A DNA stretch of 64,000 bases from Xanthobacteraceae bacterium (GTDB lineage Bacteria; Pseudomonadota; Alphaproteobacteria; Rhizobiales; Xanthobacteraceae): contig SCUB01000019.1 of assembly GCA_004297465.1 (NCBI GenBank), positions 192,501 to 256,500 on the forward strand, given 5' to 3'. Below are positions 1 through 64,000 of the stretch, piece by piece. The notes below the pieces were generated by a model, which ran no database searches, was not told where the DNA came from, and saw nothing but the letters and a program-made list of their open reading frames with translations. Position 1 is the stretch's first letter. Every line of letters begins with the position of its first letter. The position numbers and the translations under genes were made by a program.

Positions 1-1260
1 GCTGATGACGTCGGTGGCGTCCTCGACGATGCCGTAGATCGCCGCTCCGAGCGCGACGACAAGCAGCGCGGGCATGACGAGCCGCCGCGGCGCCAGCAGC
101 GGCGCGCCGGACCGCAGGCCAAGCACGTGGACCCCGACCAGCCCGGTCGTGAGCAGCCCGAGCGGGAACTCCCAGTAGTCGGGAAAGATCACCGGCGCCG
201 CCAGAGATACGAATAGGCCGCCGGCCACGCCGCCGGCCGCCATGATGACGTAATAGAACGTCAGCTGGCGCGGCGGCGGCTGGCGATGCGCCAGTTCGCC
301 GTGGCAGATCATGCAACCGAGCGCGAAGGCGGCCAGTTCGGCGGTGATGCGGATGGCGGCGTAATCGTCCTCATAAACGATGGCGAACACGAGCGCGAAG
401 ATGGTCATGGCAAGGAACGCCGGCACATAGAAAGCCGGCCGGTAGGCGCCCGGCCCCGCGAACACGATGACGAACGACAGCAGGTAAAGACTGAGCGGAA
501 CCACCCAGAGGAACGGATTGACCGGCACGTAGCTGGTGATCGAGTTGGTGGTGGCCAGCAGCAGCACCGAGCCGAGCGCGGAAAAGAAGCCCCATTTGAT
601 CGTTATCGCCATGCCCGGCAGTTCGCGATCAGGGATGGCCTGCGGGTGGGCGATCGCCATGCGGCCGCGCACGGCGAGCACGAGTAGCCCGCAGCCGGCC
701 ATCAGCACGCCAAACGCCACGAACGCCACCGACCACCACCGCGTCTGCGCCGTCGTCGCCAACAGCGGATCGACCGCGAACGGATAGCTTAGTAGGCCAA
801 GGAACGAGCCGAAATTCGACACCGCGAAGAACTGCGAGGGCGTGCGGTGGCCGGCGATGCCGAGCCAATTCTGCAACAGCGGAGACGTCGCCGACAGGAT
901 GGCGTAGGGCATGCCGACGCAGACCGTCAGCAGCAGGAAGATATAAAGCGTCGGGTTGGCGACCTCGTCGGGCTTCCAGGCATCCGCCGGCGTGATCGGC
1001 AAGCTGAGCAGCCCCAGCAGGATCAGACCGCAATGCAGCAGCACCTGGCCCCTGAGCGTCAGGGGCCGTGTGAACAGGTGGGCGTAAGCGTAGCCGACGA
1101 GCAGCGCCGCCTGGAAGAACAGCATGCTGGCGGTCCAGGTTGTCGCGCTGCCGCCGAACCAGGGCAGGATGAAACGCGCCATCATCGGCTGCACCTGGAA
1201 CAGCAGGAACCCAGACAGCGCCATCGTCGGGATGAAGACAAAAACCATCAGCCGGTTCAT
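1..1260 (-). CDS. Fused MFS/spermidine-synthase-like membrane protein (C-terminal part outside window)
   Basis: The reading frame is open from an ATG at 1260 to the window edge, giving the first 420 residues. The protein is very hydrophobic: the N-terminus carries a segment with GFLLFQVQPMMARF and LPWFGGSATTWT, the signature of the membrane half of bacterial fused transporter/spermidine-synthase-like proteins. Many further membrane spans follow. In this family a Rossmann aminopropyltransferase-like domain lies at the C-terminus; it would be encoded upstream of coordinate 1 and cannot be seen. Aminopropyl transfer is therefore not established here and the true substrate is unknown. The ribosome site is weak (GAGAG). 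Confidence 0.75.
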   Translation of the reverse strand, partial: MNRLMVFVFIPTMALSGFLLFQVQPMMARFILPWFGGSATTWTASMLFFQAALLVGYAYAHLFTRPLTLRGQVLLHCGLILLGLLSLPITPADAWKPDEVANPTLYIFLLLTVCVGMPYAILSATSPLLQNWLGIAGHRTPSQFFAVSNFGSFLGLLSYPFAVDPLLATTAQTRWWSVAFVAFGVLMAGCGLLVLAVRGRMAIAHPQAIPDRELPGMAITIKWGFFSALGSVLLLATTNSITSYVPVNPFLWVVPLSLYLLSFVIVFAGPGAYRPAFYVPAFLAMTIFALVFAIVYEDDYAAIRITAELAAFALGCMICHGELAHRQPPPRQLTFYYVIMAAGGVAGGLFVSLAAPVIFPDYWEFPLGLLTTGLVGVHVLGLRSGAPLLAPRRLVMPALLVVALGAAIYGIVEDATDVIS

Positions 1261-1564
1261 GAGGGCATCTCTCAAGGGTTGGAAAAAGGATGTCGGGAAC
1301 AAAGGCGGGCTCGCCGGGCGCGCGTTGAGAACGCTACTCTAAAGCAGGATGCCGGGAGCGGATGCCGGGTTTTCCGAAAAGATCATTTGCGGACAAAAAG
1401 ATAATCCCGAACCGAGGGGCGGCGCCCAAGGGGCGCAACTCAAGCGCGCGTGGGAGGTCGCGTCAAGACGGCGTCGTATTTCCCCGTTGTCGGTGGCATT
1501 CGATTTGATTCCGCGGCTGTGTTGATGTTGAGTTGGGGTATCCATCCGCCAAGGGAGTGCATCA
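1261..1564. promoter_or_regulatory. Divergent intergenic region between the membrane gene and trpB2
   Basis: About 300 bases without a credible gene separate two divergent genes, so both promoters must lie here. The only clear signal is the AAGGGAG ribosome-binding site at 1551-1557, seven bases before the trpB2 start. I see no convincing inverted repeat or sigma-70 hexamer pair. Confidence 0.4.
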
Positions 1565-2929
1565 ATGCCGGAGACCCTTAAATACACCCTGTCCGAGGAG
1601 CGCATTCCGCGCCGCTGGTACAACATCGCCGCCGACCTGCCGGTGCCGCTGCCGCCGCCCCTGCATCCGGGCACCGGCCAGCCGCTGGGGCCGGACGATC
1701 TGGCGCCGCTGTTTCCCATGGAACTGATCGGGCAGGAGGTCACCCAGGAGCGCGAGATCGACATCCCCGAACCGGTGCGCGACATCTACCGCATGTGGCG
1801 GCCGACGCCGGTCTACCGCGCCCGCGGCCTCGAACGGGCGCTCGGCACCTCGGCGCGCATTTTCTACAAATACGAAGGCGTCAGTCCGGCCGGCAGCCAC
1901 AAGCCGAACACCGCGGTGGCGCAGGCCTATTACAACAAGGCCGCCGGCATCACCAAGCTCTCGACCGAAACCGGCGCCGGGCAGTGGGGCTCGTCGCTCG
2001 CCTTCGCCGGCGCGCTGTTCGGGCTCGAGGTCAAGGTCTACATGGTCAAGGTATCGTATCAGCAGAAGCCGTACCGGCGCGCGCTGATGGAGACCTACGG
2101 CGCCACCTGCGTCGCCAGCCCGAGCAATGAGACCGAGTGCGGCCGCGCCATTCTGGCGGCAACGCCGGACTCACCCGGCAGCCTCGGCATGGCCATCTCG
2201 GAAGCGGTCGAGGTCGCGGCCAAGAACGCCGACACCAAGTATGCGCTCGGCAGCGTGCTCAACCATGTGCTCTTGCACCAGACCGTGATCGGCATCGAGG
2301 CGATCGAGCAGATGGAAGAGGCCGACGCCTGGCCCGACGTGGTGATCGGCTGCGCCGGCGGCGGTTCCAACTTCGCCGGTCTGGCGTTCCCGTTCCTCGG
2401 CCGGAAATTGCGCGACGGATCGAACCTGCGGGTGATCGCCGCCGAGCCGGCGGCCTGCCCGACGCTGACGCGCGGCCGCTATGCCTACGACTTCGGCGAC
2501 ACCTCGCATCTCACGCCGCTGGTGAAGATGCACACGCTCGGTTCCACCTTCATGCCGCCGGGCTTCCACGCTGGCGGCCTGCGCTATCACGGCATGGCGC
2601 CGCTGGTCAGTCACATCAAGGAGTTGGGGCTGATCGAGGCGCAGGCGTTCCGCCAGGTCGCCTGCTTCGAGGCCGGGGTGACGTTCGCGCGCGCCGAGGG
2701 CATCGTTCCGGCGCCGGAGTCGACGCACGCCATCCGCTGCGCCATCGACGAGGCGCTGCGCGCCAAGCAGGCCGGCACCACGCCGACCATCCTGTTCGGG
2801 TTGTCTGGCCACGGCCATTTCGACATGCAGGCCTATACCGACTACTTCGCCGGCAAGCTCGAAGACCGCGACTATGACGACGCCGCGCTGCAGCGGGCGC
2901 TCGGCGATCTGCCGCAGGTCGCGGCCTGA
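1565..2929 (+). CDS. TrpB-like PLP-dependent enzyme (TrpB2, tryptophan synthase beta-like)
   Basis: This 454-residue protein belongs to the TrpB2 group (long N-terminal extension, about 50 residues longer than TrpB1). It should condense indole with serine, or a related beta-substitution, using pyridoxal phosphate. The Schiff-base lysine is Lys113 in SHKPNTA, the phosphate-binding glycine loop is GCAGGGSNF near residue 263, and the ETGAGQWG motif near residue 139 is the family's catalytic-glutamate region. No trpA lies beside it, which is usual for TrpB2; these stand-alone enzymes may salvage indole rather than form the TrpAB complex. The start is supported by AAGGGAG at 1551-1557. A hairpin terminator follows directly. 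Confidence 0.92.
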
Positions 2930-2948
2930 GGTCAAACCTGGAAAAAAC

Positions 2949-2980
2949 AAAACCGCCGTGTTCCCGCACGGCGGTTTTTT
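2949..2980. terminator. Bidirectional rho-independent terminator
   Basis: A perfect stem AAAACCGCCGTG / CACGGCGG with a TTCCCG loop is followed by six T residues on the plus strand and preceded by A residues that serve the minus strand. It sits between the convergent trpB2 and GST genes. Confidence 0.9.
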
Positions 2981-2987
2981 ATTGCCT

Positions 2988-3605
2988 TCATCCCTGCGGC
3001 GGCGCGGTGTTTCCGAGCGAGGGCCGGTCGCGCACCGCGGCCTCGAAGGCCGCCAGCGCGGGAAATTTCTCGCGCCACGCCGCGCCGGCAAAACGCAGGT
3101 CGAGATAGCCGAGCATGCACGCCGTGGTGATGGCGGCAAGGTCGAACCGATCGCGGGGGGCGCCCGCGCGCTGTTCCAGCCAGGAAAGGCCGTGGACGAC
3201 GCGGTCCCACAAATCGTCGCTCCACACCTGCCAGCGCAGCTCCTCGGGCCGCAGCCAGGTTTCGTAGCGCAGCTGCACCAGCGTATCGATGACGCCGTTG
3301 GCGATGCTGTGCGCGGTCAACACCCGCGCGCGCTCCGGGTTGGCCGCGGGAATGATGCGGTCGCCGCCGGCCAGGGCGTCGAGATAGTCGCAGATGATCA
3401 GCGAGTCGACGATGGCTTCGCCGTCATCGAGAATGAGCGCGGGAATCTTGCGCAGCGGGTTGACGCTTGTCGCGTATTCGGGGTTGAGCTTGCCCGGCTG
3501 AACGTTGAGTGCTTCCAGAGTCAGGCGCTCGTGCAGGCCGAGTTCATAGGCCGCGACGCGCACCTTGCGCGCGAACGGCGAGGTCGGCGACCAGATCAGT
3601 TTCAT
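2988..3605 (-). CDS. Glutathione S-transferase family protein
   Basis: This 205-residue protein has the thioredoxin-fold N-terminal GST domain (SPTSPFARKVRVAA start, NPLRKIPALILDDG with the cis-Pro, and IVDSLIICDYLD with the glutathione-binding Ser/Asp), followed by a helical C-terminal domain ending at residue 205. The Ser in SPTSPF is the likely activating residue. The ATG at 3605 lies in an ATGA overlap with the stop of the upstream fumarylacetoacetate-hydrolase gene, so the two are translationally coupled. The pairing suggests a role in degrading aromatic or maleyl/fumaryl intermediates, but the substrate is not defined by sequence. Confidence 0.88.
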   Translation of the reverse strand: MKLIWSPTSPFARKVRVAAYELGLHERLTLEALNVQPGKLNPEYATSVNPLRKIPALILDDGEAIVDSLIICDYLDALAGGDRIIPAANPERARVLTAHSIANGVIDTLVQLRYETWLRPEELRWQVWSDDLWDRVVHGLSWLEQRAGAPRDRFDLAAITTACMLGYLDLRFAGAAWREKFPALAAFEAAVRDRPSLGNTAPPQG

Positions 3606-4447
3606 CGGTCCGCCACCACGCGCTGGGTCTGGCTGCCGAGGCCGTCGATGCCGAGCGTGACCACGTCGCCGGCCTTGAGGAAGGTCGGCGGCTTCATGCC
3701 GAGGCCGACGCCGGCCGGCGTGCCGGTGGAGATGATGTCGCCGGGCTCGAGCGTGAAAAAGCCCGAGAGATAGGAAATCAGCTTCGCCACGCTGAAGATC
3801 ATGTTGCTGGTGCTGCCGTGCTGGCGGCGCGTGCCGTTGACGTCCAGCCACATGGAAAGCGCCTGCGGATCGGCGATCTCGTCGCGGGTGACGAGCCACG
3901 GCCCGAGCGGGCCGAAGCCGTCGCACGACTTGCCCTTGGTCCACTGGCCGGCGCGCTCGAGCTGGAAGCCGCGCTCGGAAACGTCGTTGGCGAGGCAGTA
4001 GCCGGCGACATGATCGAGCGCCTGGCCCTCGCCGACGTATTTGGCGCGGCTGCCGATGACGACGGCGAGTTCCACCTCCCAGTCGAGCTTGGTGGAGCCG
4101 CGCGGCTGCACGATGGCGTCGTCGGGACCGGCGATGGCGCTGTTGGCCTTGAGAAACACCACCGGCTCGGCCGGCGGCCTGGCGCCGGTTTCGGTGGCGT
4201 GGTCGATATAGTTGAGGCCGATGCAGATGAACTTGGAGAACGCGCCGACCGGCGGCCCCAGCCGTGGCGTGCCCTCGACCGCCGGCAGCGTCGCGGTGTC
4301 GAGCGCGGCGAGCCGGGCGAGGCCCTGCGGCGCCAGCACGTCGCCGGCGATATCGACGGCATGGCTGGAGAGGTCGCGCAGGCGGCCGGCGGCATCGATC
4401 AGGCCGGGGCGTTCTTTTCCGCGCTCGCCGTAACGCACCAGCTTCAT
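3602..4447 (-). CDS. Fumarylacetoacetate hydrolase family protein
   Basis: The 281-residue protein has the FAH fold: a short N-terminal domain with FICIGLNYIDHATETG, the metal-binding DWEVELAVVIG (about residues 122-132), ANDVSERGFQ, and the C-terminal ISTGTPAGVGLG. These residues bind a divalent metal and cleave or decarboxylate 2-oxo/1,3-diketo acids. Members close to this length include 2-keto-3-deoxy-fuconate-, ureidoglycolate- and fumarylpyruvate-type hydrolases, so the exact reaction is open. It is the first gene of a two-gene operon with the GST at 2988-3605. Confidence 0.88.
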   Translation of the reverse strand: MKLVRYGERGKERPGLIDAAGRLRDLSSHAVDIAGDVLAPQGLARLAALDTATLPAVEGTPRLGPPVGAFSKFICIGLNYIDHATETGARPPAEPVVFLKANSAIAGPDDAIVQPRGSTKLDWEVELAVVIGSRAKYVGEGQALDHVAGYCLANDVSERGFQLERAGQWTKGKSCDGFGPLGPWLVTRDEIADPQALSMWLDVNGTRRQHGSTSNMIFSVAKLISYLSGFFTLEPGDIISTGTPAGVGLGMKPPTFLKAGDVVTLGIDGLGSQTQRVVADR

Positions 4448-4495
4448 GGTTGTCTCCGCTTGCTTGGCTCCCGGACGGCTCCTTGCCCCGCGTTA

Positions 4496-5401
4496 TCACG
4501 CGGCTGGCGGTTGGGGAAGGGCGGCCGCGCGGCCCAATGTCGTGAGGCGCTGCCGGAACATGCGCGGCTTGTCCGCGAACACGCGGGCGGCGAGCAGCGC
4601 GGCCGCCGCGAGATGCCGCCTCCGCCGGGCCTGCAGCGGCGCAACCAGGCGCTTGCGCCATGACGCCAGCGGCCGGCGCGGACGCAGGAAATTTTCCAGC
4701 ACCAGAAGATCGTTGCTCCTGCCCAGCCGCATCCGCAGTTTCTGCGCTTCGCTGGTATAGGCGCGCATCAGCCGCGGCCATAACGGCTCGACGGTTTCCA
4801 TCTGGTAGCGGAAAATGACGACCGCCTTGCGGAACGCATGAATGTCGCCGGCCGTGGCGGCATCCCAGTCCGCGGGCATGCGGCGCCGCGCCCGGCGATA
4901 GGAGCGCGTGAGCGCTTCGGCGATGTCGTCGAACGCGACGGTATCCAGCGGCCAGTTCGCGCATGCTTCGGCGGCGCGCGCCAGGCCGGCGCGCAGGCGC
5001 TGCAGTGTCGCGGGATCCAGCGCGGCCCGTTCGCTGTCCTTGCGGATGTCGTTGAGCCGCGCCGCTGCGGCCTGCATCGTTGCCGGCGCGGTGTCCGATG
5101 CGGAAAGATCCTCCAGCGCGGTGAGCGCGGCCTGTGCGTCGCGGCTGCGGCCGAGCGGGCGGGCGAGCCGGCCAGCCTGCCGGCGCAGCATGACGGTTTC
5201 GTCGCCGACGATGCCCTGCAGCAGCCGCAGCAGGGCGCGCCAGCGTTTCATGGCGACCCGGAAATCGTGGATGGCGGTTGCGGGATCGGGCTGCCCGGCA
5301 GCGGCCTCGAGCGATTGCGCGGCCCTCGCCAGCGTGTCGTTGGCGGCATGGCGCAGCGACGGAAGGAGGGGCGTGCCGGGGGTCTCGTCCGCTGCCTTCA
5401 T
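4496..5401 (-). CDS. CHAD domain protein
   Basis: This 301-residue, arginine- and alanine-rich helical protein begins with LLPSLRHAANDTLARA and contains IHDFRVAMKRWRALLRLL and a second histidine-bearing repeat (IHAFRKAVVIFRYQME). These are the paired conserved-histidine helices of CHAD domains, which bind inorganic polyphosphate and are often associated with polyphosphate granules. No CYTH domain is fused or adjacent. The frame is open back to 5473 with ATGs at 5473, 5437 and 5401. None has a good ribosome site; 5401 is chosen because conserved sequence begins just after it. Confidence 0.8.
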   Translation of the reverse strand: MKAADETPGTPLLPSLRHAANDTLARAAQSLEAAAGQPDPATAIHDFRVAMKRWRALLRLLQGIVGDETVMLRRQAGRLARPLGRSRDAQAALTALEDLSASDTAPATMQAAAARLNDIRKDSERAALDPATLQRLRAGLARAAEACANWPLDTVAFDDIAEALTRSYRRARRRMPADWDAATAGDIHAFRKAVVIFRYQMETVEPLWPRLMRAYTSEAQKLRMRLGRSNDLLVLENFLRPRRPLASWRKRLVAPLQARRRRHLAAAALLAARVFADKPRMFRQRLTTLGRAAALPQPPAA

Positions 5402-5677
5402 GATGGTTTGCTCGGGATATGCCTGCCTGCGGCGCATTTTGACCAGTATTCGGCCAGGCTGTCCGCCGCCCATCCTTATTTGCGCAAAGTCCGTGACAGT
5501 ATTGCAAAAAAGATCGCTCCAGACCTTTCCAAAAGCCTCCCCGGTTGATACATACGCGGCGCGAGGCGGATGTTGCTTGTCCGCCTTTTCGGTTGAAGCT
5601 GAGCCGGCTCGGATTTCCTGAAAAATCCAGCGGATGTGCGGTGCGCCGCATGGCCAGACTTCAAAATGCCAGTTTAT

Positions 5678-5754
<77 letters not shown>

Positions 5755-5758
5755 AATT

Positions 5759-5792
5759 CGCCCGCCAGGCCAAAAGCCTGGCGGGCGTTTTT
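5759..5792 (+). terminator. Rho-independent terminator of tRNA-fMet
   Basis: A perfect 12-base-pair stem CGCCCGCCAGGC / GCCTGGCGGGCG with a CAAAA loop is followed by TTTTTG, five bases after the tRNA 3' end. Confidence 0.93.
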
Positions 5793-6066
5793 GTTTTCGG
5801 GTCCATGGTGTAAGGGGACACAATGCGAACCCTGAACATATCAAAGACTTACGCGGGTTGACGGCGATTCCGTGCGATACGGATGCGACATGATGTTCGC
5901 TGACTGTTCGTTTGTGCGGCCCTTGATGGGCTAGCCACGCATCCGGTTTCAGGGCCTTGCGGAAGTGCTCGAACTTGTTGCGTGACTGCCTCGGTCGAGA
6001 ATGATCCCAAGGCGGACAATTATATGGTAGTCATGCGGCCATCAAACGGGTGACGGGTGATAAGCC

Positions 6067-6879
6067 ATGTCGGAAACTGACAAGGTGTTCGCCGGCTCGA
6101 TTCCGGAAAACTACGACCGCTATATGGTGCCGTTGATTTTCGAGCCGTATGCCGCGGATATTGCACAACGCGCAGCGTCCTTATCGCCAAGCGCCGTTTT
6201 GGAAACCGCCGCGGGTAGCGGCGTTGTCACCCGCGCCTTGGCGCCAAGGCTGCCCCGGGGCGCAAGTTATATCGTAACCGACCTCAACCAGCCGATGGTC
6301 GACTACGCCGCATCGCGACAACCTCCCGACACTCGGATTAAATGGCGCCAAGCGGATGCTCTGGCGCTGCCGTTTGAAAATGCGGCCTTCGATCTCGTTT
6401 GTTGCCAGTTCGGCGCGATGTTCTTTCCCGACCGCACATCTGGCTACCGCGAAGCAAGGCGAGTCCTGAAGCCCGGAGGACATTTCTTATTCAACGTATG
6501 GGATCGCATCGAGGAGAACGTATTTGCGGATGATGTGACGAATGCTCTCGCAAGGATGTTTCCGAACGATCCGCCGCGCTTTCTGGCGCGCACGCCGCAT
6601 GGCTATCACGATGTGGCTCTGATCCGTAGCGAGCTGGAGGACGCAGGCTTCTCCCGTGTGGTGATCGAGACGAGAGCCGAACAAAGCCGTGCATCCTCGC
6701 CACGCCTTCCTGCCGTTGCTTATTGTCAGGGAACCCCTCTTCGCAACGAAATCCTGGCTAGAGACACGGGAAAGCTGGAAGCTGCAACCGACTATGCCGA
6801 ATCCGCGATTGCGGATAGACATGGCAGCGGCGAGGTTGCCGCCAAAATTCAGGCACACGTAATCATGGCCGCGGTCTAG
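6067..6879 (+). CDS. Class I SAM-dependent methyltransferase
   Basis: The 270-residue protein shows methyltransferase motif I (VLETAAGSGVVTRAL), the acidic post-I strand (IVTDLNQPMVDYA), motif II/III (FDLVCCQFGAMFFPD) and the post-III EARRVLKPGGHFLFNVWD. This is the UbiE/Methyltransf_11 type, acting on a small molecule with S-adenosylmethionine; the acceptor is unknown. It stands alone in a region of lower gene density 3' to tRNA-fMet, 274 bases after the tRNA terminator, with no obvious operon partner. Codon use looks less biased to G/C at third positions than in the flanking genes, consistent with separate acquisition. Confidence 0.85.
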   Translation: MSETDKVFAGSIPENYDRYMVPLIFEPYAADIAQRAASLSPSAVLETAAGSGVVTRALAPRLPRGASYIVTDLNQPMVDYAASRQPPDTRIKWRQADALALPFENAAFDLVCCQFGAMFFPDRTSGYREARRVLKPGGHFLFNVWDRIEENVFADDVTNALARMFPNDPPRFLARTPHGYHDVALIRSELEDAGFSRVVIETRAEQSRASSPRLPAVAYCQGTPLRNEILARDTGKLEAATDYAESAIADRHGSGEVAAKIQAHVIMAAV

Positions 6880-7002
6880 GTGTTGGAATATCCCCTTCTG
6901 ACCCTTCGGTGCCGATCGTGCATTCACCATCTCCCCTGTTGACTTGCCGCTGCTGCCGCCAACTATGCTGAATTAGGACGCGGACATGGTGCACGCAGCG
7001 CG

Positions 7003-7200
7003 GTGAAGTCAGCCGGCCGCACGCTGGATCTGTTCGAACTCTTGGCGCGCGGGTCAGTGGCTCGCACAGCGAAATCGCCGATGTGCTGCGGATTCCCAAG
7101 AGCAGCCTGACGCAGATTCTTGAAGAATCTGGTCACGCGCGGCTATGTCGAGATGTCGCCGAACGGCCGTGTCTATCGATTGGGCCGCGCGGGCCTGCCA
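7003..7200 (+). pseudogene. Remnant of an IclR-family regulator (HTH part, frameshifted)
   Basis: Three overlapping frames spell out successive pieces of an IclR N-terminal winged helix: VKSAGRTLDLFELLARG from 7003, then SHSEIADVLRIPKSSLTQIL in a second frame (about 7056-7120), then KNLVTRGYVEMSPNGRVYRLG from 7123 in a third. Together they match the order and spacing of IclR helix-turn-helix domains, so two frameshifts separate them. After YRLG the similarity ends and no ligand-binding domain is found. It is a decayed gene rather than a functional short regulator. Confidence 0.7.
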
Positions 7201-7244
7201 CCCGGGGCGACGCGATGCCGGGACTCCCATCGGGAGTTTGATCG

Positions 7245-7466
7245 ATGCCTTATCGGAACAACGACGACCTGCCGATTCCGATCCAGCACCACCTGCCGCC
7301 GCATGCGCAGGACATCTATCGCGAGGCCTTCAATCACGCATTTCTGGCTCATGCCGGCGATCCGCGACAGGAGGAGGCCGCGCACCGCATCGCCTGGGCC
7401 GCGGTCAAACGGTCGTACGTCAAGGTCGGCGACATCTGGGTGAGCCGTCGCGGCGATCGGCAATAG
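7245..7466 (+). CDS. chaB: ChaB family protein
   Basis: A 73-residue protein that closely follows ChaB: MPYRNNDDLP at the start, LPPHAQDIYREAFNHAF in the middle, and AHRIAWAAVKRSYVKVGDIW at the end. E. coli ChaB is annotated as a regulator of the cation antiporter ChaA, but its biochemical role is poorly known and ChaB is widespread without ChaA. GGGAG eight bases before the ATG supports the start. No chaA is present nearby; the next gene downstream is the MgtC-like membrane protein. Confidence 0.88.
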   Translation: MPYRNNDDLPIPIQHHLPPHAQDIYREAFNHAFLAHAGDPRQEEAAHRIAWAAVKRSYVKVGDIWVSRRGDRQ

Positions 7467-7764
7467 ACATCCGGTTCGCACAAGACGTGCAAGCTGCATA
7501 CCGCCAGCGCCGCGTCCGCATGGTTTCGCGCGTGGCGCCGCCCGGGCCATGGCCACGGGCTATCAGTAAAATTATCGCATCCCAGTATTCGCGCTACCTC
7601 TACGTGTACCTGCGCGATCGCGTATTGTATGCGCCGCTTCGGATCCTATGATCCCTACAGCATGACGTGCCTCGGGTACGATGGGTTTCCGCCACCCCTT
7701 GTCCCTGACAGGGTGGCGGCCGGGTGACCGGGCAAGCTGACAACTCCTGTTGAGGTTGTTCCTG
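7467..7764. promoter_or_regulatory. Leader of the MgtC-like gene with a stem-loop
   Basis: This non-coding stretch contains a perfect 9-base-pair stem at 7689-7719 (CCGCCACCC / GGGTGGCGG, 13-base loop) about 45 bases before the start of the MgtC/DUF4010 gene. There is no T-run after it, so it is not a terminator. It could be a leader structure. The remaining sequence shows no convincing gene. Confidence 0.4.
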
Positions 7765-9054
7765 ATGGATTTCCTGGAACTGATCTCGCGTTTCGGCCTG
7801 GCGTTGGGCATTGGCCTTCTTTTTGGTTTGGAGCGTGGCTGGCGGTCGCGCGAAGAGCCCTCGGGCACCAGAGCCGCCGGTATCCGTACATTTGCGATCT
7901 CGGGACTCCTCGGCGGTGTGATTGGAGCCATCGGTCAGGCCTTCAGTGGCGTTGGCGGCGGTGTTCTGATTGGTTTGAGCTTCATGGCGTATGGCGGAGG
8001 AGCGGCGGCATTCTGCCTGCAGGAAAATCGCTCCCAGAAGACTTACTCGGCGACGACCTGGGTGGCGGCCATACTGACGTTCGCGTTGGGAATGTACTCC
8101 GTGCTCGGAGATATGCGCGCGGCCGCGGGATTGGCGGTCACCGCGACACTGCTGTTGGCGCTCCGCGAGCCCCTGCATGGCTGGATCGAAAAGCTGACGT
8201 GGCCCGAGCTCAGATCGGCACTCGTGCTTCTGGCCATGACCTTTATCGCGTTGCCGATCATGCCCGAGGGGCAGATCGGACCGCTTGGCGGGATCAATCC
8301 ACGCGAGATCTGGATCATCGCCATCGTTCTGGCGGGCGCATCCTTCGTTGGCTATGCGGCCGTCAAGTATTTTGGCGCCACCCATGGCATTTTGCTTGCC
8401 GGAGCGGCCGGCGGCCTGGCCTCGTCAACCGCGGTCACGATCTCCAATGCGAGACACGCGGCATCAGGCGAGGGTTCAATTCGCCTTCTGGCCGCGGGTG
8501 TCGCAATAGCCAGCACGGTCATGTTTCTTCGCGTTCTCGCGATCGTTCTGGCGATCAATCCGCTGCTGCTTCCTTACCTGGCGCCGCCGTTGCTTGCGGC
8601 CGCCATTGTGGGACTGGCTTACGCTTTGGCGGCGACCTATTTGCATCGCGGCGCGGAATCAAATCCACCACAGCTCAAGTTTCGCAGTCCGCTTGCCTTC
8701 TGGCCGGTCATGGGTTTTGCGCTGTTTCTCGGCTTGGTCATTGTGGCAAGCCGATTGATCAGCAATCAGCTCGGAAGCAACTGGACAATTGCGGGCGCCG
8801 CCGCTGTCGGGTTGGTGGACGTGGACGCAATGACTGTCTCGTTGGCGCGGATGGCGCCTCAGTCGCTGGCCGAACGCGATGCCATCATTGCCATTCTCGC
8901 TGCCGTTGCCGCCGATACGATCAGCAAGATTGCAATCGGAGCCGTGATCGGACGCGGCCGTTTCGCAATGAGCATTACAACGATGGCCGTCGGCTGTCTC
9001 GCTGCCGGCGCTGCCGCGTTCTGGGCCACGATGACGATCGTCGGCTGGTCCTGA
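7765..9054 (+). CDS. MgtC/SapB-DUF4010 integral membrane protein
   Basis: The 429-residue inner-membrane protein has an N-terminal MgtC-like segment (LALGIGLLFGLERG, GTRAAGIRTFAISGLLGG, near residues 10-50) and a longer C-terminal DUF4010 part with GGLASSTAVTISNARHA near 210-226. About 12 membrane spans are visible. The family is linked to survival under low magnesium or membrane stress, but transport has not been shown for DUF4010 members. The frame is open from a TTG at 7750; the ATG at 7765 is preferred because GAGG at 7752-7755 has good spacing to it. It is monocistronic. Confidence 0.82.
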   Translation: MDFLELISRFGLALGIGLLFGLERGWRSREEPSGTRAAGIRTFAISGLLGGVIGAIGQAFSGVGGGVLIGLSFMAYGGGAAAFCLQENRSQKTYSATTWVAAILTFALGMYSVLGDMRAAAGLAVTATLLLALREPLHGWIEKLTWPELRSALVLLAMTFIALPIMPEGQIGPLGGINPREIWIIAIVLAGASFVGYAAVKYFGATHGILLAGAAGGLASSTAVTISNARHAASGEGSIRLLAAGVAIASTVMFLRVLAIVLAINPLLLPYLAPPLLAAAIVGLAYALAATYLHRGAESNPPQLKFRSPLAFWPVMGFALFLGLVIVASRLISNQLGSNWTIAGAAAVGLVDVDAMTVSLARMAPQSLAERDAIIAILAAVAADTISKIAIGAVIGRGRFAMSITTMAVGCLAAGAAAFWATMTIVGWS

Positions 9055-9204
9055 TCGATGCGGGCTGGATCGGGTGAGAATGCCGTGGCGTTCGCGCCGC
9101 CTCAGGACGCGCGAAAACGGGGTCCTCGGGCCCCGGGGTTGACTTGCCGCCCCCGCATGAACGAGTTTACGGACGGAAACTCAAGGGTTGGGGCTGATTG
9201 AGGC

Positions 9205-9858
9205 ATGAATACAGGCGATCCGCGACCGGATTCCGAAACGCACCGGGGCATGGCGGGCGATGATGCCGTGGCGGATCGCCGCGACATCCGCGAACTCCTG
9301 GAAAACTGGGTGGTGTGGCGCGATGCGGGCGACTGGGAGCGCTTCCGCACCGTGTGGCATCCGGACGGCTGCATGATGGCGACCTGGTTTCAGGGAACCG
9401 GTGACGAATTCATCCGCGTCAGCAAGGAAGGCTGGGAGAAGGGCGTCAGCATTCTGCATTTCCTCGGTGGCACCTCGATTGACCTTGCCGGTCGTCGCGC
9501 CATTGCCCAGACCAAGATGACCATTTCGCAGCGCGGCGACGTCGACGGCGTGGCGTGCGACATCATCTGCACCGGCCGCTTCTACGATTTTCTTGAGAAG
9601 CGGGACGGGCGCTGGGGACTGGTGCTGCGTCAGCCGATCTACGAGAAAGACATCGTCCTCCCGCTGGATCCGTCCGCGAAACTGACCCTGGACAAGGACC
9701 TGCTTGAGCGGTTCCCGCCCGGCTATCGCCATCTGGCCTACATCCAGACGCGTATCGGCTACACCGTAAAACTCGATATGCCGGGCCTTAAGGGGCCCGA
9801 GGTCGAGAAGCTCTATGCCAGAGGCGCGGAATGGCTGGCGGCGGGACGCCGCGGCTGA
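9205..9858 (+). CDS. SnoaL/NTF2-like family protein
   Basis: The 217-residue protein carries an NTF2-like fold: DRRDIRELLENWVVWRDAGDWERF near residues 25-48, followed by WHPDGCMMATWFQGTGDEF and ISQRGDVDGVACDIICTGRFYDFLEKRDGRW. These match the SnoaL_4 type found in ring-hydroxylating dioxygenase small subunits, scytalone-dehydratase-like and ketosteroid-isomerase-like proteins. It is longer than usual (about 150) with an extra C-terminal tail. It is followed closely by the DoxX and flavin oxidoreductase genes, so it may act on the same unsaturated ketone or phenolic substrate; this is inference. Confidence 0.75.
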   Translation: MNTGDPRPDSETHRGMAGDDAVADRRDIRELLENWVVWRDAGDWERFRTVWHPDGCMMATWFQGTGDEFIRVSKEGWEKGVSILHFLGGTSIDLAGRRAIAQTKMTISQRGDVDGVACDIICTGRFYDFLEKRDGRWGLVLRQPIYEKDIVLPLDPSAKLTLDKDLLERFPPGYRHLAYIQTRIGYTVKLDMPGLKGPEVEKLYARGAEWLAAGRRG

Positions 9859-9903
9859 CCTGCGACTTGCGAATTTCATCGCAATTGATTTCATGAGGGG
9901 GCG

Positions 9904-10278
9904 ATGTCAAACCTGTATCAGAGCTTCAATCCGTATGACGGATTCAACATTCTTCGCATCATCTGCGGCGCGTTCTTCATCCCGCATATCTATGCGAAAT
10001 TCTTCGAGCCGGCCGCGCTCGGCTTCTTTGTGGCGGCGAAGTTCAGGCCGCCGGCGGTGTGGATGTATGTCGCTTGCGTCATCGAGGTCGTGCTGGCGGC
10101 GGGCCTGATCTTCGCGCTGTTCACCACCTATGCCGCGACGCTGGCCGCGATCCATCTTCTTGTCGCGGCGGTCGCGATCTACGGTGTCACCGACGGCAAG
10201 TGGCTGTGGAACATCGGCGGCAACGAATACACCGTGTTCTGGGCGATTTGCTGCGTCGTCGTGGCGATGCACGGGTGA
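9904..10278 (+). CDS. DoxX family membrane protein
   Basis: A 124-residue protein with four predicted membrane helices, beginning near ILRIICGAFFIPHIYAKF (residues 16-33), a DoxX/DoxD-like pattern. DoxX proteins sit in the cytoplasmic membrane and are linked to thiosulfate:quinone reduction or redox stress in some organisms, but most are functionally undefined. The start follows GAGGGGGCG. It lies between the NTF2-like protein and the old-yellow-enzyme gene, all in the same direction. Confidence 0.8.
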   Translation: MSNLYQSFNPYDGFNILRIICGAFFIPHIYAKFFEPAALGFFVAAKFRPPAVWMYVACVIEVVLAAGLIFALFTTYAATLAAIHLLVAAVAIYGVTDGKWLWNIGGNEYTVFWAICCVVVAMHG

Positions 10279-10370
10279 GCGGGGTGGCCGTCGGTTTCTG
10301 ACCTGGCCGGACGGCAATTTCCTATTACAACAAGGCGGATCTGATCCGCTAGCAACGAGGACCATCATCA

Positions 10371-11486
10371 ATGACTAGCGCGCTTTTCTCACCGATCACG
10401 ATGCGCGGGCTGACCCTCGCGAACCGCATCGTGGTGTCGCCGATGTGCCAGTACAATTCCATCGACGGTTCGGCCAATGACTGGCACCTCATGCACCTCG
10501 GCAGCTTCTCGCTCGGCGCCGCCGGCCTGGTGATGACCGAGATGACCAATGTCAGTCCAGTCGGGCGCATCACCCACAAGTGCGCCGGCATCTGGTCGGA
10601 CGCCAACGAGGCCGCGCTCAAGCGCGTGCATGATTTCTGCCGCACTTACGGCGTCGCCAAGCTCGGCGTGCAGCTCGCTCATGCCGGCCGCAAGGGTTCG
10701 ACCACGCCACCGGCGGCGGGCGGCAGGCCGCTGACCGCTGAGGAACACGCCTGGCAGACCGAAGCGCCGTCGGCGTTGGCCTACGACCCGAGCTGGCCGG
10801 TGCCGCACGCGCTGAGCAAGGACGACATCCAGCGGCTGATCGGCGAGTTCGCCGCTTCGGCGCGGCGCATCGACCGCATCGGCTTCGACGTCATCGAGTT
10901 GCACGGCGGTCACGGCTATCTGCTGCATCAGTTCCTGTCGCCGCTGTCGAACCAGCGCACCGACGACTATGGCGGCAGCTTCGCCAACCGCATCCGCTTC
11001 CCGCTCGAGGTGTTCGCCGCGGTGCGCGCGGCGTTTTCCGACGACAAGCCGGTCGGCATGCGGGTCTCGGCCACCGACTGGGTCGACGGCGGCTGGACAC
11101 TCGAGGAAACGGTGATGCTGGCGCAGGCGCTTAAAGCGGCCGGCTGCGACTATCTCGACGTCTCGAGCGGCGGCCTCGATCCGCGCCAGAAGATTCCGCT
11201 GGCGGCGAGCTATCAGGTGCCGTTCGGCGAAACCGTGCGCAAGGAAACCGGCATCAAGACCATGTCGGTCGGGTTGATCACCAGCGCCCGGCAGGCCGAG
11301 GACACCATCGCCTCGGGCCAGGCCGACTTTGTCGCGCTCGGCCGCGGCATCATGTACGACCCGCGCTGGGCCTGGCACGCCGCCGAGGAACTCGGCGCCG
11401 AGACGGCTTACGCACCGAAGATGATGGCCTGCCATCCCAAGATGCGCCCGCAGGTGTTCCCCAACCGGCAGACCGTCACGGCATAG
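10371..11486 (+). CDS. NADH:flavin oxidoreductase, old yellow enzyme family (YqjM-like)
   Basis: This 371-residue FMN enzyme has the TIM-barrel signature of OYE proteins: [12 protein letters not shown] at residues 16-27 (with the flavin-site Cys typical of the thermophilic-like YqjM class), QLAHAGRKG, the substrate-anion-binding pair His178 and His181 in [16 protein letters not shown], and [24 protein letters not shown] at the end binds the FMN phosphate. The predicted reaction is NAD(P)H-dependent reduction of activated C=C bonds. It is the last gene of a likely three-gene unit with the NTF2-like and DoxX genes. Confidence 0.92.
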
Positions 11487-11545
11487 CCGTTCAGTCCCGA
11501 GGTCTGGTGGGTCGGATCGCGCGCGGAGCGGGTCAGGTGCCCTGC

Positions 11546-11591
11546 AAGGCATAAAAACAAATGTCCGGCGGCAGCGGCGTGTGCCGCCGGA
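11546..11591 (-). terminator. Rho-independent terminator of the truncated hemoglobin gene
   Basis: A perfect 10-base-pair stem TCCGGCGGCA / TGCCGCCGGA (11564-11591, 8-base loop) is followed, on the minus strand, by CATTTGTTTTTATG. It lies 36 bases beyond the stop of the hemoglobin gene and also separates it from the convergent flavin oxidoreductase. Confidence 0.75.
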
Positions 11592-11627
11592 ATGAGCCGC
11601 GCCGCCCCGGGCAGACCGGTTCGGCGG

Positions 11628-11993
11628 TCAGTCCACGATATCTGCCTTGGTGCTTTCGACGAAGGCGCACACCTCAGCCTTCTCAGTTGCGGGGACGCGG
11701 AAATGCACCAGCGTATCGTTCAGGTGCTGCGTGAAACGCGCCCAGTCGCTTCCGCTGATGCCCATGCCGCGATGCGAGGTCTTGTTGTCCCGCCCGGTGT
11801 AGAGCGCCGGGCCGCCGGCATTGGCGCAAAGATAGTTGATGAGAAGCTGCTTCTCCCGGGCGATGCCGTCCGTGCCCCGGTTCTGCCAGAAGCGGCCGAG
11901 TTGCGGGTCGGCGATCAGGCGGGAAAGCAGATCGTTGGCGACGGCCGAGATGGCATCGTAACCGCCGAGGCGGGCGTACAGGCTGTCCGGCAT
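11628..11993 (-). CDS. Group 1 truncated hemoglobin
   Basis: This 121-residue globin shows the 2-over-2 fold of TrHbN-type proteins: SLYARLGGYDAI at the start, FWQNRGTDG in the CD region, and the proximal heme ligand His74 in the KTSHRGMGI motif. Members bind O2 or NO and often act as NO dioxygenases or respiratory helpers. It is followed by a clear terminator and preceded, 100 bases upstream, by the end of the GAF/winged-helix regulator on the same strand. No partner reductase is adjacent. Confidence 0.92.
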   Translation of the reverse strand: MPDSLYARLGGYDAISAVANDLLSRLIADPQLGRFWQNRGTDGIAREKQLLINYLCANAGGPALYTGRDNKTSHRGMGISGSDWARFTQHLNDTLVHFRVPATEKAEVCAFVESTKADIVD

Positions 11994-12092
11994 GTCCTAC
12001 TCCTTGTCATGATGAAGAGCCGTCAGAGTAGGGCGCCGGGCCCATCCTGTTGTGATCCGGGAGTGGTTTGTGCGTGATATTTTCGTGCCGGA

Positions 12093-13040
12093 TTAATCCG
12101 GCACGACGAGCATGTAGCCCACGCCGGCCACGGTGCGGATGACAAGCTCCGGCGTCTTGTCGCGCAGACGGCGCATCAGCGAGCGCAGAGAAGATTCGCC
12201 GACGACCCGGCCGTGCCAGACGACTCGCTCGATCTCCGGGGTGCCGGCCACCCGATTGCGGTTGCGCACCAGATGATTCAGCAACGCCAGTTCCTTGCGG
12301 GTGAGGAGCACCGGGATGCCGCTGAGCATCAGCGCGTGCGGGGAATCGTGGAATTCGTAGCCGGCGCCGAGCGCCACGCCGTGCTGCGCGCCGTGGCGTC
12401 CCTCGCGGTGACGGTGCAGTTCCTGTTCGAGCTGTGAGTGCCGGAGGTTGTTGCGGTAGGCGAGGATCAGCGTGCCGCACACGCTCAGGAAAGGGCGCAG
12501 CGATTCGGCCAGGGCCTGATGGTAGCCGCCGGGCCGGTTGGCGATGCCTGCCACGCCCAGCAATTCGCCGCCGCCGTAGAACGGCATGCCCATGAACGAA
12601 TTGAGTGGCGGATGTCCCTCCGGCAGCCCGCCGCTGCGCGGATCGTTGCCGGGATGGTTGGAGATGACCAACTGCCCGGTTCGCATGACCGTCCCATAGA
12701 GCGAATCCTGCCGCGAGAACACCATGCCCTTTTTCCGGGTTTCGTCGTAGAGGCGCCGGGTTTCCGGGTTCCAGGCGATATTTGTCGTCGCGTAGCTCTT
12801 GATGTACGGGCTGCCGTCCGCCGAGTGGAATATCTCGCCGATGAATCCGTATTCGCTTTCGGTGAGCGCCAGCAGTGCATCGAGCAGGCCGCCGAACAGG
12901 CTGTAGGGGTTCGTCTCGGTGATGAACTGGGACAGGATGCCCGAAACGGATTGCAGCAGCGTGCGATCCGTGACGCGGACGCTCGCCGCGGTCGGCCTGG
13001 ACTGTTCCTGCACGATGTCATGCGATCTTCCGGCATCCAT
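12093..13040 (-). CDS. GAF domain-winged helix (OmpR/PhoB-type) one-component regulator
   Basis: The 315-residue protein has an N-terminal GAF domain (about residues 25-190), including FGGLLDALLALTESEYGFIGE and NSFMGMPFYGGGELLGVAGIANR, and a C-terminal winged-helix domain of the Trans_reg_C type (about 235-315: LTRKELALLNHLVRN, GESSLRSLMRRLRDK, IRTVAGVGYMLV). The GAF part resembles the GAF_2 sensory modules found in histidine kinases. The winged helix normally follows a receiver domain; here a small-molecule or redox sensor replaces it, so it should act without a kinase. Signal and targets are unknown. It precedes the truncated hemoglobin gene on the same strand. Confidence 0.8.
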   Translation of the reverse strand: MDAGRSHDIVQEQSRPTAASVRVTDRTLLQSVSGILSQFITETNPYSLFGGLLDALLALTESEYGFIGEIFHSADGSPYIKSYATTNIAWNPETRRLYDETRKKGMVFSRQDSLYGTVMRTGQLVISNHPGNDPRSGGLPEGHPPLNSFMGMPFYGGGELLGVAGIANRPGGYHQALAESLRPFLSVCGTLILAYRNNLRHSQLEQELHRHREGRHGAQHGVALGAGYEFHDSPHALMLSGIPVLLTRKELALLNHLVRNRNRVAGTPEIERVVWHGRVVGESSLRSLMRRLRDKTPELVIRTVAGVGYMLVVPD

Positions 13041-13119
13041 GCGGCCGATCTTAGCCCGCGCGCAAAGCGATCCTCATGAGGAATATCAAGCGAGTCGGTC
13101 GGCGGGCCGGGCGCGCGCC

Positions 13120-13800
13120 TTAGCCGGAGAAACAGGCGCGCAAGGAGCGTTCTCCGGCGGCGGAGAAGCGGATGACGCGCGAGTCGCGCGGTCGGGTCGC
13201 CCAGCCGAGTTCGAGTATCCGCCGCAACAGCATCGTGCCTGCCGTTCCCGCCAGATGATGGCGGCGCTCGCTCCAATCGAGGCAGGCGCGGCAAACTGGC
13301 CGGCGCTTGATCGAGAGATCGGCCGCATCGATCCCCAGTCCCTGGAAGCGCCGGTAGCCGGCCGTTGTGAGTTCGAGACTGCCGTCCCGCCACTGGAGTG
13401 CCCGCTGCCGAAGCAGGCTCTCGTAGATCATCACCGCTAACTCGCCGGCAAGATGGTCGTAGCAGCTCCGCGCTTTTCGCAGTGCGGGTTCGCGCGGACT
13501 CGAACGCAGGCGCAGCGCCCCGGTGCGGAAGGCAACGCCCATCAGCGCCTCAAGCAACTGCGCGACATCGGCATCGGCGAGCCGGAAGTAGCGGTGCCGG
13601 CCCTCCGCGCGAACTGCGATCAGGCCGGCTTCCACAAGCCGGGCGAGATGGGCGCTGGCCGTCTGCTTGCTCACGCCGGCGACTTCCGCCAGTTCCCTAG
13701 CCGTCAGCGCCCGGTCGGCCAGCATTGCCGTGAGCATTTCGGCGCGGGCGCGCTCGCCGATCAAGCCGGCGATGCCGACGATTTGGGGGCCGTCATTCAT
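13120..13800 (-). CDS. ArsR/SmtB-family transcriptional regulator
   Basis: The 226-residue protein has an N-terminal winged helix (about residues 12-90): GERARAEMLTAMLADRALTARELA, VSKQTASAHLARLVEAGLI and VRAEGRHRYFRLAD, the ArsR order. The C-terminal half is unusual for a simple ArsR protein and includes PVCRACLDWSERRHHLAGTAG, a Cys/His-bearing segment seen in the long ArsR subfamily next to antibiotic-biosynthesis-monooxygenase genes. It is divergent from such a gene, with a perfect inverted repeat overlapping its own start codon. That points to autorepression and control of the neighbour. Confidence 0.85.
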   Translation of the reverse strand: MNDGPQIVGIAGLIGERARAEMLTAMLADRALTARELAEVAGVSKQTASAHLARLVEAGLIAVRAEGRHRYFRLADADVAQLLEALMGVAFRTGALRLRSSPREPALRKARSCYDHLAGELAVMIYESLLRQRALQWRDGSLELTTAGYRRFQGLGIDAADLSIKRRPVCRACLDWSERRHHLAGTAGTMLLRRILELGWATRPRDSRVIRFSAAGERSLRACFSG

Positions 13801-13822
13801 GGTTCGATATTAGACGAACCAT
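13799..13822. promoter_or_regulatory. Inverted-repeat operator for the ArsR regulator
   Basis: The perfect 8-base arms ATGGTTCG and CGAACCAT are separated by 8 bases. The left arm overlaps the start codon of the ArsR gene (ATG ending at 13798-13800 on the minus strand) and the site lies 62 bases before the divergent ABM gene. Position and symmetry fit a dimeric winged-helix repressor. Confidence 0.7.
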
Positions 13823-13883
13823 TGTTGCGCTGCCAAGTGGTACCGTGGCCCCGGTCATTGTCAGACGGCGAAAGGGAGAAGGA

Positions 13884-14558
13884 ATGTTTGCGGCGATATT
13901 CGTGGTCAGGCCGGGGAACGGGCAATTCCAGAAGTATCTGGAACTCGCCAAATCATTGCGGAGCGAACTGGAAAAGATCGATGGCTTCATCGAGAACGAG
14001 CGCTTTGGCAGCAAGCGCGACGCCGGCCGCGTTCTTTCTCTGTCCGTCTGGCGCGACGAGAAAGCACTGATCCGCTGGCGCACCCTTGGGATGCATCACG
14101 AGGTTCAGAAGATAGGCCATTACGAGGTTTTCGACGACTATCACCTGCGTGTCGGCGAAATCACCAGCGATACGGCCCTGCCGCGTGGCCAGGCCTTGCC
14201 GCAACGGCGCTTCGACGAGACTGTGACCGGCCGCGCCAAGGCCGTCACGATTTGCGAGTTCCTGCCGGATGGCGGGGCTGCGCCGGCGGAGCATGAACTG
14301 GTGGATGCGCTCTGCCTGCCGGCGGCGGGAACGCAGGGGGCCGTCGACCGGGAGATGTTCGAGAGTATCTATCGTCCGGGCAAGCTGCTGTTGCTCAGCG
14401 CATGGCAGGATGCCGCCAGCGCGACACGCTGGACGTCCGTCTGCCCGGCACAGGGCCAGCTCCGCCTGCGACAGGTGCGGGTCATCCGCGACTACGGCAA
14501 ATTCGATCGCGCGGAGGCACCGCAATTTTTTCCGACAGCCGATTCGGGCGGAGAGTAA
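13884..14558 (+). CDS. Antibiotic biosynthesis monooxygenase (ABM) family protein
   Basis: The 224-residue protein appears to be a tandem of two ferredoxin-like ABM halves: residues 1-100 (FAAIFVVRPGNGQFQKYLELA, FIENERFGSKRDAGRVLSLSVWRDEKAL, MHHEVQKIGHYEVFDDYHLRVGE) and a more diverged second half ending in LLLLSAWQDAASATRW and VRVIRDYG. ABM proteins are cofactor-free monooxygenases or heme-degrading enzymes; the activity here is not known. The frame extends to 13845, but the ATG at 13884 follows AAGGGAGAAGGA and matches the domain start. It is probably controlled by the divergent ArsR gene. Confidence 0.82.
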   Translation: MFAAIFVVRPGNGQFQKYLELAKSLRSELEKIDGFIENERFGSKRDAGRVLSLSVWRDEKALIRWRTLGMHHEVQKIGHYEVFDDYHLRVGEITSDTALPRGQALPQRRFDETVTGRAKAVTICEFLPDGGAAPAEHELVDALCLPAAGTQGAVDREMFESIYRPGKLLLLSAWQDAASATRWTSVCPAQGQLRLRQVRVIRDYGKFDRAEAPQFFPTADSGGE

Positions 14559-14750
14559 TGCAATTGACGCTCTCCTCCCCAAGCCACGCGGTCCACTTTT
14601 CCAGCGGGAGCTATTGCTGCTTTTCCGCCGCAGCGGGTCTACCCGGCGGTGATTTGCTGCCGCGGAGCAGATCGCCTTCAAAAGTCCCGCCTTGTATTTG
14701 CCCGATCTGCTGCAATCAAAAAGGTATTTAAGTAGTGAATATCTTCCATC

Positions 14751-14798
14751 TTGACTCCGGTCATTCGACTTCATAGCCTCCTAACCTACCGGCCGGTA
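14751..14798 (+). promoter_or_regulatory. Promoter with TetR-type palindrome for the CoA ligase/molybdenum hydroxylase operon
   Basis: TTGACT (14751-14756) and TAGCCT (14774-14779) are spaced by 17 bases, a plausible sigma-70 promoter. The perfect 12-base palindrome TACCGGCCGGTA (14787-14798) lies at the expected transcription start, where a bound repressor would block initiation. GC-rich ACCGG/CCGGT palindromes are typical of TetR-family operators, and a TetR gene closes this operon at 21362-21955. The rest of the 14559-14841 gap shows no gene. Confidence 0.6.
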
Positions 14799-14841
14799 AG
14801 TTTTTAGCTTACATGAATTGCTGGCCGGCGAGGGGGATTGA

Positions 14842-17322
14842 ATGGACTGGTCGGCATTCGCCGTGTGGGGAGATGTTGCGCGCCACTATGCGGTTATTGC
14901 CGCCGACCGAACGGCTTTCAAGGATGCGCGCGGTACGGTGAGCTTCGGTGCCGCCAATGCGCGGATGAACCGACTCGGCAGCGCGCTCGGCGCGCTGGGG
15001 CTTACGCCGGGCGATCGTGTCGCGATGCTGGCGCGCAACCGCTCCGAATATTTCGAGGTGCTGGGCCTTGCCAAATCGGGCCTGATCGCCGTGCCGCTCA
15101 ACTGGCGGCTGTCGCCGCGCGAACTCGGTCATGTCATCGGCGACTGCCAGCCCGCCGCCATCATCGCCGAAGCGAATTTCGCGCCGGTCGTCGACGGCTT
15201 GCGCGACGCCATTCCCGACGGCGTGCATTTCATTGTGCTCGACGGCGACCGGCCGGGCTGGCTGGCCTATGAGGCGTTGCTGGCGCGCGGCATCGCGGAG
15301 GAGCGCGCGGCCGAGGTCGCTCCCGATGACGTCGCCTGCCTGATGTATTCAAGCGGAACGACCGGCGCGCCGAAGGGCGCGATGCTCACGCATCGCGGCA
15401 TTCTCGCCAATGCGCGCCTGCAGAGCGATGTCGCGCTCGGGCTTTCCGCCGGCGACAGGCTGCTCGCGGTGCTGCCGTTCTTCCATGTCGGAGGGATGTG
15501 GTATTTCGCCTTCGCCGGCTACGCGCGCGGCTGCACGACGGTGATCCTGCCGCAGTTCGAACCGCGCACCGTGCTGGCGACGCTGGGTGCCGAGGCAATC
15601 ACGGCGCTGCATCTCGTGCCAACCATGATCGACGCGCTGCTGCGCGAACCGATGCACGGCGAAGTCGATCTGTCGCGGCTGCGCTGCCTGCTCTACGCGG
15701 CCTCGCCGATGCAGCCCGAGCTGCTCAAGCGCGCGATGCGGGCATTCCCGCATTCCGGTTTCGTGCAGAGCTACGGATCGACGGAAACCGGCACCGTGAC
15801 CTATTTCCCGGCGGACGATCATCGCCGGGCGATCGGCGATGCCGCGCTCGAGCATCGGCTCAGCTCATGCGGACGGACAGGGCCGGAAACCGAGCTCGCC
15901 GTTCGGGCCTTCGATGGCCGCGATGCACCTGCCGGCGAGATCGGCGAGGTGGTGGTGAGCAGCGCGCGCATGATGAAAGGCTACTGGCGCAACGAGGCGT
16001 TGACGCTGGCCACGTGCGACGGCGGCTGGCTCCGGACCGGCGATCTCGGCTATCGCGACCGCGACGGATTCATCTATCTCGTGGACCGCAAGAACGACAT
16101 GATCGTGACCGGCGGCGAGAACGTCTACCCGAGCGAGGTCGAGGCGGAAATGCTCGCCGACGCCGACGTCGCCGAGGCAGCGGTGTTCGGCGCGCCCGAT
16201 TCCAAATGGGTGGAAATGGTGGTGGCCGCGGTCGTGCTCAGGCCAGGCGCTACGACTAGCGGCGAAGCGATCGCCGCGCGGCTGCGCCAGCGTCTTGCCG
16301 CCTACAAGTGTCCGAAGAAAATCTTCATCGTCGATCATCTGCCGCGCAACGCCGCCGGAAAGATTTTGCGCAGGTCGTTGCGCGACCGGTTCGGCGGCGC
16401 GTCCATCCAGGGAGATACCATGCCATCCGCACCGAGTAACGGAGTCGTCTTCTATCGCCGCATGCCGCGCTTCGACTACTTCAGGCCGGCGAGCATCGAG
16501 GAAGCTCTGGCCGCGATCGATCCGGACGTGCCGCTGAAGGATCAGGTCTACGCCGGCGGTACCGACCTGATGCCCAAGCTCAAGGCGCGCGACATCCGGG
16601 CGCCGAAATGCGTCATCGACCTCAAGGGTATCGAGGGGCTGGACTATGTCCGGTGGGATGACGAGACCGGCCTGCATATCGGCGCGCTCGCCACCGTCGC
16701 GATGGTCACGGCCTCGGCGGAGGTGCGCAACCGCTATGCGGCACTTCATGAAGGCGCGTCTCTGATCGCCTCCGACCAGATCCAGCATCGCGCCACCATC
16801 GTCGGCAATGTCTGCAACGCGGTGCCGTCGGCCGATTCCATACCGGCGCTGCTGGCGCATGACGGCGAGGCGATCTGCGTCAGCCGTCGCGGCGAGCGTA
16901 TCGTTGCGCTCAGGGATTTCTTTCTCGGTGCCGGCAAGGTGGCGCTGGGCGAAGCCGAGCTGGTCAGGGAAATCCGCCTGCCGCCGCCGCGGCCCGGCGA
17001 GCGCACCACCTATCTCAAGCTCGCCCCGCGCGGCCGCATGGATCTTGCGGTGGTCGGCGCGGCCGCCAGCCTCCTCATCGAAGGGGGCGTGGTGCGGACC
17101 CCGCGCATCGCGCTCGGCTCGGCGGCGCCGATCCCGCGGCGCGCGGCGGAGGCTGAAGAAGCGATCGCCGGCCGGCCGCTAACGTCGCAGACCATCGACG
17201 CCGCCGCGAAACTCGCCGCCCGGCACGCCACCGCCCGCTCCAGCCATCGCGCCTCGGCCGACTATCGCACGCTGATGCTCGAAGTGCTGGTGCGGCGCGC
17301 GCTCGCCCGGCTTGCCGCCTGA
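14842..17322 (+). CDS. Fusion: AMP-dependent acyl/aryl-CoA ligase + FAD subunit of a molybdenum hydroxylase
   Basis: One 826-codon frame encodes two complete proteins. Residues 1-520 are an adenylate-forming CoA ligase: ATP loop YSSGTTGAPKG at about 169-179, QSYGSTETG, WLRTGDLGYRD, DMIVTGGENVYPSEVE, and catalytic Lys507 in PRNAAGKILRR. Residues 527-826 are a CoxM/HcrB-type FAD subunit: DQVYAGGTDLMPKLKAR, HIGALATVAMV, HRATIVGNVCNAVPSAD and LAPRGRMDLAVVGAAA. No [4Fe-4S] insertion typical of 4-hydroxybenzoyl-CoA reductase beta subunits is seen. Met527 (ATG at 16420) is preceded by AGGGAG at ideal spacing, so the second part probably began as a separate gene. Either a true fusion is made, or internal initiation also yields the free subunit. 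The [2Fe-2S] and molybdopterin subunits follow immediately. Confidence 0.88.
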   Translation: MDWSAFAVWGDVARHYAVIAADRTAFKDARGTVSFGAANARMNRLGSALGALGLTPGDRVAMLARNRSEYFEVLGLAKSGLIAVPLNWRLSPRELGHVIGDCQPAAIIAEANFAPVVDGLRDAIPDGVHFIVLDGDRPGWLAYEALLARGIAEERAAEVAPDDVACLMYSSGTTGAPKGAMLTHRGILANARLQSDVALGLSAGDRLLAVLPFFHVGGMWYFAFAGYARGCTTVILPQFEPRTVLATLGAEAITALHLVPTMIDALLREPMHGEVDLSRLRCLLYAASPMQPELLKRAMRAFPHSGFVQSYGSTETGTVTYFPADDHRRAIGDAALEHRLSSCGRTGPETELAVRAFDGRDAPAGEIGEVVVSSARMMKGYWRNEALTLATCDGGWLRTGDLGYRDRDGFIYLVDRKNDMIVTGGENVYPSEVEAEMLADADVAEAAVFGAPDSKWVEMVVAAVVLRPGATTSGEAIAARLRQRLAAYKCPKKIFIVDHLPRNAAGKILRRSLRDRFGGASIQGDTMPSAPSNGVVFYRRMPRFDYFRPASIEEALAAIDPDVPLKDQVYAGGTDLMPKLKARDIRAPKCVIDLKGIEGLDYVRWDDETGLHIGALATVAMVTASAEVRNRYAALHEGASLIASDQIQHRATIVGNVCNAVPSADSIPALLAHDGEAICVSRRGERIVALRDFFLGAGKVALGEAELVREIRLPPPRPGERTTYLKLAPRGRMDLAVVGAAASLLIEGGVVRTPRIALGSAAPIPRRAAEAEEAIAGRPLTSQTIDAAAKLAARHATARSSHRASADYRTLMLEVLVRRALARLAA

Positions 17323-17351
17323 TGCTCACTCCACCCGCGGAGACCTCCGTC

Positions 17352-17831
17352 ATGAAGACCATCGACCTGCGTTTCACCATCAACGGCGCGAAAGAGCGCG
17401 TCAGCATTCCGCCGCACCGCACGCTGCTGGAACTGTTGCGCGACGACCTGCAGCTGATCGGCACCAAGGAGGGCTGCGGCCATGGCGAATGCGGCGCCTG
17501 CACGGTCATGCTCGACGGCGTCACGGTCAATTCCTGCCTCGTGCTGGCCGCCGAGATCGACGGCCGAAGCGTGACGACCATCGAGGGGTTGCGCAGCGGC
17601 GACAAGCTGCATCCGGTGCAGCAAGCATTCATCGACGAGAGCGGCTATCAGTGCGGGTTCTGCACCTCCGGTGTGATCCTCAGCACCAAGGCGCTGCTCG
17701 ACGCCAATCCGCACCCGAGCGACGATGAGATCAGGCAGGCGCTGGCCGGCAACTTCTGCCGCTGTACCGGCTACACCAAGATCTTCGAGTCCGTGCAGGC
17801 CGCAGCCAAGGGCCTCGAGGGAGATCGCTGA
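17352..17831 (+). CDS. [2Fe-2S] subunit of xanthine dehydrogenase-family enzyme
   Basis: The 159-residue small subunit carries all eight cluster cysteines: Cys42, 47, 50 and 62 for the plant-ferredoxin-type N-terminal cluster (GCGHGECGACTV), and Cys101, 104, 136 and 138 for the C-terminal cluster (QCGFCTSGV, NFCRCTGY). It passes electrons between the molybdenum site and FAD. The frame also contains an ATG at 17322 that overlaps the preceding stop, but the ATG at 17352 matches family starts. The molybdopterin subunit begins one base after its stop codon, so the three subunits are tightly coupled. Confidence 0.95.
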   Translation: MKTIDLRFTINGAKERVSIPPHRTLLELLRDDLQLIGTKEGCGHGECGACTVMLDGVTVNSCLVLAAEIDGRSVTTIEGLRSGDKLHPVQQAFIDESGYQCGFCTSGVILSTKALLDANPHPSDDEIRQALAGNFCRCTGYTKIFESVQAAAKGLEGDR

Positions 17832-17832
17832 C

Positions 17833-20160
17833 ATGAGCGCTGAAAACAGGGATGTTCGTGGCCGCAACTGGTCGACGCTGATCGGCAAGCGCCTGCCGCG
17901 TGTCGATGGCCTTGAGAAGGTGACGGGCGAGGCCAAGTATGGCGCCGACTACAATCTGCCGGGGCAGTTGTGGCTCAAGATCCTGCGCAGCCCCCATCCG
18001 CATGCGCGTATCCGCCGCATCGACACCTCGCGCGCGCTGGCGCTCGATGGCGTGCGCGACATCGTCACCGGCAAGGATTTCAACGGCTGGCGCTGGGGCT
18101 GGATGCATCAGACCCGCGACGAAACCCCGCTCGCGGTCGACAAGGTGCGCTTCTACGGCGAAGGCGTGGCGGCGGTTGCCGCCGTCGACGAGGAGACCGC
18201 GGAAGAGGCCTGCGGCCTGATCGACGTCGAATACGAGGTGTTGCCCGGCGTGTTCAGCGTCGATGAGGCCATGCGCGAGGGCGCGCCGCTCGTTCATGAC
18301 GACAAGCCCGGCAATGTGAGCTGGGAATTCCACATGAACCATGGCGACGTCGAGGCCGGCTTTCGCGAAGCTGATCACATCCGCGAGGACCGCTTCGAGA
18401 CCGGCCGCGTGCTGACCGGATTCCTCGAGCCGCCGGCGGCGATCGCGCAGTGGAATTCCTCCGGCATCACGGTGTGGGCCTGCAAGCAGAGCCCGTATTT
18501 CCACTACCGGCACCTCGCCGCCTGCTTCGGGCTGCCGCTCAGCAAGATCCGCGTCATCCAGACCTTCGTCGGCGGCGGCTTCGGCGGCACCAAGAACGAC
18601 TCGGTCGCCGGCGATCTGTGCGCCGTGCTCATGTCGAAGCGCACCGGGCGCCCGGTGAAGTTCGTCTACACCATGGAGGAGGTGTTCACGACCTGCCGCC
18701 GCCGCCACAACTTCGTCATCATCAACAAGATGGGTATGAAGAAGGACGGTACCATCACCGCGATGCAAAGCAAGGCGATCGGCGAGGGCGGCTTCTGCAC
18801 CGCGATCGGACCGCTGACGCTCTATCTCACCGGGGTGATGAGTACGCTGCCGTACAGGCTGCCGAATTTCAAGCACAACGCCTATCGCATCTTCACCAAC
18901 CACCCGGCCGGCGCGGCGATGCGCGGCCATGGCTCGACGCACACCCGCTTCGCCGCCGAGGTCCAGATCAACATGATGGCCAAGGATCTCGGCCTCGATC
19001 CGCTCGAGGTCAGGCTGAAGAACGCCGTCACCGCGCCGCATGAAACCATCAACGGCATCCTGGTGAAATCGGCCGGCATCAAGGAAGGGCTCGAGGTTCT
19101 GAAAGAGAGCGCGGCCTGGCGCGAGAAGGTGGAGCGGCGCCATGCCGGCAAGGATGTCGTGCACGGCGTCGGGGTGTCGGGCGCCAGCTACAGCGGCGGC
19201 GCGCGCCAGCGCGGCCATCAGGCCTGCTCGGCCATGGTGCGGCTGTGCGAGGACGGCACCATCAATTACCTGACCGGCGCCACCGATTGCGGACAGGGCT
19301 CCGACACCGTGCTGGTGCAGATCATCGCCGAGGAACTCGGGCTCGGCCTCGACGATGTCGGTATCCGCCGCGTCGACACCGCGATGACCACGGTCGATCC
19401 CGGCAGCTACGGCAGCCGGGTCACGCTGTTCGCCGGCGAGGCGGCGCAGAAGGCGGCGCGCGAGGTGCGCGACCAGCTTGCCGCGGTGGCCGCCAGGCAA
19501 TGGAACGTCGCCGCGGAGCGGATCGCCTTCAATAGCGGCAACGTGTTTGTCATCGACGACCCGGACAAGTCGATGCCGTTCCGCAAGCTGGCGCAGATCG
19601 CCTGCTATGCGGAGACCGGGGCGGTCATCATGGGGCGCGGCTATTCGGAATATTCGCCGGAACCATATGATTTCGACAACGGCTATGGCGATCCTGGCGT
19701 CAACTTCAGCTTCACGGCGCAGTTGACCGAGGTCGATGTCGATCTCGAAACCGGCATCACCAGGGCGACCGATTTCCTCATCGCCCATGACTGCGGCCGT
19801 CCCATCCATCCGGTCAATGTCGAGGCGCAGGTGCAGGGCGCCGCGGTGCAGGGCCTCGGCCAGGCGCTGTACGAGGAATTCAGGATGGAGAACGGCCGCA
19901 CGCTCAATCCCAACTTCGTCGACTACCGCATGCCGCTGGCGACCGAGGGGCCGGCCATCACGGTGGTCGACATCCTCACCGACGATCCCGACGGCATCCA
20001 CGGCGCCAAGGAGGCCTCCGAGGGTTCGATCGTCAGCACGCCGCCCTCGGTGGTCAGCGCCATCCATGACGCCACCGGCGTCTGGTTCACCTCGCTGCCG
20101 GTGACGCCGGAGAAGATCGCGCTGGCGCTCAAGGCCAGACGCGACCGGGGCGCGGAATAA
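17833..20160 (+). CDS. Molybdopterin-binding subunit of xanthine dehydrogenase-family enzyme (aryl-CoA-type)
   Basis: The 775-residue catalytic subunit has the aldehyde oxidase/xanthine dehydrogenase a/b hammerhead (RVDGLEKVTGEAKYGADYNLPG) and the molybdopterin-binding part: TGFLEPPAAIA, FVGGGFGGTKND, AMRGHGSTHTRFA, TDCGQGSDT, HDCGRPIHPVN, and the C-terminal KEASEG with the catalytic glutamate. Its organisation resembles 4-hydroxybenzoyl-CoA reductase HcrA and furoyl-CoA dehydrogenase HmfA more than purine-oxidising enzymes. With a CoA ligase in the same operon, hydroxylation or reduction of an aryl- or heteroaryl-CoA is the best inference. GGGAG before the ATG supports the start. Confidence 0.93.
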   Translation: MSAENRDVRGRNWSTLIGKRLPRVDGLEKVTGEAKYGADYNLPGQLWLKILRSPHPHARIRRIDTSRALALDGVRDIVTGKDFNGWRWGWMHQTRDETPLAVDKVRFYGEGVAAVAAVDEETAEEACGLIDVEYEVLPGVFSVDEAMREGAPLVHDDKPGNVSWEFHMNHGDVEAGFREADHIREDRFETGRVLTGFLEPPAAIAQWNSSGITVWACKQSPYFHYRHLAACFGLPLSKIRVIQTFVGGGFGGTKNDSVAGDLCAVLMSKRTGRPVKFVYTMEEVFTTCRRRHNFVIINKMGMKKDGTITAMQSKAIGEGGFCTAIGPLTLYLTGVMSTLPYRLPNFKHNAYRIFTNHPAGAAMRGHGSTHTRFAAEVQINMMAKDLGLDPLEVRLKNAVTAPHETINGILVKSAGIKEGLEVLKESAAWREKVERRHAGKDVVHGVGVSGASYSGGARQRGHQACSAMVRLCEDGTINYLTGATDCGQGSDTVLVQIIAEELGLGLDDVGIRRVDTAMTTVDPGSYGSRVTLFAGEAAQKAAREVRDQLAAVAARQWNVAAERIAFNSGNVFVIDDPDKSMPFRKLAQIACYAETGAVIMGRGYSEYSPEPYDFDNGYGDPGVNFSFTAQLTEVDVDLETGITRATDFLIAHDCGRPIHPVNVEAQVQGAAVQGLGQALYEEFRMENGRTLNPNFVDYRMPLATEGPAITVVDILTDDPDGIHGAKEASEGSIVSTPPSVVSAIHDATGVWFTSLPVTPEKIALALKARRDRGAE

Positions 20161-20186
20161 CCCGCGGAACCCAGGGGAGGGGCATC

Positions 20187-21329
20187 ATGGACATGCTGTT
20201 TGACGAAGATCTCAAGGCGTTTCGTAATGAGATCGCGCGCTGGGTGGACGAGCGCCTGGCGCCGCGCGCGGAGGCGCTCGACGCCAGCGAGGAGTTCGCC
20301 GAAGACCTGTTCAAGGAACTGGGCGAACTCGGCTATCTCGGCGTCATGTATCCGGAAGCCTATGGCGGCAGCGGCATCGAGCGTCCGTATCTCTACTTCA
20401 CGGTGCTGTGCGAGGAGTTGGCGCGCGGTTCGGCGGGGTTCGCCGCCACCGTCTGCATGCACGGCTCGACCGCCACCAACACGATCCATGCCTGGGGCAG
20501 CGAGGATGTGCGGCAGAAATACCTGGTGCCGGCGCTGCGCGGCGACATGGTCGGCGCGTTCGCCATCACGGAAGCCAATGCCGGCTCGGATGCATCGGCG
20601 CTGCGCACGCGCGCCGAGAAGGTCGCCGGCGGCTATCGCCTCAACGGCATCAAGCTATTCACCTCTGGCGCCTACCATGCGGACTTCATCACGGTGGCGG
20701 CGACCAGCGACCCGTCAAAGGGCCTCAAGGGCATTGGGCTCTATCTGCTCGATACCGCAGCGGAAGGATTCTCGGTCCGCAAGCTGTCGAAATTCTCGGT
20801 GCGCTGTTCGGATACCAACGAACTCCTGCTGGATAACGTGTTCATCCCCGACGACCGCCGGCTCGGCGACGAGCATGGCGGCTTTCTCAATGCCTACAAG
20901 TCGCTCACGGTCGACCGCATCTTCACCGCCGCGCTGGCGCTCGGCATTGGCCGGGCGGCTTACGAAGCCGCGCTGCGCTACGCCAAGGAGCGGGTCCAGT
21001 TCGGTCAGCTGATCGGCAAATTCCAGGCGGTGCAGTTCAAGCTTGTCGACATGCTGGCGATGCTTGAGCAGTGCCGGCTTTATACTTATTATGCCGCCGC
21101 GCTTGCCGATCGCGGGCAGGCCATCACCACGGAGGCGGCACTCGCGAAGATCGTGGCGGCGGACGGCTGCAACGAAGTCTGCCAGAAGGCGTTGAACATT
21201 TTTGGCGGCTATGGGCTGATGAACGAGTTTCCGGCACAGCGGTATCTTCGCGACTCCTACTTTCCGATGATCGGTGGCGGTACCAGCGACATCATGCGCC
21301 TCATCATCTCCCGCCAGCTTGGCCTGTAG
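20187..21329 (+). CDS. Acyl-CoA dehydrogenase
   Basis: This 380-residue flavoenzyme shows family motifs in order: FKELGELGYLGVMYPEAYGG, FAITEANAGSDASALRT (FAD and substrate loop), LSKFSVRCSDTNELLLDNVFIP, YAKERVQFGQLIGKFQAVQFKLVDM, and the C-terminal NIFGGYGLMNEFPAQRYLRDSYFPMIGGGTSDI region. It should oxidise an acyl-CoA to its enoyl-CoA with transfer to ETF. The residue at the usual catalytic-base position lies in the GGGTSDIMR stretch, where many members carry Glu (GTSEI); here it is Asp, so the base may be different or displaced. A GGGGAGG ribosome site precedes it. It belongs to the operon starting at 14842. Confidence 0.93.
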   Translation: MDMLFDEDLKAFRNEIARWVDERLAPRAEALDASEEFAEDLFKELGELGYLGVMYPEAYGGSGIERPYLYFTVLCEELARGSAGFAATVCMHGSTATNTIHAWGSEDVRQKYLVPALRGDMVGAFAITEANAGSDASALRTRAEKVAGGYRLNGIKLFTSGAYHADFITVAATSDPSKGLKGIGLYLLDTAAEGFSVRKLSKFSVRCSDTNELLLDNVFIPDDRRLGDEHGGFLNAYKSLTVDRIFTAALALGIGRAAYEAALRYAKERVQFGQLIGKFQAVQFKLVDMLAMLEQCRLYTYYAAALADRGQAITTEAALAKIVAADGCNEVCQKALNIFGGYGLMNEFPAQRYLRDSYFPMIGGGTSDIMRLIISRQLGL

Positions 21330-21361
21330 GGGCCTGGCGGCCAACCGGAATCCGTAAAAGC

Positions 21362-21955
21362 ATGAACGGCCAGCCCGCGGACCGCGTCGAGGAAACCGTT
21401 GCGATCGCGCTCAGGCTGTTCACCGAGCGTGGCTACGACAACACGCCGATGTCGGCGGTCGCCGATGCGCTCGGCCTGACCAAGGCGGGCGTCTATCATC
21501 ATTTCGAGAGCAAGGAGCACCTGCTCTATCTTGTCCACAAGCACACGCTGGAAAGCCAGCTCGTGCCGCTGATCGAACAGGCCGAAGCCGAGCCGGACGC
21601 GGGCATGCGCATCCGCAGGTTCATGATCGACTATGTGCTCCTGCTCGCCCGTGATCCGAGCGCGGCCATGCTCATCAACGAGTCGCGGCGGCTCGCGCCG
21701 CATCACCTTGCCGAGATCCGCGGCATCTGGCGTCGCGGGTATCGCATGCTGCGCGGCACGATCATCGAGTTGCAGCAGCGCGGCCTGTGCCGCGAGGGGG
21801 TCGATCCGGTCTATGCGGCGTTCGGCGCGATCGGCATGACGAGCTGGATCATCCACTGGTTCGACAGGGCGCGCGGCGGAAACGCCGACGCGGTGGCGCG
21901 GACGATGTGCGGGATTTTTCTCGACGGGATCCTGAAGGACGGAGCGCGGCCGTAA
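21362..21955 (+). CDS. TetR/AcrR-family transcriptional regulator
   Basis: The 197-residue protein begins with a TetR helix-turn-helix: EETVAIALRLFTERGYDNTP and SAVADALGLTKAGVYHHF with SKEHLLYLV, at residues 9-57. The rest is a helical ligand-binding domain, probably for a CoA ester. The open frame extends upstream into the acyl-CoA dehydrogenase gene, but the ATG at 21362 is the natural start and lies 32 bases after that gene's stop. As the last gene of the operon it likely binds the palindrome at 14787-14798 and closes an autoregulatory loop. Confidence 0.9.
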   Translation: MNGQPADRVEETVAIALRLFTERGYDNTPMSAVADALGLTKAGVYHHFESKEHLLYLVHKHTLESQLVPLIEQAEAEPDAGMRIRRFMIDYVLLLARDPSAAMLINESRRLAPHHLAEIRGIWRRGYRMLRGTIIELQQRGLCREGVDPVYAAFGAIGMTSWIIHWFDRARGGNADAVARTMCGIFLDGILKDGARP

Positions 21956-21991
21956 GCCGTCGCGCCTACGCGCTCCTTAGCCCCCACGCGG

Positions 21992-22528
21992 TCAGTCCGC
22001 GTCCACATGCGCCAGCTTGGCGCGCAAATTGTCCGACAGCTTGCCGAGCAGGCCCAGCGTGATCAGCCGCTCATGCTCGGAGAGACCGGATGACGCATCG
22101 AGATCATGCTTGCGCATCGCCACGGCGAGCCTCTTGGCCAGCGCGTGTCCCTTGGCCGTCAGGTGCAGCCCGAAGGTGCGCTTGTCGGAGGAGGAGCCGC
22201 GCCGTGTGATCAGGCCCGCATTCTCGATGTGGACGATGAGCTTCGACAGGTTCGAACGCTTGATCATGAGCGCTTCGGTGAGCTGGCCGGGACGAACCCC
22301 CGGATTGGCGTCGATGGCCAGCAGCACGGACACATCGGTCGGGCTTAATCCCTTGAAATCCGGCACCTGATAGAACAGCTGGAAGAATTGCAGCTGCACG
22401 ATGCGCATGCGGAACCCCACATACTGTTCATGCACCGTGAGATCAATTTTCTCTCCACCGCCTTCCCATCCGGCGCCGTTCGCCGTTTCCTTCGCATCCC
22501 TGCCGGCCGGTTTCATCATTTGTTTCAA
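21992..22528 (-). CDS. MarR-family transcriptional regulator
   Basis: The 178-residue protein has the MarR winged helix: LSPTDVSVLLAIDANPGVRPGQLTEAL, IKRSNLSKLIVHIENAGLITR and GSSSDKRTFGLHLTAKG (about residues 60-130), with helical dimerisation segments on both sides. An N-terminal extension of about 30 residues is present; the internal ATG at residue 41 (FRMRIVQL) is less likely to be the start. It is encoded before a thiolase on the same strand and near a feruloyl-CoA-synthase-like gene. MarR proteins such as FerC control hydroxycinnamate genes by sensing CoA thioesters, so a similar role is plausible. Confidence 0.88.
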   Translation of the reverse strand: MKQMMKPAGRDAKETANGAGWEGGGEKIDLTVHEQYVGFRMRIVQLQFFQLFYQVPDFKGLSPTDVSVLLAIDANPGVRPGQLTEALMIKRSNLSKLIVHIENAGLITRRGSSSDKRTFGLHLTAKGHALAKRLAVAMRKHDLDASSGLSEHERLITLGLLGKLSDNLRAKLAHVDAD

Positions 22529-22724
22529 GAGCGCTCCTGATATTCCCGGCTTGCTTTCAAATTCGTGGGGACCTGTCTTGCGGCGGTCCGCGATATTAAA
22601 GCGGGTTTTCCGCGTTTCAAGTCGATTTCCGGTGGTCGTTCAAGCGTGCGCAAGTCTCAAGCTTGCCGCGAATCTCCCACGTCACTTCATGCGGTGATGC
22701 GCTCATATTCGTAGGCCGCCCACA

Positions 22725-23993
22725 TCACGCCGCCTCCAGGAGCAGCGCCATGCCCTGGCCGCCGCCCGCGCAGGCCGAGACGATGCCGCGCCTCAATCCG
22801 GCGCGGCGCAGTTCAAGCAGGCAGGACAACGTCGCGCGCACCCCGGTCGCCGCCAGCGGATGACCGAAGGCGATGGCGCCGCCATTGACGTTGAGCCGCG
22901 CCAGATCGAGGCCGAGGTCCTTGACGCAGGCCAGCGTCTGCGCGGCGAACGCCTCGTTGATCTCGATGCGGTCGATGTCGGCGAGCGCAAGGCCGGTCGC
23001 GTCGAGCAGGGCCATGATCGCCGGCACCGGGCCGATCCCCATGATCTCCGGCGGAACGCCGACGGTGGCGGCTGCGACGACGCGGCCGAGCGGCTGCTGT
23101 GTGGCATCGCGAAGCCCCGCGCCGCCGGTGACGATCACCGCCGCGCCGCCGTCGACGATCGCCGAGCTGTTGCCGCCGGTCTGCACGCCGCTGAACGAGG
23201 CACGGAGCTTTTTCAGCGCATCGAGCGAGGTCGGCCGGATATGGGTGTCCTGCGCCACCTCGTCGATGTCGCGCGGCAGGCGGATCTTGCGCGTCGCGTA
23301 GCGCGGCAGCTCGAAGCTCTCGTTGACGACGGGGACGATCTCCTCGGCCAGAGCGCCCGATGCTTGCGCGGCCACCGCGCGCGCGAAGCTCAGGCCCGCG
23401 AACTCGTCGACCTCCTCGCGCGAGATGGCGTAAAGTTTGGCGAGGTTCTCCGCGGTGCCGCCCATGTTGGTGCCGGGCGCGGTGTCCATGCTGCCCTCGG
23501 TGAGATAGTCGCCGAATTCGACCTGGCCGAGCCGGAAGCCGCCGCGATGGCTGAAGGCGGCGATCGGATGGCGGGTCATGTTCTCGGCGCCGACGCAGAG
23601 CGCGGTCGAGAAACTGCCGGCGGCGATGCCGGCGGCCGCCTGGGTGATGGTCTCGAAACCCGAACAGCAGATGCGGTGCACCTGCAGCGCCGGACGCGAG
23701 GCCGGCACGCCGGCATAGAGGCCGACATGGCGCGCGTAGAGCAGCGCGTCGAAGCTCGACGGCGCGACCTGCGCGGCGAAGGTGACGTCCACCGCCGCGC
23801 CGTCGATGCCGGCCCGCGCGATGGCGGCGCGCCCGGCCTTGATGCCGAGATCGGTCCCCGAAATGTCGGCGAACGCGCCGTTGTAATCCGCGAACGGCGT
23901 CCGCGCGCCATGCAGCACCCACACGTCGTCGTATTGCGCGACGAGAGCCGCGGCGACGCATTCCTTCCAATCCGGTGTCACGCTTTCCCCCAT
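22725..23993 (-). CDS. Thiolase family protein (acetyl-CoA C-acyltransferase)
   Basis: The 422-residue protein has thiolase features: nucleophile Cys109 in VHRICCSGFETI, GAENMTRHP, FAGLSFARAVAAQASG, INEAFAAQTL, the active-site His in NGGAIAFGHPLAATGVR, and the second catalytic Cys in SACAGGGQGMALLLE. The nucleophile motif CCSG differs from the commoner CGSG or CASG. It should cleave a 3-oxoacyl-CoA with CoA, or run in reverse. It is divergent from the feruloyl-CoA-synthase-like gene with a 288-base control region between. With the SDR at 26144 it would provide two steps of beta-oxidation. Confidence 0.92.
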   Translation of the reverse strand: MGESVTPDWKECVAAALVAQYDDVWVLHGARTPFADYNGAFADISGTDLGIKAGRAAIARAGIDGAAVDVTFAAQVAPSSFDALLYARHVGLYAGVPASRPALQVHRICCSGFETITQAAAGIAAGSFSTALCVGAENMTRHPIAAFSHRGGFRLGQVEFGDYLTEGSMDTAPGTNMGGTAENLAKLYAISREEVDEFAGLSFARAVAAQASGALAEEIVPVVNESFELPRYATRKIRLPRDIDEVAQDTHIRPTSLDALKKLRASFSGVQTGGNSSAIVDGGAAVIVTGGAGLRDATQQPLGRVVAAATVGVPPEIMGIGPVPAIMALLDATGLALADIDRIEINEAFAAQTLACVKDLGLDLARLNVNGGAIAFGHPLAATGVRATLSCLLELRRAGLRRGIVSACAGGGQGMALLLEAA

Positions 23994-24281
23994 GGTCCGT
24001 AATAGTGGACGTTATCATGGCAGAGGAATTTTTAGTTTCATAGTGGAAAAATGTTGTGGAAGTAAACTCGCCGAAGTGGCGATAAGTGACTTAACGGAAG
24101 CCGGCAATTTGCAGGAAGCTCAGGCGCCGCTCTGAAAATATGTTTCCAAATAAACAAAAAAACTTGCGCTCGCTCCACTCCGGCGACATACTCGGCCAAA
24201 CAAGCGAGCCGGAGGCCAGACTGGGGCGCCGGGGGATAATTGTTGCCGCGGATGCCGTCCGGCGACCGCATACGGGAGAGA
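23994..24281. promoter_or_regulatory. Divergent control region between thiolase and CoA synthase genes
   Basis: This AT-richer stretch separates two divergent catabolic genes. It contains TGTTTCCAAATAAACA at 24141-24156, with 5-base inverted arms TGTTT/AAACA, a possible operator for the nearby MarR or TetR regulator. GGGAGAG at 24274-24280 is the ribosome site of the downstream gene. No gene was recognised here. Confidence 0.4.
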
Positions 24282-26153
24282 ATGGTGACCATCTCTGCGC
24301 CATTGCGCGAGATCGCGATCGGGCCATGCGATGTCGAGATGACGGAGCGTGCCGACGGCGTGATCTACGTGAAGTCGCTGGTCCCGCTCGGGGCGTTTCC
24401 GGGCCGGTTGACCGAGCGGCTCGAGCATTGGGCCGTTGTCGCCCCCGAGCGGATTTTCCTTGCCGAGCGCGACGGCCGCGACGGGTGGCGGACGCTGACT
24501 TACGGCCAGACCCTGCCGCTCGCGCGACGCGTCGCTGTCGGTCTGCTGGCTCACAATGCGTCGCCCGAGCGTCCCGTCGCCGTTCTTTCCGGCAACGGCA
24601 TCGACCACGCGGTGATCGCGCTCGCCGCCTATTTCGCCGGCGTTCCCTATGCGCCTGTCTCGCCCGGCTATTCGACGATCCCCGGCGGTCTCTCGAAACT
24701 CCGGTACGTTCTCGACCTGCTTACGCCGGGGCTGGTCTATGCCAGGGACGGCGGGCTCGTAACCGATGCCGTGCGCGGCCTCATTCCCCGCGATGCGGCG
24801 CTCGTCATGTCGCGGGCGGTGCCGGCGCTGCCGTGCGCTTCGAGCTTTGCCGATCTGGCGGCCGTCGCCGACGACGAGGCCGTCGAGCGCGCCTATGCCA
24901 GGGTCGGGCCGGACACGATCGCCAAGATCCTGTTCACCTCGGGATCGACCGGCGTGCCCAAGGGCGTGATCCAGACGCACCGGATGCTGTGCGCCAATCA
25001 GACCATGGTCGCCGCCATTTTTGCTTTCCTGGCGGCCGAGCCGCCGGTCGCGGTCGACTGGCTGCCGTGGCACCACACCGCTGGCGGCAACAACAATCTG
25101 GGTTCGGTGCTGTTCCACGGCGGCTCGCTCTACATCGACGACGGCCGGCCCGCGCCGGGCGAGATCGACAAGACCATCCGCAACCTGCGCGACATTCCGG
25201 CCACGGTGAACTACGGCGTCCCCAAGAGCTGGGCCGATCTCATTCCCCATCTGCGCGCCGACAAGGGCTTGCGCGAGACGTTCTTCCGGCGGCTGCGGCT
25301 CATGTTCTATGCCGGCGCGAGCCTGCCGCAGCATGTGCTGGATGCGCTCAACGAACTTGCCGTCGAAAGCTGCGGCGAGCGGGTGGCGGTCATGACCGGC
25401 CTCGGAGCCACCGAAACCGGCCCGTCGGCGCTATGCTGCACCAGGGAAGTGACGCGCGCCGGCATCGTCGGCCTGCCGCTGCCGGGCGTCACGCTCAAGC
25501 TGGTTCCGAAGGCGGGCAAGCTCGAGGCGCGCATCAAGAGCCCGAGCCTGACGCCGGGATACTGGCGCCAGCCCGCGCTGACGCAGCAGGCGTTCGACGC
25601 CGAGGGGTTCTACCGCCTCGGCGATGCCCTGCGTTTCGCCGACCCCGGCGACGTGCGCGGGGGCTTCATCTTCGACGGCCGCATCGTCGAGGATTTCAAG
25701 CTCCTGTCCGGCACTTGGGTCAATGTCGGCAGCCTTCGCCCGCAGCTGCTGACGCACTTTGCTCCGCTTTTCGCCGACGTGGTCATTACCGGGGGCGATC
25801 GCGCCGAAGTGGGCGCGCTGGTGTTTCCCAGTCTTGAGCGATGCCGGGAGGCGGCCGCGCTGCCGCTCGGCGCGCCGGCGGCCGATGTGCTGTCGCATCC
25901 GAACTTGCGGGCGCGCATCGCGCGGCGGCTCGACGAATTCGCCCGCGCCGCAACCGGCAGTTCGAATCGGGTGACGCGGCTGCTGTTGCTGCGCGATCCG
26001 CCGTCGTTCGGCGACGGCGAGATCACCGACAAGGGATCGATCAATTCCCGCGCCGTCCTTGAACGGCGCGCCGCGAGCGTCGAGGCGCTCTATTCGGCAA
26101 CGCCGGGCGCGGAAGTCATTGTCGTGGGGTCGGGAGAAAAAGCATGGAACTGA
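24282..26153 (+). CDS. Feruloyl-CoA synthase-like AMP-dependent ligase
   Basis: The 623-residue ligase is longer than ordinary acyl-CoA ligases and matches the feruloyl-CoA synthase group: [24 protein letters not shown] loop [16 protein letters not shown] (about residues 222-237), [27 protein letters not shown], and the group's [22 protein letters not shown] region near 466. It should convert hydroxycinnamates or related aryl acids to CoA thioesters with ATP. Start choice is uncertain: ATG 24282 sits 3 bases from GGGAG, and the adjacent GTG at 24285 is better spaced. Its end overlaps the SDR gene by 10 bases. Confidence 0.85.
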
Positions 26154-26905
26154 AGGAATTTTTCGCGTTCGTGACCGGGGGCGGATCGGGGCTGGGCGAG
26201 GCTACGGTGCGTGCGCTCGCGGCGACCGGCGCGAAGGTCGCGGTGTTCGACAAGAACGCCGAGGCGGCGCGCCGCGTCGCGGAGGCCGTCGGCGGTCTTG
26301 CCGTGGTCGGCGACGTGGCCAGCGAGGACGATGTCGCGGGCGCCTTCGATGCGGTCGCGGCCCGGTTCGGCGGCCTGCGCGTCGTCGTCAACTGCGCCGG
26401 CATCGGCACCTCGGGGCGCCTCGTTTCCAAATCCGGGCCGCATCCGCTCGAACTGTTCGAGCGGACCATCCGTGTCAATCTCGTCGGCACCTTCAACGTC
26501 ATGCGGTTCGCCGCGGCGCGCATGACGACGGAAGATGAGCTCGAGAGCGGCGAGCGCGGCGTCATCATCAACACGGCGTCTGTCGCCGCCTTCGAGGGCC
26601 AGCTCGGCCAGTGCGCCTATTCGGCCTCGAAGGGCGGCATCCATTCGATGACCCTGCCGGCGGCGCGCGAACTGGCGCGGTTCGGCATCCGCGTCATGAC
26701 CATCGCGCCGGGGCTGATCCGCACGCCGCTGTTCGACACGCTGCCGCCGGATGTCGCCGAGCGCATCGAGGCGCAGAGCGTGTTCCCGCGCCGACTCGGC
26801 CGGCCCGAGGAATTCGCCGACCTGGTCGTGGCCATTGTGCGCAATCCGCTGCTCAACGGCGAGACCATCCGGCTCGACGGCGCGCTGCGGCTTCCGGTTT
26901 CCTAG
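26144..26905 (+). CDS. SDR-family dehydrogenase (3-hydroxyacyl-CoA dehydrogenase-like)
   Basis: The 253-residue protein is a classical short-chain dehydrogenase: cofactor loop TGGGSGLG at residues 11-18, DVASEDDV, NCAGIGTSG, and the catalytic YSASK near 159-163 preceded by NTASVAAFEG. The PGLIRTPLFDTLP and GETIRLDGALRLP segments are typical of the type II 3-hydroxyacyl-CoA dehydrogenase (HSD17B10-like) group, which oxidises 3-hydroxyacyl-CoA with NAD+. It overlaps the end of the feruloyl-CoA-synthase-like gene by 10 bases, so the two are coupled. A beta-oxidation step on the ligase product is the likely role. Confidence 0.9.
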   Translation: MELKEFFAFVTGGGSGLGEATVRALAATGAKVAVFDKNAEAARRVAEAVGGLAVVGDVASEDDVAGAFDAVAARFGGLRVVVNCAGIGTSGRLVSKSGPHPLELFERTIRVNLVGTFNVMRFAAARMTTEDELESGERGVIINTASVAAFEGQLGQCAYSASKGGIHSMTLPAARELARFGIRVMTIAPGLIRTPLFDTLPPDVAERIEAQSVFPRRLGRPEEFADLVVAIVRNPLLNGETIRLDGALRLPVS

Positions 26906-27182
26906 CGGAAAGAAATCAAAATGCGGCAGCGCAGCATGCACTACGCGCGGCGCAAGAAGCAGCGTCCACGAAAGGTATCTCCGCAACCGCAAACCGATTG
27001 ACACTGTATCCGGATCGCATCGACGCGGCCGATTTATCGCCGCGCGGCGTGGGGGCCGTCCGGTCTCGATCCAAGATAGTTATATCAGAGAACAAAAAAA
27101 TATTGCTCAGACGAAGGGAGACGATAAGATGATCCAGACATCGCTGCGACAAAGACTGGCGAGTTTAACCGGGAGGGACGAC

Positions 27183-28430
27183 ATGACGAGAAAGCGCGAG
27201 CTGTTTGCATTCGGTGCCCCATCTGCGACGGCCAGCCGCCGTCAGGCGTTGCTGGCTTCGGCGGTCGGGCTGTTGCTGCTGGCTGGCGGAGCTGCCGCCA
27301 GCGACAAGAAATACGCGCCCGGCGTCACCGACGCTGAGATCGTGATGGGGCAGACCATGCCCTATAGCGGCCCGGTGTCGTTCGCGAGCGCGAACGGCGT
27401 CGGAGATATGGCGTTCCTCAAGATGCTGAACGAGCAGGGCGGCATCAACGGCCGCAAGCTGAAGCTGATCTCGCTCGATGACGGCTATGTGCCGCCCAAG
27501 GCCCTGGAGCAGACGCGCAAGCTCGTCGAACAGGACAATGTCGCGTTCATTTACAGCAGCCTCGGCACCGGCCCGATTTCCGCGACCGCGAAATACCTCA
27601 CCGATCGCAAGGTGCCGCATTTGCTGTTCAACGCGGGAACCGACAAGTTCTATTCCAGCGAATTTCCGACCTTGGTGCCGTATTTTCCGCGCTATGCCTT
27701 TCAGGCGGAAGTCCTGACGCGGTGGATCCTCAAGGAGAAGCCCGACGCCAAGATCGTCTGCCTCTACCAGAACGACGATTTCGGCAGGAATTTCGTCGAC
27801 GGCCTCAAGCGGGTGCTGGGCGCGAAAGCCGGCAATGTGATCAAGGAAGTCAGTTTCGAGGTGCGTGATCCTTCCGTGGATTCGCAGGTGATCTCGCTGG
27901 CGGAAACCAAGGCCGACATCATCATGGTCGCCTCGGTGCCGGCCCGTCCGGTCAGCCAGGCCATCCGCAAGGCGGCCGATCTTGGCTGGAAGCCGGTGTT
28001 CCTGCTGATGCCGGTCACCAACAGCGTCGAGACCGTGCTGCGCGCCGGCGGGCTGGAGAACGCCGTCGGCGCCATTTCGGCGGCCTGGATGAAGGATCCG
28101 TCCGATCCGGGCTTGCAGAACGATCCTGACGTCAAGGCCTGGAACGCCTGGATGGACAAGTACATCCCCGGCGCGGACAAGCGGAACAACTCGTACCACT
28201 TCCCGTATCTGAAGGGCTGGATGCTCAAGAACATCCTGGAGCGGGCGGGCAACGACCTGTCGCGGGAGAATCTGCTGAAGGTCGCCAACACGATGCCGAA
28301 GATGTCGCTGCCGCTGTTGCTTGACGGGATCACCATCGAGGGGACGCCGGAACTCAGGACGATGCGCATCATACGGTTCAATGGCACCACCTGGGTTCCG
28401 ATCAGCGACCCGATTACCGCCACGCAGTAA
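27183..28430 (+). CDS. ABC transporter substrate-binding protein, Liv type
   Basis: The 415-residue periplasmic protein begins with an export signal containing SRRQALLASAVGLLLLAGGAAA. The mature part matches the branched-chain amino acid/aromatic acid receptor family: DAEIVMGQTMPYSGPVS, LNEQGGINGRKLKLISLDDGY, KLVEQDNVAFIYSSLGT and YQNDDFGRNFVDGLK. In alphaproteobacteria such proteins often bind aromatic acids. Two starts are credible: ATG 27129 after AAGGGAG and ATG 27183 after GGGAGGG. The second gives a shorter leader and is used here. LivGFHM-type genes follow. Confidence 0.88.
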   Translation: MTRKRELFAFGAPSATASRRQALLASAVGLLLLAGGAAASDKKYAPGVTDAEIVMGQTMPYSGPVSFASANGVGDMAFLKMLNEQGGINGRKLKLISLDDGYVPPKALEQTRKLVEQDNVAFIYSSLGTGPISATAKYLTDRKVPHLLFNAGTDKFYSSEFPTLVPYFPRYAFQAEVLTRWILKEKPDAKIVCLYQNDDFGRNFVDGLKRVLGAKAGNVIKEVSFEVRDPSVDSQVISLAETKADIIMVASVPARPVSQAIRKAADLGWKPVFLLMPVTNSVETVLRAGGLENAVGAISAAWMKDPSDPGLQNDPDVKAWNAWMDKYIPGADKRNNSYHFPYLKGWMLKNILERAGNDLSRENLLKVANTMPKMSLPLLLDGITIEGTPELRTMRIIRFNGTTWVPISDPITATQ

Positions 28431-28452
28431 AAAGGTTGGCTCCGGACCGAAC

Positions 28453-28494
28453 GGCGCCTTGCGGGTAGGGATCATCCTTGTCCGCAAGGGCGCC
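28453..28494 (+). promoter_or_regulatory. Intercistronic hairpin after the substrate-binding protein gene
   Basis: GGCGCCTTGCGG and CCGCAAGGGCGCC form a 12-base-pair stem with a single bulged G and a 17-base loop, 22 bases after the stop codon. There is no T-run. In ABC operons such hairpins protect the abundant binding-protein mRNA and reduce readthrough into the transporter genes. Confidence 0.6.
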
Positions 28495-28619
28495 GCGCGG
28501 TTTCGCAGCGCATCCCCCGCGCGGGATCATGCGGGCATACTTCTGGCGTAAATACCGTTTGAGGGCAGTCGCGGCCCGAAAACCGTCGCTCTCATTTAGC
28601 CCCGTCACAACGGCCGGAA

Positions 28620-29407
28620 ATGATGCTGACTGTGCCTCCCAATGAACAGCCGCTCCTCGTGTTCAACGACATTTCCGTCAGGTTCGGCGGAATCGTCGCG
28701 CTCGATAGCGTGTCGTTCGAAGTCGGCGCGGGCCAGATCTGCGGGCTGATCGGCCCCAACGGCGCCGGCAAGACGACGCTGTTCAATTGCCTGAGCCGTA
28801 TCTACCGGCCGAGCGGCGGATCGATCAGATTCGATGGCCATGAGATTCTCGATCTCGCGCCGTTCCGGATCGCGGCGGTCGGGATTGGGCGCACCTTCCA
28901 GAACCTGGCGCTGTTCGCGACGATGTCGGTCAGGGACAACGTTCTCGCCGGCACGCATTGCCGGGGCCGCAGCGGCTTCTTGACCGATGCGCTGTCGCTG
29001 CCGATGGCGAGGCGGGAGCGGCGGAGATTTGAGGAGAGCGCCGACGAGTTGATCAGCTTCCTCGATCTCGACGCGGTCAGGCAATTGCCGGTCTCGCAAC
29101 TGCCGTTCGGCACGCGAAAGCGCGTCGAGCTTGCGCGCGCGCTGGCCAGCCAGCCCAAGCTGCTGCTGCTCGACGAACCGGCCGGTGGACTGAACCACGA
29201 AGAAGTCGATCACCTGCGTTCGATCATCTTCTCGCTGCGCGAGCGGTTCAGGATGACGGTGCTGCTCGTCGAGCATCACATGAACCTGGTGATGCGTGTT
29301 TCGGACAAGGTGGTCGCGCTCGATTTTGGCCGCAAGATCGCCGACGGCGCTCCCGCCGATGTCCGGATAAATCCGGATGTCATCCGGGCCTATCTGGGAG
29401 CCGAGCA

Positions 29408-29411
<4 letters not shown>
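28620..29411 (+). CDS. ABC transporter ATP-binding protein, LivG type
   Basis: The 263-residue ATPase has Walker A GPNGAGKTT near residues 44-52, the Q-loop in GIGRTFQNLALF, a signature region LPFGTRKRVELARAL (replacing the usual LSGGQ by LPFGTR, as in LivG proteins), Walker B LLLLDEPAGGL and the H-loop in LLVEHHMNLV. It is in the inner-membrane-associated ATPase pair with LivF, which starts four bases before its end. It drives uptake of the ligand captured by the protein at 27183. Confidence 0.93.
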
Positions 29412-30124
<713 letters not shown>

Positions 30125-30135
30125 GGCCCGCCATC

Positions 30136-31002
30136 ATGGATGCATTGCTGTTTCAGATCACCTCCGGAATAACCACGGGATTCATTTACGCGAGCCTTGC
30201 GCTGGCGCTGGTCATGATCTTCCAGTCGACCAACCACATCAATTTCGCCCAGGGCGAGATGGCGATGTTCTCCACCTATATCGCCTTCACGCTGGTGCAG
30301 GCCGGCGTCCCGTTCTGGATCGCATTTCCGACCACGCTGCTCGGCGCATTTGTCATGGGCTTTGTCATCGAGCGGTTCGTGCTGCGCCCGTTCGCCGACG
30401 CGCCGGTGCTGACCATCGTCATCGTGTTCATCGGGCTGCTGGTGATCTTCAATTCGATCGCGGGATGGATCTTCGGCTACGAGATGCAGCCGTTCCCCAG
30501 CCCGTTTCCCCACAGTTGGGGCACCCGGCTTGTTTCGGCCCACCAACTCGGCATCGCCGTCGTCACGCTTTCCGTTCTCGCGGCCGTGTATCTGTTCTTC
30601 CGCTTCACGTCGCTGGGTCTTGCGATGCGCGCCGCGGCGCAGAATCCGGTGTCCAGCCGTCTGGTCGGCATCCGGGTCGGGCTGCTGCTCGCCGTGGGAT
30701 GGGGTCTTGCGGCGGCCATCGGCGCGGTGGCCGGCATCATGGCGGCGCCGATCGTCTTTCTCGAACCGAACATGATGGCCGGCATCATGATCTATGCCTT
30801 CGCGGCGGCGCTGCTCGGGGGCATCAACAATCCGGCGGGCGCGGTGCCGGGCGGCATCATTGTCGGCGTGCTGGAGAATCTCGCCGGGGCCTATGTGGTC
30901 GGAACCGAGCTGAAGCTGACGACCGCGCTGGTGATGATCCTGCTTGTTCTTCTGATCCGGCCGGCCGGTCTGTTTGGCCGCACATTGAGGACGCGCGTGT
31001 GA
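30136..31002 (+). CDS. ABC transporter permease, LivH type
   Basis: The 288-residue inner-membrane permease starts with ITSGITTGFIYASLALALVMIF and has the family segment STNHINFAQGEMAMFSTYIAF (about residues 35-55), ALRAAAQNP-like GLAMRAAAQNPVSSRLVGI, and ALLGGINNPAGAVPGG. About eight membrane spans are visible. The ATG at 30136 is preceded by GAGG; the in-frame start at 30121 would overlap the upstream stop and is less likely. Confidence 0.93.
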   Translation: MDALLFQITSGITTGFIYASLALALVMIFQSTNHINFAQGEMAMFSTYIAFTLVQAGVPFWIAFPTTLLGAFVMGFVIERFVLRPFADAPVLTIVIVFIGLLVIFNSIAGWIFGYEMQPFPSPFPHSWGTRLVSAHQLGIAVVTLSVLAAVYLFFRFTSLGLAMRAAAQNPVSSRLVGIRVGLLLAVGWGLAAAIGAVAGIMAAPIVFLEPNMMAGIMIYAFAAALLGGINNPAGAVPGGIIVGVLENLAGAYVVGTELKLTTALVMILLVLLIRPAGLFGRTLRTRV

Positions 31003-31004
31003 CC

Positions 31005-32027
31005 ATGACGGGATACACAGAAAGCTTGACGCCGGCCGCAGCGGCTCGCCGCAATTTCGGCAAGGGCCGCGTTGCGCGGATCGGCTGCGTGCTGGCCGTG
31101 GTGGCGCTGGCCTGCCTCGTTCCGTTCATCGGCACCAGTTACCAGACGCTTCAGATGACGTTCGTGCTGATCTACGCCATCGCGCTGCTCGGCCTCAACA
31201 TCCTGGTCGGTTACAACGGCCAGCTGTCGCTGGGGCATGGCGCTTTTTTCGGCCTCGGCGCCTACATCGCCGCCATCATGATGCATCACTTCGGGCTGCC
31301 GTACTGGAGCACGATTCCGGTTGTTGCCGTGCTGTGCCTGATTGGCGGTTTCCTGTTCGGTCTTCCCGCATTGCGGCTCGAAGGCCATTATCTGGCGCTC
31401 GCGACGTTCTCGCTCGCGCTGGCGATGCCGCAAATCCTCAAATATCCGGCGTTCGCGCAGTGGACGGGCGGCTTCATGGGACTGGTGATCAGCCCGGTTC
31501 CGGTGCCGGCCGGAGTGCCGCTCAGTTCCGACCAGTGGCTGTATTTCTTCTGCCTGGCGCTGACGCTGGTGATGTTCCTGATCGGCTGGAATCTCATGCG
31601 CGGCCGCACCGGTCAGGCCATCATCGCCATCCGGGACCAGCCGACGGCGGCGGTCAGCATGGGCATCAACCTGGCCTATTACAAATCCATGACGTTCGGC
31701 GTCAGCGCGATGTACGCGGGCGTTGCCGGCGCGCTGAGCGCATTGACGGCGCAGTTCGTTTCACCGGACAGTTTCGACTTCTTCCTGTCCATCAGCCTGC
31801 TGGTTGGGATCGTCGTCGGCGGTATCGCCACCGTGTCAGGCGCGATCTTCGGCGCCGTCTTCATCCAGTTCATCCCCAACATCGCCGAACATATCTCGAA
31901 GTCGGCATCGTGGGCGGTGTATGGCGTGGCGCTGATCGGCTTCATGTATCTGATGCCGCAGGGCGTCGTCGGCCTGATCCGCCGTTTGCGCGGCGTTATT
32001 TCCGGCGCGAAACGATCAGCAGCGTGA
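31005..32027 (+). CDS. ABC transporter permease, LivM type
   Basis: The 340-residue permease has the LivM pattern: ALLGLNILVGYNGQLSLGHGAFFGLGAYIAA (about residues 63-93 in shorter pieces ALLGLNILVGYNGQ and LSLGHGAFFGLGAY), LRLEGHYLALATFSLAL, MRGRTGQAIIAIRDQPTAA and the C-terminal GGIATVSGAIFGAVF. It completes the importer SBP-G-F-H-M. An in-frame GTG at 30999 overlaps the previous stop and is an alternative start. The last 32 bases overlap the convergent NnrS-like gene. Confidence 0.93.
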   Translation: MTGYTESLTPAAAARRNFGKGRVARIGCVLAVVALACLVPFIGTSYQTLQMTFVLIYAIALLGLNILVGYNGQLSLGHGAFFGLGAYIAAIMMHHFGLPYWSTIPVVAVLCLIGGFLFGLPALRLEGHYLALATFSLALAMPQILKYPAFAQWTGGFMGLVISPVPVPAGVPLSSDQWLYFFCLALTLVMFLIGWNLMRGRTGQAIIAIRDQPTAAVSMGINLAYYKSMTFGVSAMYAGVAGALSALTAQFVSPDSFDFFLSISLLVGIVVGGIATVSGAIFGAVFIQFIPNIAEHISKSASWAVYGVALIGFMYLMPQGVVGLIRRLRGVISGAKRSAA

Positions 32028-33120
32028 CGGCGTAGCCGGCGAAGGCGAGGATCGTCACCGGGCCGCTGAGCGCGCGGATGTCGACATGCCCGGTCAGGTC
32101 GGCGGCGACGCGCAACAGCACCGAGCCATGCAGGACCGCCAGCGGCGCGTAAGCGGCGGCGCTGTAGCGGATTCGCGCGCCCGTCACCGCCGGCAGGATG
32201 ATGGGGGCGTGCCCGAAGATCATCGACAGCACGAAGCCGATGGTGATGGCGTGGATCGCGGCATCATAGGTGAAGGCCGACGTGCCGGGCGGCGCGACGA
32301 GCAGCAAAAGGCCGGCGACCCCGAGCCAGACATATCCTGAAAGCAGGCAGGCGGCCGAGAAGCGCGCCTGTCCGGAGAAACGGATCGTGCGCAGCGCGAT
32401 GTCGTGCCGCACCAGCCAGGCGGTGGCAAAGAGCAGGCCGACGCCGCTGAACGGCGCCAGATCGGCGGCGTATTCGCCGCGCGCCGCGCCGATGATGATG
32501 ATCAGGGTGGCCACCGCGAACGTCAGCTGGCTCGAACGCGGCGGCGAGCGCAGCCGGCTGAGTTCAAGCCGTTCGGCAGCGATGGTGAGGATGAGGAAGG
32601 CCAGCCACCATCCGGTGACCGCGGCCGGCGCCGCGCCGCCGATCCATGTCAGCGTTCCGCCGATCCAGCACAGTGCGGCGACACCCAGCACGACCGTGAA
32701 CAGGGCGAACTGCCGCGCCACCACGATGATGGAGTTGAAGGCAAGAGCAAGGCCGGCGATGAGAAAGGCGATAGCGGCAACGGCCGGAGCACCGGCGATG
32801 AGCAAGACCGCGCCGACGGCCGCTATGGCCGGCGCCGCGTAGGCCCACCAGCGGCCGATCGCCACCGCGCGTTCGAGGCTGATCAGCGTTCCAAGGAAAC
32901 CGCTGACCATCAGCGCGCCGTGGAATTCGGCGACCGCGGGCATGCCGCCCGGCAGTTCCAGCCCAAGCCGGGCAAGTCCCGACCACAGCCCGGTGACGAG
33001 CGAGGCGGCGCCGACCGCGAGCGGGATCAGCCGCAGCCGACGCCATCTTTCGGATGGCGTCGTTGCGCGGACGGGACCCGCGGGTTTAGGCGGTGCGGCT
33101 GATACGGACGCGCCAGACAT
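31996..33120 (-). CDS. NnrS-like multi-spanning membrane protein
   Basis: The 374-residue protein has about twelve hydrophobic segments, with EFHGALMVSGFLGTLISLERAVA near residues 64-86, conserved histidines in the second half (LVRHDIALR, DAAIHAITIGFVLSMIFGHAPIILPA, LAVLHGSVLLRVA) and a very small soluble part. These features fit the NnrS family, heme- and copper-containing membrane proteins made under nitrosative stress. It lies at the end of a minus-strand operon with DUF2249 and MIP18-type genes divergent from nsrR, which supports a nitric-oxide response role. The exact activity is unknown. It starts inside the DUF2249 gene (35-base overlap). Confidence 0.75.
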   Translation of the reverse strand: MSGASVSAAPPKPAGPVRATTPSERWRRLRLIPLAVGAASLVTGLWSGLARLGLELPGGMPAVAEFHGALMVSGFLGTLISLERAVAIGRWWAYAAPAIAAVGAVLLIAGAPAVAAIAFLIAGLALAFNSIIVVARQFALFTVVLGVAALCWIGGTLTWIGGAAPAAVTGWWLAFLILTIAAERLELSRLRSPPRSSQLTFAVATLIIIIGAARGEYAADLAPFSGVGLLFATAWLVRHDIALRTIRFSGQARFSAACLLSGYVWLGVAGLLLLVAPPGTSAFTYDAAIHAITIGFVLSMIFGHAPIILPAVTGARIRYSAAAYAPLAVLHGSVLLRVAADLTGHVDIRALSGPVTILAFAGYAVTLLIVSRRK

Positions 33121-33334
33121 CGGGACCCTCTTCGAGATACTGCCAAGCGAAGGCGCCTTCGTACTCGGCCTGGAAGTGATAGTGAAGCGGTTTCGGATCG
33201 TGGTCGTTGACCAGGATGAAATGCTGGCCCGGGGCCAGGTTGAGGAAGGTGTTGAAAATCACAGGATGCTTGTCGCGCGGGGGAATCTGGCGGACATCGA
33301 CGGTGATGGCGGCGTCTTGCGAAGCAGTGCTCAT
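33086..33334 (-). CDS. DUF2249 domain protein
   Basis: The 82-residue protein is a single DUF2249 domain: VDVRQIPPRDKHPVIFNTF, LNLAPGQHFILVNDHDPKPLHYHF and FAWQYLEEGPDVWRVRISR. DUF2249 modules occur with hemerythrin-like and NnrS proteins in denitrification and nitric-oxide stress loci; the fold is SirA/TusA-like with no proven activity. The open frame extends to 33436, but the ATG at 33334 follows AGGAG and begins the domain. It is between the MIP18-type and NnrS-like genes in one operon. Confidence 0.85.
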   Translation of the reverse strand: MSTASQDAAITVDVRQIPPRDKHPVIFNTFLNLAPGQHFILVNDHDPKPLHYHFQAEYEGAFAWQYLEEGPDVWRVRISRTA

Positions 33335-33378
33335 TTCCAGTCTCCTGGGTCGTTGGCTGAGGGGGGTGAGTTGGGACC

Positions 33379-33678
33379 CTAAAGAGGAAAGCCGAGCTGT
33401 TGCCGTATCTCCTCGCTCATCAGCGAAGGCGTCCACGGTGGGTCCCAGACCAGCTCGACATTCACGGTTTCCGTCTCGGGGAAGCTGCTCTGCAGCGTCC
33501 GCCTGATGTCATCGATGATCATCTCGCCCATTGGACAGGCGGGCGAAGTCATCGTGAGGTCGATGTTGATTTCGCTGGCGCCAAGGTCGGCTCGATAGAC
33601 AAGACCCAGGTCGACGATATTGATCCCGACCTCGGGATCGATGACCGATTTCAGTGCCGTCAGGATGTCCTCGTTCAT
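33379..33678 (-). CDS. MIP18/DUF59 (PaaD-like) metal-sulfur cluster assembly factor
   Basis: The 99-residue protein matches the MIP18 family: ILTALKSVIDPEVGINIVDLGLVY, LTMTSPACPMGEMIIDDIRRTL with the conserved Cys, and VNVELVWDPPWTPSLMSEE. Members help mature Fe-S proteins (SufT, PaaD). As first gene of the minus-strand operon divergent from nsrR it could repair or build clusters damaged by nitric oxide, perhaps including that of NsrR; this is inferred from position. Confidence 0.88.
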   Translation of the reverse strand: MNEDILTALKSVIDPEVGINIVDLGLVYRADLGASEINIDLTMTSPACPMGEMIIDDIRRTLQSSFPETETVNVELVWDPPWTPSLMSEEIRQQLGFPL

Positions 33679-33858
33679 TTCACAGCCTCATTCGCAAAAA
33701 GTGCCGTCGGTAAGCCAAACCGTCTCGTCGAGCGGGCCGAGGTGGCCGGTGCCATCTTGCCAATTCTCTCGCCGCGGCGGAGGGGCATCCTACACTGCGG
33801 TCCCCCGGCCGTTGGCCGGATATCCGCGGATTGTGATCAGTTCCCTGGCGCCTTCGCG

Positions 33859-33954
33859 TTATAATATATACGTAGAATACCTATTATAGATCCAGCTCAA
33901 AATCAATATGCAAAATATATCTTTTGTGCGACTATCACGCAAAAGGAGTACGGC
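33859..33954. promoter_or_regulatory. AT-rich divergent control region of nsrR and the NnrS-like operon
   Basis: This segment of the 276-base gap is strikingly AT-rich. It holds a 7-base inverted repeat TATAATA (33860-33866) / TATTATA (33882-33888), and TATAAT-like -10 hexamers on both strands. AAATATATCTT at 33913-33923 resembles a degenerate NsrR half-site. CTTTTG (33921-33926) and CAAAAG (33940-33945) form a second repeat next to the ribosome site AAAAGGAG of nsrR. An NsrR or FNR-type regulator probably acts here, but no full consensus box is present. Confidence 0.45.
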
Positions 33955-34437
33955 ATGCGATTGACGGTCTACACGGACTACTCGCTGCGGGTGCTGATGT
34001 TCCTCGCGCTCAAGGACGAGGGTCTTTCCACCGTTGCCGAGATCGCCAAGACCTACGGCATATCCAAGAACCACCTGATGAAGGTGGCGCACCAGCTCGG
34101 CGTGGCCGGATATGTGGAGACGGTGCGCGGCAAGGGCGGCGGCATGCGCCTGGCGCGGCAGCCTCAGGACATCTGCATTGGCGAGGTGGTGCGGCACACC
34201 GAACCCGACATGGAATTCGTGCCCTGCTTTGATTCCGAGGATACATCCTGCACGATCGTTTCGAGCTGCGCGCTGCGCGGCTCGCTGTCGCGAGCACGTG
34301 ATGCGTTCCTGTCGGTGCTCGACGAACAGACGCTGGCGGACCTGGTACGTCCACGCGCCGCGCTGCACAAGTTGCTGTCCATCACCCCGGAAGACAGGGC
34401 GGCGACCAGGCGGGGGCATCCTGCCCAGCGGACGTGA
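33955..34437 (+). CDS. nsrR: Rrf2-family nitric-oxide-sensing regulator NsrR
   Basis: The 160-residue protein follows NsrR: MRLTVYTDYSLRVLMFLA, a helix-turn-helix with TVAEIAKTYGISKNHLMKVAHQL, the wing RGKGGGMRLAR, and three cluster-binding cysteines Cys91, Cys99 and Cys105. NsrR binds an Fe-S cluster that nitric oxide destroys, releasing target promoters. Its position between an NnrS-like/DUF2249/MIP18 operon and the nos operon fits. AAAAGGAG before the ATG confirms the start. The spacing C-x7-C-x5-C agrees with the family. Confidence 0.93.
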   Translation: MRLTVYTDYSLRVLMFLALKDEGLSTVAEIAKTYGISKNHLMKVAHQLGVAGYVETVRGKGGGMRLARQPQDICIGEVVRHTEPDMEFVPCFDSEDTSCTIVSSCALRGSLSRARDAFLSVLDEQTLADLVRPRAALHKLLSITPEDRAATRRGHPAQRT

Positions 34438-34474
34438 CGGCATCGACCGGGGCTGAAGTGGAGCATCGGTAACC

Positions 34475-34855
34475 ATGCGGCACGAACTGACGGAGACATT
34501 GGGGTTTGCCAGGTTCATGGCGGATTTCTTCGCTCCCGAGATCCGGGCCTGGCGGGGCGAGGAGCGGCTCGGAAAAGTATTCTGGGGCTACGGCATCGCT
34601 ATCAGCATCCTGTTCGCGGCCTGTTTCATCGGTGCGGTCTATAGCGATCGCGTTATGCTCCAGCAGTTTCTGCTGATGGCGTTCGCCGCCTATACCGTGT
34701 GGATCCTCGTTGCGGTGTGGCGCTGTGCCGGCAATACACGCGAATTGTTCTGGGGATTCTTGGCGCGCCTTCTGACCGTAGCCTGGATGGTCAACACGGT
34801 ACTCGTCCTGACCTTTCTCCAGCTCGACCTCCTGATCCGCTACCTCCAGCTCTAG
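34475..34855 (+). CDS. Small membrane protein of unknown function
   Basis: I do not recognise a family. The 126-residue protein has a short soluble N-terminus (residues 1-35, with FFAPEIRAWRGEERLGKVFWGYG) and three hydrophobic helices at about 38-58, 66-84 and 95-118. It starts 37 bases after nsrR in the same direction and may be co-transcribed. The location in a nitrogen-oxide gene block suggests a link to that stress, but nothing in the sequence shows a heme or metal site. Confidence 0.7.
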   Translation: MRHELTETLGFARFMADFFAPEIRAWRGEERLGKVFWGYGIAISILFAACFIGAVYSDRVMLQQFLLMAFAAYTVWILVAVWRCAGNTRELFWGFLARLLTVAWMVNTVLVLTFLQLDLLIRYLQL

Positions 34856-34986
34856 CGCCGGCGCAATCGCCTTACGGCTGGCGCCGAGGGGTGATCGGGT
34901 GTAGCGTAATATTGCTAGGCGGCTCGTGATGCGCGCCGTGCGCGCGCGTCCTGGTCCGCTACTCCGGGTGAGAAGGAGGGACCGGC

Positions 34987-35190
34987 ATGACGCTTGAATT
35001 CACCGTAGGCATCAAGGTCGCAGGCGCGCGGCAGAGCGTGACAGTGGCGGCGGAGGATGCACTGACCGCCGCGCTGAGAGTCAAGCACGAAAGACCGGCG
35101 GCGGCGATCAACTATGTCCGCCCCAGCAACAAGCGCGGCGATCAGCGTCATCCCCACTTGAGCCTGAGCGCCGCCGTGGCAAAAAGCTAG
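34987..35190 (+). CDS. Small hypothetical protein
   Basis: A 67-residue basic protein with no recognised domain, beginning LEFTVGIKVAGARQSVTVAAEDAL and ending in a Arg/His-rich part (NKRGDQRHPHLS). It has an excellent ribosome-binding site (AAGGAGGGA, six bases before the ATG), which is the main reason to call it. Its stop overlaps the stop of the convergent ferritin-like gene by four bases. Confidence 0.6.
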   Translation: MTLEFTVGIKVAGARQSVTVAAEDALTAALRVKHERPAAAINYVRPSNKRGDQRHPHLSLSAAVAKS

Positions 35191-36104
35191 CGGCCCGGAA
35201 TGGCCGGGGCAAGGTCCTGAAGCGAGGCCAGCCGCGTGATGGCGCGTTTCGCCAGTGACTGCGACCGCGTCATCGTCGGCTCGTCCTGCGCAAGGTCGGC
35301 CGCTTCAAGGTAGTGCTCCACCAGAAGCTCGGCGGTGGCCAGTATCGTCCGCAGATCGTCCGCGTCGGCGGCGGAAGGCTGTGGCGTCATGGCGGCCGGC
35401 GCGGTTTCGTCGGCCATCTGCCGGCCCTCATAGATCCATTTTCGCAAACCTGCCCGCATATCGGACTCGCCTGTCTGGCTGAGGCGGTCGAGCCCGAGGG
35501 CAAGGTGTCTTTCGAGCCCGGCGGCTTCGAGCAGGATTTCGTCGGCGGAACGGCGGCGGGAAGCGGCCTGCCCCGTGGACGGGCCTCTGGCCCGGCGTTC
35601 CTCATGATAGGCGCGGCGCCGTTCGCGCCGCAGCATCGCGACATGCTCGAGTTCTTCCCGCGCCAGCGCCTCGGCGGCCTGATGGATCTCGAGATTCGGC
35701 GCCTGCGCGGCGATATAGGCCCAGAACGCGAAGGTCCGCTCCTCGTTGCGCACCGCCATTGAAAGCGCCTGATAGGGCGTCGTGATGCGCGAGCCCGCCA
35801 TGTCGCCGGCCTCGTCGCCGAAGATTCCGGGAACCCGCCAGCGGACATCGGCAAGGTCCGGCCGTTTGCCGCTGCGCGCCGCCGACAGGTCGCCGACGCG
35901 GTCGCGATGCCGCTGTTCCTCGTCCGCCAGATGCTCGAACACGGCGGCCGTGGACGCCGCGCCATGATCGCGCATGTCGGCCGCGAGTTCGCGGTAGCGT
36001 TCGCTCGCTTCCTTTTCCATGGCCGATGCGATGGCGAACAGCTCCGCAAGCGAGCGCACGCGCTCGGGCGGTTCGGTCTTCAGAAGGGAAGTCAGTAGCG
36101 ACAT
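35187..36104 (-). CDS. Ferritin-like (rubrerythrin-type) diiron protein
   Basis: The 305-residue protein has an N-terminal rubrerythrin-like four-helix domain: FAIASAMEKEASERYRELA, VFEHLADEEQRHRDRV, MAVRNEERTFAFWAYIA and LAREELEHVAMLRRER (about residues 20-165), giving the E/E-x-x-H pattern of a diiron site. A second helical region follows (ILLEAAGLERHLALGLDRL and ILATAELLVEHYLEAADLA), less conserved and without obvious metal ligands. The rubredoxin domain of rubrerythrins is absent. The ATG at 36104 after GAGAGG is preferred over 36140. A peroxide- or NO-related redox role is possible; position next to nosR is the only support. Confidence 0.78.
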   Translation of the reverse strand: MSLLTSLLKTEPPERVRSLAELFAIASAMEKEASERYRELAADMRDHGAASTAAVFEHLADEEQRHRDRVGDLSAARSGKRPDLADVRWRVPGIFGDEAGDMAGSRITTPYQALSMAVRNEERTFAFWAYIAAQAPNLEIHQAAEALAREELEHVAMLRRERRRAYHEERRARGPSTGQAASRRRSADEILLEAAGLERHLALGLDRLSQTGESDMRAGLRKWIYEGRQMADETAPAAMTPQPSAADADDLRTILATAELLVEHYLEAADLAQDEPTMTRSQSLAKRAITRLASLQDLAPAIPGR

Positions 36105-36157
36105 GGCCGGGCCTCTCGCAGGCCGGCGAGTATCGCACATTTGTGACCTTCATCATA

Positions 36158-36184
36158 TTGCGACAGTCGATCGCAACGCTTGCG
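36158..36184 (+). promoter_or_regulatory. Inverted repeats upstream of nosR
   Basis: TTGCGA (36158-36163) and TCGCAA (36171-36176) form an inverted repeat with a 7-base spacer, and the right arm also pairs with the following TTGCG (36180-36184) across CGC. The arms recall Crp/Fnr-family half-sites (TTG...CAA), but the spacing is 13 rather than 8 bases. It lies about 120 bases before the nosR start in a 200-base gap with no gene. Confidence 0.4.
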
Positions 36185-36303
36185 TGAGGAAGGCCCCCTG
36201 CGTCTTGACGGCCGCGCCTGGGAGGTGCAAGGGGAAATCGTTCCTGACTATCCACCCGCGTGGGCTTTGTCCCTGCCGGGGGCAGGTCGTGTGCGGGAGC
36301 GTC

Positions 36304-38640
36304 ATGATAACCTTCATAGCGCCTTCATGCTCTACGGCTCGTGCGCCGAAGGATGGGCAGCTGTTGGCCGGGGACGATCGCGTTTTTCCGCGGTTGCCGA
36401 AGATACCGGCGCGGCGCGTTGTCATCTGCATCGCGATCCTGTGCATTGCGGCGTGCGCCATGCTGGCGGGCGCGACGCAGTCGCGCGCTGCCCAGTTGGC
36501 GGAGTTCCTGCCCAAGGCGACGGCCGGCGACTTCTTCCCCGGCGCGGATCGTTTCGGTCCGCCGCAGGGCGATCCTCCGATCGTGCCTGTCTATCGCGGC
36601 GACGAACTGCGCGGCTTCGTCTATCTCAATTCGGATTTCACCAACGCAATCGGATATTCCGGCAAGCCGATCCATCTGCTGATCGGCATCGACCCTGCCG
36701 GCGTGATCGCCGCCATCAAGCTGATCGACCACAAGGAACCGATCGTGCTGATCGGCATTCCGGAAAAACGCATCGTCGATGCCCTCAACAGCCTGGTCGG
36801 CAAGGAGATGGCGCCGGTCGCGTCCGGGACCCGGCAGCCGCCGCAGGTCGACATCATCAGCGGCGCCACCGTCACCATGCTGGTGATGGGCGACAGCGTC
36901 GTGCGGTCCGCGGTGCGGCTGATCCGCAGCGGCCGCATCGCGGCAAGTGGTGTTTCCGCCCCGTCTCCGGCGGTGGTGCCGGCAACCAAGACGATCGACC
37001 TTGCCGAGGGCGAGGCGCGCGACTGGAACAGCCTGCTCGCCGACGGCTCGGTGCGCCGGCTGCATCTGACGATAGGCGATATCAACGCGGCGTTCGCGCG
37101 TTCCGGCAACGCTGCCGCGATTGCCAATCCGGAACCGGGAGCCGCCGACGACACCTTCATCGATCTCTATCTTGCGCTGGCGACGGTTCCCACCATCGGC
37201 CGCAGCCTGCTGAGGGACGCCGGCTATGCGTATCTCAAGCAGCGACTCAAGCCGGGCCAGCAAGCCATCATCGTGGCCGGCGAGGGCCTCTATTCCTTCA
37301 AGGGGTCGGGCTATGTGCGCGGCGGCATCTTCGACCGCATCGAACTCCTGCAGGATGGCTCCAGCACGCGGTTCCGCGACCGCAACCATACACGGCTCGG
37401 CCGTCTGGAAGCCGCCGGCGCGCCGCCCATGCGCGAGATCAGCCTGTTCGTGGTGCCGGAGGAATTCTCGTTCGATCCCGCCGAACAGTGGCAGCTTATG
37501 CTGCTGGTCCAGCGCGCCGTCGGCGCGCACGACAAGGCGTTCCTGAGCTTCGACCTCGGCTACACGGTGCCGGAGAAATATCTCAAGCGCGAACAGCCGG
37601 CCGTGACGGTGACCGCGAACAGGCCCTCGGCCGCGCCGTCGTCGGCGCCCACGCGATCGCTTGAGGAGCCGCTGTGGCAGCGGATGTGGAAGGACAACAT
37701 TCCCGCCATCGCCATCGTCGCCGTTGCGATCGGGGTGCTGACGGTGATCTTCTTCTTCCAGAACGTGCTGGTCAGCCGCCCCCGCCTGAACGTGTGGGTG
37801 CGCCGTCTCTATCTGCTGTTCATCCTGGTCTGGCTCGGCTGGTATGCCAATGCGCAGCTTTCGGTGGTCAATGTGCTGACCTTCACCACGGCGCTGGTGA
37901 CCGGATTCAACTGGGAATACTTCCTGACCGCGCCGCTGATCTTCCTGCTGTGGGCCGGCGTCGCGGCCTCGCTGCTGTTCTGGGGGCGGGGACCGTTCTG
38001 CGGCTGGCTGTGCCCATTCGGCGCGTTGCAGGAACTGCTCAACAATATCGCCCAGGCGCTGAAAGTGCCCCAGCTCCGCATTCCATGGGCGCTGCACGAG
38101 CGGCTGTGGCCGATCAAATACATGATCTTCCTCGGCCTGTTCGCGATGTCGCTGTATTCGATCGGCTTTGCCGAGCAATTGTCGGAGGTCGAGCCGTTCA
38201 AGACCGCGATTGTCCTCAAATTCGCCCGCGGCTGGCCGTTCGTCGTTTACGCCGTGGCGCTGCTTGCCGCCGGCCTGTTCGTCGAGCGGTTCTTCTGCCG
38301 CTATCTCTGCCCGCTCGGCGCGGCGCTGGCGATCCCCGGGCGCATCCGGATGTTCGAATGGCTCAAGCGCTGGCCGGAATGCGGCAGGCCGTGCCAGCGC
38401 TGCGCACATGAATGCCCGGTGCAGTCGATCCATCCCGAGGGCCATATTAACGTCAACGAATGCATCTACTGCATGCATTGCCAGGAGCTTTACTGGGACG
38501 ATCAGCGATGTCCGCACATGATCCAGGTGCGGCTCAAGCGCGAACGGCGCGAGGCCCTGAGTTCGCCCTCGATGCGGGGCGGCGGCAAGGGCCCGGCCGA
38601 ACCGGTCATCACGCACAATGGCAAAGTCATTCCGCAATGA
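36304..38640 (+). CDS. nosR: NosR, membrane flavo-iron-sulfur protein for nitrous oxide reduction
   Basis: The 778-residue protein has an N-terminal membrane anchor/signal, a periplasmic FMN-binding domain with the flavinylation motif SGATVT at 186-191, several membrane helices (about 465-720) and polyferredoxin motifs: CGWLCPFGALQE, CRYLCPLGAAL, CGRPCQRCAHECP and CIYCMHCQELYWDDQRCP. NosR passes quinol-derived electrons to NosZ and is needed for nos expression in pseudomonads. The frame is open further upstream; ATG 36304 after GGGAG gives the usual length. It is the first gene of nosRZDFYLX, and NosX would attach its FMN. Confidence 0.95.
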   Translation: MITFIAPSCSTARAPKDGQLLAGDDRVFPRLPKIPARRVVICIAILCIAACAMLAGATQSRAAQLAEFLPKATAGDFFPGADRFGPPQGDPPIVPVYRGDELRGFVYLNSDFTNAIGYSGKPIHLLIGIDPAGVIAAIKLIDHKEPIVLIGIPEKRIVDALNSLVGKEMAPVASGTRQPPQVDIISGATVTMLVMGDSVVRSAVRLIRSGRIAASGVSAPSPAVVPATKTIDLAEGEARDWNSLLADGSVRRLHLTIGDINAAFARSGNAAAIANPEPGAADDTFIDLYLALATVPTIGRSLLRDAGYAYLKQRLKPGQQAIIVAGEGLYSFKGSGYVRGGIFDRIELLQDGSSTRFRDRNHTRLGRLEAAGAPPMREISLFVVPEEFSFDPAEQWQLMLLVQRAVGAHDKAFLSFDLGYTVPEKYLKREQPAVTVTANRPSAAPSSAPTRSLEEPLWQRMWKDNIPAIAIVAVAIGVLTVIFFFQNVLVSRPRLNVWVRRLYLLFILVWLGWYANAQLSVVNVLTFTTALVTGFNWEYFLTAPLIFLLWAGVAASLLFWGRGPFCGWLCPFGALQELLNNIAQALKVPQLRIPWALHERLWPIKYMIFLGLFAMSLYSIGFAEQLSEVEPFKTAIVLKFARGWPFVVYAVALLAAGLFVERFFCRYLCPLGAALAIPGRIRMFEWLKRWPECGRPCQRCAHECPVQSIHPEGHINVNECIYCMHCQELYWDDQRCPHMIQVRLKRERREALSSPSMRGGGKGPAEPVITHNGKVIPQ

Positions 38641-38667
38641 AGGCCGTGGTCAATAGTGGAGGCTGCA

Positions 38668-40620
38668 ATGACAGATAAATCACGTTCGAATGATACCGAG
38701 AATAAGGTCAGCCGTCGCCAGTTGCTCGGTACGACGGCGACCGTGGCCGCCATTGCCGGCGTCGGTGGCGCCGGAGTGGCGCGGCTCGACCATGTTGTCG
38801 GCCCCGCCGAGGCGCAGCAGCCACCGCCCGCGCGGCCCGGCGCACAGAAGTTCGAGGTCGCTCCCGGCGAACTCGACGAATATTACGTGTTCTTTTCCAG
38901 TGGCCAGACCGGCGAGGTTCGCATCATCGGCATGCCGTCGATGCGCGAACTGATGCGCGTTCCGGTGTTCAACCGCTGCAGCGCCACCGGCTGGGGACAG
39001 ACCAACGAATCGCTGAAAATCCTCACCGAAGGCCTGACGCCCGAGACGCGCGAACGCCTCAAGGGGCGGGGCACCGGGGTATGGCAGAATGGCGACTGCC
39101 ACCATCCGCACATGTCGTTCACCGACGGCACCTATGACGGGCGCTACATTTTCATCAACGACAAGGCCAACACCAGGCTGGCGCGCATCCGCACCGACAT
39201 CATGAAGTGCGACAGGATCGTGGAGTTGCCGAACCAGTACACCATCCATGGCATGCGGCCGCAGAAATATCCGCGCACCGGTTATCTGTTCTGCAACGGC
39301 GAATACGAGGTTCCGCTGCCCAACGACGGCTCCGTGCTCGATGATCCGAAAAAATACTGGACGATATTCTCGGCGGTGGATGGCGACACCATGAAGGTGG
39401 CCTGGCAGGTGATTGTCGACGGCAACCTCGACAACACCGACGCCGACTTCCAGGGCAAATACGCGTTCTCGACCTGCTACAACTCGGAGAAGGGAATGAC
39501 GCTGGCCGAGATGAGCGCCAGCGAGCAGGACTGGGTCGTCATCTTCAACATCAAGCGCATCGAGGAGGCGGTCGCCAAGCGCGACTACAAGGAAATGAAC
39601 GGCGTGCCGGTGATCGATGGCCGCCACGGCTCGCGCTACACCCGCTACGTGCCGGTGTCGAACAGCCCGCACGGCATCAACACCGCGCCCGACGGCATTC
39701 ATGTGGTCGCCAACGGCAAGCTGGCGCCGACGGTCACGGTCTTCGACGTGCGGCTGTTCGATCAGCTGTTCGACGACAAGATCAAGCCGCGCGACGTCGT
39801 CGTCGCCGAGCCAGAACTGGGGCTCGGTCCGCTGCACACCGCGTTCGATGGCCGCGGCAATGCCTACACCACCCTGTTCCTCGACAGCCAGGTCTGCAAG
39901 TGGAGCATCGATCTGGCCCGGCGCGCGTTCAAGGGCGAGAAGGTCAACCCCATTATCCAGAAGCTCGACGTGCACTATCAGCCCGGCCACAACCACGCCT
40001 CCATGGGCGAGACCAAGGAGGCGGACGGCAAGTGGCTCATCTCGCTCAACAAGTTCTCCAAGGATCGCTTCCTCAATGTCGGTCCGCTCAAGCCGGAGAA
40101 CGACCAGCTCATCGACATTTCCGGCGATCGGATGGCGCTGGTGCATGACGGCCCGAGCTTCGCCGAGCCGCACGACGCCGTCATCGTCCACCGCTCCAAG
40201 CTGGACAATCGCGTCACCAGCATCTGGAGGCGCGACGATCCGTTCTTCGAGGACGCGCGTCGGCAGGCGGCGGCGGACGGCATCAAGCTGGAGAACGATT
40301 CCAAGGTCATCCGTGACGGCAACAAGGTGCGGGTTTACATGACGTCGAGCGCGCCGGCCTACGCGCTGGAAACGTTCACGGTGAAACAGGGCGACGAGGT
40401 GACGGTCTTTGTCACCAATGTCGACGATGTCGAGGACCTCACCCACGGCTTCTGTATCGTCAACTACGGACTCAACATGGAGATCGGGCCGCAGCAGACT
40501 TCCTCGGTGACGTTCATGGCCGACAAGCCGGGCGTCTACTGGTACTTCTGCACCTGGTTCTGTCACGCCATGCACATGGAGATGCGCGGCCGCATGTTCG
40601 TCGAGCCGCGGCCGGCGTGA
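38668..40620 (+). CDS. nosZ: Nitrous oxide reductase NosZ (clade I)
   Basis: The 650-residue copper enzyme reduces N2O to N2 in the periplasm. A Tat signal ([10 protein letters not shown] at about 16-25) marks clade I. The seven-bladed propeller holds CuZ ligands in [54 protein letters not shown] and [10 protein letters not shown]. The C-terminal cupredoxin has the CuA site [14 protein letters not shown]. All expected histidines and cysteines are present. GGAGG precedes the ATG. Its stop overlaps the GTG start of nosD. Confidence 0.97.
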
Positions 40621-42011
40621 CAGGCGCTGTCGTGTCCGCCGGATGCACCGCGCCGACAATCGGGCTGGCGGCCTTGCTCGCCGCCGGCCTGGCTTGGCCT
40701 GTCCATGCCGAACGCTGGACCGTCCAGCCCGGCATGGACGACCTGCAGGCGGCGGTGGACCGGGCGGCGGATGGCGACACCGTCGTCCTGCTCCCCGGCG
40801 AGCATCGCGCCCCGGTGCGGATCGCGCGTGCGATCGTTCTCGCCGGCATGCCGGGCGCCGTGCTGACAGGCGCGCGCGCGGGCAGCGTGGTCACGCTGCA
40901 GGCTCCCGGCGCGATGGTGCGCGGTCTCACCATCACCGGATCGGGCTTCAACCTGGAGACGATGGACTCCGGCGTGTTCGTCGAGAAAACCGCGACCGGG
41001 GCCATCGTCGAGAACAACCGTATCGAAGGCAACCTGTTCGGCGTCTATCTGCACGGCGCCCCCGATGCGCTGGTGCGCGGCAACGAAATCGTCGGGCTGC
41101 GCCAGGGCCGCGTCAGCGAGACCGGCAACGGCATTTCGCTCTGGAACGCGCCCGGCGCCAAGATTATCGACAACGATGTCCGCTTCGGCCGCGACGGCAT
41201 CTTCGTCATCACCAGCCGCCGCAACGTCATCAGCGGCAACCGCTTCCGCGACCTGCGCTTCGCCGTCCACTACATGTACGGCAACGAGGGCGAGATCACC
41301 GACAATGTCTCGCTTGGCAACACCATCGGCTACGCGCTGATGTATTCGCAGCAACTCGTCGTGCGCGGCAACCTGTCGGACCGCGACCGCGACCAGGGCA
41401 TGCTGTTCAACTACACCAACGGCGCGCAGATCTCCGGCAACCTGGTCAAGGGCGGCGCGCTGCCGGCCGCGCGCTGGACCACGCCGCGCGGCGATGACGG
41501 CCATGCCGTTGCACCCGTTGCCGCCGGCGCAACCGGCACGGGCCTGCGCACGGCGCCGGACCGTTGCGTGTTCGTCTACAACGCCAACGCCAACCGCTTC
41601 AGTGGCAACTGGTTCGAGGGCTGCGAGACCGGCATCCACTTCACCGCCGGCTCGGAGCGCAACCAGATCTCCGGCAATGCCTTCATCGGCAACCGCAACC
41701 AGGTGAAATATGTCGGTACGCGGCTGCTCGACTGGTCGGTCAACGGCCGCGGCAATTACTGGAGCGACAATCCGGCGTTCGATCTCAATGGCGACGGCAT
41801 CGCCGATACCGCCTACCGGCCCAACGATCTCATCGACACCGTGCTGTGGACCGCGCCGCAGGCCAAGCTGCTGGTCAACAGCCCGGCCGTGCAGGTGATC
41901 CGCTGGGCGCAGTCGCAGTTTCCCGCGCTGCTGCCGGGCGGCGTCGTCGACAGCCGTCCGCTGATCGCGCCGCCGCCCAGGCCGGCCATCGCATTCCGGA
42001 GCGGCTCATGA
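40617..42011 (+). CDS. nosD: NosD periplasmic protein (right-handed beta-helix)
   Basis: The 464-residue exported protein starts at a GTG that overlaps the nosZ stop (GTGA). After the signal peptide it has CASH/parallel beta-helix repeats with recurring asparagines: [61 protein letters not shown] and [18 protein letters not shown]. NosD works with the NosFY ABC complex to supply sulfur or copper for CuZ assembly in NosZ. The length agrees with other NosD proteins. Confidence 0.95.
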
Positions 42012-42940
42012 CGGCACCGGCGGAAATCAAGGGCGTATCGAAACGCTTCGGCCGGGTCGAGGCGCTGCGCGACGTGTCGCTGGTGCTGCCGGCTGGCGAA
42101 CTGGTGGCGTTGGTCGGTCATAACGGCGCCGGCAAGACCACCATGATGAAACTGATGCTGGGTCTGATCCGGCCGACCGCCGGCACCATCCGCCTGCTGG
42201 GAGAAAACCCGGCCGGCGGCGACTTCGCGGTGCGGCGGCAACTCGGCTATCTGCCGGAGAACGTGTCCTTCAACGGCGTCATGACCGGGCGCGAGACGCT
42301 TGCCTTCTACGCGCGCCTCAAGCGCGCGCCGGCCGGGTCCGCGCTTGAGCTGCTCGACCGCGTCGGGCTGACGGCGGCCGCCGGGCGGCGCGTCGCGACC
42401 TATTCCAAGGGCATGCGCCAGCGTCTCGGTCTTGCTCAGGCGCTGCTCGGCGCGCCGCGCGTCGTCTTGCTCGACGAGCCGACCACGGGGCTCGATCCGG
42501 AATTCCGCCAGACGTTCTACGACATCATGCTGGACTTGCGCGCCGGCGGCACGACGCTCCTGATGTCGTCGCACGCGCTGACCGAACTCGAGGAATGCGC
42601 CGACCGCGTCGTCATCATGAACCAGGGCATCATGGTGGCGAACGGCACGCTCGCCGAATTGCGGCGCAAGGCGCAACTGCCGAGCCGCATTGTCGTGACC
42701 ATGGCCGACGGGATTCCGGCCGAGCGCGTGGACAGTCTCGCGCCCGGCGTGGCGATCCGCCGCATCAACGGCCACAGGGTCGAACTGATCTGCCCGGACG
42801 AGGACAAGATCGCGGTGATCCGTCAGGTCACCGCCGAGAACGCCGGCGTCGCCGACCTCGAGATGGTGCCGCCGGGACTCGACGAGGTCTATGCGCATTT
42901 CCTCCGCCTGCACAATGGCCCGCGCGGGGAGGCGTCATGA
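42008..42940 (+). CDS. nosF: NosF ABC transporter ATP-binding protein
   Basis: The 310-residue ATPase has Walker A GHNGAGKTTMMK (about residues 38-49), LGYLPENVSFNG, the signature YSKGMRQRLGLAQALLG (Lys replacing one Gly, as in NosF), Walker B RVVLLDEPTTGLDPE and the switch His in LMSSHALTELEE. Its ATG overlaps the nosD stop. It powers the NosDFY complex needed to mature the CuZ centre. Confidence 0.96.
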   Translation: MTAPAEIKGVSKRFGRVEALRDVSLVLPAGELVALVGHNGAGKTTMMKLMLGLIRPTAGTIRLLGENPAGGDFAVRRQLGYLPENVSFNGVMTGRETLAFYARLKRAPAGSALELLDRVGLTAAAGRRVATYSKGMRQRLGLAQALLGAPRVVLLDEPTTGLDPEFRQTFYDIMLDLRAGGTTLLMSSHALTELEECADRVVIMNQGIMVANGTLAELRRKAQLPSRIVVTMADGIPAERVDSLAPGVAIRRINGHRVELICPDEDKIAVIRQVTAENAGVADLEMVPPGLDEVYAHFLRLHNGPRGEAS

Positions 42941-43767
42941 CCAACGTTCTGATCATCGCCGGCCGCGAAGTCAGGCTCGCCCTGCGCAACCGCTGGGTAC
43001 TGGCAACCACGCTGTTGCTGGCGGCGCTGGCGCTCAGTCTCACCTTTCTCGGCAGCGCGCCGACCGGACGGGTTGGCGCCGGCGTGCTCGACGTGGTGAT
43101 CGTGAGCCTGTCGAGCCTGACCATCTTCCTCATCCCGCTGATCGCGCTGCTCATCGCCCACGACGCCATCGTCGGCGAGATCGAGCGCGGCACGCTGGCG
43201 CTGCTGCTGAGCTATCCGATCGGTCGCTGGCAGGTGATGACCGGCAAGTTCCTCGGCCATGTCGCCATCCTGGTGATCGCCACCTCGCTCGGTTATGGCG
43301 CGGCGGCTGGCGCGCTGGCGTTGACCGGCAGCGAGATGCTGCGCCACAGCCTCGTCGCCTTCGCCGTCATGGTGGGATCGTCGATCCTGCTGGGCGCGGT
43401 GTTCATCGCCATCGGCTATCTGATCAGCGCGCTGGCGCGTGATCGCGCCGGCGCCGCCGGCATCGCGATCGGGGTCTGGCTCATGCTGGTGCTGGTCTAC
43501 GACATGACGCTGCTCGGCATCCTGGTCGTCGATCAGGGCCGCACGGTCACGGCCGGCGTGCTCGACGCCCTGCTGCTGCTCAACCCGACCGACGTGTACC
43601 GGCTGTTCAACCTGACCGGCTCGGCCAACGTCAGCCAGTTCGCCGGCATGGCGGGTCTTGCCGGCACCACCGCCTGGAGCGCGCCGGTGCTGATCGCGGC
43701 GCTGGCGCTGTGGATCGTCGTGCCGCTGGTGCTGGCCACCGCGGTGTTCGCGCGGAGGGAGATATGA
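42937..43767 (+). CDS. nosY: NosY ABC transporter permease
   Basis: The 276-residue inner-membrane protein has six spans typical of NosY/ABC-2 permeases, with IAGREVRLALRNRWVLATTLLLA at the start, HDAIVGEIERGTLALLLSYPIGRWQVMTGKFLG in the first cytoplasmic loop region and LLLLNPTDVYRLFNL near residue 208. The ATG overlaps the nosF stop (ATGA). It pairs with NosF and NosD. Confidence 0.95.
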   Translation: MTNVLIIAGREVRLALRNRWVLATTLLLAALALSLTFLGSAPTGRVGAGVLDVVIVSLSSLTIFLIPLIALLIAHDAIVGEIERGTLALLLSYPIGRWQVMTGKFLGHVAILVIATSLGYGAAAGALALTGSEMLRHSLVAFAVMVGSSILLGAVFIAIGYLISALARDRAGAAGIAIGVWLMLVLVYDMTLLGILVVDQGRTVTAGVLDALLLLNPTDVYRLFNLTGSANVSQFAGMAGLAGTTAWSAPVLIAALALWIVVPLVLATAVFARREI

Positions 43768-44297
43768 GGCGCGCCCTCCTCATTGCCGTGGCGCTCGTGC
43801 TCGCCGCCTGCGATCAGAAACCGGCCGCGACGACGCCTTCGCCGCACGACCTGACCGCGGATGCGATCGGCCATTATTGCGGCATGAACGTGCTGGAACA
43901 TCCCGGCCCCAAGGGCCAGATCATCCTGGCGAGCCGCGTCGATCCGGTGTGGTTCTCGTCGGCGCGCGACACCATCGCGTTCACGATGCTGCCCGAGGAA
44001 GCCAAGGACATCCAGGCCATCTACGTGTCGGACATGGCCAGGGCCGAGAGTTGGGACAAGCCGGGCGCCGCCAACTGGGTCGAGGCCAGAAAAGCCTGGT
44101 TCGTGCTCGACAGCCGGATGCGCGGCGGCATGGGCGCCGAGGAGGCGGTTCCGTTCTCCAGCCGCGATGCCGCCGCGCGTTTCGTCGGTGACAATGGCGG
44201 CCGCATCGCCGCCTTTGGCGACATTCCGCGCGACTATGTGCTGGGCGGAACGGCCCCCGAGGCTCCCTCCCACGAGCAGCATGCGCCGGATAAGTAG
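43764..44297 (+). CDS. nosL: NosL copper chaperone lipoprotein
   Basis: The 177-residue protein carries a lipoprotein signal (LVLAAC, lipidated Cys16) and the NosL copper motif HYCGMNVLEHPGPKGQI, with later conserved Met and DIQAIYVSDMARA. NosL is an outer-membrane-anchored Cu(I) donor to NosZ. The ATG overlaps the nosY stop (ATGA). The C-terminal His-rich tail (SHEQHAPDK) may add metal binding. Confidence 0.95.
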   Translation: MRRALLIAVALVLAACDQKPAATTPSPHDLTADAIGHYCGMNVLEHPGPKGQIILASRVDPVWFSSARDTIAFTMLPEEAKDIQAIYVSDMARAESWDKPGAANWVEARKAWFVLDSRMRGGMGAEEAVPFSSRDAAARFVGDNGGRIAAFGDIPRDYVLGGTAPEAPSHEQHAPDK

Positions 44298-44310
44298 GGA
44301 GACAGACCCA

Positions 44311-45330
44311 ATGCCGCTGCAGTTCACGCGCCGACGCATGATCGCCATCAGCGCCGCCGCCGCCGGCCTCGGCCTCTTGCCCCCGCGGCGCGCGCGCGCC
44401 ACGGCCGATGTCACGGACGCCAGTCTCGTCACCTGGCGCGGTACCGCGCTCGGCGCGCCCGCCACGATGCAGATTCATCATCATGACCGCGCCGCCGCCG
44501 AAAGCCTGATCGCGCGCGCCATCGCCGAGGTGCGGCGGCTGGAAGCGCTGTTCAGCCTCTACCGCTCCGATTCCGCCCTGGTCGATCTCAACCGGCATGG
44601 CGTGCTCGCGGCGCCGGCGCCGGAACTGGTCGATCTCTTGATGGAATGCCGGCGCTATTCGGAGCTGAGCGGCGGCCGCTTCGACGCCACCGTGCAGCCG
44701 CTATGGACGCTGTACGCCGATCATTTCGCGCGCGACGACGCCGACCCTTCCGGTCCCGAGGCCGGCGCGCTGGCCCGCGCGCTCGCTTGCGTCGGTTATG
44801 AGAATATTCTCGTCAATCGCGATCGCGTGGCCTTCGCGCGGCCGGGGGTGCGGGTGACGCTCAACGGCATCGCCCAAGGCTACATCACCGATCGCGTCGT
44901 CGATCTCCTGCGCGCCGCGGGCATCACCCAGACGCTGGTCGACATGGGCGAGACGCGCTGCCTCGACGCCTTTCCTGACGGGCGGCCATGGCAGGTCGGC
45001 ATCGCCGATCCCGATCAGCCCGGCCGCATCTGGCGCACGCTTTCCATCGTCAATCAGGCGGTGGCGACCTCTGGCGGCTATGGTTTCCGGTTCGATCCGC
45101 AAGGGCGGTTCAATCATCTGTTCGATCCAGCGACCGGACACAGCGCGCACGCCTACCGCAGCGTTTCGGTGGTGGCGGCCACCGCGACCGCGGCCGACGC
45201 GCTCTCGACGGCGTTCAGCTTCATGACGCTCGCCGACATCGAACGCGTGCTGGCGGCGCACGACGGCGCCGCCGCCCACCTGGTGCTGGCGGACGGCACG
45301 CTGCGCTCTATTTCACCGCGCCGACGGTGA
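44311..45330 (+). CDS. nosX: NosX, ApbE-type FAD:protein FMN transferase
   Basis: The 339-residue exported protein begins with a Tat-like signal (TRRRMIAISAAAAGLGLL) and shows ApbE motifs: VTWRGTALGAPATMQIHH, LEALFSLYRSDSALVDLNRHG, SGGRFDATVQPL, VRVTLNGIAQGYITDRVVDLL and the C-terminal NHLFDPATGHSAHAYRSVSVVAATATAADALSTAF pattern with the Asp/Thr Mg-site. It transfers FMN from FAD to a threonine of NosR. GGGAG precedes the ATG. Its end overlaps the convergent ABC permease gene by 23 bases. Confidence 0.95.
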   Translation: MPLQFTRRRMIAISAAAAGLGLLPPRRARATADVTDASLVTWRGTALGAPATMQIHHHDRAAAESLIARAIAEVRRLEALFSLYRSDSALVDLNRHGVLAAPAPELVDLLMECRRYSELSGGRFDATVQPLWTLYADHFARDDADPSGPEAGALARALACVGYENILVNRDRVAFARPGVRVTLNGIAQGYITDRVVDLLRAAGITQTLVDMGETRCLDAFPDGRPWQVGIADPDQPGRIWRTLSIVNQAVATSGGYGFRFDPQGRFNHLFDPATGHSAHAYRSVSVVAATATAADALSTAFSFMTLADIERVLAAHDGAAAHLVLADGTLRSISPRRR

Positions 45331-46162
45331 AGCCGGCGACGAAGCGGTCGACGAACAGGTTGTAGATGAGCGCGATCGGGATGCTGGCGATCAGGCAGGC
45401 GCCCATCATCGAGCCCCAGAAATAGACGTCGCCGCGCACCAGGAAGGTCGGCACGCCGACGCTGACCGTGTAGTGCGCCGACGAGGTGATGAAGGTGACG
45501 CCATAGACGAATTCCTGCGTCACCAGCGTGAAGGCGAAGATGATCGCCGTCAGCACGCCGGCCATGGAAATCGGGATCACCACCTTGATGAAGGCGCCGA
45601 GGCGGCTCAGCCCGTCGATCATCGCGGCGTCCTCAAGGTCGCGCGGGATCGCCTTGAAGAAGCCCATCAGGAGCCAGGTGCAGAACGGAATGGTGAAGCT
45701 GGGATAGACCAGCACCAGCGACCACAGCGAATCCTGCAGGCCGAGTTCGGCGATGATGCGGGAGAAGGGAATGAACAGGATGGTCGGCGGCACCAGATAG
45801 GTCAGGAAGATGGCGATGCCGAGATTCTGCGCCCAGGCGCCGGTCATGCGCGCCAGCGCGTAGCCGGCCGGCACCGCGAATGCCAGCGTGATGATAACCA
45901 CGAGCACGCCGACGAAGGCCGTGTTGGCGAGCCATTGCAGATACTGGGTGTCGTTGAACAGCACCTGAAGATGGTTGAGCGTCGGCGGCGTGTTGAACAG
46001 ATACGGATTGTTGGCGGTGTTGTAGAGATCTTGCGTGGTCTTGAAGGTGGTGATCATCATCCAGTAGAACGGAAAGGCAAGAAAGGTGACGAAAAACACC
46101 AGGATGCCGGCGTGGCCGCCGCGCCGCGCCGCCTTGCGCAAGACTGTCGGAAACCGTGCCAT
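45308..46162 (-). CDS. ABC sugar transporter permease (MalG type)
   Basis: The 284-residue inner-membrane permease has the MalG pattern: FPFYWMMITTFKT, TAFVGVLVVIITLAFAVPAGYALARM, VYPSFTIPFCTWLLMGFFKAIPRDLEDAAMIDG with the EAA loop, and VYGVTFITSSAHYTVSVGVPTFL. It begins at the last base of the stop of the upstream permease gene (TGATG), so the two are co-translated. It is the last gene of the minus-strand operon SBP-ATPase-permease-permease. Confidence 0.93.
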   Translation of the reverse strand: MARFPTVLRKAARRGGHAGILVFFVTFLAFPFYWMMITTFKTTQDLYNTANNPYLFNTPPTLNHLQVLFNDTQYLQWLANTAFVGVLVVIITLAFAVPAGYALARMTGAWAQNLGIAIFLTYLVPPTILFIPFSRIIAELGLQDSLWSLVLVYPSFTIPFCTWLLMGFFKAIPRDLEDAAMIDGLSRLGAFIKVVIPISMAGVLTAIIFAFTLVTQEFVYGVTFITSSAHYTVSVGVPTFLVRGDVYFWGSMMGACLIASIPIALIYNLFVDRFVAGFTVGAVK

Positions 46163-47103
46163 CAGGTGAGCTCCGCGCGGCGCGCCATGCGCAGGAACAC
46201 GATCGCCACCGCCACCAGCACCGGGAACAGGAACAGCGAGACCGCGGCGCCGCCGGCGAGGTCGCCACCCTGGATGCCGATGAAATAGGCCCAGCTCGCC
46301 AGTACCTGCGTGGTGTCGTAGGGGCCGCCTCGCGTCAGCACGAACACCGCGATCAGGTCGGTGAACACGAACACGATGCCGAACAGCACCGCGATGAGCG
46401 CCACTGGCATGACAAGCGGCAGCGTGATCTGGAACATGTGGCGCCAGAACCCGGCGCCGTCGACGGCGGCGGCGTCGTGGATGTCCTGCGGGATCGAGGA
46501 CAGCCCGGCCAGGATGATGACGGTGGCGAGCGGCAGCATCCGCCACACCTGCACGGTGATGATTGAGGCCATGGCGAGTTCCGGCGTGCCGAGCCAGATC
46601 GGCCACTGGCCGGGCCCCAGCAGGTGGGCCTCGCGCATCGTCCAGTTGATGATGCTGTAGATGGAATCGAAGATCCACAGCCAGCCGACGCTGCCGAGCG
46701 AGATCGGCGCCACCCACGGCAGCAGGATCAGGAAGCGCACCAGCCACTTGCCGGGGAAGTCGACCAGCAGTGCCATCGCCAGCGCGTTGGCGAACACCAG
46801 CACCAGAACCTGCGAGACCACGGTGATGAAGATGGTGTTCTTGAGCGCGACCCAGAACGTCACGCTGTCGAGCACGCGGCGGAAATTCTCCAGTCCGACG
46901 AAATTCATCTCGCGACTGGCGACGATGGCGTCGGAGAAGCTGTAGTAGAGCGACAGCAGGAATGGGAAGCCGACCAGCAGCACGATGTAGAGGATCGCCG
47001 GCGCCAGCATCAGCCGCCACAACCAGCGCTCGTTGTCGGCGATGCGGCCGAACAGGCCGGCGCGTTGGCGGGGGGTGGCGGCAGCCGGGGCCGGACGATG
47101 CAT
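46162..47103 (-). CDS. ABC sugar transporter permease (MalF type)
   Basis: The 313-residue permease has the MalF-type segment order: LMLAPAILYIVLLVGFPFLLSLYYSF near residues 32-57, NTIFITVVSQVLVLVFANALA, LLPWVAPISLGSVGWLWIFD and the EAA loop GLSSIPQDIHDAAAVDGAGFWRHM, then TRGGPYDTTQVLASWAYF. It pairs with the permease at 45308-46162. Its GTG/ATG start shares a base with the end of the ATPase gene, showing tight coupling. Confidence 0.93.
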   Translation of the reverse strand: MHRPAPAAATPRQRAGLFGRIADNERWLWRLMLAPAILYIVLLVGFPFLLSLYYSFSDAIVASREMNFVGLENFRRVLDSVTFWVALKNTIFITVVSQVLVLVFANALAMALLVDFPGKWLVRFLILLPWVAPISLGSVGWLWIFDSIYSIINWTMREAHLLGPGQWPIWLGTPELAMASIITVQVWRMLPLATVIILAGLSSIPQDIHDAAAVDGAGFWRHMFQITLPLVMPVALIAVLFGIVFVFTDLIAVFVLTRGGPYDTTQVLASWAYFIGIQGGDLAGGAAVSLFLFPVLVAVAIVFLRMARRAELT

Positions 47104-48128
47104 CAGCCGGCTCCGTTCATGCGTTGGCCGCTCTTGCGGTCGAAGCGCTGGATGTCCTGCCGGCGCACGACAAAGTCGTATTGTCCGCCGGCGGCGATTT
47201 CGGTGCGGATGTTGGTCGGGATCTTGGAGATCACGTGGCTCTCGGGCGTCCTTTCCGCGAGCACGCCGTAGACCAGGCGGTCGGCGCCGAGATATTCGAG
47301 CCGGGTGACGCGGAACGGAAAGGTGATGTTGTCGTCGCCGCCTTCGACGCCGTGCGGCAGGAAGGCCTCCGGCCGGAAGCCGAGATAGCCGACGTCGTCC
47401 TCGATCAGGTTCATCGGCGGCGAGCCGATGAAGGTGGCGACGAAGATGTCGGCCGGCCGGCTGTAAATCTCCTGCGGCGTGCCGACCTGACAGATGCGGC
47501 CCTGGTTGAGCACGGCGATGCGGTCGCCGAGCCCCATCGCCTCGGCCTGGTCATGGGTGACATAGATCGTCGTGGTGCCGAGCGTGCGCTGGAAGTTCTT
47601 CAGTTCGTCGCGTGCCGAGTTGCGCAGCTTGGCATCGAGATTCGACAGCGGCTCGTCGAGCAGGAACACCACCGGCTCGCGCACCACCGCGCGCGCCAGC
47701 GCGACGCGCTGGCGCTCGCCGCCGGAGAGCTGGCGCGGCTTGCGGTCGAGGAACCGCTCGATGCCGAACATACGCGCCGCCCATGCCACCTTGCGGCCGA
47801 TTTCGGCCCTGTCGGTGCCGACTGCGCGCAGCGGAAATGAAATGTTCTTCTCCACCGTCAGATGCGGGTAAAGAGCATAGCTCTGGAACACCATGGCGAT
47901 GTTGCGCTCGCGCGGCGGCAGGTCGGTGACGACCCTGCCGTCGATGACGATGTCGCCGGCGGTCGGCCGCTCCAGTCCGGCGATCATGCGCATCAGCGTG
48001 GTCTTGCCGCACCCGGAGGGGCCGAGCAGCACGAGGAATTCGCCTTCGCGCGCGGTCATCTCGATGCCGTCGACGGCGCGCACGCCGTCGAAGTGTTTCG
48101 TCAGCCGCCGCGTCTCGACAGTCGCCAT
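47103..48128 (-). CDS. ABC transporter ATP-binding protein (MalK/UgpC type)
   Basis: The 341-residue ATPase has Walker A GPSGCGKTTLMRMI (about residues 35-48), VFQSYALYPHLTVEKNI, signature LSGGERQRVALARA, Walker B VVFLLDEPLSNLDA, and a C-terminal TOBE-like regulatory domain (LGFRPEAFLPHG). It matches the CUT1 sugar/glycerol-3-phosphate importer class. The frame extends to 48350, but the ATG at 48128 begins the domain. Confidence 0.94.
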   Translation of the reverse strand: MATVETRRLTKHFDGVRAVDGIEMTAREGEFLVLLGPSGCGKTTLMRMIAGLERPTAGDIVIDGRVVTDLPPRERNIAMVFQSYALYPHLTVEKNISFPLRAVGTDRAEIGRKVAWAARMFGIERFLDRKPRQLSGGERQRVALARAVVREPVVFLLDEPLSNLDAKLRNSARDELKNFQRTLGTTTIYVTHDQAEAMGLGDRIAVLNQGRICQVGTPQEIYSRPADIFVATFIGSPPMNLIEDDVGYLGFRPEAFLPHGVEGGDDNITFPFRVTRLEYLGADRLVYGVLAERTPESHVISKIPTNIRTEIAAGGQYDFVVRRQDIQRFDRKSGQRMNGAG

Positions 48129-48160
48129 GGCCTTTGCCGCTTGTTGCCGCGCCCCCCGCG

Positions 48161-49510
48161 TCAGATCAGATTGCGGTCGCGCCACTTGGCCCAGATCGCC
48201 TTCATCGCCGTCTCGGCGGCCTTCAGCGCGTTCTCCGGCGTATCGGCGCCGGTCGCCGCCTTCGCGAACATCGTGTTGATGACCCAGGTGTTGAACGTCT
48301 CGTCGATGGCGGCGTTCGAATAGCCGGGGTAACCGACATTGGTCGCCCAATCGAGCACGTCGGACAGCACCGCATACTTGTTAGGCGGCACCGCCTTGGC
48401 ATCCTTGGAGATGACCTGCGCCAGGTCGGGCACGGTCTTGGCGAAGCACGGGAAATTGTAGAACTCGCTGGCCATGAAGCCCTGCTTGAAGTTGTCGATA
48501 TAGTCGACCAGGAACTTCTTGGCGCCGTCGATGTTCTCCGAGAACTTCCAGATCACGTAGCAGTCCATCACGTGTTCGAGGCCGATGCGGCGCACCGGAC
48601 CCTTGGCCGCCTTGGCCAGCGCGATCTTCTCGTGGATTGGCATCTTGTCGTTCTCGGCGGCGCGGGTGACCGAGATCGCGTTGAGCACCAGCGAGGACCG
48701 GCCGGCGAGGATCTGCCGGTTGTTGGAGGATGGATCCCACGCCAGCACCTCCGGCGTTTCCGTCTCCTTGAATAGCGCGGCGACGAACTTGAGCGCCTCG
48801 AGCGTGGCCGGCGAGTTGATGGTGAGGTTGCCTTCGGCATCCTGTTCATGAGAGCCGAACGAATACATGATGGCGCGCATCGCCATGGCGGTGTCGAGCT
48901 CGGCGGACAGGCCGACGCCAACCGGGATGCCGGTCTTGTCCTTGATCTTCTTGCCGCCGACGCGGATGTCGTCCCAGCTGTCCGGCTTCATGCCGATGTC
49001 GTCCCACAGGTCGGAACGATAATTGATCGGGTCGGGCACGTAGCTGTCGGAGAAGGCGAAATACTTTTTCGTCTTCGGATTGTAGGTGCTCTTGACGGCG
49101 AGATCGATCGGCGTGCCGTGCTTCTTCGCGCACTCGTCGTAAACCTCCTTCATGTCCACGACCTGCTGCTCGTAGACCGAAGGCGGCGACAGGAACATCA
49201 CGAGGTCATGCCCGCGCTGGGCCGAAACCTCGGCGGCGGCGCGCGAGGGGATGAGGCCGAGGTTGATGTTGTCGACGACGACGTCGGTGTCGTTCTTGTC
49301 TCCCCATTCCTTGGTGTACTGGGTGTTGAACCATTTGTCGTAGGCGGGGACGAAATGGCTCCACTGCAGGATCTTCAGGGTCTTCTTCGCGGCATGGGCG
49401 GGCCGCGGACGGGCCAGCGGGCCGGCGACCGCCACAAGTCCGGCTCCCGCGGCTGTCTTGATCAGGTCGCGGCGCGTCGCTCCGCCGGGACGGAAAAGGG
49501 GCGTATCCAT
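48161..49510 (-). CDS. ABC transporter extracellular solute-binding protein
   Basis: The 449-residue protein has a twin-arginine signal (TRRDLIKTAAGAGLVAVAG, residues 12-30) ending at AHA. The mature part is a family 1 solute-binding protein: KTLKILQWSHFVPAYDKWF, HDLVMFLSPPSVYEQ, YFAFSDSYVPDPINYRSDLWDDIG and YPGYSNAAIDETFNTWVIN. Tat export suggests it folds before export. It is the first gene of the operon. Sugar-type ligands are likely but the substrate cannot be read from sequence. Confidence 0.92.
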   Translation of the reverse strand: MDTPLFRPGGATRRDLIKTAAGAGLVAVAGPLARPRPAHAAKKTLKILQWSHFVPAYDKWFNTQYTKEWGDKNDTDVVVDNINLGLIPSRAAAEVSAQRGHDLVMFLSPPSVYEQQVVDMKEVYDECAKKHGTPIDLAVKSTYNPKTKKYFAFSDSYVPDPINYRSDLWDDIGMKPDSWDDIRVGGKKIKDKTGIPVGVGLSAELDTAMAMRAIMYSFGSHEQDAEGNLTINSPATLEALKFVAALFKETETPEVLAWDPSSNNRQILAGRSSLVLNAISVTRAAENDKMPIHEKIALAKAAKGPVRRIGLEHVMDCYVIWKFSENIDGAKKFLVDYIDNFKQGFMASEFYNFPCFAKTVPDLAQVISKDAKAVPPNKYAVLSDVLDWATNVGYPGYSNAAIDETFNTWVINTMFAKAATGADTPENALKAAETAMKAIWAKWRDRNLI

Positions 49511-49643
49511 GACTGCGTCCTTTCGCGATGGCAGGTGAAACCCGCGGGAACGCCGGCCGGACCGGCCGGCGCCTGCGGCGTCGGCTTCCGGGGTGAAAGC
49601 TTAGGCATTCGGGGGCCGGGCCGCCTAAACGCGGGGCATAAAC
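49511..49643 (-). promoter_or_regulatory. Leader of the sugar ABC operon with a GC-rich hairpin
   Basis: A perfect 8-base-pair stem CGCCGGCC / GGCCGGCG with a 5-base loop lies at 49551-49571, about 40 bases before the solute-binding-protein start on the minus strand. No T-run follows, so it does not look like a terminator of the upstream Crp/Fnr gene. Its role is unknown. Confidence 0.35.
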
Positions 49644-50465
49644 CTAGATCAATCGCGACGGCGGCACGGCGGACCGGATATGGCGGCGCGGCTGCGCCGC
49701 CGGCCCGGACGGCGCCATCTCGCCGCGCAGGGTGCGGGCGGCCTCGCCGAGATAGGAACTGTCGAAGTCGCAGATCAGCGACAACGCCTCGAAGTCGAGG
49801 ATGGTGACGCGCCGGCCCTCGATCGCGATCAGGCCGTCCTCGCGCAATGCCCGCAACGTGCGGTTGACATGCACGGTGGTCAGGCCGAGCGCGCCGCCGA
49901 TCAGTTCCTGGGTCAGCGGCATCTCGAACGACATGCCCTCGACCACGCCTGTCGCCTTCAGCCGCACCAGCAGTTCGAGCAGGAAATGGCTGACGCGCTC
50001 GTAGGCCGAGCGGCGCGCGGTGTCGATCAGATGCTCGGCGATGATCGCGGACTCGCACGCCGCCGACCAGAACAGCGCCCTGGCCAGCGGCGGATTGTCC
50101 TCGAACACGCGGTCGATCGCCTCGAGCGAGACCGAGGACAGCAGCACGTCGGTGGCCGCCGCGACGGAATAGAGCGCGGTCTTGAACAGGCAGGCCTGCA
50201 ACCCGAAGATCTGGCCGGGCAGAATGAAGTCCATGATCTGGCGGTCGCCGTTGTGCAGGATCTTGTAGCGGAACAGCCAGCCGCCGTGATTAACGAACAG
50301 CGCCTGATAATGCCGGCCGGCGATGATGATGTCGGTGTTCTTGTGGACGTGGCGGATTTCTCCGCCACAGGCGAGATCGAGACCGCCCCCGACCAGCCTG
50401 TACAGCGGAAACGGCGGAAGCGGCTGCGCGGACGCCGGCGCAGGATTGCGGCGATCTTTCAGCAT
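49644..50465 (-). CDS. Crp/Fnr-family transcriptional regulator
   Basis: The 273-residue protein has a cyclic-nucleotide-binding-like beta-barrel (about residues 35-150: VNHGGWLFRYKILHNGDRQIMDFILPGQIFGLQ) and a C-terminal HTH_Crp domain (MPLTQELIGGALGLTTVHVNRTLRALREDGLI near 205-236). No N-terminal cysteine cluster like that of FNR is present, so it should not sense oxygen by an Fe-S centre. The recognition helix (TTVHVNR) differs from the FNR form. The C-terminal 45 residues form an extra tail. It is divergent from the FAD oxidoreductase. Confidence 0.88.
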   Translation of the reverse strand: MLKDRRNPAPASAQPLPPFPLYRLVGGGLDLACGGEIRHVHKNTDIIIAGRHYQALFVNHGGWLFRYKILHNGDRQIMDFILPGQIFGLQACLFKTALYSVAAATDVLLSSVSLEAIDRVFEDNPPLARALFWSAACESAIIAEHLIDTARRSAYERVSHFLLELLVRLKATGVVEGMSFEMPLTQELIGGALGLTTVHVNRTLRALREDGLIAIEGRRVTILDFEALSLICDFDSSYLGEAARTLRGEMAPSGPAAQPRRHIRSAVPPSRLI

Positions 50466-50819
50466 TGGCCTGATCCCTGGGCCTGATCCTTGGGCCTTAT
50501 CGTCGACCTCTGGCTCCTCGCGGTTGGCCGAGTGGCATCTTTCCCTGTGCGCCGTCGGTGCGATGCCGGAAGCGAGGAACGCGCGGCATCGGGGTTGATC
50601 CAGATTAACGAGCGCCGTTAATTCAGGCCGCGGCCGGGCTTGCTATAAAGCGACCGGCCCGAGGCAGCCCGCGACGCCCAAAAAGAGCATGGCGGACGCC
50701 TTCGCGCCACTGGTCAAAATGTCCGGATCATCAAATTGTGAGCGCCGCCTGCGGCCGGCGCACCGGGTTTCTGGAGAGCCAAGCGGGGTCCGGGCCTTTT
50801 ACATGAAGGTCGAGCCGAC
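50466..50819. promoter_or_regulatory. Divergent control region with FNR/FixK-like site and inverted repeat
   Basis: The 354-base gap holds TTGATCCAGATTAA at 50595-50608, one mismatch from the FNR/FixK consensus TTGAT-N4-ATCAA. A perfect 7-base inverted repeat ATTAACG / CGTTAAT (50604-50622, 5-base spacer) overlaps it. The composite lies 130 bases before the Crp/Fnr gene and about 200 before the FAD oxidoreductase. An anaerobic regulator probably controls one or both. No small gene with a credible start was found here. Confidence 0.55.
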
Positions 50820-52007
50820 ATGCCGGAACGATACAAATATCTCATCATCGGCGGCGGGCTCGCGGCCGACGCGGCGGTGCGCGGCATCCGCGAACTGGAC
50901 CACAGCGGAACCATCCTTGTGGTGTCGGACGAGGACGATCCGCCCTACAACCGGCCTCCGTTGTCGAAAGGTTTGTGGAAGGGAACCGCGATCGACGAGA
51001 TCTGGCGTCACACGGAAACGACCACCGCCGAGCTCAGGCTCGGCACGCGGATCGTCGCGCTCGATTCCGGGGGCAAGACGGCGACCGACGCGCGGGGCCG
51101 CGTGGTCGGTTACGACAAGCTGCTGCTGGCCACCGGCGGCTCGCCGCGCCGGCTGGGCAACGGCAATGCTCCGGTCATCTATTTCCGCCGGCTCGCCGAC
51201 TTCCGCCAAGCCTGGCAGGCGGCCGGCGAGGGCGCCGAATTCGCGGTGCTTGGTGGCGGCTTCATCGGAGCCGAGATTGCGGCGGCGCTGGCCAGCAACG
51301 GGCGCAAGGTGACACTGGTGTTTCCGCATGACGGCATCGGCAGCCGGGTCTATCCGCGTCCGCTGGCGAATTTCCTCAATGTGTATTTCCGCAAGCACGG
51401 CGTCGACGTGCGCTTCAACGAGCGGGTCGAGGCGGTCGAACGGGGCGCCGCCAAGCTGATCGTGCGCAGCAATGGCCATAATGGCATCGCCGTCGACACC
51501 GTGATCGCCGGCCTCGGCATCGTGCCCAATGTCGAGCTGGCGCAGGCGGCGGATCTGGCGGTGGGCGACGGCATCATCGTCGACGAGATGCTGCGCACCA
51601 GCCATCCGGATATCTTCGCGGCCGGCGACGTGGCTAATTTTCCCTGCGCGGCGCTCGGCCGGCGGCTGCGTTTCGAACACGAGGATAATGCCGCGACGAT
51701 GGGACGGGCGGCCGGGCGCAACATGGCTGACGCGTTCGAGCCGTACCAGCATCTGCCGTTCTTCTATTCGGATCTGTTCGATCTCGGCTACGAGGCGGTC
51801 GGCGAGATCGACAGCAGCCTGGAAACCGTCGAGGACTGGGCCGAGACCTTCCACAAGGGCGTCGTCTATTATCTCAAGGATCGCCGCGTGCGCGGCGTGC
51901 TGTTATGGAACAGCTGGGGCCTGGTCGACGCCGCGCGCGAGCTGATCGCTTCGGAACGCGCATTCACCCCCGCCGTGCTGCGCGGCCGGCTGCGCGAAAC
52001 CGGTTGA
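50820..52007 (+). CDS. FAD-dependent ferredoxin/rubredoxin reductase-like oxidoreductase
   Basis: The 395-residue flavoprotein has a FAD dinucleotide fold at the N-terminus (YLIIGGGLAADAAVRGI, residues 7-23), YNRPPLSKGLW, LLLATGGSPRRL, a second NAD-binding fold (FAVLGGGFIGAEIAAALA, about 141-158) and the FAD-ribityl motif DIFAAGDVANFP. It resembles AIF-like/ferredoxin reductases that move electrons from NAD(P)H to a ferredoxin-type partner. The C-terminal domain (VVYYLKDRRVRGVLLWN) fits the reductase dimer domain. No partner ferredoxin is next to it. A FNR-like site lies upstream. Confidence 0.9.
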   Translation: MPERYKYLIIGGGLAADAAVRGIRELDHSGTILVVSDEDDPPYNRPPLSKGLWKGTAIDEIWRHTETTTAELRLGTRIVALDSGGKTATDARGRVVGYDKLLLATGGSPRRLGNGNAPVIYFRRLADFRQAWQAAGEGAEFAVLGGGFIGAEIAAALASNGRKVTLVFPHDGIGSRVYPRPLANFLNVYFRKHGVDVRFNERVEAVERGAAKLIVRSNGHNGIAVDTVIAGLGIVPNVELAQAADLAVGDGIIVDEMLRTSHPDIFAAGDVANFPCAALGRRLRFEHEDNAATMGRAAGRNMADAFEPYQHLPFFYSDLFDLGYEAVGEIDSSLETVEDWAETFHKGVVYYLKDRRVRGVLLWNSWGLVDAARELIASERAFTPAVLRGRLRETG

Positions 52008-52093
52008 GCGCGAAGCGGCCTTGCGCCCGCTTGTCCTTGCCGCGCGGTTCGGGCACAACGTTGTCCGGATCATGCAGGGGGCATGGGCGGGCG

Positions 52094-52468
52094 ATGATCT
52101 ATCTCCTGGTGTTTCTCGGCGGCGGTATCGGCTCGATGCTGCGCCATGCGGTCAATGTCGCGGCGGTGCGGCTGGGCGGCGCCGGATTTCCTTTCGGCAC
52201 GCTGGCCGTCAACATCACCGGTTCGGTCGTCATGGGGCTGCTCGCCGGCTATTTCGCCTTCAAGGGCGCGCCAACCCAGCACTGGCGGCTGTTCCTGATG
52301 ACCGGCGTCCTCGGCGGCTACACCACGTTCTCGGCGTTCTCGCTCGACACCATCGTGCTGTACGAGCGCGGCGAGTGGGGCCTGGCCGCGCTCTACGTGC
52401 TCGCTTCAGTGGGGGCATCGCTCGGCGGACTGTTCGGCGGGCTGCTGCTGATGCGCCAGATCACCTGA
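52094..52468 (+). CDS. crcB: Fluoride channel CrcB (Fluc)
   Basis: The 124-residue four-helix membrane protein matches CrcB: FLGGGIGSMLRHAVN at the start, FPFGTLAVNITGSVVMGLL with the conserved Asn, and GVLGGYTTFSAFSLDT with the phenylalanine-lined pore and central Na+-site glycine/threonine motif. It forms a dual-topology dimer that lets fluoride out of the cell. The ATG at 52094 gives the standard length although the frame extends upstream to 51905. No fluoride-riboswitch consensus was seen in the 86-base gap before it. Confidence 0.94.
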   Translation: MIYLLVFLGGGIGSMLRHAVNVAAVRLGGAGFPFGTLAVNITGSVVMGLLAGYFAFKGAPTQHWRLFLMTGVLGGYTTFSAFSLDTIVLYERGEWGLAALYVLASVGASLGGLFGGLLLMRQIT

Positions 52469-52517
52469 AATTCCAAAATGGTAGCAAGGCCAAGCCGGCC
52501 CGGCTGGACAGTCGATA

Positions 52518-52532
52518 TGTTATATTATAACA
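52518..52532. promoter_or_regulatory. Zur box
   Basis: TGTTATATTATAACA is a perfect palindrome around a central T. It matches the core of the bacterial Zur consensus (TGTTATA-N-TATAACA). It sits 71 bases before the small His-rich protein gene that begins the znu operon and overlaps a likely -10 region. Zinc-loaded Zur would repress all six downstream genes. Confidence 0.88.
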
Positions 52533-52602
52533 GTCAGATTGTGACGATCTCGCCCGGTGCGCTGTACTCCGCACCCCAGAGGCGACGAGACAGGACAGTC
52601 CG

Positions 52603-52824
52603 ATGCCGCACGACCCGGCCCTTGCCCGCGACGGCCACGCCCATGCTCATGACGAACTGGCGCGCGCCGTCCCGGTTGCACCGCGCCGGCCGGCCGCCGC
52701 GGGCTTGATGGACGCACCGGAGCCGCCGCTCTCGCTCATGCGGCTTTCGCTCGGCGCCCGGCTTGCCGTGACCGCGCTGGCGCTGCTGCTGCTGTGGGCG
52801 GTCGTGCTGATGGCGCTAAGGTGA
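52603..52824 (+). CDS. Small His-rich membrane protein of the zinc operon
   Basis: I do not recognise a named family. The 73-residue protein has a histidine/aspartate-rich N-terminus (His3, His12, His14, His16 in DGHAHAHD) and one C-terminal membrane helix (about residues 48-71). It lies directly after the Zur box and ends seven bases before the znuC ATG, so it is part of the zinc-starvation operon. The histidines could bind or relay zinc at the membrane. An in-frame ATG at residue 36 would remove them and is less likely. Confidence 0.65.
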   Translation: MPHDPALARDGHAHAHDELARAVPVAPRRPAAAGLMDAPEPPLSLMRLSLGARLAVTALALLLLWAVVLMALR

Positions 52825-52831
52825 TTTTCAA

Positions 52832-53581
52832 ATGACGGCGCAACTGCAGTTTCGCAATCTGACGCTCGGCTATGACCGCCATCCGGCGGTGCATCATCTG
52901 TCCGGCGTGATCGAGCAGGGCGCGCTCATCGCCGTGGTCGGTCCCAATGGCGCCGGCAAGTCGACGATGTTCCGCGGCATCGTCGGCATGCTTGCGCCGC
53001 TGTCCGGCAGCATCGGCCGCGGTGCGTCGGCCGCCGCGCGCGACATCGCCTATCTGCCGCAGACCGCCGAGATCGACCGCAGCTTTCCGATCTGCGTGTT
53101 TGATTTCGTCGCCACCGGCCTGTGGCGGCGCACCGGCCTGTTCGGCGGCATCGGCGCCCGCGCCCGCGACGACATCATGCGGGCGCTGGGCGCGGTTGGT
53201 CTGACCGGATTCGAGAGCCGCGCCATCGGCACGCTGTCGGGCGGGCAGATGCAGCGCATGCTGTTCGCCCGGCTGGTGCTGCAGGATGCGCGGGTGATCG
53301 TGCTCGACGAGCCGTTCAACGCCATCGACGCCAAGACCTGCGCCGACCTCGTCGAACTGGTGCACCGCTGGCATGGCGAGGGGCGCACGGTGCTGGCGGC
53401 GCTGCACGATCTCGATCTGGTGCGCCGGCATTTTCCTCAAACCTTGCTGCTGGCGCGTCAGGTGGTGGCGTGGGGCGCGACGCCCGAGGTGATGACGCCG
53501 GAGAACCTCATGGCGGCGCGGCACATGAGCGAGGCGTTCGACGATCACGCGGCGGCCTGCGCCGCGGACGAGGCGGCCTGA
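52832..53581 (+). CDS. znuC: Zinc ABC transporter ATP-binding protein ZnuC
   Basis: The 249-residue ATPase has Walker A GPNGAGKSTMFRGI (about residues 36-49), IAYLPQTAEIDRSFPICVFDFVATGLW typical of metal ABC ATPases, signature LSGGQMQRMLFARLVLQ, Walker B VIVLDEPFNAIDAKT and LAALHDLDLVRRHF. It drives ZnuABC zinc import. The gene lies between the small His-rich protein and znuB, whose ATG follows five bases after its stop. A Zur box heads the operon. Confidence 0.93.
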   Translation: MTAQLQFRNLTLGYDRHPAVHHLSGVIEQGALIAVVGPNGAGKSTMFRGIVGMLAPLSGSIGRGASAAARDIAYLPQTAEIDRSFPICVFDFVATGLWRRTGLFGGIGARARDDIMRALGAVGLTGFESRAIGTLSGGQMQRMLFARLVLQDARVIVLDEPFNAIDAKTCADLVELVHRWHGEGRTVLAALHDLDLVRRHFPQTLLLARQVVAWGATPEVMTPENLMAARHMSEAFDDHAAACAADEAA

Positions 53582-53586
53582 ACGCC

Positions 53587-54456
53587 ATGCTGTATTCCAT
53601 GCTGATCGCACCGTTCGCCGAGTTCGAGTTCATGCGCCGGGCGCTGGCCGGCGTGGTTGCGCTGGCGCTCGGCGGCGGACCGATCGGCGTGTTCCTGATG
53701 CTGCGGCGGATGAGCCTGATGGGCGACGCCATGGCCCATGCCATTCTGCCCGGCGCCGCCATCGGCTTCCTGATATCGGGCGTCAATCTGATGGCGATGA
53801 CGGTGGGCGGGCTTACCGCCGGCTTTGCCGTGGCGCTCGCCGCCGGACTGGTCGCCCGCGTCACCGAACTCAAGGAGGATGCCTCGCTCGCCGCGTTCTA
53901 TCTGGTCTCGCTCGCGGTCGGCGTCACCATCGTCTCGCTGCGCGGCAGCAACATCGACCTCCTGCATGTGCTGTTCGGCAACGTGCTGGCGCTCGACGAC
54001 GCCACGCTCATGGTGATCGCGTTCAACGCCACGGTGAGCCTCGTCACGCTGTCCTTCATCTACCGGCCGCTGGTGCTGGAATGCGTCGATCCCCTGTTCC
54101 TGCGCTCGGTGAGCCGGGCCGGCGCGCCGGCGCATCTGGCCTTCCTGGCGCTGGTCGTCATCAATCTGGTCAACGGCTTCCACGCGCTCGGCACGCTGCT
54201 GGCGGTCGGGCTGATGATCCTGCCGGCGGGCATCGCGCGGTTCTGGGCCCGCGACATCTCGCGGATGATCGCCATCGCCGTCGCCAGCGCCATTGTCGCC
54301 GGCTATGCCGGGCTGGTGCTGTCGTTCCACAGCCGCGTGCCCTCGGGGCCGGCGATCATCCTGATGACCGCGGTCATCTATGTCGGCTCGGTGCTGTTCG
54401 GTCCGGTCGGCGGCCTCGTGCGCAAGATGTTCCCCGGCCGCCATCTCGAAGCCTGA
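53587..54456 (+). CDS. znuB: Zinc ABC transporter permease ZnuB
   Basis: The 289-residue inner-membrane permease shows the ABC-3 family features: FMRRALAGVVALALGGGPIGVFLMLRRMSLMGDAMAHAILPG (about residues 16-56, including the ABC-3 SLMGDAMAHA motif), GSNIDLLHVLFGNVLAL and LVNGFHALGTLLAVGLMILPA. The open frame runs back into znuC, but the ATG at 53587 fits the family. It forms the membrane channel for ZnuC and ZnuA. Confidence 0.93.
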   Translation: MLYSMLIAPFAEFEFMRRALAGVVALALGGGPIGVFLMLRRMSLMGDAMAHAILPGAAIGFLISGVNLMAMTVGGLTAGFAVALAAGLVARVTELKEDASLAAFYLVSLAVGVTIVSLRGSNIDLLHVLFGNVLALDDATLMVIAFNATVSLVTLSFIYRPLVLECVDPLFLRSVSRAGAPAHLAFLALVVINLVNGFHALGTLLAVGLMILPAGIARFWARDISRMIAIAVASAIVAGYAGLVLSFHSRVPSGPAIILMTAVIYVGSVLFGPVGGLVRKMFPGRHLEA

Positions 54457-54470
54457 TGAGGAGAAACGGA

Positions 54471-55358
54471 ATGCGCCGTATCGGCCTTGTTCTGTCCGCC
54501 CTGGTCGCGGTTGTCGTGGCGGCGGCGCCTGCGCGCGCCGAACCGCTCAGGGTGGTGGCGAGCTTTTCCATCCTCGCCGATTTCGTGCGCAACGTCGGTG
54601 GCGAGCGCGTCGCGGTGAGCGCGCTGGTCGGTCCCGATGGCGACGCCCACGTCTATACGCCGACGCCGGCGGATGCCAAGGGCGTGGCAACGGCCGACGT
54701 CGTCATCGTCAACGGCCTCGGCTTCGAGGGCTGGCTCGACCGGCTGATCAAGTCGGCCGGGCGCAAGACGCCCGCCGTCGTGGCCACCAAAGGCATTGCC
54801 CCGCGTAAGCAAGCCGACGCCCATGGCCATGATGCCGATCCGCATGCCTGGCAGTCGGTCGCCAACGCGAAGATCTATGTCGCCAACATCCGCGACGCGC
54901 TGAGCGCGGCCGACCCCGCCGGGGCCACGAGCTATCAGGCCAATGCCGCGGCCTATCTCGCCCGGCTGGACGCGCTCGAGCGCGAGGTGCGCGAGGCGGT
55001 CATGCGCGTGCCGGCCGAGCGCCGCAAGGTGATCTCCACCCACGATGCATTCGGCTATTTCGCCGCCGCCTACGGCCTCGAATTCATCGCGCCGCAGGGC
55101 GTCTCGACCGAATCGGAGGCCTCCGCCGGCGATGTCGCCCGCATCATCCGGCAGATCAAGGCCCAGAAAATTCCTGCCGTGTTCCTGGAAAATGTCAGCG
55201 ATCCGCGCCTGATCCGGCGGATTGCCGAGGAAACCGGGGCGAAAATCGGCGGAACGCTGCATTCCGACGCGCTGACCCCGGAAAACGGCGACGCCCCCAC
55301 TTACATTGACCTCGTCCGGCACAATATAAAGGCGCTGACCGCCGCGCTGCTGAGCTAG
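54471..55358 (+). CDS. znuA: Zinc ABC transporter substrate-binding protein ZnuA
   Basis: The 295-residue periplasmic protein has a signal peptide ending ARAEPL and the cluster A-I metal receptor motifs: VVASFSILADFVRNVGG, GDAHVYTPTPADAKG with the first histidine ligand, the short His/Asp loop HGHDADPHAW, ISTHDAFGYFAAAYGLEF and GVSTESEASAGD. The His-rich loop is short compared with E. coli ZnuA. AGGAG before the ATG at 54471 gives the start; an upstream in-frame ATG at 54456 overlaps znuB. It follows znuB and is under the Zur box. Confidence 0.93.
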   Translation: MRRIGLVLSALVAVVVAAAPARAEPLRVVASFSILADFVRNVGGERVAVSALVGPDGDAHVYTPTPADAKGVATADVVIVNGLGFEGWLDRLIKSAGRKTPAVVATKGIAPRKQADAHGHDADPHAWQSVANAKIYVANIRDALSAADPAGATSYQANAAAYLARLDALEREVREAVMRVPAERRKVISTHDAFGYFAAAYGLEFIAPQGVSTESEASAGDVARIIRQIKAQKIPAVFLENVSDPRLIRRIAEETGAKIGGTLHSDALTPENGDAPTYIDLVRHNIKALTAALLS

Positions 55359-55411
55359 GAACTATCTCCGGCCGCGGCCCCCGCCATCCCCCCGCGCGCC
55401 CGGAGCGTTTC

Positions 55412-56458
55412 ATGTCCGACAAGATTCCCGTCACCGTGCTCACCGGCTATCTCGGCGCCGGCAAGACCACGCTGCTCAACCGCATCCTGTCCGAGCCGCA
55501 CGGGCGAAAATACGCGGTGATCGTCAACGAGTTCGGCGAGATCGGCATCGACAACGACCTCGTCATCGGCGCCGACGAGGAAGTGTTCGAGATGAACAAC
55601 GGCTGCGTCTGCTGCACCGTGCGCGGCGACCTGGTGCGCATCATGGGCGGCCTGATGCGGCGCAAGGGCAAGTTCGACGCCATCATCGTCGAAACCACCG
55701 GGCTTGCCGATCCGGCGCCGGTGGCGCAGACCTTCTTCGTCGACGACGATGTGCGCGCCCATGCCGCGCTCGATGCCGTGGTGACGGTGGCCGACGCCAA
55801 ATGGCTGAGCGATCGCCTGAAAGACGCGCCCGAGGCCAAGAACCAGATTGCGTTCGCCGACGTCATCGTGCTCAACAAGACCGACCTTGTTTCCGCCGAC
55901 GAACTTGCCGAGGTCGAGGGCCGCATCCGCGCCATCAATCCTTATGCGCGGCTCATCCGGGCCGAACGCTGCCAGGTGGCGCTGGCCGATGTGCTTGAGC
56001 GCAGGGCGTTCGACCTCGACCGCATTCTTGAGATCGAGCCCGGCTTCCTGAACACCGGCGACGGCCACGATCATCACGGCCACGATCACGGCCACGATCA
56101 TGACCACGACCACAACCACGATCATGGCCACGGCGATGGCCTCAAGCACTATCACGACGAGGACATGCAGTCGCTCAGCTTGCGCGCCGACCGCCCGGTC
56201 GATCCGGCCAGGTTCATGCCCTGGCTGCAGGCGCTGGTGGCGCGCGACGGCAAGAACATCCTGCGCTGCAAGGGTATCCTGTCGTTCAAGGACGACGACG
56301 AGCGCTACGTATTCCAGGGCGTTCACATGATGCTCGACGGCACCCACCAGCGGCCGTGGCGCGACGGCGAGGCGCGCGAGAGCCGCGTCATATTCATCGG
56401 CCGCGACCTGCCGGAACAGGCGATCCGCGACGGCTTCGCCGCCTGCATCGCCGCGTGA
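55412..56458 (+). CDS. COG0523-family zinc GTPase (CobW/ZigA-like)
   Basis: The 348-residue G3E GTPase has the P-loop GYLGAGKTTLLN near residues 12-23, the COG0523 metal motif GCVCC at 64-68, ETTGLADPAP, base-specificity NKTD and a His/Asp-rich stretch at about 217-245. The C-terminal CobW_C domain follows. COG0523 proteins in Zur regulons act as zinc metallochaperones during zinc starvation. Its position after znuA under the Zur box strongly supports that role rather than cobalamin synthesis. Confidence 0.93.
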   Translation: MSDKIPVTVLTGYLGAGKTTLLNRILSEPHGRKYAVIVNEFGEIGIDNDLVIGADEEVFEMNNGCVCCTVRGDLVRIMGGLMRRKGKFDAIIVETTGLADPAPVAQTFFVDDDVRAHAALDAVVTVADAKWLSDRLKDAPEAKNQIAFADVIVLNKTDLVSADELAEVEGRIRAINPYARLIRAERCQVALADVLERRAFDLDRILEIEPGFLNTGDGHDHHGHDHGHDHDHDHNHDHGHGDGLKHYHDEDMQSLSLRADRPVDPARFMPWLQALVARDGKNILRCKGILSFKDDDERYVFQGVHMMLDGTHQRPWRDGEARESRVIFIGRDLPEQAIRDGFAACIAA

Positions 56459-56471
56459 CGGGGAGGGGCAG

Positions 56472-57494
56472 TTGAGCGAACAGGCCGTTGCCTCTCTTGC
56501 CGAGCGCGTGGTGCCGTTCGATCTCGGCGTGCCGATCATCGCGACGCGGTTTCTCGGCGCGACCGCCGCGTTCGCGTGCGGCGAGGAGATGGTGGCGCTG
56601 GTCGGGGCCGACGGCGCGGCGACGCGCGTCGCGGTCCATGGCGGCGCCATCCTGTGCGCGACCGGCGATGCCCGGCGGATCGTGACCGGCGGCGACGACG
56701 GCCGCGTGGTCGCGCTTGACGCCGATGGCGCCATCGAGGTCGTCGCCACCGACGCAAAGCGGCGCTGGATCGACAGCGTGGCGCTCCATGCCGACGGCGC
56801 GGTGGCGTGGTCGGCCGGCAAGACCGTATTCGTCAGGACCGCGAAGGGCGACATCAAGTCGCTCGACGTGCCGTCGACGCCGGGCGGGCTGGCGTTCGCG
56901 CCCAGGGGTTTCCGTCTCGCCATCGCCCACTACAACGGCGTGACGCTGTGGTTCCCCAACATGGCCGGCACGCCGGAATTCTGGGAGTGGAAGGGCTCGC
57001 ATCTTGCCATCGGCTTCAGCCGCGACGGCAAGTTTCTCATCACCGCCATGCACGAGCCGGCGCTGCACGGCTGGCGCGTCGCCGACCAGCGCCACATGCG
57101 CATGAGCGGCTATCCGTCGCGGGTCAAATCGATGGACTGGAGCGCCGACGGCAAATGGCTCGCCACCTCGGGCGCCGACGAGCTCATCCTGTGGCCGTTC
57201 CAGAGCAAGGACGGGCCGACCGGCAAGCCGCCAGTGATGCTGGCGGCGCCGAACCGCTCCTGCGTTGCGGCGCTCGCCTGTCATCCCGCCGAGGAGGTGG
57301 TGGCGGCCGGCTACGGCGACGGCACGCTGCGGCTGGTGCGCGTCAGCGACGGCGCCGAGATTCCGGTGCGCGCGGCGACGGCCGCCGGCCCGGATGACGC
57401 GTCGGGCGCGATCAGCGCGCTGGCGTGGGATGCGCGCGGCCAGATGCTCGCCTTCGGCTGCGCCGACGGCGCGGCGGGGCTGTTGAAGCTGTAG
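56472..57494 (+). CDS. WD40-repeat protein of the zinc operon
   Basis: The 340-residue protein starts at TTG after GGGGAGGGG and has no signal peptide, so it is probably cytoplasmic. It has about six to seven WD40-type blades: DARRIVTGGDDGRVVALDADG, HADGAVAWSAGKTVFVRTAKG, FSRDGKFLITAMHEPALHGW, MDWSADGKWLATSGADELILWPF and LACHPAEEVVAAGYGDGTLRLV. Such propellers are protein-interaction platforms. Its stop is 28 kb from no other partner except the operon: it lies 13 bases after the COG0523 gene, so it may help that GTPase find its client. Function unknown. Confidence 0.82.
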   Translation: MSEQAVASLAERVVPFDLGVPIIATRFLGATAAFACGEEMVALVGADGAATRVAVHGGAILCATGDARRIVTGGDDGRVVALDADGAIEVVATDAKRRWIDSVALHADGAVAWSAGKTVFVRTAKGDIKSLDVPSTPGGLAFAPRGFRLAIAHYNGVTLWFPNMAGTPEFWEWKGSHLAIGFSRDGKFLITAMHEPALHGWRVADQRHMRMSGYPSRVKSMDWSADGKWLATSGADELILWPFQSKDGPTGKPPVMLAAPNRSCVAALACHPAEEVVAAGYGDGTLRLVRVSDGAEIPVRAATAAGPDDASGAISALAWDARGQMLAFGCADGAAGLLKL

Positions 57495-57531
57495 AGCCGC
57501 GCACCGGACTTTCCTCGCAATGACTCTCCTT

Positions 57532-57616
57532 GTCATGCCCGGGCTTGACCCGCGCATCCAAGCTGAGTTTCCGAAGAGCAGGCACGCTGGATTGCCGGGT
57601 TAAACCCGGCAATGAC
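57532..57616. repeat. Intergenic palindromic repeat (GTCATGCCCGGGCTTGACCC type)
   Basis: The element begins with GTCATGCCCGGGCTTGACCC and ends with GGATTGCCGGGTTAAACC-CGGCAATGAC, two related inverted halves around a 25-base unrelated centre. Such paired GTCATxGCCGGGCTTGACCCGGCA motifs are abundant in Bradyrhizobium-like genomes between genes. It lies between the convergent WD40 and homospermidine synthase genes and may act as a terminator or a mobile-repeat remnant. A local hairpin GCCGGGTTAAACCCGGC is embedded. Confidence 0.75.
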
Positions 57617-57650
57617 GAGAGGTGGGCGCACATGAATCATGCCGCCACCA

Positions 57651-59090
57651 TCACCGCACCAGCACGTTCCTGAACTGCCACGGATCGCTTTCGTCGATGT
57701 CCTCGGCGAATAGGCCGGGGCGGCCGGAAAGCGGCGTCCAGTCGGTGTAGTAGCCGTTGACCGGGCCGAGATACGGCATCTGCACCTCGAGGCAGCGGCG
57801 GTAATCCAGTTCATCGGCCTCGACGATGCCGGCGTTGGGGTTTTCCAGCGCCCACACCATGCCGGCGACTGCCGCGGACGACACCTGCAGGCCGGTGGCG
57901 TTCTGGTATGGCGCGATCATCCGCGTCTCGTCGATGGAGAGCTGCGAGCCGAACCAGTAGGCGTTCCTGGCGTGGCCGTAGATCAGCACGCCAAGCTCGT
58001 CGATGCCGTCGACGATCTCGGTCTCGTCGAGGATGTGCCAGTCGTCCTGCATGCGGCCCTCGGCGCCGAACATCTCGTGCAGCGAGAGCACCGCGTCGTT
58101 GGCCGGATGATAGGCGTAATGGCAGGTCGGGCGGTACACCACTTTGTCGCCGTCGCGCACCGTGAAATAGTCGGCGATCGAGATCGACTCGTTGTGGGTG
58201 ACGAGAAAGCCGTATTGCGGTCCCGGCGTCGGGCACCATGACCGCACCCGCGTGTTGGCGCCGGGCTGCAGCAGGTAGATCGCCGCGCCGCAGCCCCCGG
58301 CATGCGAGCGGCCGTTGGCCGGCATCCATTTCTCGTGGGTGCCCCAGCCAAGCTCGGCCGGCTGCAGGCCCTCCGAGACGAAGCCTTCCACCGACCAGGT
58401 GTTGACGAACACGTTCATCGGCTTCGGCCGCCTGGAGCGCTGGGTGTCGCGCTCGGCGATGTGGATGCCCTTGACGCCGAGCTGGTGCGCGAGGCGGCCC
58501 CATTGCTCGCGCGTCGCCGGCTCGGCGATGTCGAGCTTGAGGTCGGCGGCGAGGTTCATGAGCGCCTGCTTGACGAACCACGACACCATGCCGGGGTTGG
58601 CGCCGCAGGTGGAGACCGCCGTCGGCCCGCCCGGATTCTTGCGCTTGGCGGCGAGAAGGGTTTCGCGCAGCGCGTAGTTGGAGCGCGCCTCGGGGCCCGC
58701 GCTCTTGTCGAAATAGAAGCCGGCCCACGGCTCGACCACGGTATCGACATAGAGCGCGCCAATCTCGCGGCACAGTTCCATGATGGCGAGCGAGGAGGTG
58801 TCGACCGAGAGGTTGACGCAGAAGCCCTGTCCGCCGCCCGCGGTCAGGAGCGGCGTCAGCACATGGCGGTAGTTGTCCTTGGTGACGGCCTGATGGATGA
58901 AGCGCACGCCGTGCTTGTCGGCGACCGCCCGGTCGGCGTCCTCCGGATCGATGATGACGAAGCGGGATTTGTCGAATGTGAAATGGCGCTCGATCAGCGG
59001 CAGCGTGCCCTTGCCGATCGAACCGAAGCCGATCATGACGATGGGCCCGGTGATGGTGGCGTGCACGGGCCATGATTGGGAAGCGGTCAT
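57651..59090 (-). CDS. hss: Homospermidine synthase
   Basis: The 479-residue enzyme makes sym-homospermidine from putrescine (or spermidine plus putrescine) with NAD+. It shows the Rossmann start IVMIGFGSIGKGTLPLIERH near residue 17, VNLSVDTSSLAIMELC, YVDTVVEPWAGFY, STCGANPGMVSWFVKQAL and the substrate region YGFLVTHNESISIADYF. It agrees in length and motifs with the Blastochloris viridis-type synthase. The ornithine decarboxylase at 61424-62566 on the same strand supplies putrescine. The frame's TTG/ATG start at 59090 fits the domain. Confidence 0.94.
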   Translation of the reverse strand: MTASQSWPVHATITGPIVMIGFGSIGKGTLPLIERHFTFDKSRFVIIDPEDADRAVADKHGVRFIHQAVTKDNYRHVLTPLLTAGGGQGFCVNLSVDTSSLAIMELCREIGALYVDTVVEPWAGFYFDKSAGPEARSNYALRETLLAAKRKNPGGPTAVSTCGANPGMVSWFVKQALMNLAADLKLDIAEPATREQWGRLAHQLGVKGIHIAERDTQRSRRPKPMNVFVNTWSVEGFVSEGLQPAELGWGTHEKWMPANGRSHAGGCGAAIYLLQPGANTRVRSWCPTPGPQYGFLVTHNESISIADYFTVRDGDKVVYRPTCHYAYHPANDAVLSLHEMFGAEGRMQDDWHILDETEIVDGIDELGVLIYGHARNAYWFGSQLSIDETRMIAPYQNATGLQVSSAAVAGMVWALENPNAGIVEADELDYRRCLEVQMPYLGPVNGYYTDWTPLSGRPGLFAEDIDESDPWQFRNVLVR

Positions 59091-59179
59091 TTTTGCAGGG
59101 TCTCCGGAGGAACAGGCAAGGGCGGCGGCGGGCGGATTTCACCGGCGTTGAAACGACAATTGACGGCTGAAATCAAGCC

Positions 59180-60151
59180 TCATGCGGGTGCGCGCAGGGC
59201 ATCGTCGCGGCCCCGCGCGCCATGATCGGATTCCAGCATGCAGGCCATCGCCGGATTAATCTCGATCTGCAGCGTGGCGTGTCCGATGCCGAACCGGTCA
59301 TGCAGGTGGCGGCAGGTCTCGACCAGGAAGGCGTCGCCCGGATGCCCGGCCGGAATCACGAGATGGGCGGTGAGCGCGGTTTCCGTGGTGCTCATCGGCC
59401 AGATGTGCAGGTCGTGGATCGACGCCACGCCGGAAAGCCCGCTCAGATAGTCGCGCACCGCGCCGGGGTCGACGGCGGCCGGAACGCCGGCGAGCGACAT
59501 CGCGGTGCTTTCGCGCAGCAGCCCCCATGTGCCCCAGACGATGACCGCGACGATGATGAGACTCGCCAACGGGTCGATCCACAGCCAGCCGGTGAGCAGC
59601 ATCGCCAGGCCAACCGCCACCACGCCCGCGGAGATGGCGGCGTCGGCCGCCATGTGCAGATAGGCGCCGCGGATGTTGAGGTCGCCCTTCCTCCCGGAGG
59701 CGAACAGCCAGGCGGTGAAGCCGTTGATGACGATGCCGATGGCGGCGACGACCATCACCGTCACGCTGGCGACCGGCTCCGGGCTGATCAGCCGCTGCAC
59801 CGCTTCGAGCGCGATCGCGCCGCAGGCGATCAGCAGCAGGATGGCGTTCAGCAGCGCCGCGAGGATCGAGGTGTTGCGCAGTCCGTAGGTCAGGCGGTCG
59901 GTCGGCGCGCGCCGCGACAGCACCGAGGCCGCCCATGCCAGCGCCAGCCCGAGCACGTCGGAGAGGTTGTGGCCGGCGTCGGCGAGCAGTGCCGTCGAAT
60001 TGGAGATCAGCCCGTAGCCCGCCTCGACCGCGACGAAGGCGGTGTTGAGAACAATGCCGATCGCGAACGCGCGGCCGAAATTCGCCGGTGCGTGGGCGTG
60101 GCCGCCATGCGCATCATGGAAATGGCTGTGATGGTGGTCGTGGTCGCTCAT
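59180..60151 (-). CDS. Cation diffusion facilitator metal exporter (CzcD/ZitB-like)
   Basis: The 323-residue membrane protein has a His-rich N-terminus (SDHDHHHSHFHDAHGGHAHA), six membrane helices and the intramembrane zinc site: HNLSD in helix II (LLADAGHNLSDVLGLALAW) and HMAAD in helix V (GAYLHMAADAAISAGVV). The C-terminal cytoplasmic domain (residues 210-300) has SIHDLHIWPMSTTETALTAHLV. HxxxD in both helices indicates zinc/cadmium specificity. It would export zinc with proton antiport, opposite in sense to the znu operon 3 kb upstream. Confidence 0.93.
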   Translation of the reverse strand: MSDHDHHHSHFHDAHGGHAHAPANFGRAFAIGIVLNTAFVAVEAGYGLISNSTALLADAGHNLSDVLGLALAWAASVLSRRAPTDRLTYGLRNTSILAALLNAILLLIACGAIALEAVQRLISPEPVASVTVMVVAAIGIVINGFTAWLFASGRKGDLNIRGAYLHMAADAAISAGVVAVGLAMLLTGWLWIDPLASLIIVAVIVWGTWGLLRESTAMSLAGVPAAVDPGAVRDYLSGLSGVASIHDLHIWPMSTTETALTAHLVIPAGHPGDAFLVETCRHLHDRFGIGHATLQIEINPAMACMLESDHGARGRDDALRAPA

Positions 60152-60212
60152 GATCCAATCATAACATCGGCTGGAGTCCAGAGCGACAGCGGCAACAGCG
60201 GTTCGCGCGCTG

Positions 60213-60602
60213 TCAGGCGGTGCGGCGCTTGGCCGTGACCTCGATCTCGACCTTCATCTCCGGCTTGTAGAGCGCGGTGACGACGATGAGCGTCGCGGCG
60301 GGGCGGATGTCGCCGAGCGTTTCGCCGCATACCGCGAATACCGCGTCGGCATCGGCGGCTTCGGTGATGTAGTAGGTCGCGCGCACGATATCGGCCAGCG
60401 CGAAGCCGCCCTCGGCCAGCGCCGCCGCGACGGTCGCGAAGCAGTTGCGGGTCTGCGCCGCGGCATCCGCGGGCATCGCCTTGGTGGCCGGGTCGTAGCC
60501 GGTGGTGCCGGCGACGAAGGCGAAATCGCCGTCGACGACGGCGCGGCTGTAGCCCGCGATCTTCTCGAACGGCGAACCGGATGAAATCAGGCGGTACGAC
60601 AT
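60213..60602 (-). CDS. RidA-family protein
   Basis: The 129-residue protein is of the YjgF/YER057c/UK114 (RidA) family: SGSPFEKIAGYSRAVVDGDFAFVAGTTG, QTRNCFATVAAALAEGGFALADIVRATYYITE and AATLIVVTALYKPEMKVEIEVTA. Arginine 105 in the usual active site is not obvious; the C-terminal glutamate is present. RidA hydrolyses reactive enamines/imines formed by PLP enzymes, which would suit its place next to PLP-dependent ornithine decarboxylase. The ATG at 60602 follows GAGGG; the upstream frame is not used. Confidence 0.9.
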   Translation of the reverse strand: MSYRLISSGSPFEKIAGYSRAVVDGDFAFVAGTTGYDPATKAMPADAAAQTRNCFATVAAALAEGGFALADIVRATYYITEAADADAVFAVCGETLGDIRPAATLIVVTALYKPEMKVEIEVTAKRRTA

Positions 60603-60674
60603 GAAACCCTCATTTTGCGGCGGGTGGAACGGGTTGACGATCGGCGGCAGCAATGCCGCGTCCGGCTCCGCAAA

Positions 60675-61289
60675 TCAAGCCGCGCGCGGGCGTGGCCACG
60701 CCCGCGCGGGACCGGCTTGCGGCCGCGGCGCCGCGCGCCCCGTCGCGAGGACCAGCCCGTGGGCTCCTTCGAGCGCGCCGGCGGCAAGTTCGAGCGCCAG
60801 CAGCCGGTGCCGCTCGAACGGTCCGGGCAGCACGAGCCGTGCCGCAGGCCCGGCGGCAAAACCGAAGCGGGCGTAGTAGGGCGCGTCGCCCAGCAGGATG
60901 ACGGCGCCGTGGCCGCGCGCGCGGGCGGCCGCGAGCGCATGGGCCATCAGCGCGGCGCCGAGGCCGAGCTTGCGGCAGGCGGGCGCGACCGCGAGCGGGC
61001 CGAGCATCAGCGCCGCCCGGCCGCCGGCCATCACGTGCCACAGCCGCACGGTGCCGACCAGCCGGCCGCGTTGGATCGCGGAAAAGGCAAGACCCTCGGC
61101 GGCAAGCCGGCCGTCGCGCAGGCGCTGGCAGGTGCGCGTCATGCGGTTCGCCCCGAAGCAGGCGTCGAGCAGCGCCTCGCGCGCGGGCCCGTCGGCCTCG
61201 TGCTCGGCGCGGATGATGAGCGGCGCAGGCCCGCGGTCCGCGATCGTCGCGGCGCGACGGTTTGGTTGGTTCTGGATCGGCATCGTCAT
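60675..61289 (-). CDS. GNAT-family N-acetyltransferase
   Basis: The 204-residue protein matches the GNAT fold with an acetyl-CoA loop LAVAPACRKLGLGAALMAHAL and strands VGTVRLWHV and AVILLGDAPYYARFGF, the YhbS-like type. The frame extends to 61607, but the ATG at 61289 after GGGGAG gives a full domain. The C-terminal 25 residues are Pro/Arg/Ala rich. Substrate is unknown; a polyamine acetyltransferase is possible because of the neighbours but is not shown. Confidence 0.85.
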   Translation of the reverse strand: MTMPIQNQPNRRAATIADRGPAPLIIRAEHEADGPAREALLDACFGANRMTRTCQRLRDGRLAAEGLAFSAIQRGRLVGTVRLWHVMAGGRAALMLGPLAVAPACRKLGLGAALMAHALAAARARGHGAVILLGDAPYYARFGFAAGPAARLVLPGPFERHRLLALELAAGALEGAHGLVLATGRAAPRPQAGPARAWPRPRAA

Positions 61290-61423
61290 GGCGGCATGCT
61301 CCCCGCGCTGCCGTGGCAGGCGCGTTGTCGGCCCGATCGGGGTGTGACAGGAGGGGAGCCGGCGTACCGGCTCCCGGCGGTCTCGAACGCCTCGGCGTCG
61401 GATGTGGCCCGGCGGCGGAGGCG

Positions 61424-62566
61424 TCAGATGTGATAGCTCTTCAGTGGGTTGAAGCCGTTGAAGGCCACCGACGCGTAGGTCGAGGTGTAGGCTCCGGTGC
61501 CTTCGATCAGCACCTTGTCGCCGATCTCGAGCGTCACCGGCAGCATGTACGGCACCTTCTCGTACATCACGTCGGCCGAATCGCAGGTCGGTCCGGCGAG
61601 CACGCACGGCGCCATCTCCGCGCCGTCATGGGCGGTGCGGATCGGGTAGCGGATCGACTCGTCCATCGTCTCGGCGAGGCCGCCGAACTTGCCGATGTCG
61701 AGATAGACCCAGCGCACCTCGTCCTCGTCGCTCTTCTTCGAGATCAGCACCACCTCGGCCTCGATGACGCCGGCATTGCCGACCATGCCGCGGCCCGGCT
61801 CGATGATCGTCTCCGGGATCTGGTTGCCGAAGTGCTTGCGCAGCGCGCGGAAGATCGAGCGGCCGTACTGCACCACCGGCGGCACGTCCTTGAGGTAGCG
61901 GGTCGGAAAGCCGCCGCCAAGGTTGACCATCGCGAGGTTGATGCCGCGCTCGGCGCAGTCGCGGAACACCGTCACTGCCATGGCGAGCGCGCGGTCCCAC
62001 GCCTTCACCTTGCGCTGCTGCGAGCCGACATGGAACGAGATGCCATGCGCCTCCAGCCCCAGCCGCTTGGCGAGGTCGAGCACCTCGACGGCCATCTCCG
62101 GATCGCAGCCGAACTTGCGCGACAGCGGCCACTCGGCGCCGGCGCAGTCATACAGGATGCGGCAGAACACGCGGGCGCCGGGGGCGACGCGGGCGATCTT
62201 CTCCACTTCCGCGGTCGAGTCGACCGCGAACAGGCGGATGCCCAGCGCGAAGGCGCGCGCGATGTCGCGCTCCTTCTTGATGGTGTTGCCATAGGAGATG
62301 CGGTCCGCGGTCGCGCCGGCGGCCAGCGCCATCTCGATCTCGGCGACCGAGGCGGTGTCGAAGCACGAGCCCAGCGAGGCCAGCAGCGCCAGCACTTCCG
62401 GCGCCGGGTTGGCCTTGACGGCATAGAACACCCGGCTGTCCGGCAGCGCGGTGGCGAAGGCGAAATAGTTCTCGCGCACGACGTCGAGGTCGACCACGAG
62501 GCATGGCTCGGTGTCGCGCCCCTCGGCACGGCGGTGACGGAGGAACTCTTGAATGCGCTCGGTCAT
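61424..62566 (-). CDS. Ornithine decarboxylase (PLP fold type III)
   Basis: The 380-residue enzyme has the eukaryotic-type decarboxylase fold: PLP lysine Lys51 in YAVKANP, HVGSQQ, NLGGGFPTRYL, the phosphate-binding IEPGRG, and the catalytic Cys in GPTCDSADVMYEKVP near residue 328. Its length suits ornithine or ornithine/lysine decarboxylase rather than diaminopimelate decarboxylase. It makes putrescine for homospermidine synthase encoded downstream. The frame extends to 62872, but ATG 62566 after GGGGAG is the start. A long structured leader precedes it. Confidence 0.93.
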   Translation of the reverse strand: MTERIQEFLRHRRAEGRDTEPCLVVDLDVVRENYFAFATALPDSRVFYAVKANPAPEVLALLASLGSCFDTASVAEIEMALAAGATADRISYGNTIKKERDIARAFALGIRLFAVDSTAEVEKIARVAPGARVFCRILYDCAGAEWPLSRKFGCDPEMAVEVLDLAKRLGLEAHGISFHVGSQQRKVKAWDRALAMAVTVFRDCAERGINLAMVNLGGGFPTRYLKDVPPVVQYGRSIFRALRKHFGNQIPETIIEPGRGMVGNAGVIEAEVVLISKKSDEDEVRWVYLDIGKFGGLAETMDESIRYPIRTAHDGAEMAPCVLAGPTCDSADVMYEKVPYMLPVTLEIGDKVLIEGTGAYTSTYASVAFNGFNPLKSYHI

Positions 62567-62990
62567 GGCGTCACTCCCCAAAAGCGGATGAATGGACGGC
62601 GAACCGTCCATGGGGTGCTCGGATTTGAAGCTTCGCCGGCCGCGCGCGATGGAGGCGCGCCAGCCGCAAATATTCAAACCCGACTGTGCTGCCGTGGATT
62701 GGATGGGGAAGTTCCCGTCCGCACGCCTGGCAATGAAGGACAAGCCTCTTCGGTAGCCCGCGCCGGCTGGTGGAAAGCCGGCAGAGTCCAAAAAAGCCCG
62801 CTCCGTCGTTGCTTTAAGTCGCGTCCCCCGTTGAGCGCGGGGTGCGCCGGTTCGCCTCCGGCTGCCGATCACGGTTGCAAGAAACAGGAGCCTTCAAACG
62901 GCGCGTCCCTGGAGAGAGACACTTCGGCTCTTTGCTTCTTGGCGGCTGTCCGGCCTCTTGTCCGGATACCTACCGACCGACACACGACCA
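62567..62990 (-). ncRNA. Probable speF leader RNA of the ornithine decarboxylase mRNA
   Basis: An alphaproteobacterial cis-regulatory RNA called speF is known upstream of ornithine decarboxylase genes, about 400 bases long. The 424 bases before this decarboxylase have no credible gene and many hairpins: ATGGACGG-TTCG-CCGTCCAT (a UUCG tetraloop) just before the ribosome site at 62592-62611, GCCGGC arms at 62763-62782, CCCCG...CGGGG near 62825-62842 and GCCGG...CCGGC near 62847-62862. AGCGGGCTTTTTT near 62792-62804 could be an attenuator. Boundaries are approximate and match to the family is inferred from context. Confidence 0.5.
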
Positions 62991-63206
62991 CAGGCACGTG
63001 CGAAATTGGGCAAGCGTGGAAGTAAGTGATTTAGAGGGGGGGTGCAAGAATTTTTCGCGCCGCGCGGCGATTTTTCACACAAAGGTGTTGCAGCGCTGCA
63101 CGCGTGCCGCGCCGACATGAACAGACGTTAAAGTTGCTTAACGTTTTCGCGCTTCCCCCACGTCGAGCGGCAGGCAGGACGAGGGGAGCGGCGGGACGCG
63201 CGATCT
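62991..63206. promoter_or_regulatory. Upstream region of the decarboxylase leader
   Basis: This gap includes the palindrome TGCAGCGCTGCA (63089-63100), a GC-rich palindrome CGCCGCGCGGCG flanked by T-runs (63058-63069) and a 7-base inverted repeat ACGTTAA / TTAACGT with a 6-base spacer (63125-63144). A TTGCAC hexamer near 63043 on the minus strand could be a -35. These may be promoter and operator elements for the decarboxylase. No gene was found. Confidence 0.4.
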
Positions 63207-63461
63207 TCAGCGCGTGAACGGCTCGACGCGCCGCGCGGCGCGCACGAACGACACCATGATGGCGACGCCGATCAGGAACAGGATGACCTGCAGGATGTGG
63301 GCGGCGGTCTCGTTGAGGCCGAACAGGATGGCCAGCGCCCAGCCGCCGGCGAAGGCGGCGCCGAACACCTCGGCGCTGATCAGGATCGCCGCGCTGAGCA
63401 CGGTGATGACGCTGGGCCAGGCGATGCGGCGGCCGGTTGCGGGGGATGGTTGTGAACCCAT
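63207..63461 (-). CDS. Small two-helix membrane protein
   Basis: I do not recognise a named family. The 84-residue protein has a short polar N-terminus followed by two hydrophobic helices (about residues 17-41 and 53-72: VITVLSAAILISAEVFGAAFAG, HILQVILFLIGVAIMVSFV). The last 12 residues are Arg-rich. The frame extends to 63515; ATG 63461 is preferred, with GAGGTG about 10 bases upstream. It is divergent from the oligopeptidase gene. Function unknown. Confidence 0.68.
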   Translation of the reverse strand: MGSQPSPATGRRIAWPSVITVLSAAILISAEVFGAAFAGGWALAILFGLNETAAHILQVILFLIGVAIMVSFVRAARRVEPFTR

Positions 63462-63585
63462 ATGATGAGCACCTCGATTTATGGCCAGATGCCATGAAAA
63501 GGTGGCGGCAATCAAGCCAAATGGCTGCGCCGAAGCCCCGATTCGCTTTCCCGGCCGGCCGCCAGCACCCCGTCAGGATTATCCG

Positions 63586-64000
63586 ATGTCTCACTCCGCT
63601 TCCGCCGCCGCCAACCCGCTGCTGGAGGACTGGGCGGGCCCGCATGGCGCGCCGCCATTCGGGCGCATCAGGCCCGAGCACTTCCTGCCGGCGTTCCGGC
63701 AGGCGTTCGCCGGCCATGCCGCCGAGGTGGCGGCGATCGCCGAAAGCGGCGAGACACCGGGCTTCGATAACACCGTCGCCGCGCTGGAGCGCGCCGGCCA
63801 GTCGCTGACCCGGGTTTCGTCGGTGTTCTACAACCTCGCCTCGGCGCACACCAATCCCGAACTGCTGGAGGTCGAGACCGAGGTGGCGCTGCTCGCCGCC
63901 CGTCACTGGAACGCCATCAACATGAACGCGGCGCTGTTTGCCCGCGTCGCGGCGCTGCATGCGGCGCGCGCCACGCTCTCGCTCAGCGGCGAACAGACGC
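63586..64000 (+). CDS. M3-family oligopeptidase (dipeptidyl carboxypeptidase/PrlC-like), 5' part only
   Basis: The first 138 residues are in the window and the frame is open at the edge. The N-terminus NPLLEDWAGPHGAPPFGRIRPEHFLPAF is the start typical of M3 dipeptidyl carboxypeptidase or oligopeptidase A, followed by VAAIAESGETPGFDNTVAALE and VSSVFYNLASAHTNPEL. The zinc-binding HEFGH motif lies beyond the window, so catalytic competence cannot be judged. The enzyme would degrade short peptides in the cytoplasm. Confidence 0.88.
   Translation, partial: MSHSASAAANPLLEDWAGPHGAPPFGRIRPEHFLPAFRQAFAGHAAEVAAIAESGETPGFDNTVAALERAGQSLTRVSSVFYNLASAHTNPELLEVETEVALLAARHWNAINMNAALFARVAALHAARATLSLSGEQT

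Follow-up and report, generated by a model that had tools for sequence, protein, structure and literature searches.

We analyzed a 64,000-nucleotide stretch of DNA from a Xanthobacteraceae bacterium (the window), in which an acyl-CoA ligase and the FAD subunit of a molybdenum hydroxylase are encoded in one continuous frame. The composite gene and its operon comprise the following features:

14787-14798, unstranded: 12-nt exact palindrome TACCGGCCGGTA, a candidate TetR-type operator, ending 43 bases before the ligase ATG
14842-17322, + strand: composite ORF, acyl-CoA ligase plus FAD subunit, 826 aa (open frame and Pfam)
14842-16419, + strand: acyl-CoA ligase portion, residues 1-526, catalytic Lys507 (PF00501, PF13193, motifs, orthologues and model)
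16402-16479, + strand: interdomain join, residues 521-546, modeled as disordered (pLDDT <50)
16409-16416, + strand: putative internal ribosome-binding site AGGGAGAT (SD energy); the same 8-mer lies ahead of coxL at 17818-17825
16420-17322, + strand: FAD subunit (CoxM/XdhB family) of a molybdenum hydroxylase, start Met527, 300 aa (PF00941, PF03450)
17322-17831, + strand: 2Fe-2S subunit, CoxS type (PF00111, PF01799), with a better ribosome-binding site at ATG 17352 by SD energies
17833-20160, + strand: molybdopterin subunit, 4-hydroxybenzoyl-CoA-reductase-like, CoxL (PF01315, PF02738, PF20256)
20187-21329, + strand: acyl-CoA dehydrogenase (Pfam), the partner of the ligase in relatives
21290-21955, + strand: TetR-family regulator at the operon end (PF00440, PF17932)

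Frame and domains of the composite ORF

The ORF reading of the window gave 826 codons between 14842 and 17322 with zero internal stops. The source assembly contains the identical frame, which is no independent evidence since the underlying sequence is the same. Pfam placed AMP-binding at residues 21-382 and AMP-binding_C at 432-507, followed by FAD_binding_5 at 543-715 and CO_deh_flav_C at 724-823, all well above cut-off. A complete ligase occupies approximately residues 9-518 and a complete FAD subunit of the xanthine oxidase family residues 543-823. The sequence-only reading had described just this arrangement, one 826-codon frame joining a complete ligase with Lys507 to a complete FAD subunit, and it is borne out by ORF, Pfam and motif analysis. 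A frameshift linking two frames was dropped as the default explanation, because the two halves share a frame and the composition is that of coding sequence along its whole length; GC at third codon positions is 0.75-0.82 across the join.

The motifs of both the ligase and the FAD domain are intact. Lys507 is the lysine of AAGK, and further ligase signatures are found at residues 170 (SSGTTG), 311 (YGSTETG) and 415 (DRKND); we take these motifs to represent the P-loop, the hinge and the catalytic lysine. With PF00501 and PF13193 above cut-off and the motifs present, the ligase belongs to the ANL (adenylate-forming) acyl-CoA ligases. The best NCBIfam model, NF004837 (long-chain-fatty-acid--CoA ligase), scored 461 bits with the full protein and 463 bits with the ligase alone against a cut-off of 476, which places the ligase outside that subfamily. 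Acyl-CoA ligases of known structure match the ligase part, with FadD5 aligning over residues 9-520, and a PDB sequence search matched the FAD subunit to solved FAD subunits, with 4zoh_B aligning over residues 16-296 of the subunit. PF00941, PF03450 and a medium-subunit fold assign the latter to the CoxM/XdhB family of xanthine oxidase FAD subunits.

In a structure model of the full-length protein, the ligase half was well modeled (pLDDT mostly >90) and no confident FAD domain was obtained, probably due to poor alignment of the FAD rows in the long alignment. The FAD subunit was therefore modeled alone, giving a pLDDT of 83 and a good model except for residues 1-15, which are disordered, and 205-207. 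Its best fold match is the CO dehydrogenase flavoprotein 1ffu_C (TM 0.87/0.91). The fold matches include the longer xanthine dehydrogenase and aldehyde oxidase chains 1jro_A and 1fo4_A, in which, as we understand them, another domain precedes the FAD domain, suggesting that the fold tolerates an N-terminal attachment.

Relatives of the ligase and their gene order

We compared the ligase with 11 orthologues that are 44-52% identical to it. They come from Mesopusillimonas (L024), a Pseudolabrys MAG (L025), a Massilia plasmid (L082), a Variovorax plasmid (L083), five genomes of the family of the window (L106-L110) and two further genomes (L115, L116). All 11 carry their own stop codon after the ligase, and none of the 11 loci holds the fusion. 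The orthologues end 13-24 residues past the catalytic lysine: 14-21 residues in the seven parsed by script, and 18 (L083), 24 (L108), 13 (L109) and 19 (L110) residues in the four counted from their C-terminal tails. Lys507 and Met527 of the composite ORF are separated by 19 residues. The ligase thus ends at its natural length and neither gene is missing a part, which indicates that two whole genes have been joined tail to head, as after one lost stop.

At five of the 11 loci (L024, L025, L082, L115, L116), the next gene on the ligase strand encodes an acyl-CoA dehydrogenase that shares 69-72% identity with the product of 20187-21329. At L106 a dehydrogenase with 67% identity is oriented divergently to the ligase, and L083 and L107-L110 have no partner dehydrogenase in the stretch compared, their best dehydrogenase matches being at most 31% identical. 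The five adjoining pairs resemble the window in both partners (ligase 48-52%, dehydrogenase 69-72% identical), but they are unfused and have no molybdenum hydroxylase in between, whereas in the window coxM-coxS-coxL lies exactly between the two genes. The simplest history is accordingly an insertion of the molybdenum genes followed by stop loss. None of the 11 loci has a coxM match within the stretches fetched (at most 1.5 kb per side for L115 and L116, approximately 7-9 kb for the others), so that the pairing of this ligase with a hydroxylase is seen in the window only; L107 has a coxS match approximately 6.5 kb from its ligase. A Cupriavidus replicon (L112) carries coxM-coxS-coxL with a CoxM 40% identical to that of the window, and no ligase match was found in the 16 kb examined there.

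A probable internal start site at Met527

ATG 16420, which encodes Met527, is preceded by AGGGAG with a 5-nt spacer, ATACC. Its predicted SD duplex with the 16S tail has an energy of -8.2 kcal/mol and ranks 6 among the 305 in-frame ATGs, ATG 16420 itself included, that lie from codon 51 onward in the 42 listed genes of the window. Five other internal ATGs equal or beat the site, and SD-like sites do arise by chance. For comparison, when the strongest candidate among the first 40 codons is taken for each of the same 42 genes, the median is -6.1 kcal/mol, a figure that favors true starts since the best candidate of each gene was chosen. A shorter start for the FAD subunit at ATG 16462 was rejected for its weak ribosome-binding site (-2.2 versus -8.2 kcal/mol). 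The 8-mer AGGGAGAT occurs three times in the window against 1.26 expected, so its presence alone is not significant, and it is its position that matters. The copy at 17818-17825 sits in the tail of coxS, where a TGA then comes before the coxL ATG.

Sequence and SD score confirm the earlier observation of an AGGGAG ideally spaced from Met527. They do not support its description as a relic, since the site scores like a working start; by this measure, the Met527 start looks live rather than relic. Because a ribosome-binding site precedes Met527, it is likely that the FAD subunit is still made separately. A precedent is Cas8b/Cas11b, where, in the accessible part of the report, one frame yields a long protein together with its C-terminal part from an internal start methionine (PMC11899642). 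The composite ORF as we propose it would work in the same way, but the second product of Cas8b/Cas11b was proven by experiment and that of the ligase-FAD frame is predicted from its ribosome-binding site.

Identity of the molybdenum enzyme

We searched with the CoxL ORF from 17725, which is 36 codons longer than the likely gene. The top model was the 4-hydroxybenzoyl-CoA reductase (HCR) alpha subunit TIGR03194 with 698 bits, ahead of XdhA with 493 bits and below the TIGR03194 cut-off of 994.55. The best PDB chain was 1rm6_A (492 bits versus 298 for the next). Three of eight control CoxL proteins pass the TIGR03194 cut-off with 1241-1285 bits; of the five below it, four reach 597-629 bits and the haloarchaeal L080 reaches 368. 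In these five non-HCR controls, the margin of HCR over XdhA is at most approximately 97 bits or reversed, and that of the window CoxL is larger. The FAD subunit (P0002) lacks the cysteine insertion that the same alignment shows in L090; this insertion presumably binds [4Fe-4S] in the beta (FAD) subunit of HCR. The low score and the missing insertion rule out a true 4-hydroxybenzoyl-CoA reductase and mark the enzyme, by these sequence measures, as a relative of that family and not a member. An aerobic CO dehydrogenase was rejected as well, with CoxL at 309.6 bits against a TIGR02416 cut-off of 991.15. The earlier label of a CoxM-type FAD subunit consequently holds at the family level and fails beyond it, as the molybdenum subunit is closer to 4-hydroxybenzoyl-CoA reductase than to CO dehydrogenase.

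Among the CoxL proteins sampled, the nearest to that of the window shares approximately 39% identity with it, which anchors substrate and history loosely. Among seven ligase-bearing genomes, one has any CoxL at E <1e-100, and this protein is 34% identical. As the related reductase acts on CoA thioesters and a ligase gene adjoins the hydroxylase genes, the substrate is likely a CoA thioester. Comparable arrangements have been described. In the accessible text on Rhodopseudomonas palustris, the hbaA ligase and hbaBCD carry consecutive locus numbers (PMC6974649). There, as in the window, a CoA ligase gene adjoins genes for a molybdenum enzyme acting on a CoA thioester, but the genes are separate, whereas the window has a CoxL below the HCR cut-off and a FAD subunit without the insertion. 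The 2-furoate genes hmfABCDE encode the 2-furoyl-CoA synthetase HmfD and the molybdenum 2-furoyl-CoA dehydrogenase HmfABC, as far as the available text describes them (PMC6678421). The likeness to the window, drawn from that description, is in activation to a CoA thioester followed by molybdenum-dependent oxidation; synthetase and dehydrogenase carry separate gene names, unlike the fused window gene.

Search for a second fusion

The full-length protein was searched against 61 genomes around the window, and no second ligase-FAD fusion was present among the matches listed. No other one-frame match over both halves appeared in 397 genomes of the order, 398 of the phylum, 296 of the family, eight of genus g366 or 61 around Mesopusillimonas. 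No further genome of the window's own genus (g1) came up in the searches. These genome sets overlap and were searched with single-protein queries under strict E-value limits, often with two or three candidates scored per genome, so distant fusions could be missed. A scan of genome contigs with exact short peptides gave no second fusion, and viral contigs contained no relative. Among plasmids, four haloarchaeal records and no others match the query over 80% or more of its length, each with two separate annotated genes under the match. Full-length homologues with the same domain order, which the sequence-only reading had proposed to look for, were thus absent from the genome and plasmid searches, and these sampled, strict searches did not yield the one further genome that a conserved fusion family would call for. 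The fusion is unusual, but it is a single case. The earlier statement that no enzyme of this architecture has been described agrees with the open-access literature, surveyed non-exhaustively, and with a survey of archaeal fusions, the accessible part of which names CoA-ligase and molybdopterin-synthesis fusions and no ligase-FAD-subunit one (PMC11237513).

Three of these four haloarchaeal plasmids (L080, L081, L084) carry clusters with the order BenE-DUF6282-thioesterase-ligase-coxM-coxS-coxL-ligase-XdhC. As in the window, a ligase directly precedes coxM-coxS-coxL, with gaps of 24, 26 and 15 nt, respectively. In L080 and L084, coxM is in the ligase frame with the ligase stop alone between them, so loss of that one stop would produce the same fusion in these two clusters, whose genes nevertheless remain separate. 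All three differ from the window in keeping separate genes, and their ligases (31-32%) and CoxL proteins (27-29%) have low identity to those of the window. The haloarchaeal cluster perhaps serves furoate or a benzoate-like acid.

Origin and possible function of the fusion

Our preferred reading, to which we assign a probability of about 0.5, is an in-frame merger by stop loss in which one frame gives two products, a flexible tethered form and a free FAD subunit from Met527. The coxM-coxS-coxL set would have entered a pair formed by the ligase and acyl-CoA dehydrogenase genes, and the stop separating the ligase from coxM would afterwards have disappeared, leaving two whole genes joined in frame. 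The earlier proposal of a lost stop is supported by the natural ligase length, the Met527 ribosome-binding site, the 11 self-terminating orthologues and the well-modeled lone FAD subunit with its disordered N terminus; loss of a stop codon between two intact neighboring genes is the most likely origin of the fusion. On one mRNA, translation starting at 14842 would probably yield an 826-aa ligase-FAD protein, and translation starting at 16420 a free FAD subunit of 300 aa. The ligase would convert a carboxylic acid into its CoA thioester, which the three-subunit molybdenum hydroxylase would oxidize or reduce, and the acyl-CoA dehydrogenase may take over a later intermediate. In the tethered form, a flexible linker would attach the ligase to the hydroxylase. 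Physical coupling of activation and redox, as suggested earlier, is possible. We consider it rather doubtful that the FAD subunits of each hydroxylase carry tethered ligases, which would let activation and oxidation of the acid take place in one particle, with the internal ribosome-binding site setting the ratio of tethered to untethered subunits.

Against a two-product merger stands the occurrence of the fusion in one genome only among the sets searched, and a single case also fits an assembly or base-calling error. At the join, a miscalled stop or an indel of one base could disguise two ordinary abutting or overlapping genes, and such an error is the main rival, less probable but serious. 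Two separate genes would be expected to show natural lengths on either side of the join and a good ribosome-binding site, and the 11 ligase relatives keep their ligase separate. Ahead of Met527, the codons CAG 16408 and GGA 16411 are each one change from a stop, and a TAA lies in the neighboring frame at 16437-16439, just past ATG 16420. The frame is nonetheless clean with both halves in phase, and the assembly has 27 contigs with 99.99% completeness and 0.14% contamination, which says little on single bases. It is unlikely that the fusion is instead a selected bifunctional enzyme, its main functional form tethering ligase to hydroxylase for CoA-thioester channeling. The fold does tolerate attachment, as the FAD domains within 1jro_A and 1fo4_A suggest, and the logic of a ligase followed by a molybdenum enzyme is real in the available accounts of hbaA/hbaBCD (PMC6974649) and HmfD/HmfABC (PMC6678421). 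However, sampled genomes and plasmids gave no second fused example, the full-length model, with its poorly resolved FAD half, gives no sign of domain contact, and a settled fusion need not keep a strong separate ribosome-binding site. A damaging accident, with ligase or FAD-subunit function lost or reduced and the operon decaying, would fit a fusion found in a single genome and not elsewhere in the sets searched, but we regard it as very improbable, given that the motifs in both halves are intact, the remaining operon genes have complete domains by Pfam, and SD energies point to strong start sites for ligase, coxL and dehydrogenase.

With whole lengths, a retained ribosome-binding site and recognizable neighbors, the merger favored here appears to be at an early stage. 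If real and expressed, it would be a naturally occurring connection of a CoA ligase to a redox subunit of a molybdenum hydroxylase, support an action of this hydroxylase on CoA thioesters, and offer a simple test case for what governs subunit supply, tethering or an internal start. If a sequencing error, the locus is an ordinary operon.

Surroundings of the operon

The palindrome TACCGGCCGGTA has one match in the window with at most one mismatch, versus 0.06 expected, and falls within an inverted repeat with 10-nt arms. It is a candidate operator, the TetR gene lying at the far end of the operon. Close to the operon, 22725-31002 contains a thiolase gene (- strand), a second AMP-binding protein and a branched-chain-type ABC importer, possibly an uptake and degradation neighborhood. 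An N2O reductase operon at 36019-42011 encodes a Fer4_5 and FMN_bind protein (likely NosR), NosZ and NosD. The likely NosR and NosZ genes share one frame and are 15 nt apart, so that one stop loss would fuse them too. Of 29 same-strand neighbor pairs in the window, 11 share a frame and one (NosR-like/NosZ) would fuse cleanly on one stop loss, in a count made from a small hand-picked gene list that omits the composite ORF and whose pair 13845/17322 is no true neighbor pair.

Elsewhere in the genome, a true HCR alpha gene is found at G000:C12:171365-173626 (L095; 1285 bits). Degradation of aromatic acids via CoA thioesters would fit both this gene and the N2O reductase operon. The genome has a second coxM-coxS-coxL set at 11391-19888 of L100 (G000:C23). 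We ruled out that the window set is a recent copy of it, the two CoxM proteins being just 36% identical. The L100 set comprises two large genes that by eye resemble hydantoinase/oxoprolinase subunits, then coxM, coxS, coxL and a CoA-transferase-like gene.
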